From: Streptomyces noursei
GTDB taxonomy: Bacteria > Actinomycetota > Actinomycetes > Streptomycetales > Streptomycetaceae
Length of the DNA: 64,000 nucleotides
Assembly (NCBI RefSeq): GCF_016917755.1
Contig: NZ_CP070326.1
Coordinates: forward strand, 1,054,001 to 1,118,000
Direction of reading: 5' to 3'
Positions 1-64,000 of this stretch are shown in pieces; position 1 is the first letter of the stretch; each line of letters begins with the position of its first letter. The notes beneath the pieces are model-generated. The model searched no databases. It had not been told where the DNA came from and worked only from the letters and a program-made list of their open reading frames with translations. The translations under genes were made by a program, and so were the position numbers.

Positions 1-337
1 CTCCATCGGCAGCAACGACCTCACCCAGCTCACCCTCGGCGTCGACCGCGACTCCGAACGACTGTCGGAACTCTTCAACGAACGCGATCCTGCCGTCACC
101 GAGAGCATCCAGACCCTGATCGACGCGGCCCACCGCGCAGGCCGCAAGGTCGGCCTGTGCGGCCAACGTCCCAGCGACGACCCGGACTTCGCCCGCATAC
201 TGGTACGCGCCGGCATCGACTCGATCTCCGTCACCCCCGACAGCTTCCTGCTCGTGAAGCACAACGTCGCCGCAGCCGAGAGCGCCCCGGAGCAGCAGAA
301 ACAGCGCGGAGCGGAAGACGCCGAAGTCCCGAGCTGA
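1..337 (+). CDS. ppsA: Phosphoenolpyruvate synthase, C-terminal end (partial)
   Basis: The window opens inside this gene; frame 2 is open from the first base to a TGA at 335-337. The product carries SIGSNDLTQLTLGVDRDS, then GLCGQ, then AGIDSISVTPDS, the hallmark end of the PEP-utilising TIM-barrel domain of PEP synthase and pyruvate phosphate dikinase. The Cys in GLCGQ is the family's catalytic acid/base. PEP synthase converts pyruvate and ATP to PEP, AMP and phosphate in the cytoplasm. The short Gln/Glu-rich tail after the domain is not conserved. Only about 111 residues are visible, so PpsA cannot be firmly separated from a paralogue, but CGQ favours PEP synthase over dikinase. Confidence 0.88.
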   Translation, partial: SIGSNDLTQLTLGVDRDSERLSELFNERDPAVTESIQTLIDAAHRAGRKVGLCGQRPSDDPDFARILVRAGIDSISVTPDSFLLVKHNVAAAESAPEQQKQRGAEDAEVPS

Positions 338-529
338 TGAAGCACCGCGTTCTCACAGTGCCGAAGGCCAGGAACGCGAGGTATGCGGGCGGCACCCGGC
401 GCCCAGCCGTCCGCGCCGAGACCGTCCTCCGTGCCGCAGTATTGGCGCGGGTCAGCGTCGGGCCAACCTGCCGGAACGGCACGCCAGGTACCGAGCAGGC
501 GCGGACGGCTCACCGGTCCAGGGCTGACA

Positions 530-1040
530 TCACGACTGGTGGTCGCGGCCCACATCGCGGACGAGTTCCAGGCCGAGGACACGGTCCAGGTAGGCGAATG
601 CCTCGAACCTGGCGCCGTCCGGGATCTCTTGCTCCGTTGCGACATGGCGCAGCACGGTCAGGACCCCGGGAATGCCGATGTCGTCGGCGAGTGCGCTGTG
701 GGCCCGGCAAAGGACGCCCTCGGGGATCGGCCTGGACGGCGACCGTGCCCATTCGGCTACCCGGCCACGCCAGTCGGCGAGCGTCTGTTCGGCGTCGGCC
801 AGCATGCCGGGGGTAAGAGTGATCGGCTCATGGTGAGGTTGGCTCAACAGCGCCAGCCGGAGGGCCAGCGGGTCTGCGCTCACCCCTCCGTGAAGTCCTG
901 GGATCGCCGTGAGGCGCTGCTGCACAGGCCCGACCTCGATCCACACGCAATGCTCGGAATCCGTTCCTTCGTTATCGGACACATGGACGTCGGCGGCCGC
1001 CAAACCGGCCGCGACGGGTGGGTTGAACTGAACCGGATTT
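530..1040 (-). pseudogene. CysRS-like protein, 3' part of an IS-disrupted gene
   Basis: The minus-strand frame is open from the IS edge at 1040 to a stop at 530. It reads NPVQFNPPVAAGLAAADVHV, then CVWIEVGPV, GVSADPLALRLALLS, and ends RFEAFAYLDRVLGLELVRDVG. This resembles the C-terminal half of the class I cysteinyl-tRNA synthetase/MshC superfamily. The KMSKS loop expected after the GPV segment is absent, so even the intact protein was probably not a normal synthetase. The 5' part lies beyond the IS at 2308-2595 and joins in sense. The TTG at 1003 could start a truncated protein but no good ribosome site precedes it. Confidence 0.6.
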
Positions 1041-1097
1041 TGTAGCGGCCCTGAAGCCAGGCATGATCGCCTCGGCAGATGGGAGAACGCAGGTCCG

Positions 1098-1409
1098 ATG
1101 CCCGCACCACGGAAGTACCCCGACGAGCTGCGCGAGCGAGCCGTCCGCGAAGTCCAGACCTCAGGCCGTCCGGTCGCTCACGTGGCCCGTGACCTCGGTA
1201 TCCACAAGGAAGCCCTGCGTGGCTGGGTCCGCCAGGCCGAGGCCGACCAGGGCAGCCGGTCCGACCTGCTGACCACGGCCGAGCGGACTGAGCTGGCCCA
1301 ACTCCGCAAAGAGATAGCCGAGTTGCGACGGGCGAACGAGATCCTGAAGGCCGCCAGCGTGTTTTTCGCGAAGGAGCTCGACCAGCCCCGCACGAGGCCG
1401 ACGCGGTGA
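1098..1409 (+). CDS. IS3-family transposase OrfA
   Basis: 103 residues. An N-terminal helix-turn-helix (PDELRERAVREV and VARDLGIHKEALRGWVRQAE) recognises the IS ends. It is followed by a Leu-rich coiled coil, LAQLRKEIAELRRANEILKAA, which in IS3 OrfA proteins mediates multimerisation. Its stop overlaps the orfB start (GTGATC at 1406), consistent with translational coupling or programmed frameshifting to make the OrfAB transposase. Length and motif order are normal for IS3-family OrfA. Confidence 0.9.
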   Translation: MPAPRKYPDELRERAVREVQTSGRPVAHVARDLGIHKEALRGWVRQAEADQGSRSDLLTTAERTELAQLRKEIAELRRANEILKAASVFFAKELDQPRTRPTR

Positions 1410-2284
1410 TCAACCACCTCCGCGACGACTTCGGGGTCGAGCCCGTATGCCGGGAACTGGACCTGTCGGTCTCGGCATACAACGCCCGCCGCAAGCGCCC
1501 GATGTCCGCCCGGCGCCAGCGCGACGCACACCTCACCGAACGCATCCGCCGTATCCACGCTGCTTCCGGCGAGACTTACGGAGCCAGACGCATCCACCGC
1601 CAGCTGGGGCGCGAGGGCATCGCCGCGGCCCGCTGCACCATCGAGCGGCTGATGCGCGAGGACGGCCTGGAAGGCGTGATCCGCGGGCAGCGGCGCCGCA
1701 CCACCATCCCCGAGCCGTCCGCTCCCAGACCGCCGGACCTGGTCAACCGGCACTTCACCGCCCACCGCCCCAACCAGCTCTGGGTCGCCGACCTCACCTA
1801 CATCCGCACCTGGTCGGGCTGGGTCTACGTCGCCTTCGTCCTGGACGTGTACTCGCGGATGATCGTCGGATGGCAGCTTGCCACCCACATGCGCACCGAT
1901 CTTCCACTGGACGCCCTGGAGATGGCCCTGTGGCGGCGCGGGATCAAGAAGGGCTCGGGTCTCATTCATCACAGCGACCGCGGTTCGCAATACGTGTCCA
2001 TCCGCTACGGCGAACGGCTCATCGAGGCCGGCGCGACCGCGTCCGTCGGCTCCGTCGCCGACAGCTATGACAACGCCATGGCCGAGGCCCTCAACGGCAC
2101 CTTCAAGGCCGAACTGATCGAACACCAAGGGCCCTGGCACGACGCTGGCCAGGTCGAACGCGCTGTCGTCCAGTGGGTCGGCTGGTACAACACCGAGCGC
2201 CTTCACTCCGCCCTCGATTACCTTCCACCCGAGGAATTCGAGGCCCACTACTACCGATCCCAGGCGAACCCCAACGCCGCCTGA
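1406..2284 (+). CDS. IS3-family transposase OrfB (DDE integrase domain)
   Basis: 292 residues. An N-terminal HTH_21-like region (IHAASGETYGARRIHRQL) is followed by an rve integrase core. The catalytic acidic residues are in WVADLTYI (first Asp), HHSDRGSQY (second Asp) and the NGTFKAELIE segment (Glu). It cuts and joins the IS ends as OrfAB. Full length with no interruption seen. The GTG start at 1406 overlaps orfA by four bases. Confidence 0.92.
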   Translation: MINHLRDDFGVEPVCRELDLSVSAYNARRKRPMSARRQRDAHLTERIRRIHAASGETYGARRIHRQLGREGIAAARCTIERLMREDGLEGVIRGQRRRTTIPEPSAPRPPDLVNRHFTAHRPNQLWVADLTYIRTWSGWVYVAFVLDVYSRMIVGWQLATHMRTDLPLDALEMALWRRGIKKGSGLIHHSDRGSQYVSIRYGERLIEAGATASVGSVADSYDNAMAEALNGTFKAELIEHQGPWHDAGQVERAVVQWVGWYNTERLHSALDYLPPEEFEAHYYRSQANPNAA

Positions 2285-2307
2285 AAACACGCAAACCGGC
2301 CGCTACG

Positions 2308-2595
2308 AAACTCGGGGCAGCTCAGGTTGATGCCCAGCGCGGCCGTGGCGCGGTCGAGGGCCTTGACCTGCTCGGGTGGCAGTTCCGGTACGACCAGGTT
2401 GTGGCGCGCCTGCACCCCGGCCGTCTCCGCGGCACGGAAAAGCACATCGCCGACGAGTAGTGCGCGAAGGTCGACGGCGCCGATGACCAAGCCGGGGCAT
2501 GACAGGTGGACGCACATCCGCAGCACACCCCGGCGCAGAACGGGAAGCTCGACCAGGTGGTGGGTCCGACCATCGATGACACGCAGCACGCCCAT
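2308..2595 (-). pseudogene. CysRS-like protein, 5' part of the IS-disrupted gene
   Basis: ATG at 2595 on the minus strand gives MGVLRVIDGRTHHLVELPVL, then LLVGDVLFRAAE and PPEQVKALDRATAALGI, running about 93 codons into the IS at 2307. The layout resembles the N-terminal half of CysRS/MshC-like proteins, but the HIGH nucleotide-binding motif is not visible. The sense continues on the far side of the IS (530-1040), so an ORF of about 260 codons was split by one insertion. The 77 bases up to the slipin remnant hold the probable promoter. The function of the intact protein is unknown. Confidence 0.6.
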
Positions 2596-2671
2596 GAAGC
2601 TACTGTGGCCCAGCCCAGCGGACACCGCTGCCCCGGGACGCGTTGCTGACCTGCTCACACCAGGCACCCGG

Positions 2672-3100
2672 TCAGCTGAAGGGTGCGTGCCCTGGCCGGT
2701 GCGCGGTCGCAGGCTGTGTCGGTTCGCGGGCTCCTGTTGCAGTGGGTCTTCCGCTACCCGCCGGCGCCGTCCGCGGATCGAGTCGCGGCAACGGTGCAGT
2801 GGCGCGTCTGCTTTCCTCTTCAATGAATCGGGCCAGGGCGCGGGCGCTTTCCAGGAACTGGGCGGGGAAGACGATGGTCGAGTTCTTCTCCGCGGCGATC
2901 TCGGAGAGGATCTGCAGGTTCCGCAGCTGCAGGGCGACGGGGTGGGCGCTGATGACGTCAGCGGCCTCGGCGAGGCGGTCCGCGCTCAGTGCCTCTCCCT
3001 CGGCTGCGATGATCTTGGCGCGCTTCTCCCGCTCGGCCTCGGCCTGGCGTGCCATCGCGCGCTGCATGGTGGGCGGCAACTCGATGTCCTTGAGCTCCAC
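2672..3100 (-). pseudogene. Slipin/stomatin (SPFH) protein, C-terminal remnant
   Basis: The minus-strand frame reads [36 protein letters not shown] and [21 protein letters not shown], the highly conserved C-terminal half of the stomatin/slipin SPFH family. Slipins are membrane-anchored scaffold proteins of about 250-320 residues. The N-terminal membrane anchor and most of the SPFH domain are missing: upstream of 3100 the frame soon loses similarity and then meets the stop of the next gene at 3193. It is probably a deletion remnant; the GTG at 3100 may still allow expression of a short soluble fragment. Confidence 0.62.
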
Positions 3101-3192
3101 CAGCAGGACTCCGAATTCGCGAAACAGGCGCGCACCGACCAGGCCCGGCGTCAGATGCGGGAAGCGAGCCCCCAGGCAGAGAATTTCGTCGA

Positions 3193-4071
3193 TCAGTGGG
3201 CGGCGGGCACATGCTCGTGTTCACGTGCCGGCTGTCCGGGAAGCGGGACGGTGATGACAGGGCAGCGGGCGTAGTGGAGCACGCCCTGGCTCACCGAGCC
3301 CAGCAGCATGCCGGTGAAGCCGCCGAGCCCCCGGGTTCCCATCACCAGACCCAGTGCATGGACGGACGCCTTGGTGAGCTCTTCCACGGGATGGCCTGTG
3401 AGGACTTCGTGGTGCACTTCCACTTCGGGCCAGGACTCGGCACGGCTGGCCACGGTCTCTGACAGCAGGCGGCGGCACTCCTGCTCCGTTGCGGGCTCTT
3501 CCATTACGCCGAGCCGGTGCGGATGCCTTACGTACAGTGCTCGCAGGGCGGCGCCGTGCAGGGCTGCCTCCTGGGAAGCGACGTCGACGGCGACCGCCGA
3601 GTGCTCGCTGCCGTCGACCCCGACGACGAAATACCAGGGCTGCTGAGTGAGGTGTTCGGGTTCGGGCACCACGACCACCGGGCAACGGGCGTGCGCCATC
3701 ACCGGCAGCGCGACCGAAAGCGGGCTGAACACCTCCTGGACCCGGCTCAGGTGGTAGGAGCCCAGCACCACCATGGCAGCGTCCTGAGCCTCCTCCTGCA
3801 GCACCCATGCCGGCTTCCCTTCGGCCAGCAGGCTGGAGAGCTCCACCTGCGGCTGCCGCGTTTGGGCAAAGGCCAGCGCCTCCTTGGCCACGTGCTCCCC
3901 GGCCGCATTCCCGTAGCCGCCGGCAGGCCCTGTCACAGCGTGGACCAGGTGCAAGGGCACCTGGCGCAGGGCCGCCTCGTCCGCTGCCCAGGCCAGAGCC
4001 ATCCGCTTAGAGGTGTCCGGGGCGACACCGACCACGATTGGTCGGCACAGTTGTGCTGGGGTCGTCGTCAT
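3193..4071 (-). CDS. Tandem universal stress protein (two UspA domains)
   Basis: About 292 residues from ATG 4071 ([20 protein letters not shown]), preceded by GGAGGTG about 12 bases upstream. The first UspA domain is residues 10-145. The second, from about 155, starts [17 protein letters not shown] and ends with [18 protein letters not shown], the G-x2-G-x9-G(S/T) ATP-binding signature. Two-domain USPs are common in the mycobacterial DosR regulon (Rv2005c, Rv2623) and bind ATP in the cytoplasm. The gene lies in a stress block and faces away from the Rv1733c-like gene. A longer frame to 4179 exists but lacks family similarity. Confidence 0.87.
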
Positions 4072-4736
4072 CTCCCGGCTACACCTCCACGTCTTGCCCC
4101 TCCAGCATGACTCCATCGGCATGAGGTGTCTCGACGTGCGGTGACGGCAGGACATGGTGTGAGTACGGCCGGGCGACACCGCGTTCTCAGGCTGTCACCC
4201 TGCGGCTCCACGTCCCCGCGCGACTCCTGGTGCAGCTCCACGTTGGCGCGCGGGCCACGGAGACCGGCCCGTCGGAAGCAACTCCGGTGCGGTGCGGCAC
4301 CCTCGGCTTCCACGAGGAGCCTGTCGGTCCAGGGCGCTTTGACGGATCTCCGCGCTGTGATGTGTACGGGGCACGGGGCTGGTTGTGGTGCCGCAGCGCG
4401 TATCGCCCACGGCCGGTGGACGGTGGGGACGCCACTGCGGCACGTCGAGCCGAGTCGACACTGGACACCATGGCGCGCCGACCTCGGAAGCGACCCGCCC
4501 CGCCCGATCCGCCACTGATCGACCGGCTGATCACGGTCTTCACACCGGGATCGGCCTTCGACATCCAGGCCGAAGCGCCCCGACCATTCGCCCTTGTCGG
4601 CCCATCCGGCGCGGCGTCCCCAGCGTGAAGGTGAGCCTGGAGGACCACCCACCAGGGCCCTTCGGCCCTGTGACCGACTCTGTCGTCGGTGAATGGTGGT
4701 GGGAGAACGGACCAGCAACACGCTGGAGGCCAGGCC
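4072..4736. other. Divergent intergenic region, no gene seen
   Basis: This 665-base gap separates a minus-strand USP gene and a plus-strand Rv1733c-like gene, so it must contain both promoters. Long open frames on both strands are GC-rich shadows without recognisable domains. The only strong feature is the palindrome at 4653-4670. Confidence 0.6.
4653..4670. promoter_or_regulatory. Palindrome, candidate regulator site
   Basis: CAGGGCC-CTTC-GGCCCTG is a perfect inverted repeat with 7-base arms, 67 bases upstream of the Rv1733c-like ATG. Its outline (GGGnCC-GGnCCC) resembles the DosR/DevR box in which GGGACT faces AGTCCC. That assignment is inference. Confidence 0.4.
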
Positions 4737-5351
4737 ATGAGTGCACGAGGCTCGCCATCCGCATCCAGTCCGCATCCACCGCACGGGGAACTCTCCGCCA
4801 AGGGAACGAACCCGCTGAGGCGCACATCCGACCGGATCGAATCCTGGTTCCTCCGCTTTCTGATGCTCGTACTCGTCCTCGGAGTGCCGGTGGCCTCGAT
4901 CAATGCGGGGCTGATGGCATACCACTCGTCGTTGCGCGCCGTGCACACCCAGTCGGCAGACCGGCGGGAGACCACCGCTTGGTTGACGACGGATGCCAAA
5001 GGAACACAGCGCAGTGCCGAAGACGCATGGCAACAGGCTCAGGTCCGCTGGACTGACAAGACCGGCAAGCAGCAGACCGGAACCACCCTCGTGCAGACTG
5101 GCACCCCCAAGGGAGCCACCATCCGGATCTGGCTGAACCAGGACGGAACCCTCGGCGACCCACCGATGACCGTGGACGGTGCGAAGGCCACCGGCTGGCT
5201 GGTGGGCAGTATGACGGCGGTCGGGGTGGCCTCCGGGCTCCTCGCCGCTCGAGCGGGCATGCGCCTGGTGCTCGACCGCAGAAGGTACGCGCAGTGGGAC
5301 GCCGAGTGGGAAGCGGTGGAGCCCGGCTGGTCCGCACGCTTCCGTCGGTGA
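4737..5351 (+). CDS. Rv1733c-like two-span membrane protein
   Basis: 204 residues from ATG 4737; GGAGG lies about 8 bases upstream. Layout: cytoplasmic N-terminus, one membrane helix (FLMLVLVLGVPVASINAGLM), an extracytoplasmic domain of about 100 residues, a second helix (WLVGSMTAVGVASGLLAARA) and a basic tail with a W-DAEWEAVEPGWS-RFR ending. This topology and tail match the Rv1733c family, a DosR-regulon membrane protein of unknown biochemical function. It lies between a USP and CBS proteins, in keeping with a hypoxia/stress role. Confidence 0.8.
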   Translation: MSARGSPSASSPHPPHGELSAKGTNPLRRTSDRIESWFLRFLMLVLVLGVPVASINAGLMAYHSSLRAVHTQSADRRETTAWLTTDAKGTQRSAEDAWQQAQVRWTDKTGKQQTGTTLVQTGTPKGATIRIWLNQDGTLGDPPMTVDGAKATGWLVGSMTAVGVASGLLAARAGMRLVLDRRRYAQWDAEWEAVEPGWSARFRR

Positions 5352-5691
5352 CAGGTCGAAGAGCACACGGAAGCCGGCCTCCGCACCGCGTCAATCGCCG
5401 CAGGACCTGGAAGCCTCCACGCGACGCGGTTTCGTCGGCCAGGCACGCCGTCCTGCGTCTCCAGGCTCGGCCGGGGCCCAGGCTCCCCGCCACAGGCACC
5501 CGTCAAAGCTCCAAGACGCGCAACCGCGGTGTGATGTCGGAGCCAGCGCCACAGCGGTGGCTGAACCGTCAGCTGCTCCGGCATGCGTACGGGAAGCGAG
5601 CAATCCACACTGGGCCGAAGAAGTTCCTGTCGGGGCAAGCCGGGCCCAGTGGGCTCTCCCCGCGAGATCGCGAAGTCCTAGGGAGGCGGCC

Positions 5692-6111
5692 ATGACCACA
5701 GCTCGGGAGATCATGCATGTCGGCGCCACCTGCGTTCAGGAGAGCGAGACTCTGGAGGAGGCGGCGCGGAGGATGAAGGAACTGGACGTTGGCGCCCTGC
5801 CGATCTGCGGACCGGACAACCGACTCCACGGGATCATCACGGACCGTGACATCGTGGTGAAGTGCCTTGCCAAGGGCAAGGATCCCCGGACCATGACGGC
5901 CGGTCAGCTTGAGCAAGGCAAGCCGATCACCGTTGACGCCGAAGCCGACGCCGACGAGGTCCTACAGACGATGGAAGCACACAAGATCCGACGCCTGCCG
6001 GTCACCGACAACCACCGCCTGGTCGGCATGATCAGCGAGGCAGACCTCGCGCATCGCCTGCCGAAGGACCAGGTGGGCCACTTCGTAGAGGCCGTCTGCG
6101 CGACCGCCTAA
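5692..6111 (+). CDS. CBS-pair protein (Hrp1-like)
   Basis: 139 residues from ATG 5692 with GGGAGG at 5681-5686. Two CBS motifs fill the protein: residues 1-60 (TAREIMHVGATCVQE, GIITDRDIVVKCLAKG) and 70-135 (KPITVDAEADADEVLQTM, RRLPVTDNHRLVGMISEADL). Size and layout match M. tuberculosis Hrp1 (Rv2626c), strongly induced by hypoxia. CBS pairs usually bind adenosyl ligands; the ligand here is unknown. One of five CBS genes or relics in the window. Confidence 0.88.
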   Translation: MTTAREIMHVGATCVQESETLEEAARRMKELDVGALPICGPDNRLHGIITDRDIVVKCLAKGKDPRTMTAGQLEQGKPITVDAEADADEVLQTMEAHKIRRLPVTDNHRLVGMISEADLAHRLPKDQVGHFVEAVCATA

Positions 6112-6568
6112 CCGGTGCAGTGCCGACTTGTCAGCTTGATCAGCCGCCTGAGGGGCGAGGGAACTCCTGGCTTCGGCGGGGTGCAAGGTTGCGGTAGGAC
6201 CGCCTGCCACAGGAGCCGCAGTTCCCAGGCGGCCGGATGCCAGTCCAGGTCACGAGAGAAATAGCGCCTGGGGGCCACCGGCCAAACGTTGTCCTGTCGT
6301 AGGCCGTTGATCCGGAACAGCAGCCGGATGGCACGTCTCCTCATCAGTCGGCAAACGGAAACCGTGGCTGTCCGTGAAGCTGTGGTTCTGGCTGCCGACC
6401 CGCTCCGGGCGATCTCCGAACGGCTCCGATCGATGGGACCTTCGAGGGTGTGCGCCGCGTTGTCCCTGCCTGACGTGCCCCGAAGGCGTCGGCGATGCAA
6501 CGACTCCGCACCGGGCGGACAGTGAAGGGAGAACGTGCACCCTCAGCACGTGAGGAAGGAGCGGGCAC
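6112..6568. other. Intergenic region, no supported gene
   Basis: This 457-base gap follows the CBS gene and precedes the CBS-BON gene on the same strand. Short frames on both strands lack recognisable motifs. GGGACC-TTC-GAGGGT at 6435-6449 is a loose match to the palindrome at 4653 and sits 120 bases upstream of the next start; I cannot call it a site with confidence. Confidence 0.45.
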
Positions 6569-7240
6569 ATGCTGCACCGGAAGGTCGGAGACCTCATGAC
6601 GACGTCCGTGGTGAGCGTGCGGCGTGACACGGGCTTCAAGGACATCGCCCAGCATCTCGCGGAGCACGACGTCACGGCAGTCCCGGTCGTCGACAACCAG
6701 GGCCGCCCGATCGGCGTGGTGTCGGAGGCGGATCTGCTGCGCAAACAGCAAAGCCAGCCGGATCCAGGGGGGCATCAGCCCGAGGCGCACCTGCCGCCCG
6801 GGGACCGCGCCAAGGCACATGCGCTGACCGCCGAGGGACTGATGTCCAGCCCGGCCGTCACGGCACGGCCGCAGTGGTCGGCGGTGGAGGCGGCCCGCAC
6901 GATGGCCCGCCACCGGGTCAAACGGCTGCCCGTCGTGGACGACGCCGACCGGCTGGTGGGCATCATCAGCCGATCCGACCTGCTGCACGTCTTCCTGCGA
7001 CGGGATATCACCATCGCAGAGGAGATCAGGGCCGACGTCCTGACTCGAACCCTCGGCCTGGACCCCGCCTCGGTCATGGTCCAGGTCACGGACGGACGGG
7101 TGACGCTCAGCGGGAGGGTGCCGCACAGCAGTCTCGTTCGCATCGCCATACGTCTGTGTGAAGGCGTCGACGGCGTCGTCGACGTCACGAACCACCTCGG
7201 CTTCGACGTCGATGACACGCGGGGCACACCGCAGCCATAA
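6569..7240 (+). CDS. CBS-CBS-BON domain protein
   Basis: 223 residues from ATG 6569, with GGAAGGAG about 8 bases upstream. CBS 1 covers residues 5-60 (VGDLMTTSVVSVRRDTGFKD). A linker follows, then CBS 2 at about 90-150 (LMSSPAVTARPQWSAVEAAR, GIISRSDLLHVFLRRD). A C-terminal BON domain at 155-215 (VQVTDGRVTLSGRVPHSS, LCEGVDGVVDVTNHL) is a small alpha/beta fold thought to bind membranes or other proteins. CBS-BON proteins are common in Streptomyces stress loci. It converges on the sensor kinase gene. A paralogue lies at 26484 and a degraded copy of the end near 23300. Confidence 0.88.
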   Translation: MLHRKVGDLMTTSVVSVRRDTGFKDIAQHLAEHDVTAVPVVDNQGRPIGVVSEADLLRKQQSQPDPGGHQPEAHLPPGDRAKAHALTAEGLMSSPAVTARPQWSAVEAARTMARHRVKRLPVVDDADRLVGIISRSDLLHVFLRRDITIAEEIRADVLTRTLGLDPASVMVQVTDGRVTLSGRVPHSSLVRIAIRLCEGVDGVVDVTNHLGFDVDDTRGTPQP

Positions 7241-7289
7241 CCGCTCACGCTTCCTCGGTACTCCGACGTTCGGTGGGCAGCCGCAGACA

Positions 7290-9044
7290 CTACCCCGGAA
7301 ACGGTGCCCACCAGACAAGAACAGTGCCACCGGCCGGCCGCGCTTCGACGGCCATCTCGCCACCGGCGCTCTCGGCCCGTTTGGCCAGGTTGAGCAGACC
7401 GCTGCGCCGACCGTCCTTGGCGATACCCACTCCGTCGTCCGCGACCGTCAAGGTGAGTCGGCGATCGCGCGCGATCAGGGCCACGTCCGCCGCGCTCGCG
7501 TGCGCATGCCGGGCGATGTTGCTCAACGCTTCCCCGAGCACCGCGAGGACGTGCTCGGCAAGCCCATCCGGTACGTCCGTATCAAGGAGCCCCTCCATGT
7601 GGAGGGACGGCGTGAACCCCAGTACGTGTGACGCGTCTTCCGTCGCATGGACGGTTTGGGATCGAAGCCCTTTCCTGCCGCGCACCGGATCGCGGGTACG
7701 AAGTCCGAAGACGGTGGACCTGATGATCTTGATGGTTTCGTCCAGGTCCTCCACCGCGCGCAACAGCCGATCACTCGCCTCCGGGTCGTCGACGAACCGG
7801 ATCGCGCTCTGCAATGTCATCCCGGTGGCGAACAGCCGCTGGATCGCCAGGTCGTGCAGATCGCGGGCGATCCGCTCCCGGTCCTTGAGCAGCGCCACCT
7901 GCCCCGCAGCGATGCGCCGCTCCGCCAGCTCCATCGCGAGCGCGGCCTGACCGGCGAAGGTCAGCAGCGGCCCCGTCTCCGGCTCCGTGAACGATTCACG
8001 TCCCTGCAGCCGGGCCAGTTGCAGGACTCCGCGGACCCGCTCACCGGTGGCCATCGGGACCGCGACGGCGGGCCCCAGCCCCGACCAGCGCGGCGGACCG
8101 ACCATGACTCTGGGATCGTGCTCGATGTCATGGCTGATCAACGGGCCCTTGGCGGTGATCGCCGCTCCGGCGAACGACCCACAGCGAGGAAGAACCAGAC
8201 CTCGGTGGGCTTCGGCGTCGACACCGGACGCCAGCTCCACGCGCAGACGGTCGCCGTCGACAGGCAAGACCAGGACGCCGAGATCGGCGGAGAGGATGCG
8301 CACCGCGTGGCCGACGATCATCGCGAGCACATCGGTCTCCTCGGCACCCGGCAACAGCCCTGCGACGATCTCGCTGTTGGCCTCCAGCCACTGCTGGCGG
8401 TAACGGGCCTCCTCGTAGAGCCGGGCGTGCTCGACGGCCACCCCCGCCGCCACCGCCAGCGTCGACAGCAGCGTCTCGTCCTCGGCGGTGAATGCCCCGC
8501 CGCCGCGTTTCTCGGTCAGGTACAGGTTCCCGAAGACCTTGTCCCGAACCTTGATCGGCACGCCCAGAAAGGAGTGCATCGCGGGGTGGTTCGGGGGGAA
8601 TCCGTACGAGGCGGGGTGGTCACCCAGTTCGGCCAGGCGCAGCGGCTCGGGGTGGCGGATCAGCTCGCCGAGAAGTCCGTGTCCGGCCGGCAACGGGCCG
8701 ATGCCGACGATCTGTTCCCCGGTGACACCGACGGGAAGGAACTGGCTGAGTCGGACGTCTGCACCAACCACGCCGAGCGCGCCGTACCGCGCGTCGGCAA
8801 GCACAACGGCGGCCTCGACGATGCGATGGAGAACTTGCGGCAGCTCCAGCCCCGTTCCCACCGCCAGCACCGCTTCGAGCAGCACATGATGCGAATGGCC
8901 TGTGGTCTTCTCCACCGTGCGAAGGCGCTGCAGCAGTTCGTCCGGCAGTGCGTGCAGGAGTGGAGGTGCACTTTGCGCTCGGCCGGAATCCTCGCCCACG
9001 ACAAGCCTCCGCTGCAGTCGGAATCGGTGGTCCTGCCACACCAT
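7290..9044 (-). CDS. DosS/DevS-like GAF-GAF sensor histidine kinase
   Basis: 584 residues from ATG 9044. Two GAF domains (about 65-205 and 225-375) precede a HisKA_3 dimerisation helix (RERIARDLHDLAIQRLFATG, phospho-acceptor His397) and an HATPase_c domain with N-box EALSNIARHA. GAF-A contains FPPNHPAMHSFLGVPI and VFGNLYLTEKR, closely like mycobacterial DosS/DosT; the His in PPNHPAM (His153) aligns with the haem-ligating His149 of DosS. It is therefore probably a haem-based oxygen, NO or redox sensor. No NarL/DosR-type response regulator is encoded beside it or elsewhere in the window. No strong ribosome site precedes ATG 9044, so a start further inside is possible. Confidence 0.88.
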   Translation of the reverse strand: MVWQDHRFRLQRRLVVGEDSGRAQSAPPLLHALPDELLQRLRTVEKTTGHSHHVLLEAVLAVGTGLELPQVLHRIVEAAVVLADARYGALGVVGADVRLSQFLPVGVTGEQIVGIGPLPAGHGLLGELIRHPEPLRLAELGDHPASYGFPPNHPAMHSFLGVPIKVRDKVFGNLYLTEKRGGGAFTAEDETLLSTLAVAAGVAVEHARLYEEARYRQQWLEANSEIVAGLLPGAEETDVLAMIVGHAVRILSADLGVLVLPVDGDRLRVELASGVDAEAHRGLVLPRCGSFAGAAITAKGPLISHDIEHDPRVMVGPPRWSGLGPAVAVPMATGERVRGVLQLARLQGRESFTEPETGPLLTFAGQAALAMELAERRIAAGQVALLKDRERIARDLHDLAIQRLFATGMTLQSAIRFVDDPEASDRLLRAVEDLDETIKIIRSTVFGLRTRDPVRGRKGLRSQTVHATEDASHVLGFTPSLHMEGLLDTDVPDGLAEHVLAVLGEALSNIARHAHASAADVALIARDRRLTLTVADDGVGIAKDGRRSGLLNLAKRAESAGGEMAVEARPAGGTVLVWWAPFPG

Positions 9045-9348
9045 TCACGGTAGTGCGACGAGCCGACGGGCACCTGACGGCCGAGGTCCTTATATGTGCC
9101 CGACTCGGTAGTACGAAGCGGCATCGGAGACGTTGCCGCTCGGTCCGCACAGCGACGGCAGGACAGCGTCTGCCCGACGGGCCACACCCGTCCCTGCGGC
9201 ATGAGCCGTTCGGCATCTGGCTCCGACCTCGGCATGGCCTCATAGCCCCCGCAAGTGCCCGGACGGCCCATCTGCGCGACCCACCTCCCGGAGTCACCCT
9301 GGACGCAGAGAAGAAAGGAAAGGGAGACAGGAAACGAGGTGAGCCACG
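9045..9348. other. Divergent promoter region
   Basis: About 300 bases between the sensor kinase and the DUF1918 gene. No gene or clear inverted repeat was found. It must hold both promoters, but no convincing -10/-35 pair stands out. Confidence 0.45.
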
Positions 9349-9576
9349 ATGCGAGCGCATGAAGGGGACGTGCTGCGGTTCACCGGCAGAACCGTGGGAA
9401 CGCCCGAACACCATGCCACCGTCGTACGCGTGCTGGGCCCGAACGGCGAACCGCCCTATCAGGTTCGCTACGAGGACGGTCACGAGGCAGAGATCTTCCC
9501 TGGACCCGGTTGCGTGATCGAGACCCATCCAGCACACGATGCCTCGTTCGGGCAGCCGCATCGGGAGAGGAGATGA
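9349..9576 (+). CDS. DUF1918 small protein
   Basis: 75 residues from ATG 9349 with GAGGTGA upstream. Visible family features are GDVLRFTGRTVGTPEHHATV, VRVLGPNGEPPYQVRYEDGHE and EIFPGPGCVI. DUF1918 proteins are small SH3-like beta-barrels widespread in actinobacteria; their function is unknown, and some occur in hypoxia or stress clusters. Another DUF1918 domain is the N-terminus of the protein at 29566-30474. The phosphoribosyltransferase follows 248 bases downstream on the same strand. Confidence 0.87.
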   Translation: MRAHEGDVLRFTGRTVGTPEHHATVVRVLGPNGEPPYQVRYEDGHEAEIFPGPGCVIETHPAHDASFGQPHRERR

Positions 9577-9824
9577 CCGCGCTCGCCGATGGCGGGAGCA
9601 CGTCCGCTCGGCCTGCCTGTGGAGCCAAGCCCGACCGTGACGACTTGCCGACGTCTAGAACCTCCATTCCCCCTTCGCGCGCAGGAAGGAACGCTCCGGA
9701 TCCAGAACGAGAGAGCAACGCGCGCCGCAGCGACACACGTTTGTTCTCCACCAGAGTGAGGATGGACATGCGGGGACGTTGCCCGCCGTGCTCCGCCATG
9801 TCCCCCCGGCAAGGAGGCCGGATC

Positions 9825-10505
9825 GTGTTCTTCACAGACCGCCGAGACGCCGGTCGACAGCTGGCGGCAAGACTCAAACACCTCAAAGGCGCCGACGTCG
9901 TGGTCCTGGGGCTGCCCCGCGGAGGCGTCCCGGTCGCCGCGGAAGTCGCCAGGGCGCTGGGCGCGCCGTTGGACGTCTGCCTGGTGCGCAAGCTGCGCGT
10001 GCCGTTCCAACCGGAACTCGGGATGGGGGCGATCGGTGAAGGCGGGGTCCGCGTCATCAACGACGAGGTGGTGCGCGCCGCCCGTGTCACCCCGGACGAG
10101 TTGGCCCAGGTCGAGGCACGTGAGCGGGAGGCCCTGGAGGCCCGCGCCCGGCACTACCGGGGTGGACGTGAACCGGCGCCTCTCACCGGCCGCACCGTGG
10201 TGGTCGTCGACGACGGGGTGGCCACCGGGTCGACGGCTCGGGCGGCCTGTCAGATCGCCCGCGCCCGCGGAGCCGTACGGATCGTGCTGGCAGTTCCCGT
10301 GGCACCTCACGGCTGGACCGCACGGTTGGGTGGGGACGCCGACGAGTTGCTGTGCATGCACACGCCGTGGACCTTCTACGCGATCGGGCAGTCCTACGCC
10401 GACTTCTCCCAGACGGACGACGACGAGGTCGTCGCCTGCCTGGAGGAGAGACTCCCCCGCCCGGTGAGCACCCGCCGAACTCCGCCGGGTCATGCTGTGC
10501 CATAG
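9825..10505 (+). CDS. Phosphoribosyltransferase-family protein
   Basis: 226 residues from GTG 9825 (MFFTDRRDAGRQLAARL), with AAGGAGG seven bases upstream. The PRPP-binding loop is VVVVDDGVATGSTARAA, and the LGLPRGGVPVAAEVARALGA start is typical of the type I PRTase fold. Homologues in dormancy loci resemble the PRTase half of Rv2030c (DosR regulon). The substrate is not known; activity on nucleobases is plausible but untested. A longer frame back to 9510 lacks similarity and overlaps DUF1918, so the later start is preferred. Confidence 0.84.
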   Translation: MFFTDRRDAGRQLAARLKHLKGADVVVLGLPRGGVPVAAEVARALGAPLDVCLVRKLRVPFQPELGMGAIGEGGVRVINDEVVRAARVTPDELAQVEAREREALEARARHYRGGREPAPLTGRTVVVVDDGVATGSTARAACQIARARGAVRIVLAVPVAPHGWTARLGGDADELLCMHTPWTFYAIGQSYADFSQTDDDEVVACLEERLPRPVSTRRTPPGHAVP

Positions 10506-10694
10506 CTGCTTGCCCCTGAAAAGAGGTTGGGCTGGTGACGGGCGGCAAAGTTGTTGGCCGGCACCAAACCGCCGGCCAACCGTTGGTCCCAGCCCCACCG
10601 GCTGAGGCTGGTCATCCGTTGGAGGCCCGGCGCATCACCGGGAGCCTCACCCGGCCCGCGCCACGCCGGTGACCGGGCCTGGCCCGGCGTAAGA

Positions 10695-10712
10695 TCGGAT
10701 GCCGATATCGGC
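10695..10712. promoter_or_regulatory. PadR-type operator, site 1 (upstream of padR)
   Basis: ATCGGATGCCGATATCGG lies 40-55 bases upstream of the padR start; GCCGATATCGGC within it (10702-10713) is a perfect palindrome. A 17-base core is repeated exactly upstream of doxX and with two changes upstream of the permease. Probably autoregulatory. Confidence 0.65.
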
Positions 10713-10750
10713 TTCGTCATAGCCGGGACAGGCGGGGAGGCAGGACCAGG

Positions 10751-11059
10751 GTGAGGGAGTTCCAGCGGGCAGCCGTGCGGCTGCACATCCTGCATCACGC
10801 GGCCGAAAGGGAGGTCCACGGTGCGTGGATGACGGAGGAATTGGCTTCCCACGGCTACCAGATCAGCCCGGGCACGCTGTACCCGACGCTCCACCGGCTG
10901 GAGGCGGACGGCCTGCTGGTATCCGAGCAGCGTGTGGTCGACGGCCGCATGCGACGCATCTACCGTGCCACCGCCGCCGGCCGGAAAGCCCTGGCCGAGG
11001 ACCGCAAGGCACTGCGCGAGCTGGCCCGCGAAGTCCTCGGCGACGACGAGGTGCGTTAA
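10751..11059 (+). CDS. PadR-family transcriptional regulator
   Basis: 102 residues from GTG 10751 with GGGGAGG upstream. It is a short winged-helix PadR of the single-domain kind: VRLHILHHAAEREVHGAWMT, then GYQISPGTLYPTLHRLEADG (recognition helix and wing) and GRMRRIYRATAAGRKAL. PadR proteins bind palindromes as dimers and usually repress. The shared palindrome upstream of this gene, doxX and the permease suggests a three-promoter local regulon. The effector is unknown. Confidence 0.88.
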   Translation: MREFQRAAVRLHILHHAAEREVHGAWMTEELASHGYQISPGTLYPTLHRLEADGLLVSEQRVVDGRMRRIYRATAAGRKALAEDRKALRELAREVLGDDEVR

Positions 11060-11218
11060 CGAGCACCGAATCGACTGACGCGTAGGCGAGGGTGACGCGC
11101 CAAGACCGACCTGCGCAGCGCGGGGCGTGAGGGGACGCGAAGGTTCACGCGGGCTCCCGGGGAAGCGGCCCTGGCCGACGGACCAACGCCCGCGCAACGT
11201 GGCTTCGGCCTCTGTGCG

Positions 11219-11716
11219 TCACTCCTGCCGGGCGGCGGCAGGACGGACGCCACGGCGGTGCAAGCTCGCATCGAGGGAGAGGGCGCCTGCGCCGACGAAG
11301 AGCAGGAAGAGGCTGCCGCACAGTTGCGCGAAGTCCAGACGGGCCTCGTGCGCGAAGTCCCACCAGCCCGGCTCCCCGCGGAACAGCCCGGAACCGCCCC
11401 ACAGGATCGGCACCTTGGTGATCAGGAGTGCGCCGAGCATGTCCACGACCATGGGTACCACCGCGAGCCGAGTGAGCAGCCCGACCAGGACCAGCACCCC
11501 GCAGACAATCTCGAACACCCCGTCCAGCGGGGCGAAGAAGTCCGGCGCGGGAATGCCGGCCTTGTCGAACCGGCCCGTGCCCAGCGCATGGGAGCGCAGG
11601 AACTTCAGGATCCCCTCGACAAGGAAGACCGCCCCTACGTACAGGCGGATAAGGACGACCGAGGCTGGTGCGGTGGTCCCTGTGAGCTTCGCCATCCAGT
11701 CGCCAAGCTGTGCCAT
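11219..11716 (-). CDS. DoxX-family membrane protein
   Basis: 165 residues from ATG 11716 (MAQLGDWMAKLTGTTAPASV). Four hydrophobic helices are visible: VVLIRLYVGAVFLVEGILKF, GVFEIVCGVLVLVGLLTRLA, VPMVVDMLGALLITKVPILW and LCGSLFLLFVGAGAL. The GILKF near the first helix and the conserved loop FDKAGIPAPDFFAPL are typical of the family. DoxX relatives act in quinone-linked or redox processes at the cytoplasmic membrane, but this one has no defined reaction. The start is chosen because the PadR-type site at 11746-11762 lies 30-46 bases upstream. Confidence 0.84.
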   Translation of the reverse strand: MAQLGDWMAKLTGTTAPASVVLIRLYVGAVFLVEGILKFLRSHALGTGRFDKAGIPAPDFFAPLDGVFEIVCGVLVLVGLLTRLAVVPMVVDMLGALLITKVPILWGGSGLFRGEPGWWDFAHEARLDFAQLCGSLFLLFVGAGALSLDASLHRRGVRPAAARQE

Positions 11717-11745
11717 GCCGTCGGCCCCTTCGCCGTCGAAGGCGT

Positions 11746-11762
11746 ATCGGATGCCGATATCG
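11746..11762. promoter_or_regulatory. PadR-type operator, site 2 (upstream of doxX)
   Basis: ATCGGATGCCGATATCG is identical over 17 bases to the site upstream of padR and lies about 30 bases from the doxX start codon. Confidence 0.65.
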
Positions 11763-11792
11763 TCCCGCGTCGTGCCCGGGAGCGGGCGGTCG

Positions 11793-13103
11793 TCACGCCC
11801 GTTCGGCGTACCCCGCCGCACCGGCCCGCCGCTGCCGCCGCGCGCCGAGCGCGCGCCGGACCCCGTAGGCGGCGGCGCCGACCAGGACGACCGCCGCACC
11901 ATAGATCACCGAGGAGACCGGCAGGGCGAAGGCGAGCACCAGGCAGCCGACCAGGCCGACGGCAGGGACGATGCGCGGCGGGCGTCCCTCATCCGAAGAC
12001 AGCGTCCACGCCGAGACGTTGGCGATGGCGTAGTACACGAGTACCCCGAAGGATGAGAAGCCGATCGCCCCGCGCACGTCCACCAAGGCCGCGAGCACCA
12101 CCACGACCAGACCGACCGTGATCTCGGCCCGGTGCGGCACCGCGAACCTCGGGTGCACCGCGGACAGGGCGTGCGGCAGGTGCCGGTCACGGGCCATCGC
12201 CAACGTGGTGCGGGAGACGCCGAGGACCAGTGCCAGCAGGGAGCCGAGCGCGGCCACGGCAGCGCCGGCACGGACGACGGGCACCAGCCAGTCGATGCCC
12301 GTCGCGCGTACGGTGTCCGTCAGCGGCGCGGGCGCTTGCGCGAGCCCCGTCGGGCCGAGCACCGCAAGGGCGGCGACGGCGACCACGGCATAGACGGCGA
12401 GCGTGATGCCCAGCGCCAACGGGATCGCACGAGGGATGGTGCGCGCCGGTTCGCTCACCTCCTCGCCGAGGGTGGCGATGCGCGCGTACCCGGCAAAGGC
12501 AAAGAACAACAGGCCCGCTGCCTGGAGCACCCCGCCGACGGAGGCGTCGGCTCCGATGTCCAGCCGCCCGGCATCCGTGCCGGACGAGGTGAGGGCGGCC
12601 ACCACCACCGCGGCGAGCACGGCGAGCACCACGGCGACGATCACGCGGGTGAGCCAGGCCGACTTCTGCACCCCTCGGTAGTTGACGGCGGTCAGCACCA
12701 CCACTGCGGCGACCGCCACCGCGTGCGCCTGGCCGGGCCACACGTACGAGCCGACGGTCAGCGCCATCGCCGCGCAGGAAGCGGTCTTGCCGACCACGAA
12801 CCCCCACCCGGCCACGTACCCCCAGAAGTCGCCGAGGCGCTCCCGCCCGTAGACATACGTCCCACCGGAGGCGGGGTAACAGGCGGCCAGCCGTGCCGAT
12901 GAGGTCGCGTTGCAGTACGCGACCACGGCGGCCAAGGCCAGCCCCAGCAGCAGGCCGGAACCGGCGGCGCGCGCGGCCGGGGCCAGAGCGGCGAAGATCC
13001 CCGCCCCGATCATCGACCCCAGGCCGATGACCACAGCGTCGAACACCCCCAGCCGCCGCAGCAGCTCCCCCGACGGCCCGGCCGCGGTCGATGACGTGCT
13101 CAT
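11793..13103 (-). CDS. APC-family amino-acid permease
   Basis: 436 residues from ATG 13103, with GGAGGG 8 bases upstream. It begins with the APC signature LLRRLGVFDAVVIGLGSMIG and AGIFAALAPAARAAG, followed by about 12 membrane helices and the conserved SARLAACYPASGGTYVY segment. It should carry amino acids or polyamines inward across the cytoplasmic membrane, probably by proton symport; the substrate cannot be read from sequence. It follows doxX's promoter region on the same strand and has its own PadR-type site at 13143-13159. Frames upstream of 13103 lack similarity. Confidence 0.87.
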   Translation of the reverse strand: MSTSSTAAGPSGELLRRLGVFDAVVIGLGSMIGAGIFAALAPAARAAGSGLLLGLALAAVVAYCNATSSARLAACYPASGGTYVYGRERLGDFWGYVAGWGFVVGKTASCAAMALTVGSYVWPGQAHAVAVAAVVVLTAVNYRGVQKSAWLTRVIVAVVLAVLAAVVVAALTSSGTDAGRLDIGADASVGGVLQAAGLLFFAFAGYARIATLGEEVSEPARTIPRAIPLALGITLAVYAVVAVAALAVLGPTGLAQAPAPLTDTVRATGIDWLVPVVRAGAAVAALGSLLALVLGVSRTTLAMARDRHLPHALSAVHPRFAVPHRAEITVGLVVVVLAALVDVRGAIGFSSFGVLVYYAIANVSAWTLSSDEGRPPRIVPAVGLVGCLVLAFALPVSSVIYGAAVVLVGAAAYGVRRALGARRQRRAGAAGYAERA

Positions 13104-13142
13104 ACGGCTTGCCCTCCGCATCATGCGAACAATTACGTCATC

Positions 13143-13159
13143 CGATATCGGCACACGAT
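13143..13159. promoter_or_regulatory. PadR-type operator, site 3 (upstream of permease)
   Basis: On the minus strand it reads ATCGTGTGCCGATATCG, matching the other two sites at 15 of 17 bases, 40-56 bases upstream of the permease ATG. Confidence 0.6.
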
Positions 13160-13356
13160 ATATGCCCACGGGCTGCCGATGCGACGCATGCCGCAAGGAA
13201 ACAAGTCGCCGCACTGGTGCGGGGCCCGGACAGCCCGTGGAGACGTGCGGCCTGCGGGGCGCTGTGAGATCGTGCGACGCCGTCGCTGTCGTCTTACGGT
13301 GGCAGTGAGGGGGTGGGCGCGAGTCTTCACCCCACGCCGAAAGGCGGGCGATACCC

Positions 13357-14412
13357 ATGGCATCTCCTGGCATGCGGGTGGTGGTCGTCGGAGCCACCGG
13401 CAACGTAGGCACGAGCGTCATCCTGGCGCTCGGTGCGGAGCCGGGCATCGAGTCGATCCTGGGGCTGGCCCGACGGCTCCCGCGGTGGTCTCCGACGAAG
13501 ACCAGGTGGGCGAGCGTGGACATCGCGGACGACAACACGGACCTGGCCGGTCACTTCGTCGGCGCCGACGCCGTCATCCACCTGGCGTGGCTGTTCCAGC
13601 CCACGCACCACCCGGCGACGACCTGGCGCACGAACGTGCAGGGCAGTACTCGGGTCTTCGAGGCCGCGGCCACGGCCGGCGTTCCCGCCCTGGTCTACGC
13701 GTCCTTCGTCGGAGCCTACTCGCCCGGACCCAAGGACCGTGCCGTGGACGAGTCCTGGCCCACCGACGGTTGGCCGGAGTCGATGCTGTGCCGGGAGAAG
13801 GCGTACGTCGAGCGTGTCCTGGACGCCTTCGAACTCCAACATCCCAAGACCCGGGTGGTGCGGTTGCGGCCCGGATTCATGCTCAAGCGCGAATCCGCAG
13901 GCGAGCAGCACCGCCTCTTCCGTGGCCCGTTGGTGCCCAAGCGCCTGACCCGGCCGGAGCACATGCCCGCGTTCCCGGCCATCCCCGGCATGCGGTACCA
14001 GGCCCTGCACACCGACGATGCGGCCGAGGCGTTCCGGCAAGCCGCCGTGCGCCCGGTCCACGGCGCGTTCAACCTGGCGGCCGAACCGGTCGTGGACGCG
14101 GTCATGTTGGGCGAGATGTTCAGCGCACGCACTTTCCCGATGCCGGGCTGGCCGGCTCGGGCCGCGGTCTCCGCCGCCTGGCGCACGCACCTGCTGCGCA
14201 CGCCTCCGTCCCTGTTCGACGCCGTCCTGCACTTCCCGATCATGGATACGTCACGGGCGCAGCGGGAACTGGACTGGACGCCCCGGCACACAGCCCAAGA
14301 AACGCTGCGGGAGTGGCTGTCCGGTCTGCACGAGGACGCGAGCTTGCCCACCCCACCGCTGGCCTCCTCGGCCGGGCTCTCCCGCTGGGCCGAGCCCCGG
14401 GTCGGCGCTTGA
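13357..14412 (+). CDS. NAD-dependent epimerase/dehydratase (extended SDR)
   Basis: 351 residues from ATG 13357. The Rossmann glycine motif is VVVVGATGNVGTSV near the N-terminus; DADDA-type and sugar-epimerase features follow (VIHLAWLFQPTHHP, NVQGSTRVFEAA, LVYASFVGAYSPG, and REKAYVERVLD in place of the usual YxxxK). The Tyr of the canonical YxxxK is not obvious, the region reading CREKAYVE, so the catalytic set may be atypical. Substrate unknown. It stands alone on the plus strand between the permease promoter and a trkA remnant. Confidence 0.8.
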   Translation: MASPGMRVVVVGATGNVGTSVILALGAEPGIESILGLARRLPRWSPTKTRWASVDIADDNTDLAGHFVGADAVIHLAWLFQPTHHPATTWRTNVQGSTRVFEAAATAGVPALVYASFVGAYSPGPKDRAVDESWPTDGWPESMLCREKAYVERVLDAFELQHPKTRVVRLRPGFMLKRESAGEQHRLFRGPLVPKRLTRPEHMPAFPAIPGMRYQALHTDDAAEAFRQAAVRPVHGAFNLAAEPVVDAVMLGEMFSARTFPMPGWPARAAVSAAWRTHLLRTPPSLFDAVLHFPIMDTSRAQRELDWTPRHTAQETLREWLSGLHEDASLPTPPLASSAGLSRWAEPRVGA

Positions 14413-14654
14413 TCATGAAGCCGCCGGGGGCGGCACGGTGGGCGGGGACGCGGGCCCGGGTGGAGCCGCTGGGGGCCTGCCCCGAGTACGGGCTCACCGC
14501 CGCACGGAGACCCCGGCACCGCACACGGCATGGCCCGGCTCCTGACTCCCGGTGACGGCGGCCGGGGAGTCCGTCGCCGCAACCGGCCCGGCTGGCCCCC
14601 TCCTACAGACTGTGCCGCCGGTAGAGGTCTTCGTCGCGCTGGACACCTCGCCGC

Positions 14655-15244
14655 GTGGGCGGCGTTCGGCGGGCTGCTGCTGGCCGCCGAGGAAACCCGC
14701 AAGTGGTGGCTGCGGCGATACCGGCCCGCAGACTGCTGCCCGTCGGTTTCCCCGGACGGTTCCACGAAGGAAGCGGCTTCAGCCGTACGGTACTTGAGGT
14801 CGTCGGAATCGAGCACGCCGATGCGTTCGTCGCCGTCGCCGCCATGGACGGCAGCACCATCGCCAGCGCGCGGACCGCCAAGGAGACCTACCGGGTTCCC
14901 CTCGTGCTCGCCCGCGGCTACGACCCCCAGGCCGCGCAGACATCTACCGCGAACTCGGCATTCCCACCGTCGCCAGTGTCCGCTGGGCGGACAACCTCCT
15001 CATCAGTCTGCTCGCCAAGCGCCGGTTCGCCGTTCCGCGGATCGCCGCCCGCGTCAACGACACGGAAAACACCTGGCTGTTCGACCACCGCTGGGGCGTC
15101 GACGTCCCCGTGCCCGCCGCCACCCCGCTGATCTCCCTCATCGAAGAGGCCACCGGTGCCACTGACACCGTCGCACTGCTCCGCCTCAGCAAGGCTGGCG
15201 TCGATGGCATCGAAACCGCGATCACGCCGCAGTCCCGTGCGTGA
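14655..15244 (+). pseudogene. trkA: TrkA-like potassium-uptake regulator, frameshifted remnant
   Basis: Two frames together make a TrkA/RCK protein. The first gives GRFHEGSGFSRTVLEVVGIE, HADAFVAVAAMDGSTIASAR and TAKETYRVPLVLARGYDP; after about 14937 a second frame gives DIYRELGIPTVASVRW, ARVNDTENTWLFDHRWGVDV and a stop at 15242-15244. A one-base change near 14938 breaks the gene, and the N-terminal NAD-binding glycine motif (GxGxxG) is also lost. TrkA proteins bind NAD(H) and gate Trk/Ktr potassium channels. No Trk channel gene is nearby. Confidence 0.72.
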
Positions 15245-15632
15245 ACGGGCACCGACCAGACAAGCCGGGTGCCGCCGCCCGTCGGCGCGCAGGCCGCTGT
15301 TCTTGGGGACGACGCCCACCCTGTTGCCCACGACGGTCAGCGTCAGCCATCGGTCGCGGACGGATCACCTCGGTGGCGCGCTGGTGTGGACTCGCGCGAC
15401 TTCCCGAGCTTCATCGGGGCCCTCTGCGAACGACGTGGGGGCAGGATCGTTGACAAGGCCAGGCCACCCCGTACCTCAGTACACTGGTGGACAGCGCCGA
15501 CTTCCTCGTCGCCCGCACGGACGACGGGCCATGGCCGAACGTGCCAGGCCGCCTTCGCTCATCGTGTTCGTGGGGTACGCGACTGCACGTTCCGCCAGGG
15601 AGATCGTGGTCGAAACCGGAAGGAGCCGGCCG
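15245..15632. other. Intergenic region, nothing firm
   Basis: 388 bases upstream of a CBS gene. No gene is supported. A GGGCC-AT-GGCC palindrome near 15529-15539, about 95 bases before the CBS start, loosely resembles the site at 4653. Confidence 0.4.
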
Positions 15633-16079
15633 ATGAAGGTCTCAACGTTGATGAGTGCTCCGGCTGTGGCCGTTCCGGTCGGGACGCACCTGCGGGAAGT
15701 GGCCCGCCAGATGGAAGAGTACGGGGTCGGTTGCCTGGTGGTCACGGACGGCGGGAGGCTGCAAGGCATCGTCACCGACCGCGACCTCGCGGTGCGCATG
15801 CTGACCAGGGGGCTGGACGCGGAGGAGCGGGTGGATGCGGTGATGACCCTGCCCGTGATCACGGTGGAGGTGACCGACGACGTTCACGACGCATACCGGG
15901 CCTTCCGTGACTCCGGGGTTCGCCGCCTGCCCGTACTGGACGGGCACCGGCCCGTGGGCATGCTGACCGTGGACGACCTGCTCATGGACGTCTTCCAGCG
16001 GGTGGGCGATCTGCTGGGCCCGGTTGCCTGGAGCATGGTGGAGGGACCAGCCGGGTCGTGCACCACGGATCAGAGCTGA
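15633..16079 (+). CDS. CBS-pair protein
   Basis: 148 residues from ATG 15633, GGAAGGAG 7 bases upstream. CBS 1 (MKVSTLMSAPAVAVPVGTHL, GIVTDRDLAVRMLTRGL) and CBS 2 (AVMTLPVITVEVTDDVHDAY, RRLPVLDGHRPVGMLTVDDL) fill residues 1-125. A C-terminal helix (DVFQRVGDLLGPVAWS) follows. It resembles stand-alone signalling CBS proteins of stress loci. The formate dehydrogenase operon begins 63 bases downstream on the same strand, so co-transcription is possible. Confidence 0.87.
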   Translation: MKVSTLMSAPAVAVPVGTHLREVARQMEEYGVGCLVVTDGGRLQGIVTDRDLAVRMLTRGLDAEERVDAVMTLPVITVEVTDDVHDAYRAFRDSGVRRLPVLDGHRPVGMLTVDDLLMDVFQRVGDLLGPVAWSMVEGPAGSCTTDQS

Positions 16080-16142
16080 GTGCCGCCTGGGCCGTGCCGG
16101 TCCCCGGATGCGGCGCCCCGCGACCACCATGACGATGAGGGC

Positions 16143-17828
16143 ATGGTGCCCGTCCCTTCCGCCGACCGTTTCGATGCCTTCCGGGCTCTCGCCGACCGGC
16201 GGGGGAGGCCCGGAGGCCGGTTGATGGAACACCTGGCCCGGGCCAGGGCAGGAACGGCGGACAGTCCTGAGACCTGGGCGCCGGCCGTCGCGGCCGGAGT
16301 CGGCCTGCCGGCCGCTGCCGCGCTCGGGCCGGCCGAGTACTACGCGGACCTGACCACCCCGCACGGCCACCGCCATGTACGGGTGTGCGCCGCCACGGCC
16401 TGCTTCGCCGCGAGCGGCGGCCTGCACCTGGTGGAGGCGGAGCGTGCGCTGGGTGTCGACGCCGGAAGCTCCGCCCCCGACGGGTCGGTCTCGCTCCAGG
16501 CCGTCCGCTGCCTGGGTTACTGCTATGCCGGGCCCGCCGCCCTCGACGGTGAGACTCCGTGCACCGGCGCGACGCTGGCCGATCAGCTCGCCGGGCGGGA
16601 AGAACCGACGGCGCCGGACATCCCGGCCTTCGACAGCACCGGAGACCCTGTACTGCTCGGTGACGTCCTGGCCGGGGAGTGCGCCTGGCAAGTGTGGCCT
16701 CGTGCGGTGACCGCGCGCACTCCCGACGAGGTACAGGCGGAGGTCGCCGCATCCGGGCTGAGGGGGCGCGGTGGCGCCGGCTTCCAGGTGGCCGCGAAGT
16801 GGGCCGCGACAGGCCGGTCACCCCACACCGTGGTCGTCGTCAACGGGGACGAGGGCGATCCGGGCTCCTTCGCCGACCGCCTGCTGATGGAGCGCGATCC
16901 GGCCCGGGTACTGGAGGGCCTGGCACTGGCCTGCTTCGCCTGTGGCGCCCGGCGGGCCGTGGTGCTGGTGCGTTCGGAGTATCCCCGCGCGCTGGCCCGG
17001 ATGCGGGAAGCGGTCGACCGGGCCTATGAGGACGGGCACTTCGGTGGGGCAGTGCACGACAGCGGGGTGACACTGGACGTCGAGGTCGCGAGGGGTGCGG
17101 GTTCGTATGTCGCGGGCGAGGAGACCGCCCTGATCGCGAGCCTGGAGGGGAGCCGGGGCTGTGCCCGGCCGCGTCCCCCGTATCCCGCGGACCGTGGCTT
17201 GTGGGATGCGCCGACGGTGGTCAACAACGTGGAGACACTGGCGGCCGTCCCGTGGATCGTCGCGCACGGTGGCGCCGTCTATGCCCGGCGCGGGGCGCCC
17301 GGCGAGCCCGGTACGAAGCTGGTCTGTCTGTCCGAGCGGTTCGCCCGCCCGGGCTGTTACGAGGTGGAACTCGGTACATCAGTCGAACGGATCGTCACGG
17401 AGCTGGGTGGCGGTCTGCGGGGCGGTGCCGAACTGGCGGTCCTTCAGGTCGGCGGACCGCTGGGCGGTTTCCTCGCCGCCGACCGGCTGGACGTACCCCT
17501 GACGCAGGCAGGACTGGCGCACAATGGCGCCGCGCTGGGGCACGCGGGCCTGGTGGCCTTCGATCGCAGCGTGGAGCCGCGGGAAATACTTCGCCACGTA
17601 TGGGAATTCGCCGCTGCGGAGAGTTGCGGCGCCTGCTCACCCTGCCGGGTCGGCTCCCGCCGGGGGCTGGAGCTGGCAGGCGCCGGTCGGCAGCCCGGAG
17701 AGGAGTACGAGCGGTTGCTGCGGGTGCTGTCCGAAGCCAGCCTGTGTGCCTTCGGGCGGCGGATTCCGGAGGCGGTGCGCAGCCTGGCCCGCGCGTACGG
17801 TGACCGGCTTGCGGGGTGGGACCGGTGA
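16143..17828 (+). CDS. NAD-linked formate dehydrogenase beta subunit (NuoE-NuoF fusion)
   Basis: 561 residues from ATG 16143, with GAGGG just upstream. N-terminal thioredoxin-like 2Fe-2S domain: ligands C82, C87, C123, C127 (VCAATACF and CLGYCYAG). Then a NuoF-like unit with FMN/NAD loops GLRGRGGAGFQVAAKW and NGDEGDPGSFADR, the ARGAGSYVAGEETALI segment and a 4Fe-4S site ESCGACSPCRVGSR with a distal CAFG. Such subunits pass electrons between formate dehydrogenase and NAD+. The next gene overlaps by four bases (GTGA), indicating a coupled operon. The enzyme is cytoplasmic; no signal peptide is seen. Confidence 0.88.
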   Translation: MVPVPSADRFDAFRALADRRGRPGGRLMEHLARARAGTADSPETWAPAVAAGVGLPAAAALGPAEYYADLTTPHGHRHVRVCAATACFAASGGLHLVEAERALGVDAGSSAPDGSVSLQAVRCLGYCYAGPAALDGETPCTGATLADQLAGREEPTAPDIPAFDSTGDPVLLGDVLAGECAWQVWPRAVTARTPDEVQAEVAASGLRGRGGAGFQVAAKWAATGRSPHTVVVVNGDEGDPGSFADRLLMERDPARVLEGLALACFACGARRAVVLVRSEYPRALARMREAVDRAYEDGHFGGAVHDSGVTLDVEVARGAGSYVAGEETALIASLEGSRGCARPRPPYPADRGLWDAPTVVNNVETLAAVPWIVAHGGAVYARRGAPGEPGTKLVCLSERFARPGCYEVELGTSVERIVTELGGGLRGGAELAVLQVGGPLGGFLAADRLDVPLTQAGLAHNGAALGHAGLVAFDRSVEPREILRHVWEFAAAESCGACSPCRVGSRRGLELAGAGRQPGEEYERLLRVLSEASLCAFGRRIPEAVRSLARAYGDRLAGWDR

Positions 17829-20533
17829 GGGTCGAGGTGGACGGCGTCGGTGTGGAGGTGCCGGAGGGAGCCTCACTGCTCACGGCGGCCCGCGCGGCCG
17901 GAGTCGAGCTGCCCACTCTCTGCCACGACGACCGGATCAGGCCGGCGGGCTCGTGCCGGACCTGCCTCGTGCGGGCCGATGGGAGCATCACCGCGGCCTG
18001 TGTCGCCCCGGCCGTCGCCGGGGCGAGAATCGAGACCTCCACCGACTACCTGCGGGCGCTGCGGCGCGATGCCGTGGAGCTCATCGCCTCCGCCCTGCCG
18101 CCCCGCGCCTTCACCGCGGGCAGCAGTGAACTGGCATATGTGTGCCAGTCGTTGGGGATCGGATCCGAGGTGGCCGGGGGCCTCGGTGGACGTGGCGAGG
18201 ACACCTCTCACCCCTACGTCCACCTCGACCGCGACCTGTGCATCGCCTGTGGCCGCTGCGTGAGCATGTGCTCCGAGGTCCAGGGCACCTTCGCCCTCAC
18301 CCTGGTCGGCCGGGGAGCCGATACCGTCGTGGCACCCGGCACCGGCGGCCCCTGGGCCGAGTCCGACTGCGTCGCCTGCGGGGGCTGCGTCGACACCTGC
18401 CCCACTGGGGCGATCACCGAGCCCGGCCCGGCGCGCGGACTCACTTCCGCGCACCACGAGACGGCCCGCACTACCCGTACCACCTGCGGCTATTGCGGAG
18501 TGGGCTGCTCCCTCGACGTCGTCACCGAGGAGGGCGAGGTCACCGCTGTGCTGCCCGCCCGGGACGGCCCGGTCAACCGGGGGCACGCCTGCGTGAAGGG
18601 CCGCTTCGCCTACGGGTTCCTGACCTCGCCCGGACGGCTCACCCAGCCCTTGCTGCGCCGCGACGGCCGCCTGGAACCGGCCGGCTGGAACGAGGCGCTG
18701 GACCAGATCGCCCGGGGACTGAAGCAGGCCGTCGCCACCGGCGGCCCCGATGCGGTGGCGGCGATCTCCTCGGCCCGCGCCACCAACGAAGAGAACTACC
18801 TCGTCCAGAAGTTCCTCCGGGTCGCGATCGGTACCAACAACGTCGACAACTGTTCGCGACTGTGCCACTCCCCGTCCGCCGCCGGCCTGACGGCCTCTTT
18901 CGGGCTCCCCGGTGGCACCGACTCCTTCGACGACGTCGAGCGGGCCGACTGCGTGCTCGTGGTAGGGGCCAACCCGGTCGAGTCCCACCCGGTGGTCGGC
19001 GCGCGCCTGCTGCAACGCGCGCTGCGCGGAGCCCGGTTGGTCGTCGCCGACCCCCGTTCCGTCGGCCTGGCCAGGTACGCCGATGTGCACCTGCGGTCGC
19101 GCCCCGGCACCAATGTCGCGCTGTGCCACGGGCTCGCCCACGTCCTGCTCGCCGAAGGGCTGATCGACGAGCGGTTCCTGCACGAACGGGCCGCCGGACT
19201 GCCGGAATTCACCGAGCTGCTCGCCGACTACCCACCCGACCGGGTCGCGGACATCACCGGCGTCCCCGCCGCGGACCTGGTCGCGGCTGCCCGCCTCTAC
19301 GGACGCGCCGAGCGGCCCGCCATCGTCTACGGCCTCGGAGTCACCGAGCATCTGCACGGCACCGACGGTGTACGGGCCCTGGCCAACCTGGCGATCCTGC
19401 GCGGGGCGGTCGGCACCGGCCGCGGATGCGGCGTCAACCCGCTGCGCGGCCAGAACAACGTCCAGGGCGCCTCCGACATGGGCGCACTGCCCGACACCCT
19501 CCCCGGGTACGGGAAGGTGACCGACCCGGCCGTCCGGTCGCGTGCCGAGGAAGTATGGGGGGCACGGGTCCCGGCCGGCCCCGGACTGCGGATCCCGCAG
19601 ATGTTCGCGGCGGCACGAGCCGGGGACCTGCGCGCACTGTGGGTCATCGGGGAGGACGTCTGTGCCACCGACCCCGATACGAACCGGGTCGCCGAAGCCC
19701 TGCGCGCCTGCCCGCTCGTCATCTGCAACGAACTCTTCCTCTCCGAGACCGCGCTCCACGCGGACATCGTCCTGCCGGTCGCCTCCTGGCTGGAGAAGGA
19801 CGGCACCTTCGTCAACTTCGACCGCCGGTTCCAGCGGGTCCGTGCAGCCGTCGCGCCACCGGGGCAGGCCCGTACGGACTTCGAGACCGTGCACGCGGTG
19901 GCCTGTGCCATGGGCGTCGATCTCGGCTGCCCTACCCCGGCCGCCGCACTGGACGAGTGCGGACGGCTCGCTCCCGTCTTCGCGGGACTCTCGCACGGCC
20001 GGCTGGACCGCGAGGGGGCGATCCCGTGGCCCTGCCCGGACGCCGACCGGCCGGGCGAGGCCACGTTGTACACGGGACGGTTCGCTACCGCGGACGGACG
20101 TGCACACCTCGCGTCCTGCCCCTACCTGCCGCCGGGTGAGGAGGCTGACGACGACTACCCGCTGATCATGGTCACCGGGCGGCGGCTGGCCCACTACAAC
20201 TCCGGCAGCATGACCCGGCGCACGGCCAACCTCCTGCTGGAGTCCGCTGACTGGCTGGACCTCCACCCCGATGACGCTGACCGCTACGGCCTGCGGGACG
20301 GCGAACCGGTCACGGTGGAAAGCCGCCACGGCCGGGCGCGGCTCCTTGCCCGGGTCAGCAGTGAGGTGAACCCGGGTCAGGTCTTCTGCGCGTTCCACTT
20401 TCCGGCGCACGGAGTGAACCGGTTGACCTCCAGCCGTGCGGACACCGTCACGTCGTGCCCCGAATACAAGGTCACCGCCGTACGGGTGACCCGGGACGCC
20501 GCACAGCAAGACGCAGCTGCTCCCCCCAGGTGA
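17825..20533 (+). CDS. fdhF: Formate dehydrogenase alpha subunit (Mo/W-bis-MGD), Cys type
   Basis: 902 residues from GTG 17825, overlapping the beta-subunit stop. N-terminal 2Fe-2S ferredoxin domain (C33, C44, C47, C59); two 4Fe-4S motifs CIACGRCVSMC and CVACGGCVDTC; then the MopB catalytic domain with its own cluster motif CGYCGVGCSLDV and CVKGRFAYGF. The molybdenum/tungsten ligand is Cys347 in DNCSRLCHSPSAAGL, where E. coli FdhF has selenocysteine. The C-terminal dinucleotide-binding domain has HYNSGSMTRRT and NPGQVFCAFHF. Oxidises formate to CO2. No fdhD or gamma subunit is nearby, so maturation factors must be elsewhere. Confidence 0.92.
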   Translation: MRVEVDGVGVEVPEGASLLTAARAAGVELPTLCHDDRIRPAGSCRTCLVRADGSITAACVAPAVAGARIETSTDYLRALRRDAVELIASALPPRAFTAGSSELAYVCQSLGIGSEVAGGLGGRGEDTSHPYVHLDRDLCIACGRCVSMCSEVQGTFALTLVGRGADTVVAPGTGGPWAESDCVACGGCVDTCPTGAITEPGPARGLTSAHHETARTTRTTCGYCGVGCSLDVVTEEGEVTAVLPARDGPVNRGHACVKGRFAYGFLTSPGRLTQPLLRRDGRLEPAGWNEALDQIARGLKQAVATGGPDAVAAISSARATNEENYLVQKFLRVAIGTNNVDNCSRLCHSPSAAGLTASFGLPGGTDSFDDVERADCVLVVGANPVESHPVVGARLLQRALRGARLVVADPRSVGLARYADVHLRSRPGTNVALCHGLAHVLLAEGLIDERFLHERAAGLPEFTELLADYPPDRVADITGVPAADLVAAARLYGRAERPAIVYGLGVTEHLHGTDGVRALANLAILRGAVGTGRGCGVNPLRGQNNVQGASDMGALPDTLPGYGKVTDPAVRSRAEEVWGARVPAGPGLRIPQMFAAARAGDLRALWVIGEDVCATDPDTNRVAEALRACPLVICNELFLSETALHADIVLPVASWLEKDGTFVNFDRRFQRVRAAVAPPGQARTDFETVHAVACAMGVDLGCPTPAAALDECGRLAPVFAGLSHGRLDREGAIPWPCPDADRPGEATLYTGRFATADGRAHLASCPYLPPGEEADDDYPLIMVTGRRLAHYNSGSMTRRTANLLLESADWLDLHPDDADRYGLRDGEPVTVESRHGRARLLARVSSEVNPGQVFCAFHFPAHGVNRLTSSRADTVTSCPEYKVTAVRVTRDAAQQDAAAPPR

Positions 20534-20553
20534 CGGCGGTCGGGGACCGGGGG

Positions 20554-20569
20554 CCGGCTCCGGAGCCGG
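20554..20569. terminator. Palindrome between convergent genes, possible terminator
   Basis: CCGGCTCCGGAGCCGG is a perfect 16-base palindrome 20 bases past the FDH stop, between convergent FDH and ATPase genes. It has no U-tract. The remaining 250 bases to 20822 hold no gene I can support. Confidence 0.35.
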
Positions 20570-20822
20570 AGCGGACGGCCCTCCGCGCTGCCCGACCGAC
20601 GGGGGATGCCTTCGCCGCTCTGGGTGCCTAGCCGCGAGGACTTGCCGTGGCGGAGGCCGCGGCGCGGCGGGACCGCCACGTCCCCGGCATGCTGCCGCGC
20701 GCCAGGCACCGGGCCGCTGCGCAGTGCCGTGGTGATCGTGGTCTTCGCGGCGGTGGGCACCCGCGCCCACGATCAGGAGAGAACGTCCTGGTCCGCCGGC
20801 TCCTTGACCGCGTCACGGTCGG

Positions 20823-22313
20823 TCACTCGCCGTGGTAGAGCCTGTCGACGTCTACCAAGAGGACCTCTCCCCTGGCTTCCGCGGCCCGCAGTTCCGGGCC
20901 GAACCCGATCCCGCTGTAACACGCCGGCGTAGCCCCGCTGACGTCCTCGCCGGAAGCTCCGAGGACGGACAGCACGTGGCGCAGCCGTTCCAGGTGTTGG
21001 ATGTCCATGGTCTCGTTCCAGCGGGCGAGTCCGACCGAGAGCAGGACACCGGGCCGCCCCTCGACGTTCCCTCGTACCGCCACGTCGACATCGAGAGGGG
21101 GGTGCCCCGCAGGGCCGGAGACAGTGCCGCGCACGGCCGTCGTGGGTTCCCCTCCGAAGGTGTCGGGGGCGGCGTACTCGGTGGTCCAGTCCCGGCACTG
21201 CTGGGCGAAGTGCGGCGCGGCAACCAAGGAGTCGAACACGGGACGGACGCGTTGCCACACACCGGCGGCGTCCTCCTGCTCGATCAAGGCGCGATGGGGC
21301 CATGCGACGGCGTGCTCGAAGGCCAGTAGCGGCTCGACGATGCGGTAGCGCGTCAGCGCGGGCCGGAACGCGTCGGGCTCTGCGTGCAGGAGACCAGTGT
21401 TCCGCAGCACGGCCAGGGTATGGGACACGTCAGGCAGCTGGGCTCCGACGCATTCGGCGATCCCGCCGGGTGTGGAACGGCCGGCGGCGATCGCGACCAG
21501 CGCGGAGTGGGACAGCGCCCGGTCCGCGTGGTTCTCCTCCTCCTCCAGCAGATTGCGCGCCTCCCAGAACAGGGGGACGCGTGGGTTGAGGACGGTTCTG
21601 CACACCCAGGCGTCGAAGTCATCCGGGCCGGCAGGGGTGTCGTCACACGCAAGGTCGCCTCGATAGGCGGGAGTTCCGCCCACGATGGCATGTACCTGGA
21701 CGGCAAGCCGTGGGGATCGGATGCCCCAGAATCGCGCTGCCTCGCGGAAGTCGAAGGGCTGAATCAGGAGTTCCAGCGAGGCGAGCCGGTGCAGGGAGGA
21801 CGGGCCGGAGAAGAGCCTCCGCATCAGGGATGGAGCCCCTCCGCTGAGGATGAGACGGGCCCGGTTGTGCTGCCGCACCTCGTGCAGACGGCGGTATGCA
21901 CCGTGAATGACGGAGGGCAGTGCCGGGCTGGGGCCCACCAGGTCGGGGAAGTCGTCGATGATCACCGGGGCCGGGCGCTGGTCGCCCAGCGCCAGCAGTG
22001 CGTCCACGGCATCCTCCCAGCGCTGCCAGCGCGGAGGATGCGTCGCCCGGGTGTGCTCCCCGAAACGTTCTGCCAGGCGGTGCAGCGTCTCGGCCTCTGC
22101 TACCGCCTGCCCGTCGAAATAGAAGCCCTCGGCGGCCTTGGCGATGGCTTGCAGCAGGAAGGTCTTGCCCTGCCGGTGCTGTCCCGAGACGAGGCCGAGC
22201 GCGGCTCCAGGGCGCGGATCACTCACGAAGTCAGCCAGAGCGGCCCACTCGACCTCTCGATCGAACACCCGATCGGGTTTCGCCAGGTGGGCGGCAGCAT
22301 CCGATGGCGACAC
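20823..22313 (-). CDS. AAA ATPase with DUF234-like C-terminus (archaeal-type ATPase)
   Basis: 496 residues. It starts with PDRVFDREVEWAALADFVSD, then Walker A GQHRQGKTFLLQAIAKA, Walker B-like PAPVIIDDFPDLV and a sensor region LILSGGAPSLMRRLFSG. The middle is helical with a winged helix (PDVSHTLAVLRNTGLLHAEP), and the end contains GEVLLVDVDRL after a DUF234-type domain with a buried-nuclease look. Such ATPase_2/DUF234 proteins are common in archaea and actinobacteria; some are linked to defence, but none here is characterised. It is divergent from archease and close to RtcB, so a role with RNA repair is possible. Confidence 0.78.
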   Translation of the reverse strand: MSPSDAAAHLAKPDRVFDREVEWAALADFVSDPRPGAALGLVSGQHRQGKTFLLQAIAKAAEGFYFDGQAVAEAETLHRLAERFGEHTRATHPPRWQRWEDAVDALLALGDQRPAPVIIDDFPDLVGPSPALPSVIHGAYRRLHEVRQHNRARLILSGGAPSLMRRLFSGPSSLHRLASLELLIQPFDFREAARFWGIRSPRLAVQVHAIVGGTPAYRGDLACDDTPAGPDDFDAWVCRTVLNPRVPLFWEARNLLEEEENHADRALSHSALVAIAAGRSTPGGIAECVGAQLPDVSHTLAVLRNTGLLHAEPDAFRPALTRYRIVEPLLAFEHAVAWPHRALIEQEDAAGVWQRVRPVFDSLVAAPHFAQQCRDWTTEYAAPDTFGGEPTTAVRGTVSGPAGHPPLDVDVAVRGNVEGRPGVLLSVGLARWNETMDIQHLERLRHVLSVLGASGEDVSGATPACYSGIGFGPELRAAEARGEVLLVDVDRLYHGE

Positions 22314-22713
22314 GGACCGCTCCCTCGTTCGGCGATCGACGGCGTTGCGGTACGTCCAGTACAGCTCCGGCGCCCGAGCCGCGCCCAGCCGGCTGGCCCG
22401 TCCGAGGTACCCGAGGGGCTGTCGGTGTGGTCACCGGGGCGTCGCGGTGCCCGGTCGGATTCCGGACTGTGGTTCCGGCGGTAGATCACCTCGATGTCAC
22501 CGGTCCTGGCCTGGTCGATCCGCGGCCACTCGGTCACCGCCGTGCCACTCCCCGTGGGGACGCGGCGCGTGGCATGGTGCAAGGGTCGTAGAACTCATCG
22601 TTGGCTGTGACTGGCTGCTTCCGGGCGCCTTCGGCCGCGGCCCGGCTACCGTCAGCCGGCGACCCGGCCGGGTCGCCGGTCTGAGGGTGGACCATCACAC
22701 GAGGGAGGCGCGG
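22314..22713. other. Divergent region between ATPase and archease genes
   Basis: 400 bases. Open frames here are shadows with no domains. It should contain the promoters for the minus-strand ATPase and plus-strand archease; none is clear. Confidence 0.45.
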
Positions 22714-23151
22714 ATGGTACGGCCAGAAGACCCCGCGCGGCTCGGCGGGCACCGCGACGTTCCACACACCGCCGATCTGCGGGTCGAGGCATGGGGCCCG
22801 ACTCGTGAGGTGTGCCTGGCGCAGGCCGTGCGGGGCGTCTGCGAGTCCTTCCTGGACCTGGCGGGCGCGGTCGGTGTGCGCCGGAGGGACGTCCTGGTGC
22901 GCGGGGACACGAACGAGGACGTGCTGGTGGCCCTGTTGGAAGAGGTCATCTACTGGCTTGACGCCCACGACGAGGTTCCGATCGAGGTGGAGCTGACCGC
23001 CGTCCACGATGGGCTGCAGGCCCGGCTGTGCATGGCGGACATCGGATCGCTTCCGGTGACGGGGGCTGCGCCGAAAGCAGTCACCCTCCATGAGCTGGCC
23101 TTCGATCGCGGGCCGGATGGTTGGCGGTGCTCGGTCACCCTCGACGTGTGA
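22714..23151 (+). CDS. Archease (RtcB cofactor protein)
   Basis: 145 residues from ATG 22714 with GAGGGAGG 5 bases upstream. It reads DVPHTADLRVEAWGPTREVC, then VLVRGDTNEDVLVALLEEVI and YWLDAHDEVPIEVELT. The strongly conserved HTADLRVEAWG and LL-EVIYWLD motifs define archease. Archease speeds guanylylation and turnover of the RNA ligase RtcB. The rtcB gene lies 350 bases away on the opposite strand, converging on it. A longer frame back to 22138 lacks similarity. Confidence 0.92.
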   Translation: MVRPEDPARLGGHRDVPHTADLRVEAWGPTREVCLAQAVRGVCESFLDLAGAVGVRRRDVLVRGDTNEDVLVALLEEVIYWLDAHDEVPIEVELTAVHDGLQARLCMADIGSLPVTGAAPKAVTLHELAFDRGPDGWRCSVTLDV

Positions 23152-23224
23152 CCGTGTGACCGCTCGTCTCCACACCCTTACCCTTGTCGGCCTTGTTTAC
23201 CGCCTCTTCGGCTCAGCGGCAGAC

Positions 23225-23390
23225 CGGTCGGATCGGGCCGCTGTCCGCGTCAGTCCCGCTGAGCGCCACCCGCCCGTGCCCCGGACCGCGACCGAGGCGG
23301 GGTCCGGGCCGAGGGCGCGGGTCAGGACGTCGGCCCTGGTCTCCTCGGTGATGGTGACGTCTCGCCGCACGACGCATGCGCCTTGGCTCG
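23225..23390 (-). pseudogene. CBS-BON gene relic
   Basis: The minus strand reads RRDVTITEETRADVLTRALG then PDPASVAV, nearly the same as RRDITIAEEIRADVLTRTLG of the CBS-BON gene at 6569. After a frame change, GRVALSG matches its GRVTLSG. It is a degraded fragment of about 55 codons covering the end of CBS 2 and the start of BON. It fills much of the 347-base gap between archease and RtcB; no other gene is seen there. Confidence 0.7.
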
Positions 23391-23498
23391 GTCGCCGGGC
23401 AGCAGGTGCGCCCCGGACGGATGCCCGCACGGCGCGGTTGCCGGCACAGTGGGCAACGGCTGCCCGCCGGTGGCGCCATGTGGGCGTGCCGCCTGGAG

Positions 23499-24923
23499 TC
23501 ATCCTTTGACGACGCCGAGCGGGATCAGCCGGGCGACCAGCCGGGCCAGCCCGGCGCCTTCGGTGGCGGTGGCGACCGCGTCGACGTCCTTGTACGCGGC
23601 GGGTGTCTCCTCCGCGAGACCGCGCCATGAGGAAGGCCGGACAGCGATGCCGCGGGACGCGAGTGCGTCTCGCACCTGCTCCCCGCGGACTTCGCGCAGT
23701 GCCCGATGCCGACTCCACACCCGTCCCGCGCCGTGACAGGCGGAGAAGAACGCGTCGTTGTCGGGCGTGCCGACCATGACGTACGAGGCGGTGCCCATCG
23801 TGCCGGGCACGAGGACGGGCTGGCCGACCTCGGCAAGGTCCGCCGGCAGGCCAGGGTGACCGGGCGGGAGGGCGAGGGTGGCGCCCTTGCGGTGGACGCA
23901 GAGCTGGCGTGGCACGCCGTCCACCTCATGGGTCTCGATCTTGGCCATGTTGTGGGAGACGTCGTACACCAGGTCCACGCTCACACCGGTGGTGGCGGTG
24001 AACGCACGCCGTGCGGTCTCGGTGAGCAGCTGCCGGTTGGCACGGCCGTAGTTGGCGGCGGCGGCCATTGCCCCGAGGTAGTCGCGGCCGGGTGGGGAGA
24101 CGACGGGCGCGCAGGCCAGCTGCCGGTCCGGGACCTCGATGCCGTAGGCGCGCAGTGAGTGGTCCATGACCCGGACGTGATCGGTGCACACCTGGTGTCC
24201 GAGGCCGCGGGAGCCACAGTGGATCATCACGCAGACCTGGCCGGCCCGCAGGCCGAAGGCGGCCGCCGTCCTTTCGTCGTAGATCCGGTCCACTGCCTGG
24301 ACTTCCAGGAAGTGGTTGCCCGAGCCGAGGCTGCCCACCTGGTGCAGCCCGCGCTCCACCGCACGTTGCCCGACCTGCTCCGGGTCGGCACCCGCCAGCG
24401 CTCCATGGTCCTCACAGCGGTCCAGATCGCGCGGGACGCCGTGGCCGCGTTCCACCGCGTACTGGGCACCGCCGGTGAGCAGCTTTTCCATCTGCGCGCG
24501 TCCGGACAACTTCCACAGTCCGCCGCGTCCCATGCCGCGCGGGGTGGTGTCTCCGAGTATGTCCATCAGCTCGCTCAGGTGAGGGGCCAGCTCGGCCTGC
24601 TGGATGCCGGCGGCCAGCAGTCGGACACCGCAGGAGATATCGAAGCCGACGCCGCCCGGCGAGACCACTCCGCCCGCGTTGACGTCCGTGGCGGCGACTC
24701 CGCCGATGGGAAAGCCGTACCCCCAGTGCACATCGGGCATGGCGAAGGAGGCACGGACGATGCCGGGCAGCGTCGCCACGTTCACGACCTGCTCCAGCGC
24801 TCTGTCACCGGCTGCCTGGGGCAGCAGCCCACGGCTGGCGAAGACGACACCGGGCACGCGCATGGCACCCCGCCCGTCGATGCGGAACCGGAAAGGGCCC
24901 TCTTCAGTCACCGTGACGTCCAT
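23499..24923 (-). CDS. rtcB: RNA 3'-phosphate/2',3'-cyclic phosphate ligase RtcB
   Basis: 474 residues from ATG 24923, the usual length. Conserved motifs in order: [32 protein letters not shown] (metal-binding Cys), [56 protein letters not shown] and [12 protein letters not shown], which holds the guanylylated His. RtcB joins RNA 3'-phosphate or cyclic-phosphate ends to 5'-OH ends using GTP and Mn2+. Archease is encoded convergently next door. No RtcR-type regulator or RtcA cyclase is present. Confidence 0.95.
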
Positions 24924-25420
24924 GCCGTGCTCGCCGAGTCTTCCTGGCCCGCCTCAGGGGCCGGCTGGAGAGGTGAGTGGCTCACGCATACCTCGCCGCG
25001 GTACGTGACCGGACGACGTCCGTGAGAAGTACTCCTGCGCGGACGGCCCGGGTGCCTGAAGCTCACGACGTCCCCCGCCTGTCCGCACTCGAAGTGCGCG
25101 CAGCCGGCTTTCTTCCACTGTGCCCCCGCTCGGAACACGACGCACGACGCCTGTGCGCGCCCGTTCCACGCTCCGGCGGCCCGGCTCCGGTGGTGCCGTG
25201 CGGACGATGCGGCTGCCAACCAGCTCGGCCCGCCTTAGCATGGAGCCCTGGGCAGGGGAAACGAGAAGCCACCAGGACACCATCGATGCTCATGGGGGAC
25301 TCCTCCGGGTCTGGGCTGCCCTGTCCTTCTGAGCAGGGCAGCCTTCGCGTCTGTGGAGGAGGCTGCTCCGCATTCGGCGGAGCAGATGGGTTCCGTCGGC
25401 AGACCGGGGAAGGAACGTCC
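24924..25420. other. Divergent region between RtcB and DUF2267 genes
   Basis: 497 bases without a supported gene. Its right-hand third holds two strong hairpins (25300-25385), described separately. The rest gives no clear promoter. Confidence 0.5.
25300..25385 (+). ncRNA. Structured 5' leader candidate with two hairpins
   Basis: Hairpin 1: GGCTGCCCTG (25314-25323) pairs with CAGGGCAGCC (25334-25343) around a 10-base loop, enclosed by an outer pairing CTCCTCC (25300-25306) with GGAGGAG (25355-25361). Hairpin 2: CTGCTCCGC (25363-25371) pairs with GCGGAGCAG (25377-25385). All lie 35-120 bases before the DUF2267 ATG. No gene transcribes toward this point from the left, so a simple terminator is not needed here. 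It could be a regulatory leader or a small RNA; no known riboswitch class is recognised. Confidence 0.45.
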
Positions 25421-25852
25421 ATGCCCCCTACGCACACAGCTGACTTCGAGCACGCCATCCACAGCGCGAACATCTGGCTCAAAGCGGTGTCGGAAGCCTT
25501 GGAGACGGACAACCGCCACCTCGCTCATCGCGTCCTGCGCACGTGGCTGCACACGTGCCGTGACAGGCTCACCGTCGACGTGGCCGCGCACTTCGCCGCG
25601 CAACTGCCCGAGTTGCTGCGGGGCGTCTACTACGACGGCTGGGACCCCAGTGTCGTACCGGTCAAGTACGACCGGCAGGGCTACATCGACCGCTTCGTCC
25701 GGGAGGCCAGGGTCACCGCTGAGGATGTCCCCCGGATCGCCGCCGCGGTCACCGGCGTCGTACGCAAGCACGTCTCACCCGGGCACCTGGAAGCGGTACT
25801 GGAACAACTCCCCCACGACGTCCGTGCCTTGCTTCTCCAGCCAACTGTCTGA
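25421..25852 (+). CDS. DUF2267 protein
   Basis: 143 residues from ATG 25421, GGGGAAGGA upstream. A helical protein with ANIWLKAVSEALETDNRHLA, VLRTWLHTCRDRLTVDVAAHFA, AQLPELLRGVYYDGWDPS and a C-terminal LEAVLEQLPHDVRALL. These are the signature segments of DUF2267, which often occurs beside USP and CBS stress genes. No function is known. It follows an unusual structured leader. Confidence 0.88.
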   Translation: MPPTHTADFEHAIHSANIWLKAVSEALETDNRHLAHRVLRTWLHTCRDRLTVDVAAHFAAQLPELLRGVYYDGWDPSVVPVKYDRQGYIDRFVREARVTAEDVPRIAAAVTGVVRKHVSPGHLEAVLEQLPHDVRALLLQPTV

Positions 25853-26077
25853 CCGACGACACGAGACAGCGCGCATCGCCACAGCCGGGGACTGCCGACC
25901 AACCCGGCGGGCACGCCCCTCGCACGGTGTGCGGGTCGTGGAGGGGTCCCGCACCGTCGCGCCGCACGGCAACCTCGTCCCCACGACGTACGGCTCTCCA
26001 CCGGCCACGGACTCCACGGACCGGGCGCGAGGCGCACCACCGCCACCGACGCGCACCATCGAGGGCAGGGGGCAAGG

Positions 26078-26326
26078 TTGCTGATCCAGCACCTGATGAA
26101 CACCCCGCCGGCCACAGTGCTCCCGACGGAGTCACTTCAGGATGCCGCACGGCACATGGCCGATGTCGGCGTGGGTGCCGTGCCTGTGGTGGATGGTGAC
26201 ACAGTGATCGGCATCGTGACCGATCGGGATCTTGTGGTGCGGGCGACGGCCCGCAAACTACCTCCTCGCACCCGAGTCGAAACGATCGTGTCCTCGTCCC
26301 CCGCGACCCGCGTCGGGGTGGCGTAG
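26078..26326 (+). pseudogene. CBS-domain protein, truncated after first CBS
   Basis: TTG 26078 gives 82 residues: LIQHLMNTPPATVLPTESLQ, DAARHMADVGVGAVPVVDGD, TVIGIVTDRDLVVRATARKL, then RVETIVSSSPATRVGVA and a stop. The second CBS domain expected in the family is missing, and the following bases do not encode it in any frame. Single CBS domains do occur but normally pair, so this looks like a truncated gene. It lies 225 bases after DUF2267 in a CBS-rich stretch. Confidence 0.62.
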
Positions 26327-26483
26327 CGAAACGGTCCGGTGAAGCCGGCGTCCTCCGCATCCCCTGGGAACGGCGCCCGCCTTCTGGAGAATCGGCCTCG
26401 GAGCGACGCACCATGGAAGGAGCCCAGTGACAGGGGAAAGCGAATCGACATAGGCGTGACGCACGCAGGAAGGAAGTGCGGAG

Positions 26484-27146
26484 ATGACCACTCGACACAG
26501 CACCGTCAACGATGTCATGACACACGATGTCGTCACCGTCGACCCGGATACCCCGTTCAAAGAGATCACGTCCGTACTGTCCGCCCACGGCTTCAGCGCC
26601 GTTCCCGTGGCCGACGCACGAGGTGCGCCGATGGGGCTGGTCTCTGAAACCGACCTACTCCGCAAGCAAGCCGCGCAGCCCGACAAGTACGGTGACCCGG
26701 CGACACCCGGATGGCCGCACGAGAAGGCCAAGGCACGCGCGGAGAACGCCGCCGGGCTGATGACCACGCCCGTGGTCACCGCTCACGCCGACTGGCCGGT
26801 CGCCCAGGCGGCCCGAACAATGGACCACCGCCACGTCAGGCGGCTGCTGGTCGTGGACGAAACGGACCGCATCATCGGCATCGTCAGCCGCTCGGACCTC
26901 CTACGAGTCTTCCTACGCCCCGACGAGGAGATCCAGGAGGAGGTCCGCGATGACGTACTGGAAGGGATCCTGCGGCTGGGAGGAACAGAGGTACAGGTCC
27001 AGGTCCAGGAAGGTGTCGTCACCCTGCGCGGCGAGGTCGAGAACCGTAGCACCGCCCAGATCGCCGAACGGCTCGCCAAGGGCGTGGACGGCGTCGTCAC
27101 CGTCAGGCCAATGATCGACTACACCGTCGACGACACGGCCGCATAG
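26484..27146 (+). CDS. CBS-CBS-BON domain protein
   Basis: 220 residues from ATG 26484, GGAAGGA upstream. CBS 1: NDVMTHDVVTVDPDTPFKEI, GLVSETDLLRKQ. CBS 2: LMTTPVVTAHADWPVAQAAR, GIVSRSDLLRVFLRPDEE. BON: VQVQEGVVTLRGEVENRSTA and LAKGVDGVVTVRPMIDY. It is a paralogue of the gene at 6569 with the same domain order. The ligand for the CBS pair and the BON partner are unknown. It converges on Hsp20. Confidence 0.88.
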   Translation: MTTRHSTVNDVMTHDVVTVDPDTPFKEITSVLSAHGFSAVPVADARGAPMGLVSETDLLRKQAAQPDKYGDPATPGWPHEKAKARAENAAGLMTTPVVTAHADWPVAQAARTMDHRHVRRLLVVDETDRIIGIVSRSDLLRVFLRPDEEIQEEVRDDVLEGILRLGGTEVQVQVQEGVVTLRGEVENRSTAQIAERLAKGVDGVVTVRPMIDYTVDDTAA

Positions 27147-27283
27147 GCGTGCCGCCACACCGTGTCCCGTATCCGTCGACGGCCCACGGTTCGTTCGCCA
27201 TCATGCATCTCTCGCATGCCGGCAGCGTCGTCGTTGGTCCCCGGCGGCGGGACGGATGGCGCCCCGCCGCCGACAGCGCGTCC

Positions 27284-27763
27284 TCAGCTTTGAGTGATCT
27301 CGATGTGCCGCGGCCTGGTGCCCTGGCTCTTGGGGATGGTGACGGTCAGTATCCCGTCGGTCAGGTTGGCGGTGATGTCGTCGGCCTTGACCTCGGTGGG
27401 CAGGAGCGCCCGGTACTCGAAGCGGCCGGTACGCCGGGTGCTGCGGCGCAGGACGCCTTCCCGCTCGCACTCCTTGTACTCGCCGGTAATGTGAAGCTGT
27501 CGTTCACCGACCTCGACGTCGATGTCCTCGCGTTTGATCCCGGGCAGTTCGGCCTCGACCACATAGGTGTCGTCCGTCTCGTGCATGTCGGCAGGCGGCA
27601 CCCAGGCCCCTGCCATGGAGGGCGTGTCGCCGGCGTTCTCCAGGAATTGATTCATCCGCTGGAACAGATCACTGAACTCCGCGGCGAAGGGCTCTTCCCA
27701 GCGAATGGTGGGGAAATGCCGTTCCAGGAGCCAGCCGGGACGGTGACGTACGGGCAAAGTCAT
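27284..27763 (-). CDS. Hsp20/alpha-crystallin small heat-shock protein
   Basis: 159 residues from ATG 27763, with GGAGGTGA upstream. The alpha-crystallin domain spans about 50-145: WVPPADMHETDDTYVVEAEL, PGIKREDIDVEVGERQLHIT, RTGRFEYRALLPTEVKADDI and GILTVTIPKSQG. The N-terminus (WEEPFAAEFSDLFQRMNQFL) is typical. It is an ATP-independent holdase in the cytoplasm. The M. tuberculosis counterpart HspX (Rv2031c) is a major DosR-induced protein, in keeping with the neighbours here. No CIRCE or HspR-type repeat is seen upstream. Confidence 0.92.
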   Translation of the reverse strand: MTLPVRHRPGWLLERHFPTIRWEEPFAAEFSDLFQRMNQFLENAGDTPSMAGAWVPPADMHETDDTYVVEAELPGIKREDIDVEVGERQLHITGEYKECEREGVLRRSTRRTGRFEYRALLPTEVKADDITANLTDGILTVTIPKSQGTRPRHIEITQS

Positions 27764-28064
27764 CGCGGTTCACCTCCGCGAAGCGACGGAATCAGGTCAC
27801 CCTCCATGCTGGGCCGCCTTCACATTCCTCGCGACTCAGCCACCCGGGTGATCCGCTCGACAGCGACCGGCGGCCTGTTGTACATGCGCGGCGGTTCCGG
27901 TGGGAATACCTGGTCAGTCTCCCGGCGCCGGTCCTTTCACTCTCCGCCGAACCCGGCTGGTAGAGCCCACCGCCCCAGCTCCTTGTTACGGAGCGGGCCG
28001 GGCGGGAAGAGATGGTGCCGCGGTCGGACCGGCCGGCTGCCGTATCCGTGATGGAGGAAGCGTC

Positions 28065-28516
28065 GTGCGAGGCGATGCCGACGTCGTCGATGAGCTGACA
28101 GTCGATCACCGCATGTTCGACGGGTTCTTCATGCAGTTCAATGACGCGCAGCCCGGGAGTACGGACCGCAAGCGACTGGTCGACACACTCGTGATCGAGC
28201 TGATGAGGCACTTGACCTTCGAGGAGCAGCACCTGCATCCGGTGATGTGCGAACACCTGGACCAGGGTGATGAACTGACGGCTCAGGAAAGCGACGACCA
28301 CGACCGGATGCGACGCCTTCTGGAACGGCTGCGGGACCTTGAACCGAACGACTCCGACTTCGACCGCGCCTGGTGAGCCAGCTACACAGCGAATTCCGCG
28401 CGCACGTCGACGTCGACGAGAACCATCTCTTCCCCAAACTCCGGCTGGCTGTCCACCCCTACGTGCTGGACAGTCTGGCCAAGAAACTCCGCGTCATGCA
28501 GAAGGGCGCCAGATAG
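28065..28516 (+). pseudogene. Hemerythrin-like protein, frameshifted
   Basis: GTG 28065, with GGAGG at 28053-28057, gives VDELTVDHRMFDGFF, LMRHLTFEEQHLHPVM and LLERLRDLEPNDSDFDR before TGA at 28374-28376. A one-base shift at about 28368 restores SQLHSEFRAHVDVDENHLFP and KLRLAVHPYVLDSL to a stop at 28514-28516. The intact HHE protein would be about 150 residues with a complete set of His/Glu di-iron ligands; the truncated frame loses the second half-site. Bacterial hemerythrins bind O2 or NO. The shift may be a real mutation or a sequencing error. Confidence 0.75.
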
Positions 28517-28781
28517 CCGGGCGTCGTTCGCAGGGTTCCCGGAGAAATACGCCCCTCGCTGCAGGGTCACGCTGACGAACGCACCGGGACCCCGCCATGG
28601 GCGAGTTCCGCGGTGGTGAAGGCTGCGTTGTCCGGGCCGTGGGCTCTGCCACCAGCAGGGCGTAGGACTCCCCCGCTCTCCTCGCAGCACCCACATGCAG
28701 CCGCTGCCACCCGCGCGACGCCGCCGACCACCTCCTCCAGCCCCCGGACCACCGTCCCGCCGCTAGCCGAGAGGGACTGGC

Positions 28782-29228
28782 TCACCGGGTTCCCGGGCCG
28801 GGGATGATGACGACCGGACACACTGCGTGCTGGACGCAGTGCTGGCCGACCGAACCCAGCAGCGCTTCGCTGAACCCGCCATGCCCCCGGTTGCCCACGA
28901 CCAGCAGGTCCGCCCCGTGCGCGGCGTCGAGCAGGACACGCGCCGGGTTGCCTTCGATGACGCGCGGCGTGATCGGGACGTGCCGGTCGGGGCCGATGGC
29001 ACCGTCGATTGCCTCGGTCAGAATTGCGCGCGCGTTGTCTTCGAAGTTGAAGGATTCCTCGGTGGGAGGAGCCCACCCCCACCAGGAGTACGGGAACTGC
29101 CAGGCGTAGACCGCCTCAACAGCGGCGCCGGTCAGCTCGGCCTGGCCGACCGCCCACCCCAGGGCGGCCTTCGACGGCGCTGATCCATCGACACCGACGA
29201 CGATTCGACGGCCGGGTGCCCTGCTCAT
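28782..29228 (-). CDS. Single-domain universal stress protein
   Basis: 148 residues from ATG 29228 with GGGAGGTG upstream. One UspA domain: RRIVVGVDGSAPSKAALGWA, VYAWQFPYSWWGWAPPTEES, ARVLLDAAHGADLLVVGNRG then HGGFSEALLGSVGQHCVQHA. GNRGHGGFSEALLGS is the ATP-binding signature. It lies upstream of nothing in its operon; about 265 bases of unassigned sequence separate it from the hemerythrin. Related to USPs at 3193 and 30896. Confidence 0.9.
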   Translation of the reverse strand: MSRAPGRRIVVGVDGSAPSKAALGWAVGQAELTGAAVEAVYAWQFPYSWWGWAPPTEESFNFEDNARAILTEAIDGAIGPDRHVPITPRVIEGNPARVLLDAAHGADLLVVGNRGHGGFSEALLGSVGQHCVQHAVCPVVIIPGPGTR

Positions 29229-29565
29229 CGCGCACCTCCCTGGTCCCTCCGCCGCCGACTCCGCCTCCACGCAGCGCACTTGTCGGTGCCACTCGGCGGG
29301 GCTCGCCTCCGCTGCATGGGCCCGGTCGCCTCCCATACTGAACGCCGTGTCCTCACCCAGCGACTCGGGCACCGCAGCGGCGGCCGCCGGCGCCCCGGAA
29401 GTTCCCCCGCTCCAAGCCATCGCGGACCGATCGCGGTGAGTGTGCCGCGCAGCCGACACTGCCACGCCTCATAGCCGACACCGCCACAGACAGCCGTCGT
29501 GTCTGGCGACCGTCCCGGCCGTCTCGGCAACCTTCCGAACCACAGGGCTCAGCGCCGTGGGGTGG
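29229..29565. other. Intergenic region, no gene seen
   Basis: 337 bases between two minus-strand genes. It provides the USP promoter. A long frame continuing from the USP has no similarity. Confidence 0.45.
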
Positions 29566-30474
29566 CTACTCCTGATCGGCCGGACTGATGCGTCGCCCTG
29601 TAAGGCGCACGGGCTGGATCGACACCCACATCTCGCGTTCGCCACCGGCCCACGGCTCGCTGTGAGCCAGCTCCGCCAGGCGTCGCACCGTGTCGGGATC
29701 AGTGACGACCTGCGCCGGGCCGACGGCGAGCACGCTCCAACCCTGACTCATGGTCTCGTCCACGTGATCCACCTCGAAGGCGACTTCCGTCCCCACTGCC
29801 GACGCAGGGGCCGAATCCGGGGCTGTCCGGAACGCGATCGCCTCGTCGATGACCTCGTAGTTCACCGGAAGCACGGCCGGACCGTCGGGTGTCGACACCG
29901 CGACGCGCCCCACCCCGTGCGTGGAAAGCCGGGCGCGGCACTCGTCGGGGTCGAGGTCTCGCAGCTGGGGGTGGAGAAGCGCCTGGCCCTGGCCGGGAGG
30001 CAGATCGGCACCGCCCCCGCGCAGGGCTGCGACGCTCGTGCCGAGCGCCGAGGCCAGTCTGATCAGGCTCGCCAGGCTCGGGGCGACCGGCCGTTCTTCG
30101 AGGTACGCCAGGTAGTCCGGCGCCATTCTGGCACGGCGAGCGGTTTCCGCTCGGGTCAGTCCTTGCTGCCTGCGCTCCGCAGCGATGCGTCGGCCGATGC
30201 CACCGGAGTCGGGTGCCCCGACCAGCCGGGTCCTGCCGGACCTGTCCCCCACCTGTTCTTCCTGTCCTGCGGGCCGGTGCTCGATGTGACGGACGTGCGC
30301 GTCGGGTCCGGGGTACACGAGCGTCACCTCGTCCGTATCCGACCAGCGCACGTCGTAGGGCGGGGTCCCGTCCGAGTGGTGGAGTCCGACGATCTCGCCG
30401 TCGCGCTTGGTGACACCAGTGGACGGGCTTTCGACAATGAGCTGATCGCCGAGTTGAGCGCGCATGACGGCCAC
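29566..30474 (-). CDS. DUF1918-HTH_XRE-PNPOx-like three-domain protein
   Basis: 302 residues. Residues 5-65 form a DUF1918 domain (GDQLIVESPSTGVTKRDGEI, PPYDVRWSDTDEVTLVYPGP). Residues 95-150 form an XRE helix-turn-helix (IGRRIAAERRQQGLTRAETA, PSLASLIRLASALGTSVAAL). Residues 165-300 form a split-barrel FMN-binding-like domain (RLSTHGVGRVAVSTPDGPAV, LPVNYEVIDEAIAFRT, SGWSVLA-type VGPAQVV). A DNA-binding regulator with a flavin- or redox-sensing domain is a reasonable reading but untested. It is divergent from the USP at 30896 and may control it. Confidence 0.84.
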   Translation of the reverse strand: MAVMRAQLGDQLIVESPSTGVTKRDGEIVGLHHSDGTPPYDVRWSDTDEVTLVYPGPDAHVRHIEHRPAGQEEQVGDRSGRTRLVGAPDSGGIGRRIAAERRQQGLTRAETARRARMAPDYLAYLEERPVAPSLASLIRLASALGTSVAALRGGGADLPPGQGQALLHPQLRDLDPDECRARLSTHGVGRVAVSTPDGPAVLPVNYEVIDEAIAFRTAPDSAPASAVGTEVAFEVDHVDETMSQGWSVLAVGPAQVVTDPDTVRRLAELAHSEPWAGGEREMWVSIQPVRLTGRRISPADQE

Positions 30475-30895
30475 CGTTTCCTCACGGCCTCACATTGTTG
30501 CTGTACCCAACGGTGCCACGCGTACCGTGCCACCGCATGGGCTCAGGGACCCTGGTCCGGGCGGCAGGACGGCCGGTCTCGCGCTGCGGGCTCCTTTCCG
30601 ACTGCCTGGTACACCGCTTCGAGGACCGCCTCCGCTCCATCGGTGCCGAGCACCAGGGGAATCACGACACACACTTGTCCCGCGCATGCCATCCCTGCCG
30701 CCGGTTGCACGCCAACCGCATGCGACGCAGGCGTATTGAGGGTATTCCTCGAATGGGCAGCACACTCTTCAGCTCGCCGGCGGCGGCGCTCGCCCGTCGC
30801 GTGCCTGTCATCGTCGGCTGCGCGGCCGCCGGCGCATGGGGGCGGCATCGAGCTCCGCCGCCATTCCGGGTTCTCACGAGAGGTAGGCAGTCGCC
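30475..30895. promoter_or_regulatory. Divergent promoter region with DosR-box-like site
   Basis: 421 bases between the HTH-PNPOx gene (minus) and a USP gene (plus), no gene seen. GGGACC-CT-GGTCC-type palindrome at 30546-30558 (GGGACCCTGGTCC) resembles the DosR box outline. It is about 70 bases from the HTH gene start. Confidence 0.35.
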
Positions 30896-31771
30896 ATGGA
30901 GCCAGTCCTCACGGTGGGCCTGGACGGCTCGCCCGAAAGCCTCGCCGCCGCTCATTGGGGCGCCGAGGAGGCCGAGCGGCGCAAGCTCACACTACGTCTG
31001 CTCCATGCCTGGCCCCTGCTGGCGCCGGAACCGACCCGCGCCCCCGCGGAGGTCGATCAGAACTACTGGGCGAAGCGGATCGTGCGCAATGCGCGTGCCG
31101 AACTCCAGGCGCGCCACCCCGCCCTCACCATCATCGGCAACCTGATCGCTGACGATGCCCAGAACGCGCTGCTTCAGGCAGCATCGGAGTCCGAGATGCT
31201 GGTGCTCGGCTCGCGAGGGCTGGGGCCCGTGGAGAGCTATTTCCTGGGTGACATCAGTATGGCCGTCGTGGCGCGGGCCGAGCGGCCGGTGGTCCTGGTG
31301 CGTGCCGGCACGGGCGAACCAGGGACTTCTCCCGTCCCGCCTGCGGCAGGTGGTGTCGTGGTGGCACTGAAGCTCCACGGACCGTGCGACGACCTGCTCG
31401 CATTCGCCTTCGGTGCAGCCGCGGCCAGGGGTGTGCCCCTTCGGGTCGTCCATGGCCGGAGTGTGCCGCTTCATGCCTACGCCCCCTGGGGTGTGGACCA
31501 CACCGTCACCGAAGAGATCACGCAGGACGTACGGAAGCGCCTGAACTGGGTCCTCGGCCGCTGGCGCGAGAAGTTTCCGGGCGTGGCGGTCGCCGACATC
31601 ATCGATCTCGAAAGCCCGGCCCAGGCCGTCGTACGAGCTGCCGAGGGGGCGGGGCTCGTGGTCGTAGGACGACGTAAGCACCGTGCCGTCCTGGCGCCAC
31701 GGCTGGGCCCCGTAGCGCAGGCCGCCATCCACCACGCGCGCTGCCCGCTCGCCGTCGTGCCCCATGACTGA
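30896..31771 (+). CDS. Tandem universal stress protein
   Basis: 291 residues from ATG 30896, GAGAGG upstream. First UspA domain at 1-140: LTVGLDGSPESLAAAHWGAE, then LVLGSRGLGPVESYFLGDIS, a near-canonical ATP-binding loop. The second domain, from about 150 (GGVVVALKLHGPCDDLLAFA), ends GAGLVVVGRRKHRAVLAPRLG, where the glycine loop is degenerate, so ATP binding may be confined to the first domain. Followed by a strong hairpin terminator. Confidence 0.87.
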   Translation: MEPVLTVGLDGSPESLAAAHWGAEEAERRKLTLRLLHAWPLLAPEPTRAPAEVDQNYWAKRIVRNARAELQARHPALTIIGNLIADDAQNALLQAASESEMLVLGSRGLGPVESYFLGDISMAVVARAERPVVLVRAGTGEPGTSPVPPAAGGVVVALKLHGPCDDLLAFAFGAAAARGVPLRVVHGRSVPLHAYAPWGVDHTVTEEITQDVRKRLNWVLGRWREKFPGVAVADIIDLESPAQAVVRAAEGAGLVVVGRRKHRAVLAPRLGPVAQAAIHHARCPLAVVPHD

Positions 31772-32317
31772 ACCGGGTCATCGGTGACCAGCAGGGCCCG
31801 GCCCTGCAGCGGCAGTCTGCCAGTGCCAGCCCTGGCAGACTGGGGTTGAGCCCTTGCGCCGGAGCGCGGTCGTCAACCTGCCGAACTGCCAGAGCCATGC
31901 CCTCGCGAGCGTTCCTTACCGCCGTTCAGCCTGTCGCCTCCCAACAGAGTTGATCGGGGCGCCTGTTGACTCCCGCGATGGGCAGTTTCCTTCCCGCTCA
32001 GGTGCGGAGCGGCCCGGACGATCGCACCCGGCTCCTGCCCGACAACACGAGTGCCGGCCGGGAACATGGCGTTCGCGTCAGGAGGCGGCGGGCGGCAGGA
32101 TCTTGCGGTCGAGGAGGTCCTGCGACCAGTGTCGGACGCCGTGCCCGAATGCGTCCGGGGAGGGAGCCGACAAGGCGTCCTCGGAAGCTGTCACGCCGCT
32201 GAAGGTATGACATCAAGGTTCACAGCGCGCGTTATGCGGCCTCGACATAACGCCTGGGACATCATGGCCGCGCTGATCACGCCGTCGTACCACCCGCCCT
32301 GGGAGGTGACATGTTCG
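31772..32317. other. Intergenic region with terminator, otherwise unassigned
   Basis: 546 bases between two plus-strand genes. The left part holds the hairpin at 31813-31842. The right part must promote the cytochrome b/molybdenum gene; GGGAGGTGAC at 32301-32310 is its ribosome site. Frames between have no recognisable product. Confidence 0.45.
31813..31842 (+). terminator. Hairpin terminator after USP gene
   Basis: CAGTCTGCCAG (31813-31823) pairs perfectly with CTGGCAGACTG (31832-31842) around an 8-base loop, 41 bases after the USP stop. It has no long U-tract, as is usual in streptomycetes. Confidence 0.65.
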
Positions 32318-34117
32318 ATGGCCGACAACGCTGGCCACTCCGGACCCGCTGATCTGGCTACTCCGTCGCGCACATCCATCTCGCCAGAGGCCGTGCGAAG
32401 CTATCGGACGCACCTGACAACTGGTGAGGACACTGTCGATCCGGCCACCTGGGCCGGATCGGTGCCGCAGGCGCACGGTATCGCCCCGCGGCTGCGTACC
32501 GGCCGTGGCAGCTGGTTCAACCTGTTGTGGCTCCTGCCTTTGGGGCTGGTCATCTTGATCAGCGCGGTCGCCGCCGCGCAGGGCCTTCGCCACGTCCCTG
32601 CGGTACGGCACTTCATCGAGCACTACCCCGGCACGGTCACGTCGGCTGGCCTGACTCGAACCGGTGGTCTGCCCGCCTGGACCGGGGTACAGCACTTTCT
32701 GAACCTGTTCTTGATGCTCTTCATCGTGCGTGCGGGGCTGCAGATTTTCGCTGATCACCCTCGGCTGTACTGGACCCGGCACAGCACTCCGGGCAGGGAG
32801 TGGTTCCGCGCACAGAAGCCGGTTCCCGCCGACCCATTGTGGACGGCGAAGAAGGGCTCGATCAGTCTGCCGGGCCAGGTCGGACTGCCAGGCATCCGGC
32901 ACTCGATCGGGCTGGCCCGGTGGTGGCATCTCGGCGTCAACGTCCTGTGGGTGCTCAATGGCCTGGTCTTCTACGCCCTGCTCTTCGCAACCGGCCAGTG
33001 GCGGATGGTGGTGCCCACGAGCTGGGTCGTCTTCCCCCACGCCGTCTCGGCCCTGCTCCAGTACATGTCTCTTGACTGGCCGACCGAGACCGCCTGGGTT
33101 GGTTACAACGGGTTGCAGCAGATCGCCTACTTCATCACGGTCTTCGTCGCTGCTCCAGCCGCACTCGTCACCGGCCTGGGCATGTCCCCGGCCTTGTCCA
33201 CCCGTTTCAAGCGGATCAGCAAGGTACTCAGCATCCAGGCCGCACGGTCGCTGCATTTCCTGGTGCTGGTGTGGTTCGTGCTCTTCACCATCGTCCATGT
33301 CAGCCTGGTGTTCACCACCGGACTGCTGCGCAACCTCAACCACGTCTACGCCGCGCGAGCCGGTGGCGACTGGACCGGCTTCTACGTCTTCTTGGCGTCC
33401 ATGATGGTCGTCCTTGCCGGCTGGATCACGGCCACCCCGTTCACGCTGCGGCATCCTCGCACCGTGCAGCGCCTCGGGCACGCCCTCATCGGCCCTGTTC
33501 AGCATCTCTTCGAGCATGTGGACTCCAGCCCCGGCGAATACACCGAGAAGGACATCTCTCCCTACTTCTGGCACAACGGGCAGTATCCGGACTCGCCGGA
33601 GTACCGGAAGCTGTTCGAGAGCGACTTCGCCGGCTACCAGCTGCAGATCGGCGGCCTGGTCGACAACCCCGTCGCCCTCGATCTGCGCCAGCTTCGGGCC
33701 ATGCCTTACCACGAACAGATCACGCAGCACTTCTGCATCCAGGGGTGGTCGGGAGTCGCCAAGTGGGGCGGCGTGTCCATGCGTACCATCTTGGACCTGG
33801 TCGAGCCCCGACCCGAGGCCAGGTGGGTCGTCTTCTACTCTCTCGGCGACGGCCCCGACAAGGGCCTGTACTACGACGCCCACCCCATCGAGCAGATGAG
33901 CCACCGCCTCACCATGCTCGCCTACGACATGAACGGTGAACCGCTGTCCTACGGGCACGGAGCCCCGTTGCGGTTGCGCAACGAGGTACAGCTGGGTTTC
34001 AAACAGGTCAAGTGGATCGGTGGGATCGAGTTCGTCGCGGACTTCGCCGATATCGGAGGAGGCCACGGTGGCTACAACCAGGACCACGAATTCTTCGGCT
34101 ACCGGCAGCCCCTTTGA
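32318..34117 (+). CDS. Cytochrome b561-type membrane domain fused to sulfite-oxidase-like molybdopterin domain
   Basis: 599 residues from ATG 32318 with GGGAGGTGAC 7 bases upstream. The N-terminal half has about five membrane spans with candidate haem His (VQHFLNLFLMLFIVRAGLQI, ARWWHLGVNVLWVLNGLVFY, ARSLHFLVLVWFVLFTIVHV). The C-terminal 200 residues are an oxidoreductase molybdopterin-binding domain; Cys473 in HFCIQGWSGVAKWGG matches the Mo-ligating Cys of sulfite oxidase/YedY enzymes. It probably takes electrons from a substrate at the Mo centre and passes them to or from quinone via haem b. No Tat signal is seen, and the substrate is unknown. Confidence 0.85.
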   Translation: MADNAGHSGPADLATPSRTSISPEAVRSYRTHLTTGEDTVDPATWAGSVPQAHGIAPRLRTGRGSWFNLLWLLPLGLVILISAVAAAQGLRHVPAVRHFIEHYPGTVTSAGLTRTGGLPAWTGVQHFLNLFLMLFIVRAGLQIFADHPRLYWTRHSTPGREWFRAQKPVPADPLWTAKKGSISLPGQVGLPGIRHSIGLARWWHLGVNVLWVLNGLVFYALLFATGQWRMVVPTSWVVFPHAVSALLQYMSLDWPTETAWVGYNGLQQIAYFITVFVAAPAALVTGLGMSPALSTRFKRISKVLSIQAARSLHFLVLVWFVLFTIVHVSLVFTTGLLRNLNHVYAARAGGDWTGFYVFLASMMVVLAGWITATPFTLRHPRTVQRLGHALIGPVQHLFEHVDSSPGEYTEKDISPYFWHNGQYPDSPEYRKLFESDFAGYQLQIGGLVDNPVALDLRQLRAMPYHEQITQHFCIQGWSGVAKWGGVSMRTILDLVEPRPEARWVVFYSLGDGPDKGLYYDAHPIEQMSHRLTMLAYDMNGEPLSYGHGAPLRLRNEVQLGFKQVKWIGGIEFVADFADIGGGHGGYNQDHEFFGYRQPL

Positions 34118-34523
34118 GCGACGGACCTTAAGCGGGCACCGTATGAGTACGCCGACCTGGCGGGCCTCCCGCGCAGTGTCCTGGACCTGGCCGGTAAGCC
34201 GCTCGCCGCCGGACACGACGTCATCAGCGGCATCGGCGGCGGCCTCCTGGGAGGCGCCGCCAAGGACACCGTCGGCCTCAACCCCTACAAGGAGATCCTC
34301 GGCGCCGCGTCCAAGGCGTTCAACGCCGTCGAACGCTTCGCCCTCACGTCGGGCGGGTGCCACTCGCTGACTCGGCCATCGCCCCGCCCCAGCGAAGGCG
34401 GGAGCGCGCACCTGAGCAGGCGCCCGGAAGTGATAAAGCGACAGCAGGCGGCGCTCCTCCGACCGTTGCACCACGGTGCGCGCGATGCCATGGATCACGC
34501 CGGGCGCCGGGCGCCGCGCCGAT
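34118..34523 (+). other. Unrecognised open stretch after the Mo enzyme, possible gene remnant
   Basis: Directly after the TGA at 34115-34117, and in the same frame, the sequence stays open for about 135 codons to a stop near 34521. It reads APYEYADLAGLPRSVLDLAG, then HDVISGIGGGLLGGAAKDTV and GLNPYKEILGAASKAFNAVE, protein-like in composition with a Gly-rich hydrophobic segment. No start codon with a ribosome site is found in frame. It could be a broken gene or an extension lost by a stop mutation. I do not recognise the family. The bases from 34524 to 34727 hold nothing clear. Confidence 0.4.
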
Positions 34524-34727
34524 GATCTCCGCCGGCAACCGGCCGGTGACGCGACGAGGTGCGCCGGGCTGCCGGACGGGTTAGCGTCGTAGCCGGGCCC
34601 CAGCCGGTGAGAGCCATCACCGCCCGGCCGGCTGGTGGAGTGGGAGCCGACCGCGATCGGCATGACCAAGACCCCAGGCGCCGGACCGCTCCTTCAGCAG
34701 TTCGGCCAAGAACGTGGGGAGCGAACC

Positions 34728-35099
34728 ATGACCGCCCGGGTTGCCATTAACGGGCCCAGCCGCATCGCCCGGTCGACGCTGACCGATCACGCCCTCGACG
34801 CGGCCGGCATCGTCAGCGTGATCAGACGGAAGACAACCGACGCCGAGGCCAACGACATCTTCCGGCAGGAGGCCGCACCTGGCCGCTACCGGGATGGTCT
34901 GGAGATCAAGGACGACCCCCCGGTGCCCAGCAGCACCGTGCCGGGTCTGCGGGCATCCGCCGTCGAGCGCACGCGGACCGCCTCTGCCGACGACAGTCTG
35001 CGGGCGGTCATGGCCGGCTACGACAACGAGTGGGGCGGTGCTCAGCAGACGGTGCGCCAGACACCGGCCGTGCTGGGCCAGGCCGCGCCTTCGCGATGA
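34728..35099 (+). pseudogene. GAPDH remnant with internal deletion
   Basis: ATG 34728 opens MTARVAINGPSRIARSTLTD, matching the NAD-binding start (RVGINGFGRIGR) of glyceraldehyde-3-phosphate dehydrogenase with altered glycines. It jumps to a C-terminal-like part: TDAEANDIFRQEA, DDPPVPSSTVPGLRAS and MAGYDNEWGGAQQTV, where GAPDH has WYDNEWGYS. The catalytic Cys segment (SCTTN) and most of the 330-residue protein are absent. About 123 codons remain open and run into the pfkB start (ATGA overlap), so the reading frame has been kept despite loss of function. Confidence 0.72.
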
Positions 35100-36082
35100 G
35101 CGCAGCAGCCGCGCCGGATCCCGCCTCGGCCGGGCCGGTTCTCACCCTGACGATGAACCCTACCGTCGACATGTGCTGGGATGTCGGCCACCTTGCCGAC
35201 ATCGGCAAGAACCGCGCCCGGGTCAGGTCTGTGGCCGGCGGGGGCGGTGGAATCAACGTCGCCCGTGCTGTGGTGCGCCTCGGAGGACGGGCCACCGCCG
35301 TGCACACCGCCGGCCGCGAGGTCGGCCGGCGCCTGAACAGATTGCTGGATGAAGAGGGCATCGACCACATCGCCGTCGAGATCCACGGCGAGACCCGCGA
35401 AGCACTCGTACTGTTCGAGACCGAGTCGCGCCGCAGCCATCACATCGTCCCGCCCGGTCCGCGCCTCGACGACCACGAGGGATGGCGCTGCCTGGATGTG
35501 CTGGAGCAGGCCATCGGCACCAGCCGCTACGTCGTGGCCAGCGGCAGCCTTCCCGGCGGCCTGCCAGACGACTTCTACGCGGCCGTCGCCCGCCGGATCA
35601 GGGCGGCCGGAGCCCGGCTGGTGCTGGACACGTCAGGTCCGGCGCTGCGGCAGGGGCTGTCGGAAGGCGTCTTCCTGCTCAGGTGCAACCGGACAGAGGC
35701 CGCCGACCTCATCGGACGGACCGTCCGCAGCTTCGACGATGCCCGAGCCGTCAACGAGCGTCTGCTCACCACAGGCGCCGCCGAGATCGCCGTCACCACG
35801 ATCGGCGACCTGGGCGCTCTCTGCTCGACCCGCCACGGCCACACCGAACTGCATGCACCATCGCCGCCCGGAAAGCTGCTCAGCGACGCCGGGGCCGGAG
35901 ACAGCATGGTGGCCGCGCTCACCACTCGGCTGGCCGCAGGCGACGATCCGGTCAGCGCCTGCGCGCTGGGGGTGGCCGTGGCCGCCGCGTCGGTACTCAC
36001 CCCCGGCACCGAGCCCTTCGACCGGGAGGTGGCCGAGTCCCTCCGCCGCGACGTGGGGATCAGGTTCCGAACCAGCTCGTGA
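35096..36082 (+). CDS. pfkB: PfkB-family sugar kinase (phosphofructokinase-like)
   Basis: 328 residues from ATG 35096. It begins LTLTMNPTVDMCWDVGHL, has the GGGGGINVARAVVRLGGRA motif and the kinase signature SDAGAGDSMVAALT with catalytic Asp269. LVLFETESRRSHHIVPPGP and SGSLPGGLPDDFYAAVAR are typical of the 1-phosphofructokinase/PfkB/LacC subgroup. It phosphorylates a sugar or sugar phosphate using ATP. The M. tuberculosis pfkB (Rv2029c) is a DosR-regulon gene, so this context is the same. Coupled to the GAPDH remnant by ATGA. Confidence 0.88.
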   Translation: MSAAAAPDPASAGPVLTLTMNPTVDMCWDVGHLADIGKNRARVRSVAGGGGGINVARAVVRLGGRATAVHTAGREVGRRLNRLLDEEGIDHIAVEIHGETREALVLFETESRRSHHIVPPGPRLDDHEGWRCLDVLEQAIGTSRYVVASGSLPGGLPDDFYAAVARRIRAAGARLVLDTSGPALRQGLSEGVFLLRCNRTEAADLIGRTVRSFDDARAVNERLLTTGAAEIAVTTIGDLGALCSTRHGHTELHAPSPPGKLLSDAGAGDSMVAALTTRLAAGDDPVSACALGVAVAAASVLTPGTEPFDREVAESLRRDVGIRFRTSS

Positions 36083-36397
36083 TCGGGAACGTTACCGCCG
36101 CATCGTTCCCCTGCTCTCCGCCTCGTCCTTGATATGCCAGCCCTTCCAGCGAGTTGCGCCGTGGCCGGAGAGGTGAAGGCAGCGGGAGCCGCGAATTCCG
36201 GTGCGGCCATCAGACCGAGGGCGAGGCCGCCGGCGGCGGCGAGAGGCGCTCTCTCGCATGTCTCACCAACTGGGCCGCCCCCAGACATACGAGCCCTGGC
36301 CTGTCACTATGCGCTCGCCCTGGACCTGCTGGATACTCCTGGACGGCCGTTACAACCTGTGCCATAAATGCCTGCACCTCGGGAACGCCCCACGGCC
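36083..36397. other. Unassigned region between pfkB and integrase fragment
   Basis: 315 bases. A short plus frame near 36258-36447 has Cys pairs (NLCHKCLHLG and PHCIHC) suggestive of a zinc ribbon, but overlaps the integrase fragment and lacks a ribosome site. A minus frame has an Ala-rich secretory look. Neither is firm. Confidence 0.3.
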
Positions 36398-36634
36398 TCA
36401 ACCCCATTGCATCCACTGTTCTACGTCCTCTTCAGTCAGGCCCTGAAGGCGGGCCTGACCCAGCCTCCCCCGCACCCGGTCGAGAGTGATCCGGTAGCTG
36501 TAGATGGTGGCCTCTTCCAGATCTTCAGCCTTCATGGCTAGCCACTGGTCGAGCCACTCATCCACGGTGATCTTGCTAGGCGGTACAAACGCCCTTTCGC
36601 CTCGACGGTGGGTGATGCGCCCACTCTGAGGCAC
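36398..36634 (-). pseudogene. Tyrosine recombinase (integrase), N-terminal fragment
   Basis: The minus frame gives AFVPPSKITVDEWLDQWLAM, KAEDLEEATIYSYRITLDRV and GLTEEDVEQWMQWG then a stop. This is the N-terminal SAM-like arm-binding domain of phage or ICE integrases. The catalytic Arg-His-Tyr domain is missing, so it is a fragment of an old integrating element. No intact integrase, tRNA gene or clear att repeat is seen nearby. The 140 bases to 36777 hold no assigned gene. Confidence 0.72.
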
Positions 36635-36777
36635 CTAAATACTCCAGTCGTAGATCGCGACCTGACGGGGCCGCAAGACGGAGGCACGCTGCCCCGAAGC
36701 CGGCGAAAGGTGGTGGCGGACTGCTGCGTTCGTCTGCGCGCGCTGATGGCGGCGGGCACCGTGGTCTCGCGTGCCGG

Positions 36778-37365
36778 TTACCACACTCTGGGGATGAGGC
36801 GGGGGGTGGTGGCGGCGTAGTCGGTGTAATCGGGGCCGAGATGGTGGATGAGGATGGTGTCTTCGGTACGGATGCGGTACAGCAGTGCAGCCAGGGTGCT
36901 GCCGGTGAGTACCAGCCAGGCGGGGACGTCGTTGAGCGCCGTGGCGGCGCCAGCCACGGCGAGCAGGCCGCCCGCATAGGAGGGGTGGCGCACATACCGG
37001 TAGGGGCCGGTGCGGATGACGGGCTGGTCGTCGCGGACGTCGATGGTGGCGCGGAAGTGGGTGCCGAGGGTGCGTACGGCCCACCAGCGCACGGCGAGGC
37101 CAGCCCATACGGCAGGGAGAGCGACGAGGGCCGCCGTTGCGGGGTCGCCGACCAGGGGCACGGTCGGCCTGCGCCAGGCGAGTGCAACCGCGCCGGCTTC
37201 GCCGAGTACGCCCGTACCGAGCAGGACGAGAGTGCTGCGCCGTTCCGACGCCAACGGCCTGCTGCCGCTCCCTCGTCGTCTGGCCATCCAAGCGGCCTCC
37301 ACCCCGTACCAGGTGGCGCAGGTCAACCCGGCGACAGTCCAGACGCCGACCCGCCAGTTCATCAT
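36778..37365 (-). CDS. Isoprenylcysteine carboxyl methyltransferase-family membrane protein
   Basis: 195 residues, ATG 37365. Membrane spans (LVLLGTGVLGEAGAVALAW, AALVALPAVWAGLAVRWWAV) precede the ICMT/PEMT signature VIRTGPYRYVRHPSYAGGLL, where His and Pro help bind S-adenosylmethionine, and RIRTEDTILIHHLGPDYTDY. Bacterial members methylate unknown lipids, phenolics or proteins at the membrane. It faces away from the GNAT gene. A link to the nearby borosin locus is possible only by proximity. Confidence 0.84.
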   Translation of the reverse strand: MMNWRVGVWTVAGLTCATWYGVEAAWMARRRGSGSRPLASERRSTLVLLGTGVLGEAGAVALAWRRPTVPLVGDPATAALVALPAVWAGLAVRWWAVRTLGTHFRATIDVRDDQPVIRTGPYRYVRHPSYAGGLLAVAGAATALNDVPAWLVLTGSTLAALLYRIRTEDTILIHHLGPDYTDYAATTPRLIPRVW

Positions 37366-37406
37366 CTTTTGTTCCTTTTCATCCTGAATGCGGTTAACGT
37401 TCGATC

Positions 37407-37922
37407 ATGCGCGAGAATCTGCACTGTCGGCCCTTTCGCGAGGAGGACCTGCACCTGCTCGACGGCGTCGCCGAGGACCCCACGGTGCTCGGCCCGTACG
37501 CGTGGACGGGCTTCAGCAGTGGACTGCGTCGCCGCTGGGCGGAAACGGGGCTGCTGACCGACGACGGCGGAGCGCTGGCCGTGGTGGACCAGGGCGAGCC
37601 GGTCGGAGTGGTCTCCTGGCGGAAGGCGGCCTACAACGCCGCCTCTCACGCCTGGAACATCGGGCTGTGCATGCTGCCTGAAGAACGCCGCAGGGGAAGC
37701 GGTGAGCAGGCGGCCCGGTGGCTGGTTCACTACCTGTTCGCGCACACCCAGACCAACCGCCTGGAGGCGCACATCGACGCCGAGAACATTCCGTCGCGCA
37801 TGGGGATCGAGAAGGTCGGCTTCGTCTATGAGGGCATGGCGCGCGGCGCCGCGTTCCGCAACGGGGCCTGGCGGGACGTGTGCCTGTACGGCCTGTTGCG
37901 TGAGGACCTCCGCCCGGCATAA
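37407..37922 (+). CDS. GNAT-family N-acetyltransferase (RimJ/RimL type)
   Basis: 171 residues from ATG 37407. Visible are LHCRPFREEDLHLLDGVAED, GVVSWRKAAYNAASHAWNIG, the acetyl-CoA loop LPEERRRGSGEQAARWLVHY and ENIPSRMGIEKVGFVYEGMA. This matches the RimJ/RimL-like branch of GNAT that acetylates protein N-termini, antibiotics or small amines. The acceptor is unknown. It converges on the borosin-like methyltransferase gene, so they are probably not one operon. Confidence 0.86.
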   Translation: MRENLHCRPFREEDLHLLDGVAEDPTVLGPYAWTGFSSGLRRRWAETGLLTDDGGALAVVDQGEPVGVVSWRKAAYNAASHAWNIGLCMLPEERRRGSGEQAARWLVHYLFAHTQTNRLEAHIDAENIPSRMGIEKVGFVYEGMARGAAFRNGAWRDVCLYGLLREDLRPA

Positions 37923-38015
37923 CCCACGTCCGCGCGGTAATGAGGCGCAGGGCCGCCGCCCACTCGCCTGCGCCCCGTACCAGCAGCGCGGTAGCCGACC
38001 TGCCTGGCTCCCCGG

Positions 38016-38804
38016 TCACACCGGCACGCACAGGCGGGCCGCCATCTCGCGGTCAGGGGGACGGGCGGGCAACGGTGGCACCACGAGCGTGGACTTGTTG
38101 GTCAGCTGCGTATCCGCCAGCTTGGCAAGTGGCACCGGACTGATCCGCGGCGATGTCACCGGGTACGGGGACGCCTCGTACACCACCACCTCGTGATCAA
38201 CGCCGTACGCCCCCGCCAACCGCTCGGCCAGCAGCGCTGCGCCGACGCGCGCGTCGAAATCCGGGTCGCGGTCGGTCATGCCGATCACACCGACCTGCCA
38301 GAGCACGAGCAGGCTGGTGGCGTCGAAGACACGCCGGCGCAGTAGGAAGTCGCTCGCCTCGAAACTCTGGCAACCGCACGTCCCCGGATCCAACCCAAGG
38401 TCGGCGAACAGCCAGTCCTCCGCGGAGGAGCCGGCGAGCATCCGCGCGGGGATCCCTTCCAGCCGTGCTCTGCGCACAGCCTCGTGCCCCGGATAGGCGA
38501 ATACTCCAGGGTGCCCGTAGAAAGCGCAGCACACCAACCGCTCCCGGCGGACCTCGGACAGGATCTCCTGCACCATCTCCTCGTACGTCTCCGACCGGTG
38601 CTTGCCCTTGGCATAGAAGCCCGCCAGCGTGCGCACCGATGGGTTCAGCCGTTCCAGGTAGCCGATGACCATGGGGTCACCGACCAGGCACAGCACCGTA
38701 TCGGCCTGTTCGAGGCAGGCCTTCGCCTCCAGCGTCAGATCGCCGACGGCCCGGTAACCGGTCCCAACGACGATGAGCTCCGCCCTTCCGTTGGTCACAG
38801 TCAC
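38016..38804 (-). CDS. Borosin-type peptide alpha-N-methyltransferase (tetrapyrrole-methylase fold)
   Basis: 262 residues from GTG 38804. The tetrapyrrole-methylase fold starts AELIVVGTGYRAVGDLTLEA and continues ADTVLCLVGDPMVIGYL, VCCAFYGHPGVFAYPGHEAV, ARMLAGSSAEDWLFADLGLD and LLVLWQVGVIGM, the SAM-binding and dimer regions of OphMA-like enzymes. FYAKGKHRSETYEEM contains Tyr64, Arg70 and Tyr74, with the same spacing as the catalytic Tyr66/Arg72/Tyr76 of OphMA. In borosins this enzyme methylates backbone amides of a precursor core. The precursor candidate is encoded 45 bases upstream on the same strand. The C-terminal tail (about 60 residues) has no core peptide, so this is a split, not fused, type. 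Alternative: another TP-methylase acting on a small molecule. Confidence 0.84.
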   Translation of the reverse strand: MTVTNGRAELIVVGTGYRAVGDLTLEAKACLEQADTVLCLVGDPMVIGYLERLNPSVRTLAGFYAKGKHRSETYEEMVQEILSEVRRERLVCCAFYGHPGVFAYPGHEAVRRARLEGIPARMLAGSSAEDWLFADLGLDPGTCGCQSFEASDFLLRRRVFDATSLLVLWQVGVIGMTDRDPDFDARVGAALLAERLAGAYGVDHEVVVYEASPYPVTSPRISPVPLAKLADTQLTNKSTLVVPPLPARPPDREMAARLCVPV

Positions 38805-38849
38805 CGGGCCACCGACCTCTCGATGTTCGAATCCACCGCGTGCCGTCGC

Positions 38850-39089
38850 TCAGTTCTCCTCGTCCGGCGCGTAGATGATGATGACGTGGGCGTCGGGCTG
38901 CTCCTTCACCGAGGTGTGGTTGGCCATCATCGACCGCACCTGCTCCGCATCACCTGACAGCAGCGCCTGCCGCTCCTGCTCCGACAGCCGGGACGCAGCC
39001 AGGTACTGTGCCGGCGCCTCGCTGAACGCGTGCTGCTTGGCAACGTCCGTCGCAAGGTCTTCCATGAACTCCACCACCGCAGGGGACAT
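38850..39089 (-). CDS. Putative split-borosin precursor peptide
   Basis: 79 residues from ATG 39089, with a strong GAGGAGG site upstream. It starts VVEFMEDLATDVAKQHAFSE and continues YLAASRLSEQERQALLSGDA, a helical leader like the Nif11/borosin-binding domain of Shewanella SonA (x-L-x-E-ER-x-L-L-x-GD pattern). The end, DAHVIIIYAPDEEN, is short, beta-branched and hydrophobic with a charged tail, as in SonA-type cores; Val69 to Tyr73 are the most likely N-methylation sites. The methyltransferase gene follows 45 bases later. No protease or transporter is adjacent. The leader alone also resembles LigA/Nif11-type RiPP precursors. Confidence 0.78.
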   Translation of the reverse strand: MSPAVVEFMEDLATDVAKQHAFSEAPAQYLAASRLSEQERQALLSGDAEQVRSMMANHTSVKEQPDAHVIIIYAPDEEN

Positions 39090-39879
39090 GACTCCTCCTC
39101 GGGTTAGGAATGGCTTCGGACACAGCCATTGCACCCCGCGCCCACCCACCCCGCCACCGCAATCCCGTCCCTGACAACACCGTCACCCGAACGGTGCAGC
39201 ATCCTCCTTCCGGTGTGCGGTCGGCACGAACCCGCGCAGGCACTGACGACGCACGTGGTGACCGACCCCGAGGTCCCCGACTCACGAAGTTGCTGCGCGT
39301 GCCGATCCCGGCCGGGGACCGGGTCAGCCCTGGCGGCCCGGGGCGCCGCTCATCAATTGGCGACGTCACCGAGGAAGTCAGGACTCCACTCGGAGTGTGT
39401 GACCGCCCAGGTCACTGGATGTGGGGTGGGCGCCGCGCTCTTCGGGTGCTCCAAGCACCACCGCCAGGTGCCAACGGGCAGGCCGAGCTGTTGCGGATTC
39501 CGTTCGGCATGTGCGGTCAACGTCGCGCGCCTCGGACCAGTTCGTGCGCCGAGAAACCGCGTCGCGGTCACCACACGCGAAGGACGTGCATCTGCGCCGA
39601 GCACGGCCCCGAGTCGCGTCGCGCCTCCGGCCGGCTCGTGTGCCGCCCCTGCATCTCCGGGGATGCCCACACCCCGCCGCGCACACCACAGCGCAGGCAT
39701 GGAGACAGCAAGATGACTGTGGCCCGGCGCGACACGCTTCGGTGCCGCAGGCCGGTCGGGCTCCAGGCGCCCTCCTGCCCTTCGCCGAGGGCGCGCGCAG
39801 GTGCATCAGCGACACGTTCGGCATGATCGAGGCGTTCCTCGTCCTCGCCTCCATAGCCGCCCGCCGGCAGCTGGAGTCC
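39090..39879. other. Unassigned region upstream of the borosin precursor
   Basis: About 790 bases. Long frames on both strands lack recognised domains. The left end should hold the promoter for the precursor/methyltransferase pair. The right end borders an IS3 remnant. No tRNA, terminator or repeat stands out. Confidence 0.45.
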
Positions 39880-40130
39880 ACTGACTCGGCGAGGCATTGT
39901 CGTAGCTTGAGCTGACCCGGCCCAGGCTGCGGCGGATGCCGTGGCGGCGGCAGACCTCAGCGAAGGCAGCCGCGCTGCTTCTCCTCGGCACGGCGCTCGG
40001 CACGGGCCTGAGCGGTGGCCAGATGCCGGTAGGAGCCGGCGCGGGAGACTCCGAGCACGCGAGAGATCCGCTTGACGCCGAAGTCAGCGCGGTTGTTGGA
40101 GATGAAGTCCCAGCAGTGGGGGCTCACTTC
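39880..40130 (-). pseudogene. IS3-family OrfB remnant (internally deleted)
   Basis: Two pieces of an OrfB transposase are seen on the minus strand: NNRADFGVKRISRVLGVSRA and GSYRHLATAQARAERRAEEK from the N-terminus, then FAEVCRRHGIRRSLGRVSSS YDNA-like sequence from near the catalytic end. The DDE core between them is deleted. It follows the orfA at 40124-40462 in IS3 order. Confidence 0.72.
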
Positions 40131-40462
40131 ATCTCCCGGCCACCATAGGCGGCTGACTGACGCAGGATCTCGCGTTCCAGTTGCCCCTCCTTCTCCGCCT
40201 TCAGTAGCCGTGAGTTCTCCACTCGCAGCCGGGCCAGCTCCTCCACCGCGCTCGCCCCGACGTCGCGGCTCTTGGGCGTCGCCGGGTCCTCTTCCTTGCG
40301 GCCCCACGTCCGCAGCGACTCCGCAGTGATGCCGAGATCCGCGGCCACCGCCGCGTACGTACGCCTGCCGGCCGCGGCACGGTAGAGCGCGCCGGCGTCC
40401 TTCCGGAACTCCTCCGGATACGGAGACTTGCGTCCCACCTGGACATCCCCCTGGACCACCAA
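40124..40462 (-). CDS. IS3-family transposase OrfA
   Basis: 112 residues, minus strand. HTH region KSPYPEEFRKDAGALYRAAA and YAAVAADLGITAESLRTWGR, then a Leu/Glu-rich helix ELARLRVENSRLLKAEKEGQ. The end, LEREILRQSAAYGGREMK, is normal for OrfA. Its partner OrfB (39880-40130) is deleted, so the element cannot move by itself. It differs from the IS at 1041, so the two are separate insertions. The 280 bases to 40743 have no assigned gene. Confidence 0.82.
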   Translation of the reverse strand: MVVQGDVQVGRKSPYPEEFRKDAGALYRAAAGRRTYAAVAADLGITAESLRTWGRKEEDPATPKSRDVGASAVEELARLRVENSRLLKAEKEGQLEREILRQSAAYGGREMK

Positions 40463-40743
40463 GATCCATTGTCCGGGTGTCCGCTCCTAAGGTTCATCCT
40501 CAAGGCGGGCGGTGCACCGTGGCAACGACCGTGCGCACCTTCTTCTGGGGCGGCGTTTTGAACGGTGGTGTCGGCGGTCAGGGAGGTACGGCCGCATTTC
40601 GTGCTCAAGGACTCGATGCAAGCAGGTCGTGGTGGAGTTGGTGGGGCAGGGCGGCCCGGCCAGGTTCGACGGTGTCGGCCCAGACAGTCAGCGGCTGCTC
40701 GTGCGTGCTGGTACTGCCTTTGATGAAGTGTGTGTAGCCGCAG

Positions 40744-42315
40744 TCAGTTGTGTACCTCGGGGCGGTGCCGGGGCAGTTCCGCCACGAGGCGTGCGCCCTG
40801 GGAGCTGTCCGTGGCCCGTAGCGTACCGCCGTGGCGTACCGCGATTTCGCGGGCGATGGCCAGGCCGAGGCCGGCACCGCCGGTGTGCCGACTGCGGGCG
40901 TCGTCAAGGCGGGTGAAGCGTTCGAAGATGCGCTCCTGGTCGACCGGTGGGATTCCGGGGCCGTCGTCGAGCACGTCGAGGCGGAGCGCGGGGCGACCGT
41001 CGGCGTCGGTGCAGGGGGTGTGGTCGGCGTGCTCGGTGCGCAGGGTGACTTGGACGGTGGTGCGCGCGTAGCGGCAGGCGTTGTCGAGCAGGTTGCGCAG
41101 CAGCCGTTCCAGTTGGAGGGCACTGCCGCGTACGTGGACGGGTCCATCGGCGATGCAACGGATGTCCAGGGGGCGGGAGTGACGCCGATGCTGGTACTCG
41201 GCCACGAGGTCGTGGGCGAGCGCGGTCAGCTCTACGGTGCCGCCATCGGGTGGGGTGGTGGCGTCGAGGCGGGTGAGCAGGAGCAGGTCCTCGCTGAGGT
41301 CCTGGAGTCGGTTGATGTCGGTGAGTGCGCCGCGTACGAGTTCGGGCCAGTCGACGCCGTGGGGGTGGGCCAGGGCCGCTTCGAGACTGGCCCGCAGTGT
41401 GGCGAGGGGGCTGCGCAGTTCGTGGGAGGCATCGGCGACGAAGCGTTGCTGGCGTTCTGCGGCGCTGTGCAGGCGGTCCAGGGTCGCGTTGGTGGAGCGT
41501 GCCAGCTTGGTGATCTCGTCGCCGGAGGTCGGTACGGGGACCCGGCGGTCCAGTGAGTGCGCGGTGATGTCGTCGAGTTCGCGGCGGATCGCGTCGACGG
41601 GGCGCAGCGCGCGGCCGGCGGCGGCCCAGGCGGTGGCGGCGACCAGGAGTCCGACGGCCGGGGTGCCGACGAGGGTGCCCCAGGTCAGCGCGGCGTCGAC
41701 GCTGAACACGGGGTATGAGGTGTTCACGTGGCGCAGCCACAGCAGCGCGAGGAGGACCAGGAGTGCGGCGGTGGCTCCGGCGAGGAGGGCGGAGCCGGTC
41801 CGTAGGGGCAGGCTGCGGCCGGAGGGTCGGGCGAAGCCCCAGGCGGTGGCGCCGGTGATGAGTCCGATGGTCGGGGTACCCAGGCGCAGTCCCCAGTACA
41901 GGGCGGCCTGGGCCGTGTAGTCGGGACGGGTGGCATCGAGGTCCTGGAGCCACAGGCCGTCGGCGAGCAGCAGCAGGGCGGCCGCGGCCCCTGCCGTCAG
42001 GGCGGCGCGCAGGCGCGCCACGGCCTCGACGCCCCTGCCCGCCACCCAGGTCGCGCCGGTCACCAGCACTCCGGTCAGGGGTACGCCCAGCAGCACGGCC
42101 TGGTCGAGCTGGCGGCCGACTCGTTCGGTCTTGAGCCGTTCCACGAGGGTGGCGCCCGGTGGGCCCGCAGCGGCATCGGCGTACTGGAGCCAGGTGATGC
42201 CCGCGCCCAGGGCCAGCACCGCCAGGATTGCGGCGGTCAGCGCCGCCCGGGCCCGTGGCCGGCCGACCGCCCGTCGCATTCGCGCGCTCAGCCGGTCAGC
42301 GGGTGCGCTGGTCAT
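40744..42315 (-). CDS. OmpR-family sensor histidine kinase
   Basis: About 523 residues from ATG 42315 (MTSAPADRLSARMRRAVGR). Several N-terminal membrane spans (ALTAAILAVLALGAGITWLQ and others), a HAMP-like linker (AAAGRALRPVDAIRRELDDI), HisKA with QQRFVADASHELRSPLATLR (His phosphorylated) and HATPase_c with N-box RLLRNLLDNACRYA and G-boxes VLDDGPGIPPVDQERIFERF and GGAGLGLAIAREIA. The start overlaps the upstream response-regulator gene by 20 bases, so they are co-translated. The signal is unknown; the divergent DUF2079 gene may be a target. Confidence 0.9.
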   Translation of the reverse strand: MTSAPADRLSARMRRAVGRPRARAALTAAILAVLALGAGITWLQYADAAAGPPGATLVERLKTERVGRQLDQAVLLGVPLTGVLVTGATWVAGRGVEAVARLRAALTAGAAAALLLLADGLWLQDLDATRPDYTAQAALYWGLRLGTPTIGLITGATAWGFARPSGRSLPLRTGSALLAGATAALLVLLALLWLRHVNTSYPVFSVDAALTWGTLVGTPAVGLLVAATAWAAAGRALRPVDAIRRELDDITAHSLDRRVPVPTSGDEITKLARSTNATLDRLHSAAERQQRFVADASHELRSPLATLRASLEAALAHPHGVDWPELVRGALTDINRLQDLSEDLLLLTRLDATTPPDGGTVELTALAHDLVAEYQHRRHSRPLDIRCIADGPVHVRGSALQLERLLRNLLDNACRYARTTVQVTLRTEHADHTPCTDADGRPALRLDVLDDGPGIPPVDQERIFERFTRLDDARSRHTGGAGLGLAIAREIAVRHGGTLRATDSSQGARLVAELPRHRPEVHN

Positions 42316-42994
42316 GGGAGTGCCCTTGTCCGTTGAGCCGGTAGCCGCTGCCGCGTACGGTCGTGATCGAGGCGCGCCCGTACGGCGCGTCGATCTTGCG
42401 GCGCAGCGCACTCACATACACCTCCACGATGTTCAGATCGCCGTCGAAGTCCGCCGACCAGACCTGCTCGACGATCTCGGTCTTGGTCACCACCTCGCCG
42501 GCCCGCTCGGCCAGGCACTCCAGTACCGCGAACTCCTTGGCCGTCAGCTCGATCCGCGTCGGGCCTCGCCCGCAGGCTCGGCCGGCCGGGTCCAGCCACA
42601 GGTCGCCGACGTACAGAACCGCCTGGCGGCGCGCGCCGCCGCGGCGCAGCAGGGCACGCAGCCGGGCTTCCAGCACCACGTACGAAAACGGTTTGGCCAG
42701 GTAGTCGTCGGCGCCGGTGTCCAGCGCCTCGGCCTCGTCGTACTCGCCGTTCTTGGCTGTGAGCATCAGGATCGGGGTGTCGATGCCCTCCGCGCGCAGC
42801 CGCGCGCACACCCGGTAGCCGTTCAGGCCGGGCAGCATGATGTCGAGCACGATCGCCTGATACGGGTGCTCACGGGCCATGTACAGACCAACACGGCCGT
42901 CGTGCGCCACATCCACGGCGTACCCGGCCGCCTCCAGCCCCCGCTTGAGGGCAGCGGCCAGCCGCTCCTCGTCCTCGATCACCAGCAAGCGCAC
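42296..42994 (-). CDS. OmpR/PhoB-type response regulator
   Basis: 232 residues from GTG 42994. Receiver domain 1-115 with MRLLVIEDEERL, phospho-acceptor Asp in AIVLDIMLPGLNG and Lys in DDYLAKPFS; winged-helix DNA-binding domain 130-220 with ELTAKEFAVLECLAERAGEV and ITTVRGSGYRL. It is paired with the overlapping kinase downstream. The repeated CTTCAG half-sites at 43025-43053, between this gene and DUF2079, are a plausible operator. Confidence 0.92.
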   Translation of the reverse strand: MRLLVIEDEERLAAALKRGLEAAGYAVDVAHDGRVGLYMAREHPYQAIVLDIMLPGLNGYRVCARLRAEGIDTPILMLTAKNGEYDEAEALDTGADDYLAKPFSYVVLEARLRALLRRGGARRQAVLYVGDLWLDPAGRACGRGPTRIELTAKEFAVLECLAERAGEVVTKTEIVEQVWSADFDGDLNIVEVYVSALRRKIDAPYGRASITTVRGSGYRLNGQGHSHDQRTR

Positions 42995-43024
42995 CCCACC
43001 AGTATCACCGGCGACGGCACGCCC

Positions 43025-43053
43025 ATCCTGAAGCGATCTTCAGGATGCTTCAG
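43025..43053. promoter_or_regulatory. Inverted and direct repeats, candidate OmpR-type operator
   Basis: ATCCTGAAG (43025-43033) and CTTCAGGAT (43038-43046) form a perfect inverted repeat. CTTCAG recurs at 43048-43053, a 10-base step from the copy at 43038, as is typical for tandem OmpR-family binding. It lies between the divergent regulator and DUF2079 genes. Confidence 0.55.
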
Positions 43054-43114
43054 CGTCATCTCAGGGAGGTCGGGAGACCCTCGGGGCCCATCCCCCGCTC
43101 CTGTGAGGTGTCCT

Positions 43115-44770
43115 GTGACCACGGCCCCCGCAACAGTCGCCCCGCGGCGCGGTGCTCCGACCGCCCCGGAGCCGGCGCCCGCAGGGTCCCGGCCGGCCGT
43201 GCCGTCCAGGGGCGTCGCCGCCACCGTCGCCGTCGCCGCGTTCGTGATCTACAGTGTGCTCGCGCTGCGCCGGCACGCCCAGTTCCGCACCACCGGTTAC
43301 GACCTGGGCATCTTCGGCCAGGCCGTCCGCTCCTACGCCCAGGGGCACCTGCCCGTCTCCGAGATCCGCGTGGCCACCGGCGGGCCCGGCCTGACAGCGG
43401 ACGGCTTCCCGCTGCTCGGCGACCACTTCCACCCCATCCTCGCGCTGCTGGCCCCGGTGTACCGACTGCTGCCGCACGTCGAAGTCCTGCTCCTCGCACA
43501 GGCAGCGCTGGTGGCCGCCTCGGCATACACACTCACCCGCGCCGCCACCCGCCACCTCGCCCACCTCGGCAGGTGGGCCGCCCCTTGCCTGGGCACCGCC
43601 TACGCGCTGTCCTGGCCGCTCCAGCAACTGATCGGCTTCGACTTCCACGAGGTCGCCTTCGCCGTGCCGCTGCTGGCTCTGGCCCTGACCGCGTTCCTCG
43701 ACGGACGCTGGGTCCGGGCCGCGTGCTGGGCCTCGATCCTCCTCCTGGTCAAGGAAGACATGGGGCTGACCGTGTGTGCCTTCGGCCTTCTCCTCCTGCG
43801 CCGCCACCGGCGAGCCGGAGTCGTGCTGTGCATCCTCGGCCCGACCGCGATGGCTCTGACCGTTTTCGCGATCATCCCGCACTTCAATCCCCAAGGGACG
43901 TACGGCTACTTGACCGCCGAGGCTTCCACCGGTGCAGGGGGCGGCTTGGCGCCGCTGCTCTCCCACGCCTGGGAGGCGGTGCTGCGGCTCTTCACCCCGG
44001 GCACCAAGGCCCTCACCGTGTTCATGATCCTGCTGCCCTCGGCCTTCCTCGCCCTGCGCAGCCCCCTGCTGCTGACCGCCATACCGACGCTCGGCTGGCG
44101 CCTGGCCTCCGACAACCCGGCCTACTGGGGAACGCAATACCACTACTCGGCGGTCCTGGCACCGATCGTCTACGCCGCCTTGATCGACGCCCTGGCACGG
44201 ACCGGGCGGAAACCAGACGGAACACACGCCGTCGCCCTGTCCGACGCACGTGCCCGCACTCCCCTGACGCCGCGTGTCGACTCACGGGCCGCCGCAGTCG
44301 TCCCCGGCCTGGCACTCGCCATCGCCGCCGCGCTCACCTTCGCCTTCCCACTGTCACAGCTGTTCACCCCCCGACTGTGGCAGGACACCCCGCGCACGGC
44401 CGCAGCGCGCGCCGCCTTGGCCCGAATACCGGACGGCGCCCACGTCCTCGCGAGCAACAGCCTCGCTCCCCACCTCACCGACCGGACGACCGTCCACCTC
44501 ACCACCCAAGGCGTCCTCGAACGCCACCTGGACCCGCAGCGGCACCCCGCCGACTGGATCGTCGCCGACACCTCCGACGGCTGGCCCGCCGGTGAGGCCC
44601 GCGCCGTCGTGAACCGAGCCACGGCCGCCGGCTACCACCGCGTCTTCGCGAACCAGGGGTATGTCGTCCTGCGCCGCGCTGATCCGTCTGACGCGCCTGC
44701 CAATCCCCTGTTGAGCACAACGCGGGCCTCGACTGACTCCTGCCGAACCGGTTCAGCGCAGCAACAATGA
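43115..44770 (+). CDS. DUF2079 polytopic membrane protein
   Basis: 551 residues from GTG 43115, GAGGTG upstream. A short cytoplasmic N-terminus is followed by about 10-12 membrane helices, with FRTTGYDLGIFGQAVRSYAQ and GDHFHPILALLAPVYRLLPH, the DUF2079 signature region. DUF2079 proteins look like GT-C-type glycosyltransferases with an extracytoplasmic catalytic loop, but activity is unproven. It is divergent from the OmpR system and preceded by its candidate operator, so it may be that system's target. Confidence 0.86.
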   Translation: MTTAPATVAPRRGAPTAPEPAPAGSRPAVPSRGVAATVAVAAFVIYSVLALRRHAQFRTTGYDLGIFGQAVRSYAQGHLPVSEIRVATGGPGLTADGFPLLGDHFHPILALLAPVYRLLPHVEVLLLAQAALVAASAYTLTRAATRHLAHLGRWAAPCLGTAYALSWPLQQLIGFDFHEVAFAVPLLALALTAFLDGRWVRAACWASILLLVKEDMGLTVCAFGLLLLRRHRRAGVVLCILGPTAMALTVFAIIPHFNPQGTYGYLTAEASTGAGGGLAPLLSHAWEAVLRLFTPGTKALTVFMILLPSAFLALRSPLLLTAIPTLGWRLASDNPAYWGTQYHYSAVLAPIVYAALIDALARTGRKPDGTHAVALSDARARTPLTPRVDSRAAAVVPGLALAIAAALTFAFPLSQLFTPRLWQDTPRTAAARAALARIPDGAHVLASNSLAPHLTDRTTVHLTTQGVLERHLDPQRHPADWIVADTSDGWPAGEARAVVNRATAAGYHRVFANQGYVVLRRADPSDAPANPLLSTTRASTDSCRTGSAQQQ

Positions 44771-44820
44771 CGTTCCGGCAAGGCCGGCAAGAGACGCGGA
44801 AGGAACGCTCAGTTGCAGCC

Positions 44821-45267
44821 TCACGCCCCCACCGCGGTCCACAGAATCGAACCTTCTTCAGAACCCCGGTGACCCTCGGCAACCCGACCGCATCGCTGAC
44901 CGGCTACCTCGACTTCTGCCGAGACGCCGTACCGTAACGCGCTCCCCTTGTGCACCTGCCCGTCGATCTTGCAGTCGATGTCGTGGCCGTCCGCTCCGTC
45001 CACGAGCCGGATGGTGCGCGCCTTGGTGCCCGCCTTGATCCCGGTGGGGCTGCCTTTGACCTTCAAGGTCTTGATCACGGTTACCGAGTCGCCGTCGGCG
45101 AGGACGTTCCCGACTGCATCCCGGATCACCTTGTCCCCCGTGTCACTGGCGGGTTCAGTGGACGTGCGTGACCACTCGTGCCCGCACTCGGGGCAGATCG
45201 GGAGCGTGCCCATCTCGTAGGTGTACACGCTGGAGCACTCGGGGCACGGCGGCGGATTCTCGGTCAC
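44821..45267 (-). CDS. PhnA/YjdM-like zinc-ribbon protein with altered C-terminus
   Basis: 148 residues from GTG 45267. CPECSSVYTYEMGTLPICPE and CGHEWS form the zinc ribbon, followed by the PhnA domain (VIRDAVGNVLADGDSVTVIK, LKVKGSPTGIKAGTKARTIR, GHDIDCKIDG). Normal YjdM ends soon after with an FG-x-M-x-L-K-S segment at about 113 residues. Here that is replaced by about 47 residues without similarity (from QVHKGSALRYGVS), so the 3' end looks rearranged. The function of the family is unclear. Confidence 0.78.
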   Translation of the reverse strand: MTENPPPCPECSSVYTYEMGTLPICPECGHEWSRTSTEPASDTGDKVIRDAVGNVLADGDSVTVIKTLKVKGSPTGIKAGTKARTIRLVDGADGHDIDCKIDGQVHKGSALRYGVSAEVEVAGQRCGRVAEGHRGSEEGSILWTAVGA

Positions 45268-45302
45268 GGGGACGGTGCATTTGAGGTCGCAGCAAGATTG
45301 TA

Positions 45303-45322
45303 AATTGCAAAAATATGCAATT
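45303..45322. promoter_or_regulatory. ArsR-type operator (AT-rich palindrome)
   Basis: AATTGCA (45303-45309) and TGCAATT (45316-45322) are inverted repeats around AAAATA in otherwise GC-rich DNA, about 105 bases upstream of the ArsR-SulP operon. The local AT content is striking. Probably bound by the ArsR at 45426. Confidence 0.62.
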
Positions 45323-45425
45323 GCCTACATGCTGTAGCGGTCGTGCCCGTAGTAGCCGCGGGCACGGCACTTAAGCAGTGTCCCGCCTACTGGCGGGGCT
45401 GTGTATTGAGTGATCGAGGGTGTTC

Positions 45426-45767
45426 GTGCGGGTCCCGCTGTATCAGGCCAAGGCCGAGTTCTTCCGGATGCTGGGGCATCCGGTGCGCATCCGTGTGCTG
45501 GAGCTGCTGCAGGACGGGCCGATGCCGGTACGAGGTCTGCTCGCAGAGATCGAGGTCGAGCCGGCGGCGCTGTCGCAGCAGTTGGCAGTGCTGCGCCGCT
45601 CGGGCATCGTCACCTCGGCGCGCATGGGCTCCACCGTCGTCTACGAGCTGGCGGGCGGCGACGTCGCGGAGCTGTTGCGGGCGGCGCGGCGGATCCTCAC
45701 CGAGATGCTGGCCGGGCGGAACGAGCTGCTGGCCGAGTTGCGGGAAGCCGAGGTCGGCGCCGAGTGA
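45426..45767 (+). CDS. ArsR/SmtB-family regulator
   Basis: 113 residues from GTG 45426, GAGGG 5 bases upstream. LYQAKAEFFRMLGHPVRIRV, LELLQDGPMPVRGLLAEIEV, ALSQQLAVLRRSGIVTSARM and GSTVVYELAGGDVAELL give a complete winged helix. No CxC metal motif is present, so it probably does not sense arsenic-type metals. It closely resembles the ArsR at 59988-60350 and is coupled to SulP by overlapping GTGA. M. tuberculosis Rv0081-type ArsR proteins belong to the hypoxia network. Confidence 0.9.
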   Translation: MRVPLYQAKAEFFRMLGHPVRIRVLELLQDGPMPVRGLLAEIEVEPAALSQQLAVLRRSGIVTSARMGSTVVYELAGGDVAELLRAARRILTEMLAGRNELLAELREAEVGAE

Positions 45768-47902
45768 GCACTCCACTGCTGGGCCGGGCCTGGGGCTCGG
45801 TCCGTGCTCTGCTGCCTGGTCGCGCTGGTCTGGTGGCGATGGGCCGTAATCCGCGGCGGGATCTGCTGGCTGGGCTGACCGTGGCCATCGTGGCCCTGCC
45901 CCTTGCGCTGGGTTTCGGTGTCTCCTCGGGGCTGGGGGCGGAGGCCGGGCTGGCGACCGCGGTGGTAGCGGGCGCACTGGCCGCGCTTTTCGGTGGTTCG
46001 AACCTGCAGGTGTCCGGGCCGACCGGGGCGATGACAGTGGTCCTCGTCCCGATCGTCGCGCAGTACGGGCCGGGTGGGGTGCTCACCGTCGGGCTGATCG
46101 CCGGGCTGATGTTGATCGCCCTTGCCGTGGCGCGGGCCGGTCGGTATATGCAGTACGTGCCCGCCCCGGTGGTGGAGGGCTTCACGCTCGGTATCGCCTG
46201 CGTGATCGGGCTGCAGCAGGTACCAGGCGCGCTGGGCGTGGCCAAGCCGGAGGGTGACAAGGTCCTGGTGGTGACCTGGCGCGCGGTCGAGGAGTTTGTA
46301 CGGCACCCCAACTGGACAGCCGTCGGACTTGCGCTCGCCGTGGCCGCGCTCATGCTGGCCGGCGCCCGATGGCGGCCGGCCGTCCCCTTCTCGATCGTCG
46401 CGGTGATCGCTGCGACTCTCGCCGCACAGCTCTTCCACCTGAACGCCGCCAGGCCGATCGGTGACCTTCCGGCCGGCCTGCCCACACCGTCGCTGTCCTT
46501 CCTCGACCCGGGCGCGCTCGGCTCCCTGCTCGCCCCGGCGGTGGCGGTGGCGGCGCTGGCCGCGTTGGAGTCGCTGCTGTCGGCGTCGGTGGCGGACGGC
46601 ATGACCGTCGGCCAGAAGCACGATCCGGACAGGGAACTGTTCGGGCAGGGCCTGGCAAACCTCGCCGCCCCGCTGTTCGGCGGCGTCCCGGCCACCGGCG
46701 CGATCGCCCGTACTGCCGTCAATGTGCGCACAGGTGCGGGCTCGCGGCTCGCTGCCCTGACCCACGCGGCCGTGCTTGCCGTGATCGTCTTCGCGGCTGC
46801 GCCGCTGGTCTCCCGGATCCCGCTGGCTGCGCTGGCCGGTGTACTGCTGGCGACCGCGGTCCGCATGGTCGAGGTCGGATCACTGCGGGCGATAGCGCGG
46901 GCGACCCGCTCGGACGCCGTCGTCCTGGTGCTGACCGCGGTGGCCACCCTCGCACTGGATCTGGTGTATGCGGTCGTCATCGGCCTGGTAGTGGCGGGCG
47001 CGCTGGCACTGCGGGCGGTGGCCAAGCAGGCGCGGATGGAACAGGTCTCCTTCGCACCGCACCTGCCGGGCGAAGACCGCGAGGAGGAACACGCCCTGCT
47101 GGCCGAGCACATCGTCGCCTACCGGATCGACGGGCCGCTGTTCTTCGCCGGCGCGCACCGCTTCCTGCTGGAACTGGCCGAGGTCGCCGACGTCCGCGTG
47201 GTAATCCTGCGCATGTCGCGGGTGGCGACCATCGATGCCACGGGGGCGCTCGTCCTCAAGGACGCCGTGGAGAACCTGAACCGGCGCGGCATCGTCGTGA
47301 TGACGTCGGGCATACGGCCCGGACAGCGGCAAGTCCTCAGCTCCGTAGGCGCGTTGGACCTGCTGCGCCACGAGGGCCGGGGTCCTCCCGATCCCCGTCC
47401 AGAAGACCGCCCCCGCCCCCGTGATCACCGAGGAGTCCCCCCGATGACCACCCCGCCCACCTCCGCGCGCCGCATGGTCGACATCTCCGGCGAGGAAGCC
47501 CTGTACCTGCTCGGAGGCGCCTCACTGGGCCGGTTGGTGTACGAGCAGCGGGAAGCGATCGCCATTCGCCCGGCCTCACATGTCCTGGAGTACGGGCGAC
47601 TTATCGTCCGTACTCCCGTTCCCTCGGCGGCCCTCTCCGCCCGGGTCGCCGTCACGTACCACGCCGATCAGATCAACCCGACAACGGGCACCGGCTGGGC
47701 GGTGACCGCATCCGGTCTCGCCGAGGCCGTCACCGACGAGGGCGAGGCTGCCCACTACCGGCGCACCCTGTCCGGCTGGGCCCACGGCCCGCACGACGCA
47801 CTGCTGCGCATCCACCCGCAGACCGTCGCCGGCTACCGCTTCGCTCATGCCGCTGGCTCCGGCGGGGCGCCGCGCGGCGCGGGGAGGCCCGCGTCTCGGT
47901 GA
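45764..47902 (+). CDS. SulP-family anion transporter fused to PNPOx-like domain
   Basis: 712 residues from GTG 45764. Ten or more helices carry the SulP signature (NPRRDLLAGLTVAIVALPLA, GGSNLQVSGPTGAMTVVLVP), and a STAS domain follows (RVVILRMSRVATIDATGALV). In frame after it, without a stop, comes a PNPOx-like split barrel from Met561: ISGEEALYLLGGASLGRLVY, AIAIRPASHVLEYGRLIVRT and RVAVTYHADQI. A GAGGAG site precedes Met561, so a separate product is possible. SulP proteins move sulfate or bicarbonate with STAS as a regulator; the added flavin-like domain is unusual. Homologous to Rv1739c. Confidence 0.84.
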   Translation: MSTPLLGRAWGSVRALLPGRAGLVAMGRNPRRDLLAGLTVAIVALPLALGFGVSSGLGAEAGLATAVVAGALAALFGGSNLQVSGPTGAMTVVLVPIVAQYGPGGVLTVGLIAGLMLIALAVARAGRYMQYVPAPVVEGFTLGIACVIGLQQVPGALGVAKPEGDKVLVVTWRAVEEFVRHPNWTAVGLALAVAALMLAGARWRPAVPFSIVAVIAATLAAQLFHLNAARPIGDLPAGLPTPSLSFLDPGALGSLLAPAVAVAALAALESLLSASVADGMTVGQKHDPDRELFGQGLANLAAPLFGGVPATGAIARTAVNVRTGAGSRLAALTHAAVLAVIVFAAAPLVSRIPLAALAGVLLATAVRMVEVGSLRAIARATRSDAVVLVLTAVATLALDLVYAVVIGLVVAGALALRAVAKQARMEQVSFAPHLPGEDREEEHALLAEHIVAYRIDGPLFFAGAHRFLLELAEVADVRVVILRMSRVATIDATGALVLKDAVENLNRRGIVVMTSGIRPGQRQVLSSVGALDLLRHEGRGPPDPRPEDRPRPRDHRGVPPMTTPPTSARRMVDISGEEALYLLGGASLGRLVYEQREAIAIRPASHVLEYGRLIVRTPVPSAALSARVAVTYHADQINPTTGTGWAVTASGLAEAVTDEGEAAHYRRTLSGWAHGPHDALLRIHPQTVAGYRFAHAAGSGGAPRGAGRPASR

Positions 47903-48183
47903 TCAGCCAGCCCGTCGCCGTGCCGTTCCGCTGTGTGCTCGTCGCGCCGAACGAGCCTGCCTCGGTCCGACTGGCCCGTGAAACCGCTGAGATGACATAT
48001 ACGGGCTGGGGTATCAATCCCAGACATCCCGTCCTGGGGCCCGCCCTCCTTGTCCTGAGCGAACTGGTCTCCAACAGCGTCCGGCACGCGGCCACGGACT
48101 CACCTCAGATCACCGTCACCTACGCGGCAAGCACGAGCGTATGGATCACGTGCCGTTGTGACCTGGCCTCATCGACCCCGTAG
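47899..48183 (+). CDS. Anti-sigma-type HATPase protein, truncated
   Basis: 94 residues from GTG 47899, overlapping the SulP stop. It starts like RsbW/Streptomyces regulatory kinases: VAPNEPASVRLARETAEMTY, then N-box LLVLSELVSNSVRHAATDSP. The protein ends before the G1/G2 boxes needed to close the ATP site, so it is probably a truncated, inactive kinase. Context with SulP and a STAS protein suggests a partner-switch remnant. Compare the complete paralogue at 59503. Confidence 0.68.
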   Translation: MISQPVAVPFRCVLVAPNEPASVRLARETAEMTYTGWGINPRHPVLGPALLVLSELVSNSVRHAATDSPQITVTYAASTSVWITCRCDLASSTP

Positions 48184-48206
48184 AGAAGAAGACGTGGAGA
48201 GACACC

Positions 48207-48602
48207 ATGACGATCCAATGGCGCTACACCACCCACGATCACATGGGAATCCTGTCACTGGTCGGTCGTCTCGACCGTGAGGACACCAGCCGGTTCGGCG
48301 GAGCGGTCGCCTGGGCGCTCGCGCGGGGAAGAGGTCCGGTGATCCTTGACCTGACCGCGCTGGAGGGGTGGACGCCGGCGGGGCAGGCCGCAATCGACGA
48401 GGCCGCCCGACAACTGGCCACGCACGGCAGGACGTTGGAACTCGCCGCGATTCCCGCGGACGGCTCCCTCGTCCCCGATGACACATGCCCGCCCCTGCCG
48501 GTGCATCACGACCTGAAGAGTGCTGTGGCTGCCCACTCCACTGCGGGGGCGCCGGGGGTGCGCCAGCAGTGGTGCACCGCCAGCTGGCCGACGATGTCCT
48601 GA
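48207..48602 (+). CDS. STAS-domain protein (anti-sigma antagonist-like)
   Basis: 131 residues from ATG 48207 with GGAGAG upstream. One STAS fold: MGILSLVGRLDREDTSRFGG, VAWALARGRGPVILDLTALE, GWTPAGQAAIDEAARQLATH. In classic antagonists a phosphorylatable Ser precedes the helix (DSxGl); here the position reads WTPAGQ, so Thr may serve or regulation may be lost. It follows the truncated HATPase protein by 24 bases, suggesting one operon from arsR. Confidence 0.78.
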   Translation: MTIQWRYTTHDHMGILSLVGRLDREDTSRFGGAVAWALARGRGPVILDLTALEGWTPAGQAAIDEAARQLATHGRTLELAAIPADGSLVPDDTCPPLPVHHDLKSAVAAHSTAGAPGVRQQWCTASWPTMS

Positions 48603-48632
48603 TCAGCCCATGCTGGCCTGCGGGGCCGTAGG

Positions 48633-49025
48633 CTACCCGGGTAGGGGGCCGAGCCTGGCGGCGACGCGGTCGCGCAAGAGCAGGTACTCGTTCCAGCGGC
48701 GAGGCAGCGGGCCGACGGGCCGTTTGGCAATGCGGGCGCCGGTGACGGACCGACCGTCAGTGAACTGCTCCAAGGTGAGGTCGAGTTCGATGCCGCTGGG
48801 CAGGCGCTTCCACCAGTGGTAGCCCGCCGGCTCTCCAGCGTGGTGCACGTCGCCGAACATGAGGTCGCCGCCGAAGGGGTCATGGACGACGAGAGCGGCG
48901 ATGTCGCATTGCCCCCAGGCGGGGTTGCCCGGCTGCCAGTTGGCGACATCATCGGGTGAGGACCGACATTCACGCACGTCCGCAGCACGCGGCTCTACCG
49001 AACGCAACCAGATGCCCGGCAGCAA
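48633..49025 (-). CDS. YunG-like protein
   Basis: 130 residues, minus strand. NPAWGQCDIAALVVHDPFGG, DLMFGDVHHAGEPAGYHWWK and RLPSGIELDLTLEQFTDG match the YunG-type family. The conserved Cys (GQC) and His (YHWW) with Asp in DLT suggest a papain-like catalytic triad, but no activity is proven. It converges on the STAS gene. The start at 49025 lacks a strong ribosome site; a later start would remove only the unconserved tail. Confidence 0.6.
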   Translation of the reverse strand: MLPGIWLRSVEPRAADVRECRSSPDDVANWQPGNPAWGQCDIAALVVHDPFGGDLMFGDVHHAGEPAGYHWWKRLPSGIELDLTLEQFTDGRSVTGARIAKRPVGPLPRRWNEYLLLRDRVAARLGPLPG

Positions 49026-49089
49026 CTCGGGAGCAGGTCACTGCCGGGCATGGCCTCCTCTCCTTCTCCCCACGGAAAAGAGGAGGTTC

Positions 49090-49332
49090 TCAGCCCTGGG
49101 GAGCGAGAGTGTCCAGGGCGGTGTCGAGGTCGGGGCACATGCTCAGCGGGATGGCCTCGGTGGCGGTGAGTACGGCCGTGGGCAGGTCCCGTACGCCGCA
49201 CAGGGCGAGCGGTTGTTCCTGGGTGCCGAGGCGGAAAGCGGCGTCGAGTACGGCGGCTTCGCCGCCGAGGTGGCCAGTCAGCGTCAGGATCGTCACGTCG
49301 CGGCGGGTGGCGTACTGCCAGTCCAGGCTCAT
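49090..49332 (-). CDS. STAS-like short protein
   Basis: 80 residues from ATG 49332, overlapping the zinc-ribbon gene stop (ATGA). MSLDWQYATRRDVTILTLTG, HLGGEAAVLDAAFRLGTQEQ then LALCGVRDLPTAVLTATEAI. The first 50 residues resemble a STAS strand-helix pattern related to the protein at 48207, but the fold is short and incomplete. Its role is unknown; co-translation with the zinc ribbon suggests they act together. Confidence 0.55.
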   Translation of the reverse strand: MSLDWQYATRRDVTILTLTGHLGGEAAVLDAAFRLGTQEQPLALCGVRDLPTAVLTATEAIPLSMCPDLDTALDTLAPQG

Positions 49333-49529
49333 GCCCGCGCCTGACGGTTCGGTGAGGTGGCGGAGACGGCCCCGCGGCCGCCCCGGGTGAGGTGCAGCCG
49401 GATCAGTCGTTCGTGTCCGCAGTCGGGGCAGTGGTCGTGCGCGGTCAGGGCGGTGGGGTGGCAGGTCAGGCTGCAGGCGGGGCATTTGAGGCGAGTGGCG
49501 CCCGCGCCGCGCAGGGGTGCGATCCGCAC
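49329..49529 (-). CDS. Small zinc-ribbon protein
   Basis: 66 residues from GTG 49529 with GGAGGGA 5 bases upstream. LKCPACSLTCHPTALTAHDH CPDCGHE-type sequence has two CxxC pairs (CPAC and CPDC) and an intervening Cys/His, typical of a rubredoxin-like zinc ribbon. It shares a divergent promoter containing an ArsR-type palindrome (49556-49571) with the arsR at 49696. The role is unknown. Confidence 0.65.
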   Translation of the reverse strand: MRIAPLRGAGATRLKCPACSLTCHPTALTAHDHCPDCGHERLIRLHLTRGGRGAVSATSPNRQARA

Positions 49530-49555
49530 GAATCTCCCTCCGAAGACTTCTAGAG

Positions 49556-49571
49556 TTGCTAACTTTAGCAA
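49556..49571. promoter_or_regulatory. ArsR-type operator palindrome
   Basis: TTGCTAA-CT-TTAGCAA is a perfect inverted repeat between the minus-strand zinc-ribbon gene (27 bases from its start) and the ArsR of the Hyf-like cluster. AT-rich in a GC-rich setting; analogous to the site at 45303. Confidence 0.62.
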
Positions 49572-49695
49572 TTCACGAGGCCGTGCCCCTGGGCAAGCTG
49601 GGCGAGGATGGCCGCATGACGTTGACGAATGGGTGGACGCGATGCGTGGAAGAGCGGTCACTGTGGCCGTCGAGGGCTGGCAGGAGGCCGGTCCG

Positions 49696-50055
49696 GTGAG
49701 CGCGCCGCTGTATCAGCTCAAAGCGGAGTTCTTCAAGACTCTGGGGCACCCGGTGCGGATTCGGGCGCTGGAGCTGCTGAGCGAGCGTGAGCATGCGGTC
49801 TCGGAGATGCTGACGCAGATGGATGTGGAGCCGGCGTTTCTGTCCCAGCAGCTCGCGCTTCTTAGGCGCGCCAATCTGGTCGTGACCCGCAAGGAGGGGT
49901 CGACCGTTTATTACTCGTTGACCAGTCCTCATGTGGCGGAGCTGCTGAAGGTGGCGCGCACCATCTTGACCGGGGTGCTGACCGGGCAGGCCGAGCTGCT
50001 GGCGGACCTGCGAGCCGCGACCGCGGAGGGCAAGCCTGGGCGCGCACCGTCGTAG
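49696..50055 (+). CDS. ArsR-family regulator (Rv0081-like) leading the Hyf-like operon
   Basis: 119 residues from GTG 49696, GGAGG 8 bases upstream. LYQLKAEFFKTLGHPVRIRA, LELLSEREHAVSEMLTQMDV, EPAFLSQQLALLRRANLVVT and GSTVYYSLTSPHVAELLKVA form the winged helix; no CxC metal site is visible. M. tuberculosis Rv0081, also ArsR-type, heads the Rv0082-Rv0087 cluster in the same order as here and is a hub of the hypoxia network. The operon genes follow 111 bases downstream. Confidence 0.9.
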   Translation: MSAPLYQLKAEFFKTLGHPVRIRALELLSEREHAVSEMLTQMDVEPAFLSQQLALLRRANLVVTRKEGSTVYYSLTSPHVAELLKVARTILTGVLTGQAELLADLRAATAEGKPGRAPS

Positions 50056-50166
50056 CCCCTCAAACGGCGGCCGTCCCCGGCGCAACCCTGCGCTCTGGTG
50101 GCAGCAAGGGGGCGGCCGCTTCGCGCTTGGTGAGGCACTGGAATCGCTGACGTGTAGGAGTCTGTG

Positions 50167-50649
50167 ATGAGCCTGCTGCGCAAGATCCGTGATACCGGGC
50201 GGGTGGCGGAGCCCGCTCCGCCACGACCCCAGGCCGCACCTCCACCCGCGGCCAGGGATCTGGGTGGCTCCGCGCAGGTGCGCTGTGTGGACGCGGGCTC
50301 GTGCAACGGCTGCGAGATCGAGATCGCGGCGGCCTTCGGGCCGGTGTACGACGCTGAGCGGTATGGCGCCCGGATGGTGGCCTCTCCTCGGCACGCGGAT
50401 GTGGCGCTGGTGACGGGCCCGGTGACGCGGAACATGGCCGAGCCGCTGCGCCGCACGACTGCCGCGATGCCCGAGCCCCGGGTGGTGGTGGCGGTGGGGG
50501 ACTGCGCCGTCAACTGCGGTGAGTTCGCCGGGGCGTATGGGGTCGAGGGGGCGGTCGGCGATGTGGTGCCGGTGGATCTGGAAGTGCGCGGATGCCCGCC
50601 GCGCCCTGAGGAGATCGTTGCGGCGCTGCGCACCGTGACCGGCCGGTGA
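50167..50649 (+). CDS. NuoB/HycG-like 4Fe-4S subunit
   Basis: 160 residues from ATG 50167, AGGAG 6 bases upstream. CVDAGSCNGCEIEIAAAFGP, ALVTGPVTRNMAEPL, GDCAVNCGEF and EVRGCPPRPEEIVAAL supply the four Cys for an N2-type 4Fe-4S cluster in the electron-transfer subunit of Complex I and group 4 hydrogenases. It equals Rv0082 in position. The next gene overlaps by four bases (GTGA), and the downstream genes follow with overlaps or very short gaps, so the cluster is one operon. Confidence 0.9.
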   Translation: MSLLRKIRDTGRVAEPAPPRPQAAPPPAARDLGGSAQVRCVDAGSCNGCEIEIAAAFGPVYDAERYGARMVASPRHADVALVTGPVTRNMAEPLRRTTAAMPEPRVVVAVGDCAVNCGEFAGAYGVEGAVGDVVPVDLEVRGCPPRPEEIVAALRTVTGR

Positions 50650-52679
50650 ACGTGATCGGGCCCGCGCTCGGTGCGGCATCCGCGCTGGCCGGTGCGGGCG
50701 TCGCGGCCGGCATGCTGGTACCGGCATGGGGGCGGTCAGCGGCGGTGGGAGCCTGCACGGCGGGGACGGGGGGCGCCGGACTCGTCGCGGGTGTCGCGGC
50801 GCTGGGCGGTGCGCGGTGGTCGATCGGCCTTCCGGGGTTGCTGCCGCTGGCCGGAGTGCGGCTGGCCGTGGACCCGTTGTCGGGGCTGTTCATGGCGGTA
50901 GCCGGCGCGGTAGCCGCCGCCGTTGCTGTGTACGGGATCGGGTACACGGGGCGGGGTGCGCACGGTGCCTCGTCGCGCGGGGCGCAGGCCGTACTCCCGC
51001 TCTTCGCCCTGACGCTGGTGCTGGTCCCGGCGGCGGCCTCGGTCTCCACGTTCCTGGTGCTGTGGGAGGTCATGGCGCTGGCTTCGCTGCTGCTGGTGCT
51101 GTCTGAACACCGGGAGCGGGCCGAGGTACGGCGCGCCGGGCTCTGGTACGCGGTGATGACGCACCTGGGGCTAGTGCTGCTGCTGGCGGGGCTGGCATTG
51201 TTCGCCGCGCGGGCCGGGGGTCAGAGTTTTGCCGCGCTGCGGGCCGGAGCGGCCGGGATGTCGGCGTGGATTCGCGCGGTCGTGTTCGTGACGGTGGCGG
51301 CGGGGTTCGCCTCGAAGGCGGGCGGGGTCCCGCTGCACGCCTGGCTGCCGCGCGCACACCCCGAAGCCCCCAGCCACGTCTCGGCGTTGATGAGCGCAGC
51401 CATGGTCAACCTCGGGATCTACGGGATCGTGCGAGTGGGCTTCGATCTGCTGGGTGGGGGCCCGATGTGGTGGTGGCTGGGGCTGATCGCGGTCGGCGCG
51501 GTGTCGGCGGTGTACGGGATCTTGCAGGCGGCGATGGCTTCGGACCTCAAGCGGCTGCTGGCGTATTCGACGAGCGAGAATATGGGACTCGTCCTGGTCG
51601 GGGTGGGAGCGGCCGGGCTGTTCGCGGCATCCGGCAACGGACCGCTGGCCGCGCTCGCGCTGGTGGCTGCGCTGCTGCATATGATCAACCACGCGGCGTT
51701 CAAGGCGCTGTTGTTCTGCGCGGCCGGGTCGGTGCTGCGGGCCACGGGGCTGCGGGACCTGGACCGGCTGGGGGGCCTGCGGCAGCGTATGCCGGTGACG
51801 GCCGGGCTGTTCGCGCTGGGGGCGCTGGGGGCGGTGGCGCTGCCGCCGGGGAACGGGTTCATCAGTGAGTGGCTGCTGTTGCAGTCGTTGATCCACGGTC
51901 TGGTGGTGCCGGGGGTGGCCACGGCGATCGTGCTGCCGCTGGCAGTCGCGGTGATCGCGCTGTCGGCCGGGCTGGCGGCAGCGGTGTTCGTCAAGGCACT
52001 GGGGGTGGGATTCTCCGCCCGGCCGCGCAGCAAGCAGGCGGAGCGGGCGGCGGAGAGTCCACCGGCGATGCTTGCGGGGATGGGGTTGCTTGCCGCCTGT
52101 TGCGCGGGACTGGCCCTGGTTCCGGGGGTGTTGGGGAGCGGGTTGGACCGGGCTGCCTCGGCGGCCGGTCTGACGGGCGCCAAGGCGCTGTCCGGCGGTG
52201 GGCTCCAGGTGCGGTTGCAACAGGTGCCGGCCTCGCTGGCGCCGCTGTGGGTGGTCATCGCGCTGACTGCGGCGCTGGCGGTGGCAGCGGGGCTGCCCCG
52301 CCTGATCGGGCGTCGCCGCAGGCGGCGGAAGAATGCCCGGCTGTGGGACTGCGGAGGGGGCGCACCCACCCCGCGCATGGCCTATACGGCCACCTCGTTC
52401 GCCGAGCCCCTGCAGCGGGTCTTCGACGATGTGCTGGCTCCGGAGCAGGACGTGAACGTCACCCCCGTACGCGAATCCGCCTACCTGGTGGAGCGGGTGC
52501 GCTACCAGCGGCGGGTGCCCGACCGGATCGAACACCGCTTGTATGAGCCGATGTTGGCCGCGTTGGCGCGCTTGGGTGGGGCGGCGCGGCGGCTGGCGGG
52601 CGGCAGCGTGCATCTCTATCTCGGCTATGGCTTCTTCGGCTTGGTCGCCCTGTTGCTGGTGTTGGCGGTGGGCTGGTGA
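50646..52679 (+). CDS. Hyf/Hyc-type proton-pumping subunit (NuoL/M-like)
   Basis: 677 residues from GTG 50646. It contains the Mrp/NuoL domain with FASKAGGVPLHAWLPRAHPE, APSHVSALMSAAMVNLGIYG and LLAYSTSENMGLVLVG; the Lys (SKAGGVPLH) is the conserved proton-channel residue. About 14-16 helices. A soluble tail (ARLWDCGGGAPTPRMAYTAT, RYQRRVPDRIEHRLYEP) is typical of HyfB/HycC. It should move protons across the membrane. Homologue of Rv0083. Confidence 0.9.
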   Translation: MNVIGPALGAASALAGAGVAAGMLVPAWGRSAAVGACTAGTGGAGLVAGVAALGGARWSIGLPGLLPLAGVRLAVDPLSGLFMAVAGAVAAAVAVYGIGYTGRGAHGASSRGAQAVLPLFALTLVLVPAAASVSTFLVLWEVMALASLLLVLSEHRERAEVRRAGLWYAVMTHLGLVLLLAGLALFAARAGGQSFAALRAGAAGMSAWIRAVVFVTVAAGFASKAGGVPLHAWLPRAHPEAPSHVSALMSAAMVNLGIYGIVRVGFDLLGGGPMWWWLGLIAVGAVSAVYGILQAAMASDLKRLLAYSTSENMGLVLVGVGAAGLFAASGNGPLAALALVAALLHMINHAAFKALLFCAAGSVLRATGLRDLDRLGGLRQRMPVTAGLFALGALGAVALPPGNGFISEWLLLQSLIHGLVVPGVATAIVLPLAVAVIALSAGLAAAVFVKALGVGFSARPRSKQAERAAESPPAMLAGMGLLAACCAGLALVPGVLGSGLDRAASAAGLTGAKALSGGGLQVRLQQVPASLAPLWVVIALTAALAVAAGLPRLIGRRRRRRKNARLWDCGGGAPTPRMAYTATSFAEPLQRVFDDVLAPEQDVNVTPVRESAYLVERVRYQRRVPDRIEHRLYEPMLAALARLGGAARRLAGGSVHLYLGYGFFGLVALLLVLAVGW

Positions 52680-53629
52680 GCGGGACCGGATTGACTGCGG
52701 TGGCCGCGCAGATCGTCGTGGTCATCAGCGGTGCTCCGTTGTTGGCGGGATGGATGCGGCAGGTGCGGGCGAGGATGGAGGGCCGGGCGGGCGCCGGGGT
52801 CCTGCAGCCATGGCGCGATACGCGCAAGCTGCTGCGCAAGGAGCCCATCACCCCCATCGGCACCGGCCCTGCCTTCCGTACCGCTCCTGCGCTGCTGGTC
52901 GCCACCACGGCCGTAGTGGCTGCGCTGGTGCCGCTGCTGTCCACCACCACACCCGTCAGCGCCCACGCGGACTTGATCCTGGTCGTGGCGCTGCTGGCGC
53001 TGGGCACCGTGGCACTCGCACTGGCGGGGCTGGATTCGGGCACGGCGTTCGGCGGGATGGGCGCGTCCCGGGAGATGACGGTGGCCGCGCTGGTCGAACC
53101 GACCATCCTGGTGGCGGTGTTCGCGTTCTCGATACCGGCCGGGTCGACGAATCTTGCCGCGATCGTGGCCGGCGCGGTCCGTGAGCCGTCCCGGCTGGCC
53201 TCGCCCGCCGGGCTGCTGGCCACCGCGGCGCTGGCGGTGGCGGTGCTGGCGGAGACCGGCCGGATCCCGGTGGACAATCCCGCAACCCACCTGGAGCTGA
53301 CGATGGTCCACGAAGCCATGGTGCTGGAGTACTCAGGTCCCGACCTCGCGCTGGTCGAACTGGGCGCGCAGATGCGGCTGACGGTCCTGCTGGGTCTGCT
53401 GGCCTCGCTGTTCGCACCGTGGGGCATCGCCACCGACGCCTCATGGCCGGCGCTGGCGGTGGCGCTGGCGGCGTTCGTCGTGAAGGTCGCGGTCCTGGGG
53501 GCCGTGTTGGCGGCGGCCGAGGTGTTCTGGGCCAAGGTGAGGCTGTTCAGGGTGCCGGAGCTGCTGGCCGGGTCCTTCCTGCTGGCGCTGCTCGCGGTCA
53601 CCTCCTCGTACTTCCTGAGCGGTGAATGA
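52676..53629 (+). CDS. NuoH/HycD-like membrane subunit
   Basis: 317 residues from GTG 52676. The NuoH family is shown by LLAGWMRQVRARMEGRAGAG (quinone-site loop), LRKEPITPIG, TGRIPVDNPATHLELTMVHE and AMVLEYSGPDLALVE. Eight hydrophobic spans. In Complex I this subunit joins the membrane arm to the peripheral arm. Homologue of Rv0084 (HycD). Overlaps the preceding gene by four bases. Confidence 0.9.
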   Translation: MSGTGLTAVAAQIVVVISGAPLLAGWMRQVRARMEGRAGAGVLQPWRDTRKLLRKEPITPIGTGPAFRTAPALLVATTAVVAALVPLLSTTTPVSAHADLILVVALLALGTVALALAGLDSGTAFGGMGASREMTVAALVEPTILVAVFAFSIPAGSTNLAAIVAGAVREPSRLASPAGLLATAALAVAVLAETGRIPVDNPATHLELTMVHEAMVLEYSGPDLALVELGAQMRLTVLLGLLASLFAPWGIATDASWPALAVALAAFVVKVAVLGAVLAAAEVFWAKVRLFRVPELLAGSFLLALLAVTSSYFLSGE

Positions 53630-54336
53630 GGCCGATGAGCACAGGCACGTACACCCAGCTCCTGGACCTGGCCTGCGGGGCCTTCCTGCTCGCGGCCGTG
53701 GTGGTGTTGTGGCGACGTGAACTGGTCGCGATCGTACGGACCTTCGCCCTGCAGGGCATCGCGCTCGCCGCCATCCCCCTCCTGATCGGGCTGCACGAGC
53801 AACGCTGGGGGCTGATCGCGGTCGCCACCGGGATCGGCGCGCTGCGGGCCGGGTTGCTGCCGTATCTGATGCGCCGGGCGCTGGCCGCCCTGACGCCGTC
53901 GGGGGGCGAGGAGCATCACTACGAGGAGGACGTCAGCGAGGCCCGCGAGACCCAGCCGCTGGTCAACGTCGCTGCCTCCCTGCTCACCGCAGCTGCCCTG
54001 ACCCTGCTCGCCTACGCCGTCGCCCGGCCGCTGGTCGCCCTCAACCCGGGCCCGGCCGCCCGCGCTCTGCCGGTCGGTCTGGCGGTGGTGCTGATCGGCC
54101 TGTTCGTCCTGGCCACCCGGCGCCGGGCGCTGGCCCAGGTGGTGGGCTTCCTGCTGCTGGACAACGGCATCACCGCCACCGCTTTCCTGGCCGCCTCCGG
54201 AGTGCCGCTGATCGTCGAACTCGGCGTTTCCTTCGACGTGTTGCTCGCGGTCCTGGTGCTGCAGATCCTCACCACCCGCATGCGCACGGCCTTCGGCACC
54301 ACCGACATCGACGACCTGCGGGAGCTGCACGACTGA
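53626..54336 (+). CDS. HyfE/HycP-like membrane subunit
   Basis: 236 residues; ATG at 53626 overlaps the upstream stop (ATGA), with a second ATG at 53635. About six to seven helices, for example LLDLACGAFLLAAVVVLWRR and PLVNVAASLLTAAALTLLAY. A conserved LLLDNGITATAFLAASGVPL segment and a C-terminal LTTRMRTAFGTTDIDDLREL-like end match HyfE/HycP. It corresponds to Rv0085. Membrane arm component of unknown individual role. Confidence 0.85.
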   Translation: MRPMSTGTYTQLLDLACGAFLLAAVVVLWRRELVAIVRTFALQGIALAAIPLLIGLHEQRWGLIAVATGIGALRAGLLPYLMRRALAALTPSGGEEHHYEEDVSEARETQPLVNVAASLLTAAALTLLAYAVARPLVALNPGPAARALPVGLAVVLIGLFVLATRRRALAQVVGFLLLDNGITATAFLAASGVPLIVELGVSFDVLLAVLVLQILTTRMRTAFGTTDIDDLRELHD

Positions 54337-55853
54337 TGCCGACATCGCCGAGTTCACTGGGAACGACCGCCTCCGCGCTCATCCTTGCCGTCCCCATCGC
54401 GGTGCCCCTGGCCACCGGCGCCACCTACGCCGCCATCCGGCGGTATGCGCCGACTGACTGGTTGAGCCTGGTCTCACCCGCCGCGATCCTGGCCTCCGGC
54501 GTCGTGCTGGCCCATGCGATGCCCGGCGGCGGTGCGGTCAACGCTTACGGCGGTGTGCTGCGCGCGGACGCGGTGACGGTGTGGATGCTGCTGGTGGTCG
54601 GCGCGGTCGCGGCCGTCGCCTGCGCCGCAGGTCCCGCCTACCTGGCGCACGAGCGTGCCACCGGGCACGCCACACAGGGCACCGCCCGCGCCTACCACCT
54701 GCTCGTGCACGCCTTTCTGGGCGCGATGTGCGCGGCGGTGCTGGCCGGCAACCTCGGGGTGCTGTGGGTGGCCATCGAGGCCACCACCATCGTCACCGCC
54801 TTCCTGGTCGGCCACCGCCGCACCCGCGCATCCGTCGAAGCCGCCTGGAAGTACGTGGTGATCTGCTCGGCCGGGATCGCGCTGGCCTTCCTGGGCATCG
54901 TCCTGCTCTACTACGCGGCACGAGCAGCAGGCATCCCCGAAGCGACCGCCCTGGACTGGCCGACCCTCGTCGCCCACGCAGACCGTCTGGACCCCGCGGT
55001 CACCCGCCTGGGCATCGCGCTGCTGATCCTCGGCTTCGGCGCCAAGGCCGGTCTCGTGCCGCTGCACGCCTGGCTCCCCGACGCCCACAGTCAGGCCCCC
55101 GCTCCCGTATCCGCCCTGATGTCGGGGGTCCTGCTCGCCGTCTCCTTCGCCGCCGTCCTGCGCGGCAAGGTCATCGCGGATGCGGCACTGGGCCCCGGCT
55201 ACGCCCAGACCCTGCTGTCCCTCGCCGCCCTGCTCACCCTGGCCCTGGCCGCGGCCTTGCTGCTCGGCCAGCGCGACTACAAGCGGATGCTGGCGTATTC
55301 GAGCATGGAACACATGAGCCTGATTGCACTCGGTGCCGCCATCGGCACCCCACTCGCGCGAGCCGCCGTGCTCCTGCACATCGCCGGGCACGGGCTGGCC
55401 AAGACCGTGGCCTTCTGCTCCTCGGGCCACATCCTCCACCTGCGGCGCACCACACGGATCGGCCGGGTGCGGGGCCTGCTGGCCCGTGCACCCGGCTTGG
55501 GCGCCGCCTTCGGCCTGGCCGTCGTTGCGCTGCTGGGATTCCCTCCCTTCAGCCTCTTCGCATCCGAACTGGGCATCGTACGAGCCGGATTCACCGCGGG
55601 ATTGGGCTGGCTCACCGCCCTCGCCCTACTCCTGGTGCTGACCGCCTTCGCCGCCCTCGCCCTGCGCACCACCCGGATGTTGCTGGGCCCGCTTCCCCTC
55701 GCGCCGGGCACCCCAGCTGTCCCCGTACGCCTGGGGCCCGCAGCCGGACTGCCGCTCGCCGTAGGGCTGCTGGCCTGCGCCGCCCTGGGGGTATCCGCCG
55801 GGCCGCTGACCGACCTGCTCACCGCCGCCACCACGATCCTTGGAGGGCACTGA
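54336..55853 (+). CDS. HyfF/HycQ-like proton-pumping subunit (NuoN/L-like)
   Basis: 505 residues from ATG 54336 (overlapping the previous TGA). A second Mrp/NuoL-type antiporter domain: GFGAKAGLVPLHAWLPDAHS, QAPAPVSALMSGVLLAVSFA, LLGQRDYKRMLAYSSMEHMS. Conserved Lys in GAKAGLVPLH. About 14 helices, no extra soluble tail. It is the second pump-like subunit in the complex, as in Hyf. Equivalent to Rv0086. Confidence 0.9.
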   Translation: MPTSPSSLGTTASALILAVPIAVPLATGATYAAIRRYAPTDWLSLVSPAAILASGVVLAHAMPGGGAVNAYGGVLRADAVTVWMLLVVGAVAAVACAAGPAYLAHERATGHATQGTARAYHLLVHAFLGAMCAAVLAGNLGVLWVAIEATTIVTAFLVGHRRTRASVEAAWKYVVICSAGIALAFLGIVLLYYAARAAGIPEATALDWPTLVAHADRLDPAVTRLGIALLILGFGAKAGLVPLHAWLPDAHSQAPAPVSALMSGVLLAVSFAAVLRGKVIADAALGPGYAQTLLSLAALLTLALAAALLLGQRDYKRMLAYSSMEHMSLIALGAAIGTPLARAAVLLHIAGHGLAKTVAFCSSGHILHLRRTTRIGRVRGLLARAPGLGAAFGLAVVALLGFPPFSLFASELGIVRAGFTAGLGWLTALALLLVLTAFAALALRTTRMLLGPLPLAPGTPAVPVRLGPAAGLPLAVGLLACAALGVSAGPLTDLLTAATTILGGH

Positions 55854-55856
55854 CCG

Positions 55857-57374
55857 GTGCCACAACACCCCGCCATCCGCGAGATCACCCACATCACCGC
55901 ATCCGAACTGCCCAAATACGCGGGCGACTTGTTCGCAGCAGGTCATCGCATCGCCCTGGTCGCCGCCCACCACGACACCGAGCAGGCCCCCGGCGGCCGG
56001 GCCGTCCGCGTGGTCTACCTCTTCACCTCCGGCCCACCCGACACCCGCACCGAACTCCAGGTACGCCTCGACGCCGACCGGCCCGAGCTGCCCACCCTTG
56101 CCCACCTCTCCTTTCCCACCGGCCGGTTCGAACGCGAGATGCGCGACCTGCACGGCATCGTCCCCCTCGACCACCCCCTGCCCCAGCGCCTGGTCCGCCA
56201 CTTCCACTGGCCCAAAGGCTGGTACCCCATGCGCCCCGACGCCGGCCCCCCACCGCCCTTCGCCGAACAGGAAGGCCCCTACCCCTTCCTAGAGGTCGAG
56301 GGCGACGGCGTCTACGAGATCCCGGTCGGCCCCGTCCACGCCGGACTCATCGAACCCGGCCACTTCCGCTTCTCCGTCGTCGGCGAGACCATCCTCCGCC
56401 TCAAAGCCCGCCTCTGGTTCGTCCACAAAGGCATCGAGAAACTCTTCGAAGGCCGCACCGTCGAGCACGGCCTCCCCCTTGCCGAACGCATCAGTGGCGA
56501 CACCGCCGTCGGCCACGCCCTCGCCTACTGCCTCGCCATCGAAGAAGCCACCGGTACCCACGTCCCCGAGCCCGCCCAGCGCGCCCGCGCCCTCCTCCTG
56601 GAACTCGAACGCCTCCACAACCACACCGCCGACCTCGGCGCACTGTGCAACGACGTCGGCCACTCCATCCTCAACGCCCAAGCCCAACGCGTCCGCGAAC
56701 AACTCCTGCGCCTCAACGACGAGATCACCGGCCACCGCCTCCTGCGCGGCGGAGTCATCCCCGGCGGCGCCGTACTCCGCGCAATCCCCGACCCCGCCCG
56801 GATGCGCGCCGTACGCGACGACCTCCGCCAGATCGCCGACCTCGCCCTGGCCCACCCCACCATCCGCGACCGCTTCACCGGCACCGCCCAACTGACCACC
56901 GACGCCGCCCGCGACCTCGGCTGCCTCGGCTACATCGCCCGCGCCAGCGGCCTGCCGACCGACGCCCGCACCGCCCACCCCTTCCACACCCACGACCAGC
57001 CACCCTCGCCACCCGTCCACACCCACGGCGACGTCCTGGCCCGCTTCCTCGTCCGCGCCGAGGAAATCGACACCTCCACAGCCCTGATCACCGATCTGAC
57101 CGCCGGCCTGCACCCCGGCGCGACCACCACCTGGCCTCCACTTTCCAGCACCGAGGCACCGGGGTCCGGCGTGGGCATCGTCGAAGGCTGGCGCGGCACC
57201 ATCACCACCCGCGTGGAACTCAACGCCGACCACACCCTGGCCCGCGTTAAACCCGTCGACCCGTCCTTCTTCAACTGGCCCGCCCTGCCCCTGGCCCTGG
57301 CCGACACCATCGTCCCCGACTTCCCCCTGACCAACAAAAGCTTCAACCTCTCCTACGCCGGCAACGACCTGTGA
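55857..57374 (+). CDS. NuoCD/HycE-like large subunit lacking NiFe ligands
   Basis: 505 residues from GTG 55857. Residues 1-130 are NuoC-like (HLSFPTGRFEREMRDLHGIV, FHWPKGWYPMRPDAG) and 150-505 are NuoD/HycE-like (IPVGPVHAGLIEPGHFRFSV, FVHKGIEKLFEGRTVEHG, LHNHTADLGALCNDVGHS). In active hydrogenases a CxxC follows this region (RxCGIC); here residues 211-216 are RISGDT. The C-terminal DPCxxC is DPSFFNW. Both Ni-Fe Cys pairs are lost, so this is not a hydrogenase; it fits energy-converting-hydrogenase-related (Ehr-type) complexes. Counterpart of Rv0087. Confidence 0.9.
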   Translation: MPQHPAIREITHITASELPKYAGDLFAAGHRIALVAAHHDTEQAPGGRAVRVVYLFTSGPPDTRTELQVRLDADRPELPTLAHLSFPTGRFEREMRDLHGIVPLDHPLPQRLVRHFHWPKGWYPMRPDAGPPPPFAEQEGPYPFLEVEGDGVYEIPVGPVHAGLIEPGHFRFSVVGETILRLKARLWFVHKGIEKLFEGRTVEHGLPLAERISGDTAVGHALAYCLAIEEATGTHVPEPAQRARALLLELERLHNHTADLGALCNDVGHSILNAQAQRVREQLLRLNDEITGHRLLRGGVIPGGAVLRAIPDPARMRAVRDDLRQIADLALAHPTIRDRFTGTAQLTTDAARDLGCLGYIARASGLPTDARTAHPFHTHDQPPSPPVHTHGDVLARFLVRAEEIDTSTALITDLTAGLHPGATTTWPPLSSTEAPGSGVGIVEGWRGTITTRVELNADHTLARVKPVDPSFFNWPALPLALADTIVPDFPLTNKSFNLSYAGNDL

Positions 57375-57567
57375 CCACGACACGAGCGGGTGCGCGGGCG
57401 CACACCGAAGAACTCCGCAGACGATCACGCCCTGGGCATCGGCGAGGCTCAAGACATCGTTTCCTCTCCGTGCAGCCTGAGATTCACCACCCCAGACTCC
57501 ACTTCCCTCCGGGCCAAACACAACGAAAATAATCGGAATTCACGACGCCTCCAACCATTCTCCGTGC

Positions 57568-57954
57568 ATGCCGAGACCCTTGGGTGAACTGGAAGGCGCG
57601 GCAATGACGCGGATCTGGGAGTGGAACCGCCCGGCCACCGTTCGAGAAGTTCTGGAGGATCTCCAGAAGGAACGGCCGATCGCCTACACCACGGTCATGA
57701 CCGTACTGGACAACCTGCGCCAGAAGGGCTCGGTCCATCGCGAAGTCGAAGGCCGCGCCTATCGGTACAAGGCGGTCTCCACTCGCGCCGCCTACGCTGC
57801 CGCGCTGATGAACGAAGCATGGTCCACCAGCGACAACCCCGCAGTCGCGCTCGTCGCTTTCTTCGGCATGATGTCGCCAGAACAACGACAAGCCCTCCGC
57901 GACGCCATAAGGGTGGCACAAGCCGACGATCAGGCCGAAGCAAAGGGAAAGTAA
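57568..57954 (+). CDS. BlaI/MecI-family regulator
   Basis: 128 residues. LGELEGAAMTRIWEWNRPAT, VREVLEDLQKERPIAYTTVM and TVLDNLRQKGSVHREVEGRA form a BlaI winged helix; the C-terminal half (AYAAALMNEAWSTSDNPAVA) is the dimer/cleavage region. BlaI-type repressors are normally released by a BlaR protease, but none is encoded here; in Streptomyces and mycobacteria stand-alone forms control respiration genes. ATG 57568 lacks a good ribosome site; the preceding 190 bases are otherwise empty. Confidence 0.83.
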   Translation: MPRPLGELEGAAMTRIWEWNRPATVREVLEDLQKERPIAYTTVMTVLDNLRQKGSVHREVEGRAYRYKAVSTRAAYAAALMNEAWSTSDNPAVALVAFFGMMSPEQRQALRDAIRVAQADDQAEAKGK

Positions 57955-58234
57955 GGCAGCGCCCGGAAAATAGACGGGAAATAGGCTCGGAAAATAGATT
58001 CGCGAGCCGAGGCCAATAGCTTGCGCCAAAGCTTGTCCGACCTGCCAAACGTTGGCCTGGTCTGGTCATTCGTAAGATCGGCGAACCCAGGGGTTCTAGA
58101 TATGGCTGTGAGCTTGCCGCCGTTGGATCGCTATGCCTGCGCGGGCCTGGTACGGACCAGTTGACAGCCGGTGACGATGTCCAGGCTGATGCGCACGACC
58201 TGGTCCATGCCACCGTCGCTGTCGCCCCACCGAG

Positions 58235-58569
58235 TCAACAGGCTCGGTAGCGGGCCAGTTCCGCAAGGCCACTCACCAAACTCGCCGTACCGGTAACGAC
58301 CACGCACCAGCCGGCCCAGGCGGCCTGGTAGATCTCGTCGGCCTCATCCGCGACAGCACCGGAAACCGCGTCCGATCCTAACGGGACGCTTCCTGCCGAG
58401 TGCGGATCACCAACCAGCCGTCGGCGACAAGGTGGTTGGCCGGGCGAATGGCGGGCAGCGCGTGCTGAGAGAAGGCCACCCGACCCACCGTGACCCCGGC
58501 CAGCGCCTCCATGCACTCCGCACGGGAGAGTGTGATCCTGCGGGCAGAGCCGGTCGGCGCGGAGTTCAC
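58235..58569 (-). pseudogene. PNPOx-like flavin-binding protein, frameshifted
   Basis: ATG 58569 (overlapping the previous stop) gives ITLSRAECMEALAGVTVGRV, HLVADGWLVIRTRQEAS, then a stop at 58378. In another frame SVPLGSDAVSGAVADEADEI and GWCVVVTGTASLVSGLAEL continue to 58235. The frames join near 58390. The family is the split-barrel PNPOx type found in several proteins here. The single shift suggests recent inactivation or an error. The 280 bases to 57955 hold no gene; GGAAAATAGA occurs twice there (57964 and 57986). Confidence 0.68.
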
Positions 58570-59078
58570 GAGGACTCACCAGGGAAGGCCGGGGGCTGCG
58601 CGTCGCGACGGCGGCAGTCGGGAGCTCGGAGAGTCTCAGTCACGATGCCACGGCTGCGGGCGTAGGCGATCAAGTGCGCTGTGACGTCCTGGCCATGGGA
58701 CGCCGACCCGTCCCGGACCACCAGCAGTCGGCGACTGGAGCACACGAGACGTTCATCCGCGCTCCTACATGCGCCTCGGTCCGCTGGGTCGTACGGAACC
58801 AGGCGCACATGCGCGGCGAGGAACAGCAACTCCCCGGCCGCCGCCCGGTCGGGGCCCGGGAGCAGTGCGGGCACCGATCCCTGCGAGGGCAGCACGACCA
58901 CCAGCGGCAGACCGGCCATGCGCGCTGCCCGACCAGCCACGACCGGCAGGCCCCGACCGGCCCGTATCAGGACCATCGACCCCGGCTCGGCCAGACGGTT
59001 CAGTCTGCCGCTCAGCTCGGCCTCCAGCGGCTTCAGCGTCTGCGGAGTGAGATCCACATGGCCCACGACGGCAATCAC
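58566..59078 (-). CDS. SLOG-like/unknown conserved protein
   Basis: 170 residues from ATG 59078. It starts MIAVVGHVDLTPQTLKPLEA, then MVLIRAGRGLPVVAGRAARM, AGLPLVVVLPSQ and ERLVCSSRRLLVVRDGSA. The GHxDLT start and alternating strand-helix pattern with a Gly-rich turn resemble nucleotide-binding SLOG/Rossmann-like folds. The reaction is unknown. It is coupled (ATGA) to the frameshifted PNPOx gene. Confidence 0.5.
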   Translation of the reverse strand: MIAVVGHVDLTPQTLKPLEAELSGRLNRLAEPGSMVLIRAGRGLPVVAGRAARMAGLPLVVVLPSQGSVPALLPGPDRAAAGELLFLAAHVRLVPYDPADRGACRSADERLVCSSRRLLVVRDGSASHGQDVTAHLIAYARSRGIVTETLRAPDCRRRDAQPPAFPGESS

Positions 59079-59120
59079 CGTCCTCCCCTTCCCCTCTCCC
59101 GTACGACTGGCATCGGCTGC

Positions 59121-59300
59121 CTACTTGCCAGCGTGACTGCCCAGATAGAACAGCAGCGCCATGAACCCCAGCAGGAGATGACTGCCCGCGATGTAGAGGA
59201 ACACCCGCAAGGACGCCCCCCGCTCCTTCCGCTCCTCGGACATCCCACCGCCGAAGGACGGTTCGGGTATGGACTGGTCGTTGACCTGGTCGTCAGGCAT
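59121..59300 (-). CDS. DUF6126-like small membrane protein
   Basis: 59 residues from ATG 59300 with GGAGGG 5 bases upstream. A hydrophilic N-terminus (EERKERGASLR) is followed by a single C-terminal helix, VFLYIAGSHLLLGFMALLFY, and LGSHAGK. DUF6126 proteins in Streptomyces have this shape; the function is unknown. Overlaps the preceding small ORF by eight bases in one operon. Confidence 0.75.
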   Translation of the reverse strand: MPDDQVNDQSIPEPSFGGGMSEERKERGASLRVFLYIAGSHLLLGFMALLFYLGSHAGK

Positions 59301-59496
59301 GGATGCCCTCCTGGGTGTGTCGGGTATCACGGCTCGGTAGTCCGGTGACGGAGTGCATGTGGACCGGCACTCCCGTCCGGCCCGCCCGCTCGGCCAACAG
59401 GGCGATCTCGTCGAGGCCCGTCCCCTGTGAGGGGCAGTCGCCGCCAGCATGCAGGTACGTGATCTCACAGTGCCGGAACCCCGGGTTTCTTTTCAC
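59293..59496 (-). CDS. Small conserved-looking ORF
   Basis: 67 residues from GTG 59496. It reads HCEITYLHAGGDCPSQGTG, LDEIALLAERAGRTGVPVHM and HSVTGL. It sits six bases after the HATPase stop and overlaps the DUF6126 start, so operon position supports it. I do not recognise the family; there is no strong ribosome site. Confidence 0.4.
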   Translation of the reverse strand: MKRNPGFRHCEITYLHAGGDCPSQGTGLDEIALLAERAGRTGVPVHMHSVTGLPSRDTRHTQEGIHA

Positions 59497-59502
59497 CGTG
59501 GT

Positions 59503-59991
59503 TCATCGGGCATCAGCATCGGGGATGAAGAAGCGAGCCAGGACGTCCTTGCCATGGCCGGCCCAGTCGGGCTCGACGGTGAGCGTGCCGCCGAATCGCG
59601 CGGTCAGCTCGGCAACAGTCCGCAGCCCCGCGCCCACCCCATCGCCTTCCACGTCGGGGATCCGAGGGTCTCGATCAGCCACGCCGATCACGAGCTGCCC
59701 GGCGCCGACCGTGACCCCGACATCCGCCGTGGGCGACCGGTTCGCGGCGTGCCGCAGCACATTGGCCACCAGCTCGCTGACCACCAGCAGCGCCGTATCC
59801 GAAAGCACCGAATTCTTGGCGATACCGAACTCGGCGAGCTTCGCGTCCGCCTCCCGCCGGGCCATGCGCACTGCACCGGGCTCGACGGGCACGGTGAACA
59901 CATGCCGCCGCACCTGCGGCAACGTGTGCTCGCAGGCAGCGGTGGGCGAGATCTCCCGCCGCCGCGGCAGGAAGCGACCCACCCACCTCAC
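59503..59991 (-). CDS. RsbW-type anti-sigma HATPase
   Basis: 162 residues from ATG 59991, overlapping arsR by four bases. TVPVEPGAVRMARREADAKL, N-box VVSELVANVLRHAANRSPTA, G1 GVADRDPRIPDVEGDGVGAG and G2 FGGTLTVEPDWAGHGKDV are complete, so ATP binding is likely. Such kinases phosphorylate STAS antagonists or hold sigma factors. No STAS gene adjoins it here, but two lie near 48-49 kb. Confidence 0.86.
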   Translation of the reverse strand: MRWVGRFLPRRREISPTAACEHTLPQVRRHVFTVPVEPGAVRMARREADAKLAEFGIAKNSVLSDTALLVVSELVANVLRHAANRSPTADVGVTVGAGQLVIGVADRDPRIPDVEGDGVGAGLRTVAELTARFGGTLTVEPDWAGHGKDVLARFFIPDADAR

Positions 59992-60350
59992 GACGCCCCC
60001 TCCTGCACACCCGCGCCGGACTCCCTCAACTGGGCGACGAGGTCCTGCTGCCCGGCCAGCAACTCCACGAGGATCCGCCGCGCCGCCCCCAGCAGCTCCG
60101 CCACATCCCCACCCGCCAGCTCATACACCACGGTCGAGCCGCCCCGCGTCGCGGTCACGATCCCCGCCCGGCGCAACACCGCCAGCTGCTGCGAAAGGCT
60201 GGACGGCTCGATTTCGATCGCCGCCAGCAGGTCGCGCACCGGCATCGCCCCGTCCTGCAGCAACTCCAGCACACGGATACGCACCGGATGCCCCAGCATC
60301 CGGAACAACTCCGCCTTCGCCTGATACAGCGGAACCTGCACCCCATTCAT
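59988..60350 (-). CDS. ArsR-family regulator
   Basis: 120 residues from ATG 60350. VPLYQAKAELFRMLGHPVRI, RVLELLQDGAMPVRDLLAAI, SLSQQLAVLRRAGIVTATRG and GSTVVYELAGGDVAELL are nearly identical to the ArsR at 45426, so they are recent paralogues. No metal motif. It lies between a small upstream ORF and the HATPase gene with overlapping stops and starts. Confidence 0.9.
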   Translation of the reverse strand: MNGVQVPLYQAKAELFRMLGHPVRIRVLELLQDGAMPVRDLLAAIEIEPSSLSQQLAVLRRAGIVTATRGGSTVVYELAGGDVAELLGAARRILVELLAGQQDLVAQLRESGAGVQEGAS

Positions 60351-60568
60351 GCCGCGCCCCCGTCCTCACCCTCCGAAGCGACACCGGGTTCCACACCGAG
60401 GCCGCGCGCTATGCGCAGCGCATCGTCCAGCTCGCCCTCAGCAACCGCCACCGCGTACGCGTCCTCGGCCTCGCGCGCCTCCGCGACTGCGGCCCGCGCC
60501 CGACGCACCCGCTCCAGCACTGCTTCGGCGAAGCCGCCCACCCAAACCTCCACACGCAAACGGTTCAC
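60347..60568 (-). CDS. Small helical protein, first gene of arsR operon
   Basis: 73 residues from GTG 60568, overlapping the arsR start. VEVWVGGFAEAVLERVRRAR, AAVAEAREAEDAYAVAVAEG, ELDDALRIARGLGV: Ala/Glu/Arg-rich and probably a coiled coil. No family is recognised. No ribosome site precedes it, so it may be leaderless. A longer frame to 60769 has no similarity. Confidence 0.6.
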   Translation of the reverse strand: MNRLRVEVWVGGFAEAVLERVRRARAAVAEAREAEDAYAVAVAEGELDDALRIARGLGVEPGVASEGEDGGAA

Positions 60569-60998
60569 TGCAACGACAACTAGCGAATTGAAGAACTCTG
60601 CAAGTCTAGGCTGCGGCACCCCCGCGTGGGACACATACGGGGACATCTCCGCAGCGGAAGTCGACACGGGCACCGCCTGCGGACCTTCAGGAGCGCCGTG
60701 ACGACCCGACCGCCGTTCTCGACGACGACCGAACCCTGCTCCCTGATGGCCAATTGCCGCCCCCACCACCCGACGGCCCAGCAGCCGGCCCCCGTCGTCG
60801 GCACGACGCCCAAGGTCCGCCGGAAGCGAATTTGCGTCAGCTCGGCCGCGACCACCTCGACGCGGTCAACCTGCGCCTCATGGGCCAGGACTCGATCAGC
60901 GAGCACTTCGGGGCCCTCGGCTCGTCGTCCCGCACCGCAAACGCCCAGGACGCCGGTTTCTGCCAGCTGCGGAAGCGGACAACGCCGAGCATCGCCGG
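60569..60998. other. Unassigned region before IS remnant
   Basis: 430 bases upstream of the arsR operon. The left edge must carry its promoter. Frames here have no recognisable motif. Confidence 0.4.
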
Positions 60999-61181
60999 GT
61001 GCATGCCCGGGTCGAGCACACCTTCGCCCGCATGAAGCACTACAAGATCCTCCGCGACTGCCGGCAGCGCGGCAACGGCCTCCAGAAGGCAGTCCAGGCC
61101 GTTGCGCACCTGCACAACCTTGCCCTCGCCAAAGGAACAGGCCCGGCACCAACCCGCCCCTGGCCTGCCCACTGGCCGTAG
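60999..61181 (+). pseudogene. IS5-type transposase C-terminal remnant
   Basis: About 46 recognisable codons: HARVEHTFARMKHYKILRDC, RQRGNGLQKAVQAVAHLHNL. This is the end of DDE_Tnp_4/IS5-family transposases, with the final catalytic Glu in VEHTFARMK. The catalytic Asp residues upstream are absent, so it is inactive. Confidence 0.75.
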
Positions 61182-61213
61182 CCGCTCGCCTCGACTTGTA
61201 TCGAGCGTTTGAC

Positions 61214-61239
61214 ACAAGATCCTGGTGGCGGCATCTTGT
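61214..61239. promoter_or_regulatory. Inverted repeat over promoter-like sequence
   Basis: ACAAGAT (61214-61220) pairs with ATCTTGT (61233-61239), overlapping TTGACA at 61209-61214. It lies about 90 bases before the membrane protein/GntR operon and is a likely operator for that GntR. Confidence 0.5.
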
Positions 61240-61330
61240 ACCAACCACTTGATTCAATCGCGGCATGCGGCAGAGCAGCGCCCCGCTGGGTACATCCCGC
61301 GCAGCCCACACCACTCACCGAGGTCCCCAC

Positions 61331-62092
61331 ATGCTCGATACGGCCCCACCCGCATCCCCCCGCCGTGCCGACCGCTACGCCCGCTGGTCCGGCCTGGCCT
61401 CGGGTGCCGTGGCCGCGCCACTGTTGGCCACCATGCCCACCAGATATTTCGGCGACGACTACAGCATGCCCATCGTGTTCGCCATCACCGGCTTCGGCCT
61501 TTGCGCGGTGGGCGGTGTCCTGCTCGGTGACGCCCTCACTCCCCGCCCTCACAAGGCGGTACGCACCGCCGACCTCGCCCCGCGCCAGGTCAGAGACCAT
61601 GTGCCGCCGCGTATGGCCCCTTTGCTTCTCCTCCTGGCGGTGTCCCTCGTCGTGCTGCTGGTGATCGGGCTGGCCACAGCCTCCCCCGACGCCATAGGCC
61701 GGACGGGCCGGGCCCTCACTCTCACCTGCGACGGCGCGACCAGGCCCATCGGCCCCTGGCCCGGCATCTTCTACGCCACGCCCATCCTGGCCTCACTCAT
61801 CCTCGGAACCGCCGCCTGCGCCTGGGCCTTGCGCCGTATCGCCTACCGCCCCGGAAGCGACCAGCAGCGCCGCGACCGCTCCTGGACGATCACGGCGGCC
61901 TGGGGACTGCTGGTCGCGCCCCAGTTTCTCCTCGTCGTTCTCATGATGGCCACCGTGCTGATGCACACGAGCTGCGCCGGCACGTTGGGCACCGTCACTG
62001 CCTTGCTGATCTACCCTCTGGGCCTGCTGAGCTTGGCTGCCCTGGCCTGGTGCCTGTTCACCGTGGTGGCCCCCCGGGCGGCCCAACGGTGA
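61331..62092 (+). CDS. Membrane protein of GntR operon
   Basis: 253 residues from ATG 61331, GAGG upstream. Spans include YSMPIVFAITGFGLCAVGGV, PLLLLLAVSLVVLLVIGLAT, IFYATPILASLILGTAACAW and LVAPQFLLVVLMMATVLMHT. About six helices, no enzyme motif. I do not recognise the family. Its stop overlaps the GntR start (GTGA), so the two are co-expressed; YtrA-type GntR regulators often control ABC or membrane proteins in their own operon. Confidence 0.75.
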   Translation: MLDTAPPASPRRADRYARWSGLASGAVAAPLLATMPTRYFGDDYSMPIVFAITGFGLCAVGGVLLGDALTPRPHKAVRTADLAPRQVRDHVPPRMAPLLLLLAVSLVVLLVIGLATASPDAIGRTGRALTLTCDGATRPIGPWPGIFYATPILASLILGTAACAWALRRIAYRPGSDQQRRDRSWTITAAWGLLVAPQFLLVVLMMATVLMHTSCAGTLGTVTALLIYPLGLLSLAALAWCLFTVVAPRAAQR

Positions 62093-62463
62093 CTGGCCCC
62101 GTCATCCGCGTCGACACCACCAGCCCGGTACCGCCGTACGAACAGATCCGCGCCCAGCTCGCCGCCCTGATCGTCACTGGCCGACTCACCGAGGGCGAAC
62201 GTCTGCCGACCGTGCGTCAGCTAGCTGCCGACCTGAGCCTGGCCCCGGGCACCGTGGCGCGCGCCTACCGCGAGCTGGAGGCCGCCGAGCTGATCCGCAC
62301 CCGCCGTGGCGCGGGCACCCGGGTCGCGGAGCTACCCTCCGAACCCAAGCATCCAAACCCCGACCAACTCGCCACGCTGGCCCGGCACTTCACCTCAGCT
62401 GCCCGAGGTCTCGGCGCCGACACCCAGGCCATCCTGGCCGCCGTCCGCAAGGCCCTGGACTAG
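62089..62463 (+). CDS. GntR-family regulator (YtrA subgroup)
   Basis: 124 residues from GTG 62089. PVPPYEQIRAQLAALIVTGR, LTEGERLPTVRQLAADLSLA, PGTVARAYRELEAAELIRTR and RGAGTRVAEL form the winged helix; the C-terminal extension is short, as in YtrA-type regulators that lack a large effector domain. Probably autoregulated through the repeat at 61214-61239. Confidence 0.9.
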   Translation: MTGPVIRVDTTSPVPPYEQIRAQLAALIVTGRLTEGERLPTVRQLAADLSLAPGTVARAYRELEAAELIRTRRGAGTRVAELPSEPKHPNPDQLATLARHFTSAARGLGADTQAILAAVRKALD

Positions 62464-62670
62464 GGCGGAAAACCCTACCGGAGAACGCCCCCTCACCCAG
62501 CAGTCCGTCGAAGATGCGCCCTGCCCTGAAGCGGTCGAGGTTGGAGGAGGGAGGGCGACGTGATCCGGGCTGATCCAGCACGGCGGCCACGGTCTCGCCC
62601 ATACAGAGAACCTCGGGCCACATCACACCTGCTGACGCACAGTGACCCGCCCCATGCCCCAGAGCAGGGT

Positions 62671-63687
62671 TCAGTACTGCTCGGGCCCCTTGAAACCGGT
62701 ACTCACATCGTCATCGGCATCGAAGACGGCGGCAGTCGGGTCGAATCCGGGCGGGCTGTCCCTGAGCGCGAGACCCATCCCGGCCAGCTTCGCCTTGACC
62801 TCGTCGATCGACTTCGCACCGAAGTTGCGGATGTCGAGCAGGTCCGCCTCGGAGCGCGCGACGAGCTCGCCCACGGAGTGGACGCCCTCACGCTTGAGGC
62901 AGTTGTAGGAGCGGACGGTGAGTTCCAGCTCCTCGATCGGCAGCGCCATGTCGGCGGCCAGGGCAACGTCTGTCGGTGACGAGCCCAGGTCGATTCCCTC
63001 GGCCTCGATGTTCAGCTCACGGGCCAGACCGAACAGCTCGACCAGCGTCTTGCCGGCGGAGGCCATGGCATCACGCGGCCGCATTCCTTGCTTGGTCTCG
63101 ATGTCGACGATCAACTTGTCGAAGTCGGTGCGCTGCTCGACACGGGTCGCCTCGACCTTGTACGTGACCTTGAGCACCGGCGAGTAGATGGAGTCGACCG
63201 GGATCCGGCCGATCTCCTGGCCGACCTGCTTGTTCTGCACGGCGGAGACGTAGCCGCGACCGCGCTCGACGGTCAGCTCCATCTCCAGCTTGCCCTTGCC
63301 GTTCAGCGTGGCAAGGACGAGGTCGGGGTTGTGCACCTCGACACCGGCCGGCGGCGCGATGTCGGCGGCGGTGACCAGACCCGGGCCCTGCTTGCGCAGG
63401 TACAGCACGACCGGCTCGTCGTGCTCCGAGGAGACGACCAGCTGCTTGATGTTGAGGACCAGGTCGGTGACGTCCTCCTTGACACCCGGCACGGTGGTGA
63501 ACTCGTGCAGCACGCCGTCGATGCGGATGGACGTGACCGCCGCACCCGGGATCGAGGAGAGCAGGGTGCGGCGGAGGGAGTTGCCGAGGGTGTAGCCGAA
63601 GCCCGGCTCCAGCGGCTCGATCACGAACCGGGAGCGGAACTCGTCGACGACCTCTTCGGTCAGTGACGGACGCTGAGCAATCAGCAC
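62671..63687 (-). CDS. rpoA: RNA polymerase alpha subunit, probably a second copy
   Basis: 338 residues from GTG 63687, GGAGG about 9 bases upstream. The N-terminal domain is complete ([80 protein letters not shown]), as is the CTD ([40 protein letters not shown]). It is nearly canonical Streptomyces RpoA, except for an altered tail ([17 protein letters not shown]). rpoA normally lies between rpsD and rplQ; neither is here, so it is probably an extra paralogue. Alternative: relocated sole copy. Confidence 0.93.
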
Positions 63688-63746
63688 GAGGTATTGCCTC
63701 CAGTGTTTGGCGCCCGCTATGTGACGCCGTAGACACCACGAAGGGT

Positions 63747-63783
63747 ACGGGTGGTTCGGCCTCCGAGAGGCCGAACCACCCGT
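63747..63783. promoter_or_regulatory. Perfect long hairpin upstream of rpoA copy
   Basis: ACGGGTGGTTCGGCCT (63747-63762) and AGGCCGAACCACCCGT (63768-63783) form 16-base perfect arms with a 5-base loop. It is 60 bases upstream of the rpoA GTG on that strand and 118 bases before the divergent gene. Possibly a terminator or attenuator carried along with the duplicated gene, or a regulator site. Confidence 0.55.
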
Positions 63784-63900
63784 ATGCCGCCGCCTGCTGG
63801 CCGTTCGGCAGGCACGGCTCTTGCTGCAGCGGAGTCCGACGTCAGCCACTTCTGGCCTCCAGGGTCAACCAGCGCAGTTCGCAGATGCATACTGGGGGCA

Positions 63901-64000
63901 ATGACAAAGCCTGCCGCACCGAAGCGTCATCTGCCCACCAGCCCCTTCAAAGCACCGATCGCCCCGGCTCCCAAGCACTTCGCCGTGGGCGACCAGGTCA
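63901..64000 (+). CDS. Small conserved actinobacterial protein, 5' end (partial)
   Basis: ATG 63901 with GGGGG upstream opens MTKPAAPKRHLPTSPFKAPI, then APAPKHFAVGDQV and runs off the window. The start resembles a short conserved Streptomyces family in which a basic N-terminus is followed by FAVGDQV as the beginning of a small barrel-like domain (CarD/SH3-like). The rest is needed to confirm this. Confidence 0.55.
   Translation, partial: MTKPAAPKRHLPTSPFKAPIAPAPKHFAVGDQV

Follow-up and report, generated by a model that had tools for sequence, protein, structure and literature searches.

Gene content of the locus

Within a 64,000-nucleotide stretch of the Streptomyces noursei genome (hereafter the window, whose coordinates are used throughout unless another locus is named), four short genes lie next to one another: an ICMT-family (PF04140) methyltransferase (36778–37365, minus strand, 195 aa), a GNAT-family acetyltransferase (37407–37922, plus strand, 171 aa), a SonM-like backbone alpha-N-methyltransferase (38016–38804, minus strand, 262 aa, GTG start) and a putative borosin precursor (38850–39089, minus strand, 79 aa). 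The last two had been singled out in an initial annotation as a precursor gene followed by an enzyme of the tetrapyrrole-methylase fold, and both genes, their coordinates and the 45-nt gap between them, with the precursor upstream, were borne out. A Shine-Dalgarno sequence, GAGGAGGA (39093–39100, minus strand), precedes the precursor ATG and is kept in the four genomes whose upstream regions were aligned.

The precursor is divided into a leader (approximately residues 1–58; 38916–39089, minus strand) and a variable hydrophobic tail (approximately residues 68–79; 38853–38888, minus strand), which contains the motif VIIIY; HVIIIYAPDEEN forms the C-terminal end of the peptide and ERQALLSGDAEQ lies within it. 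When seven related precursors were compared, mean identity was 79% in the leader vs. 27% in the tail, which is the pattern of a RiPP. The precursor evolves with a dN/dS of 0.31–0.60 in all six pairs and adjoins the enzyme in each of the four close loci, the window included. As judged from its presence in 3/3 relatives together with these dN/dS values, the pairing of precursor and enzyme is beyond chance. Within its own genome no extra precursor copy was supported (next match E 0.8).

Both remaining genes, which form a divergent pair of their own, co-occur with the borosin pair. The GNAT protein, a proposed peptide N-acetyltransferase, exceeds the Pfam cut-offs of Acetyltransf_3 (54.8 vs. 25.4 bits) and Acetyltransf_1 (38.2 vs. 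20.7 bits). Its best NCBIfam match, a weak one, is to an aminoglycoside 6'-N-acetyltransferase (31.9 of the required 250 bits), and the best Foldseek matches of its model include the aminoglycoside acetyltransferase AAC(6')-Im and polyamine acetyltransferases. In both sequence and fold the protein is also close to RimJ/RimL-type protein N-terminal acetyltransferases; with 517 Foldseek matches at E ≤ 0.001, the fold was uninformative as a guide to the substrate.

The proposed carboxyl methyltransferase scores 60.7 bits against PF04140 (cut-off 24) and 63.8 bits against the NCBIfam equivalog for protein-S-isoprenylcysteine O-methyltransferase (cut-off 160), and because of the latter we refer to it as an ICMT-family protein and do not call it an ICMT. 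Residues 78–194 align with a solved ICMT (E 2.3e-10), the motif RHPxYxG is kept in 6/6 aligned rows, and a crude hydropathy estimate gives about three segments. ICMT enzymes methyl-esterify a C-terminal carboxylate; for the protein described here, a lipid or some other carboxylate is an equally good candidate substrate.

A predicted split borosin pair

The enzyme aligns over residues 9–247 of 262 with solved SonM structures (E 4.8e-56 to 4.9e-56) and matches OphMA with an E value of about 1e-46; all 25 PDB matches at E ≤ 0.01 are borosin-type enzymes. It is a discrete methyltransferase without a fused core or clasp. In the SonM alignment, counted by residue, Y64, R70 and Y74 stand opposite Y58, R67 and Y71, and their spacing of 6 and 4 equals that of OphMA Y66/R72/Y76, for which the numbering was taken from PDB entry titles. 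The spacing noted in the initial annotation was thereby reproduced. Mutants of SonM at Y58, R67 and Y71 have strongly lowered activity or only traces of it (PMC8429565). Among the 120 homologues listed, out of 3239, all three residues are retained in 110.

The leader, a candidate for the five-helix borosin binding domain of split borosins, points in the same direction, with less force. At E ≤ 1, SonA was the sole PDB match of the leader profile (best E 0.051, weak), and of the 48 Foldseek matches of the leader model, 47 were to SonA or to chains of the OphMA type, every single score being weak. Taken together, the homology of the enzyme, its active-site residues and the division of the precursor into leader and core, with a weak contribution from the leader fold, support the two genes well as a split (type IV) borosin pair, as had been suggested for this DNA, and methylation of the peptide is predicted.

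The enzyme belongs to the Pfam family TP_methylase and its best NCBIfam match is YabN, as would be expected if it were an ordinary tetrapyrrole or YabN-type methylase with an incidental small ORF at its side. This is extremely improbable, as the YabN match reaches 42.6 bits vs. a cut-off of 525, the close structural matches are borosin-type throughout, and the ORF is kept beside the enzyme in every close locus.

Conservation of the four-gene cassette

The pair, which had been taken for the whole locus, turned out to be half of a conserved block reaching down to 36775. All four genes are adjacent, in the same order and orientation, in 3/3 other genomes (tblastn with the window genes as queries, E ≤ 1e-8), namely Streptomyces sp. 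BHT-5-2, S. halobius and S. smyrnaeus DSM 42105. At the DNA level a block at 36775–39198 is common to BHT-5-2 and S. halobius, and similarity to S. smyrnaeus covers 36791–39110 in two pieces. Similarity thus begins at the stop codon of the ICMT-family gene (36775 in two genomes, 36791 in the third) and stops at 39110, at 39198 or, past a gap, at 39663. Over the approximately 18 kb per side of the block that were read in these three genomes, the sole other hit was to gene 20823–22268, a partial 48% match (102/481 aa) located some 4 kb away from the block in S. halobius, a species in which two short DNA matches of 68–69% were also found. The 2.4-kb four-gene cassette is one block in 4/4 Streptomyces genomes with surroundings read. 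It contains neither protease nor transporter, as had been remarked of the pair, but the conserved GNAT and ICMT-family methyltransferase genes had gone unmentioned. With dN/dS of 0.16–0.60 across the four genes in 6/6 pairs, all members of the cassette are, on this measure, under purifying selection.

Genome searches, which scored at most 6–9 candidates per genome, found the enzyme at E ≤ 1e-15 in 9 of 392 Streptomyces genomes (an even draw from a larger group), four at 80–100% identity, its own included, and five at 33–46%. The GNAT was detected at E ≤ 1e-40 in 23 of the 392, at 72–100% identity in four (all cassette genomes) and at no more than 51% in the other 19. For the ICMT-family protein (E ≤ 1e-30) there were five genomes, of which the four cassette genomes stand at 70–100%; further copies at 41–42% occur once in BHT-5-2 and once in Streptomyces genome G199. 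Close orthologues of the GNAT and ICMT-family genes are hence confined, among the 392, to the four genomes with a close enzyme. Own-genome matches were the only ones in a class-wide draw of 345 genomes (E ≤ 1e-25), 180 genomes around S. smyrnaeus gave four matches already in the known set, and 61 relatives gave three at E ≤ 0.001, including the own genome. The four cassette genomes are related, and these co-occurrence counts are not independent events; gene context was counted with n = 4, in which Streptomyces enzymes at 66–83% identity are represented by S. smyrnaeus alone.

Genes associated with mobility are found near three of the cassettes. In the window a fragment of a phage-integrase N-terminal domain lies left of the block (36398–36634, minus strand; PF14659, E 1.5e-5) and an HTH_Tnp_1 transposase gene lies to its right (40124–40462, minus strand; PF01527, E 2e-6), both as context only. 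In S. halobius the end of an IS4/5-type gene is about 158 bp from the block, and in BHT-5-2 a DDE-type gene is found at a distance of about 3.1 kb; near the S. smyrnaeus block, two ORFs tested matched no Pfam family. In BHT-5-2 the block resides on a 2.8-Mb replicon recorded as plasmid p1, whereas its counterparts of the kinase genes on the right flank of the window (40756–44685, 90% identical) are on the 6.3-Mb replicon, where no cassette gene was found in the 60 kb read around them. The block has changed place, as its separation from these kinases on different replicons implies. Recent horizontal transfer was considered in view of the mobile genes and rejected, since the divergence of the cassette ranks like that of rpoB: relative to BHT-5-2, S. 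halobius and S. smyrnaeus, dS is 0.11, 0.46 and 0.86 for the borosin enzyme and 0.06, 0.12 and 0.29 for rpoB. These comparisons indicate a block that was relocated and not recently transferred.

Stress genes around the window copy

Genes encoding universal stress proteins, CBS/BON, hemerythrin, Hsp20 and a GAF histidine kinase surround the cassette in the window, as do formate dehydrogenase-like and Nuo/hydrogenase-4-like genes. The initial annotation had asked whether, within this hypoxia-like island, the methylated peptide itself has a cellular role. Its picture of the surroundings is fair for the window, but the pair has different surroundings in 3/3 other genomes, with none of the window stress genes within about 18 kb per side of the other cassettes. 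We also scanned for the published OsdR consensus (PMC5069765) by simple matching, not with the published matrix, and found no OsdR-like site at the cassette, the best match in 36640–39700 being 10/16. One 14/16 match occurs in the window, at 4654–4669 (0.0 expected from five Markov simulations); it is situated upstream, by about 0.6 kb, of a gene encoding a universal stress protein (3193–4035, minus strand). OsdR targets without the consensus have also been reported (PMC5069765), and regulation of the cassette by OsdR is best described as unlikely.

That the methylated precursor serves the hypoxia or stress response of the island would fit the stress and respiratory genes around the window copy and the OsdR-like box at 4654, but the other three cassettes do without any such neighbour and the consensus is poorly matched at the cassette itself, and we regard this role as highly unlikely. 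The link between cassette and stress regulon was dropped after the synteny comparison and the consensus scan, which removes a tempting but unsupported connection of borosins with the hypoxia response of Streptomyces; the stress island is simply the location of the window copy. The island further contains an RNA polymerase alpha-subunit gene (62671–63687) with all three RpoA domains. A gene pair of NuoE/F-like and formate-dehydrogenase-alpha type (16143–20533) and a NuoB/hydrogenase-4-like membrane module (50287–57374), 30 kb apart, may each make up half of a single respiratory complex.

Distant homologues

A search of genomes for the same pair, as proposed in the initial annotation, recovered it in all four close loci, but in other Streptomyces genomes no statistically supported precursor was found alongside the distant enzymes with the close-leader profile. 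Applied to 497 small ORFs from 11 loci, some of them overlapping, this profile gave one candidate below E 0.01, on the other strand of a Nitrososphaera locus (L005:9322-9546, E 0.0054). Judged by the profile, enzymes with no adjacent precursor, which the initial annotation had named as counter-evidence, may exist among the distant homologues.

Some of these loci have unusual arrangements. In Streptomyces G327 a borosin-type methyltransferase of 44% identity is fused in one open frame (L024:9995-11050) to a leader-like tail, which is 31% identical to the precursor leader (E 0.011) and ends soon after, leaving hardly any core. Streptomyces G401 encodes three borosin-type methyltransferase domains in a row (L023:10356-13545, 43–46% identical), the first two in one ORF, and the leader profile supported no precursor nearby. 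Just downstream of the methyltransferase in an Aeromonadales MAG lies a 107-aa ORF (L006:8848-9171) in which, by eye, a helical leader is followed by CMIMPAEDDEE; this recalls IIIYAPDEEN of the window, and the leader profile had no match to the ORF.

Proposed pathway and alternative explanations

From the genes, their homology, the active-site residues, the leader/core pattern, purifying selection and co-occurrence, we infer the chemical steps of a pathway, and their order, in which the cassette likely makes a backbone N-methylated peptide that is probably finished by two further enzymes; we assign this reading a probability of about 0.68. First, the leader, taken to be helical, would bind the SonM-like enzyme, and the latter would transfer methyl groups from SAM, one after another, to backbone amides of the tail (VIIIY) by means of Tyr64, Arg70 and Tyr74; characterised borosins are methylated from the N- towards the C-terminal side, and we presume that order here. 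By homology, methylation of the tail in the manner of SonM is the firm element of this prediction. Leader removal would fall to a host protease encoded elsewhere; several RiPPs depend on host proteases whose genes lie away from their own cluster (PMC10885120). Acetylation of the new N-terminus by the GNAT would follow, comparable to the action of GodH on goadsporin, and a carboxylate, probably that of the C-terminus, would be converted to its methyl ester by the ICMT-family enzyme; we infer both capping roles. The capped, N-methylated hydrophobic peptide could cross membranes without a transporter of its own.

Alternatively, the pair alone may make the peptide, the GNAT providing self-protection by acetylating and inactivating the product and the ICMT-family protein altering a lipid or another small molecule. 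Toxic compounds are often inactivated by GNATs, the aminoglycoside and polyamine acetyltransferases among the nearest matches fit such a function, and the two genes are arranged as a divergent pair apart from the borosin genes. The likeness to RimJ/RimL-type enzymes speaks against this reading, and immunity by acetylation leaves the ICMT-family gene unexplained; this alternative has some plausibility, yet we consider it doubtful. We think it less likely still that the GNAT and ICMT-family genes are passengers sharing a block with an ordinary split-borosin pair. The comparison covers four genomes only, and with a divergence that ranks like rpoB, shared descent without function is conceivable. 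Passengers would hardly be expected, however, where four genes stay together while all surroundings differ, where each is under purifying selection and where BHT-5-2 carries the block on a different replicon from the counterparts of the right-flank genes of the window.

Returning to the preferred reading of a peptide methylated and finished by the cassette, a more specific and speculative version would define a new borosin sub-class, in which the peptide would be methylated along its backbone, acetylated at the N-terminus by the GNAT and then, in a final reaction that also serves for release, converted to its C-terminal methyl ester by a membrane enzyme of the ICMT type. The product would be fully capped and able to cross membranes, and the locus could dispense with dedicated protease and transporter genes. 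We put this forward tentatively, as a possibility with the odds against it.

Relation to known systems

Type IV borosins were validated in 2021 (PMC8429565) and further borosin types have been defined (PMC11285071, PMC11395268). The remark in the initial annotation that few split pathways are characterised is fair, but one from Streptomyces was already confirmed in 2021, when methylation in the split borosin of Streptomyces sp. NRRL S-118 was established by LC-MS/MS (PMC8429565). Dmxorosin is a lanthipeptide (PMC11855644) and was set aside. Our literature search found no ICMT-family enzyme in a borosin pathway, with incomplete coverage that makes an earlier description of the cassette possible; judged by listing, it also returned no on-topic report on an isoprenylcysteine carboxyl methyltransferase in RiPP biosynthesis or on an acetyltransferase in a borosin pathway. 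As far as the literature was searched, the association with ICMT-family and GNAT genes is the new part, and the split-borosin pair itself is of a known type. Bacterial borosins with a known mature product are few, and the finishing and release of the peptides are largely open. A minimal natural cassette that combines a backbone N-methyltransferase with a candidate peptide acetyltransferase and an ICMT-type methyltransferase would offer enzymes with which the capping of such peptides can be tested, a chemistry of interest for cell-permeable peptide drugs.

A model for the cassette GNAT is GodH, a GNAT that, once the leader is gone, acetylates the N-terminus of goadsporin (PMC5303826), which is a RiPP of a different class, likewise from Streptomyces; the proposed likeness is one of role. 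With the fused enzymes OphMA and dbOphMA the locus shares a homologous methyltransferase, the Tyr/Arg spacing and, putatively, a clasp/leader domain, but OphMA holds leader and core within the enzyme chain. SonM/SonA of Shewanella oneidensis (type IV; PMC8429565) is closer: the enzyme is likewise discrete (262 vs. 263 aa) and carries the Tyr/Arg/Tyr residues, and a separate short precursor combines a leader, here predicted to be helical, with a hydrophobic tail. Unlike in that system, the leader described here is only distantly related (best E 0.05–0.5) and the tail starts a few residues later. In the window, the gene next to the pair is that of the GNAT, followed by the ICMT-family gene. The pair of Streptomyces sp. 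NRRL S-118, from the same genus, is alike in having an enzyme of 263 aa and a precursor of about 75 residues (PMC8429565).
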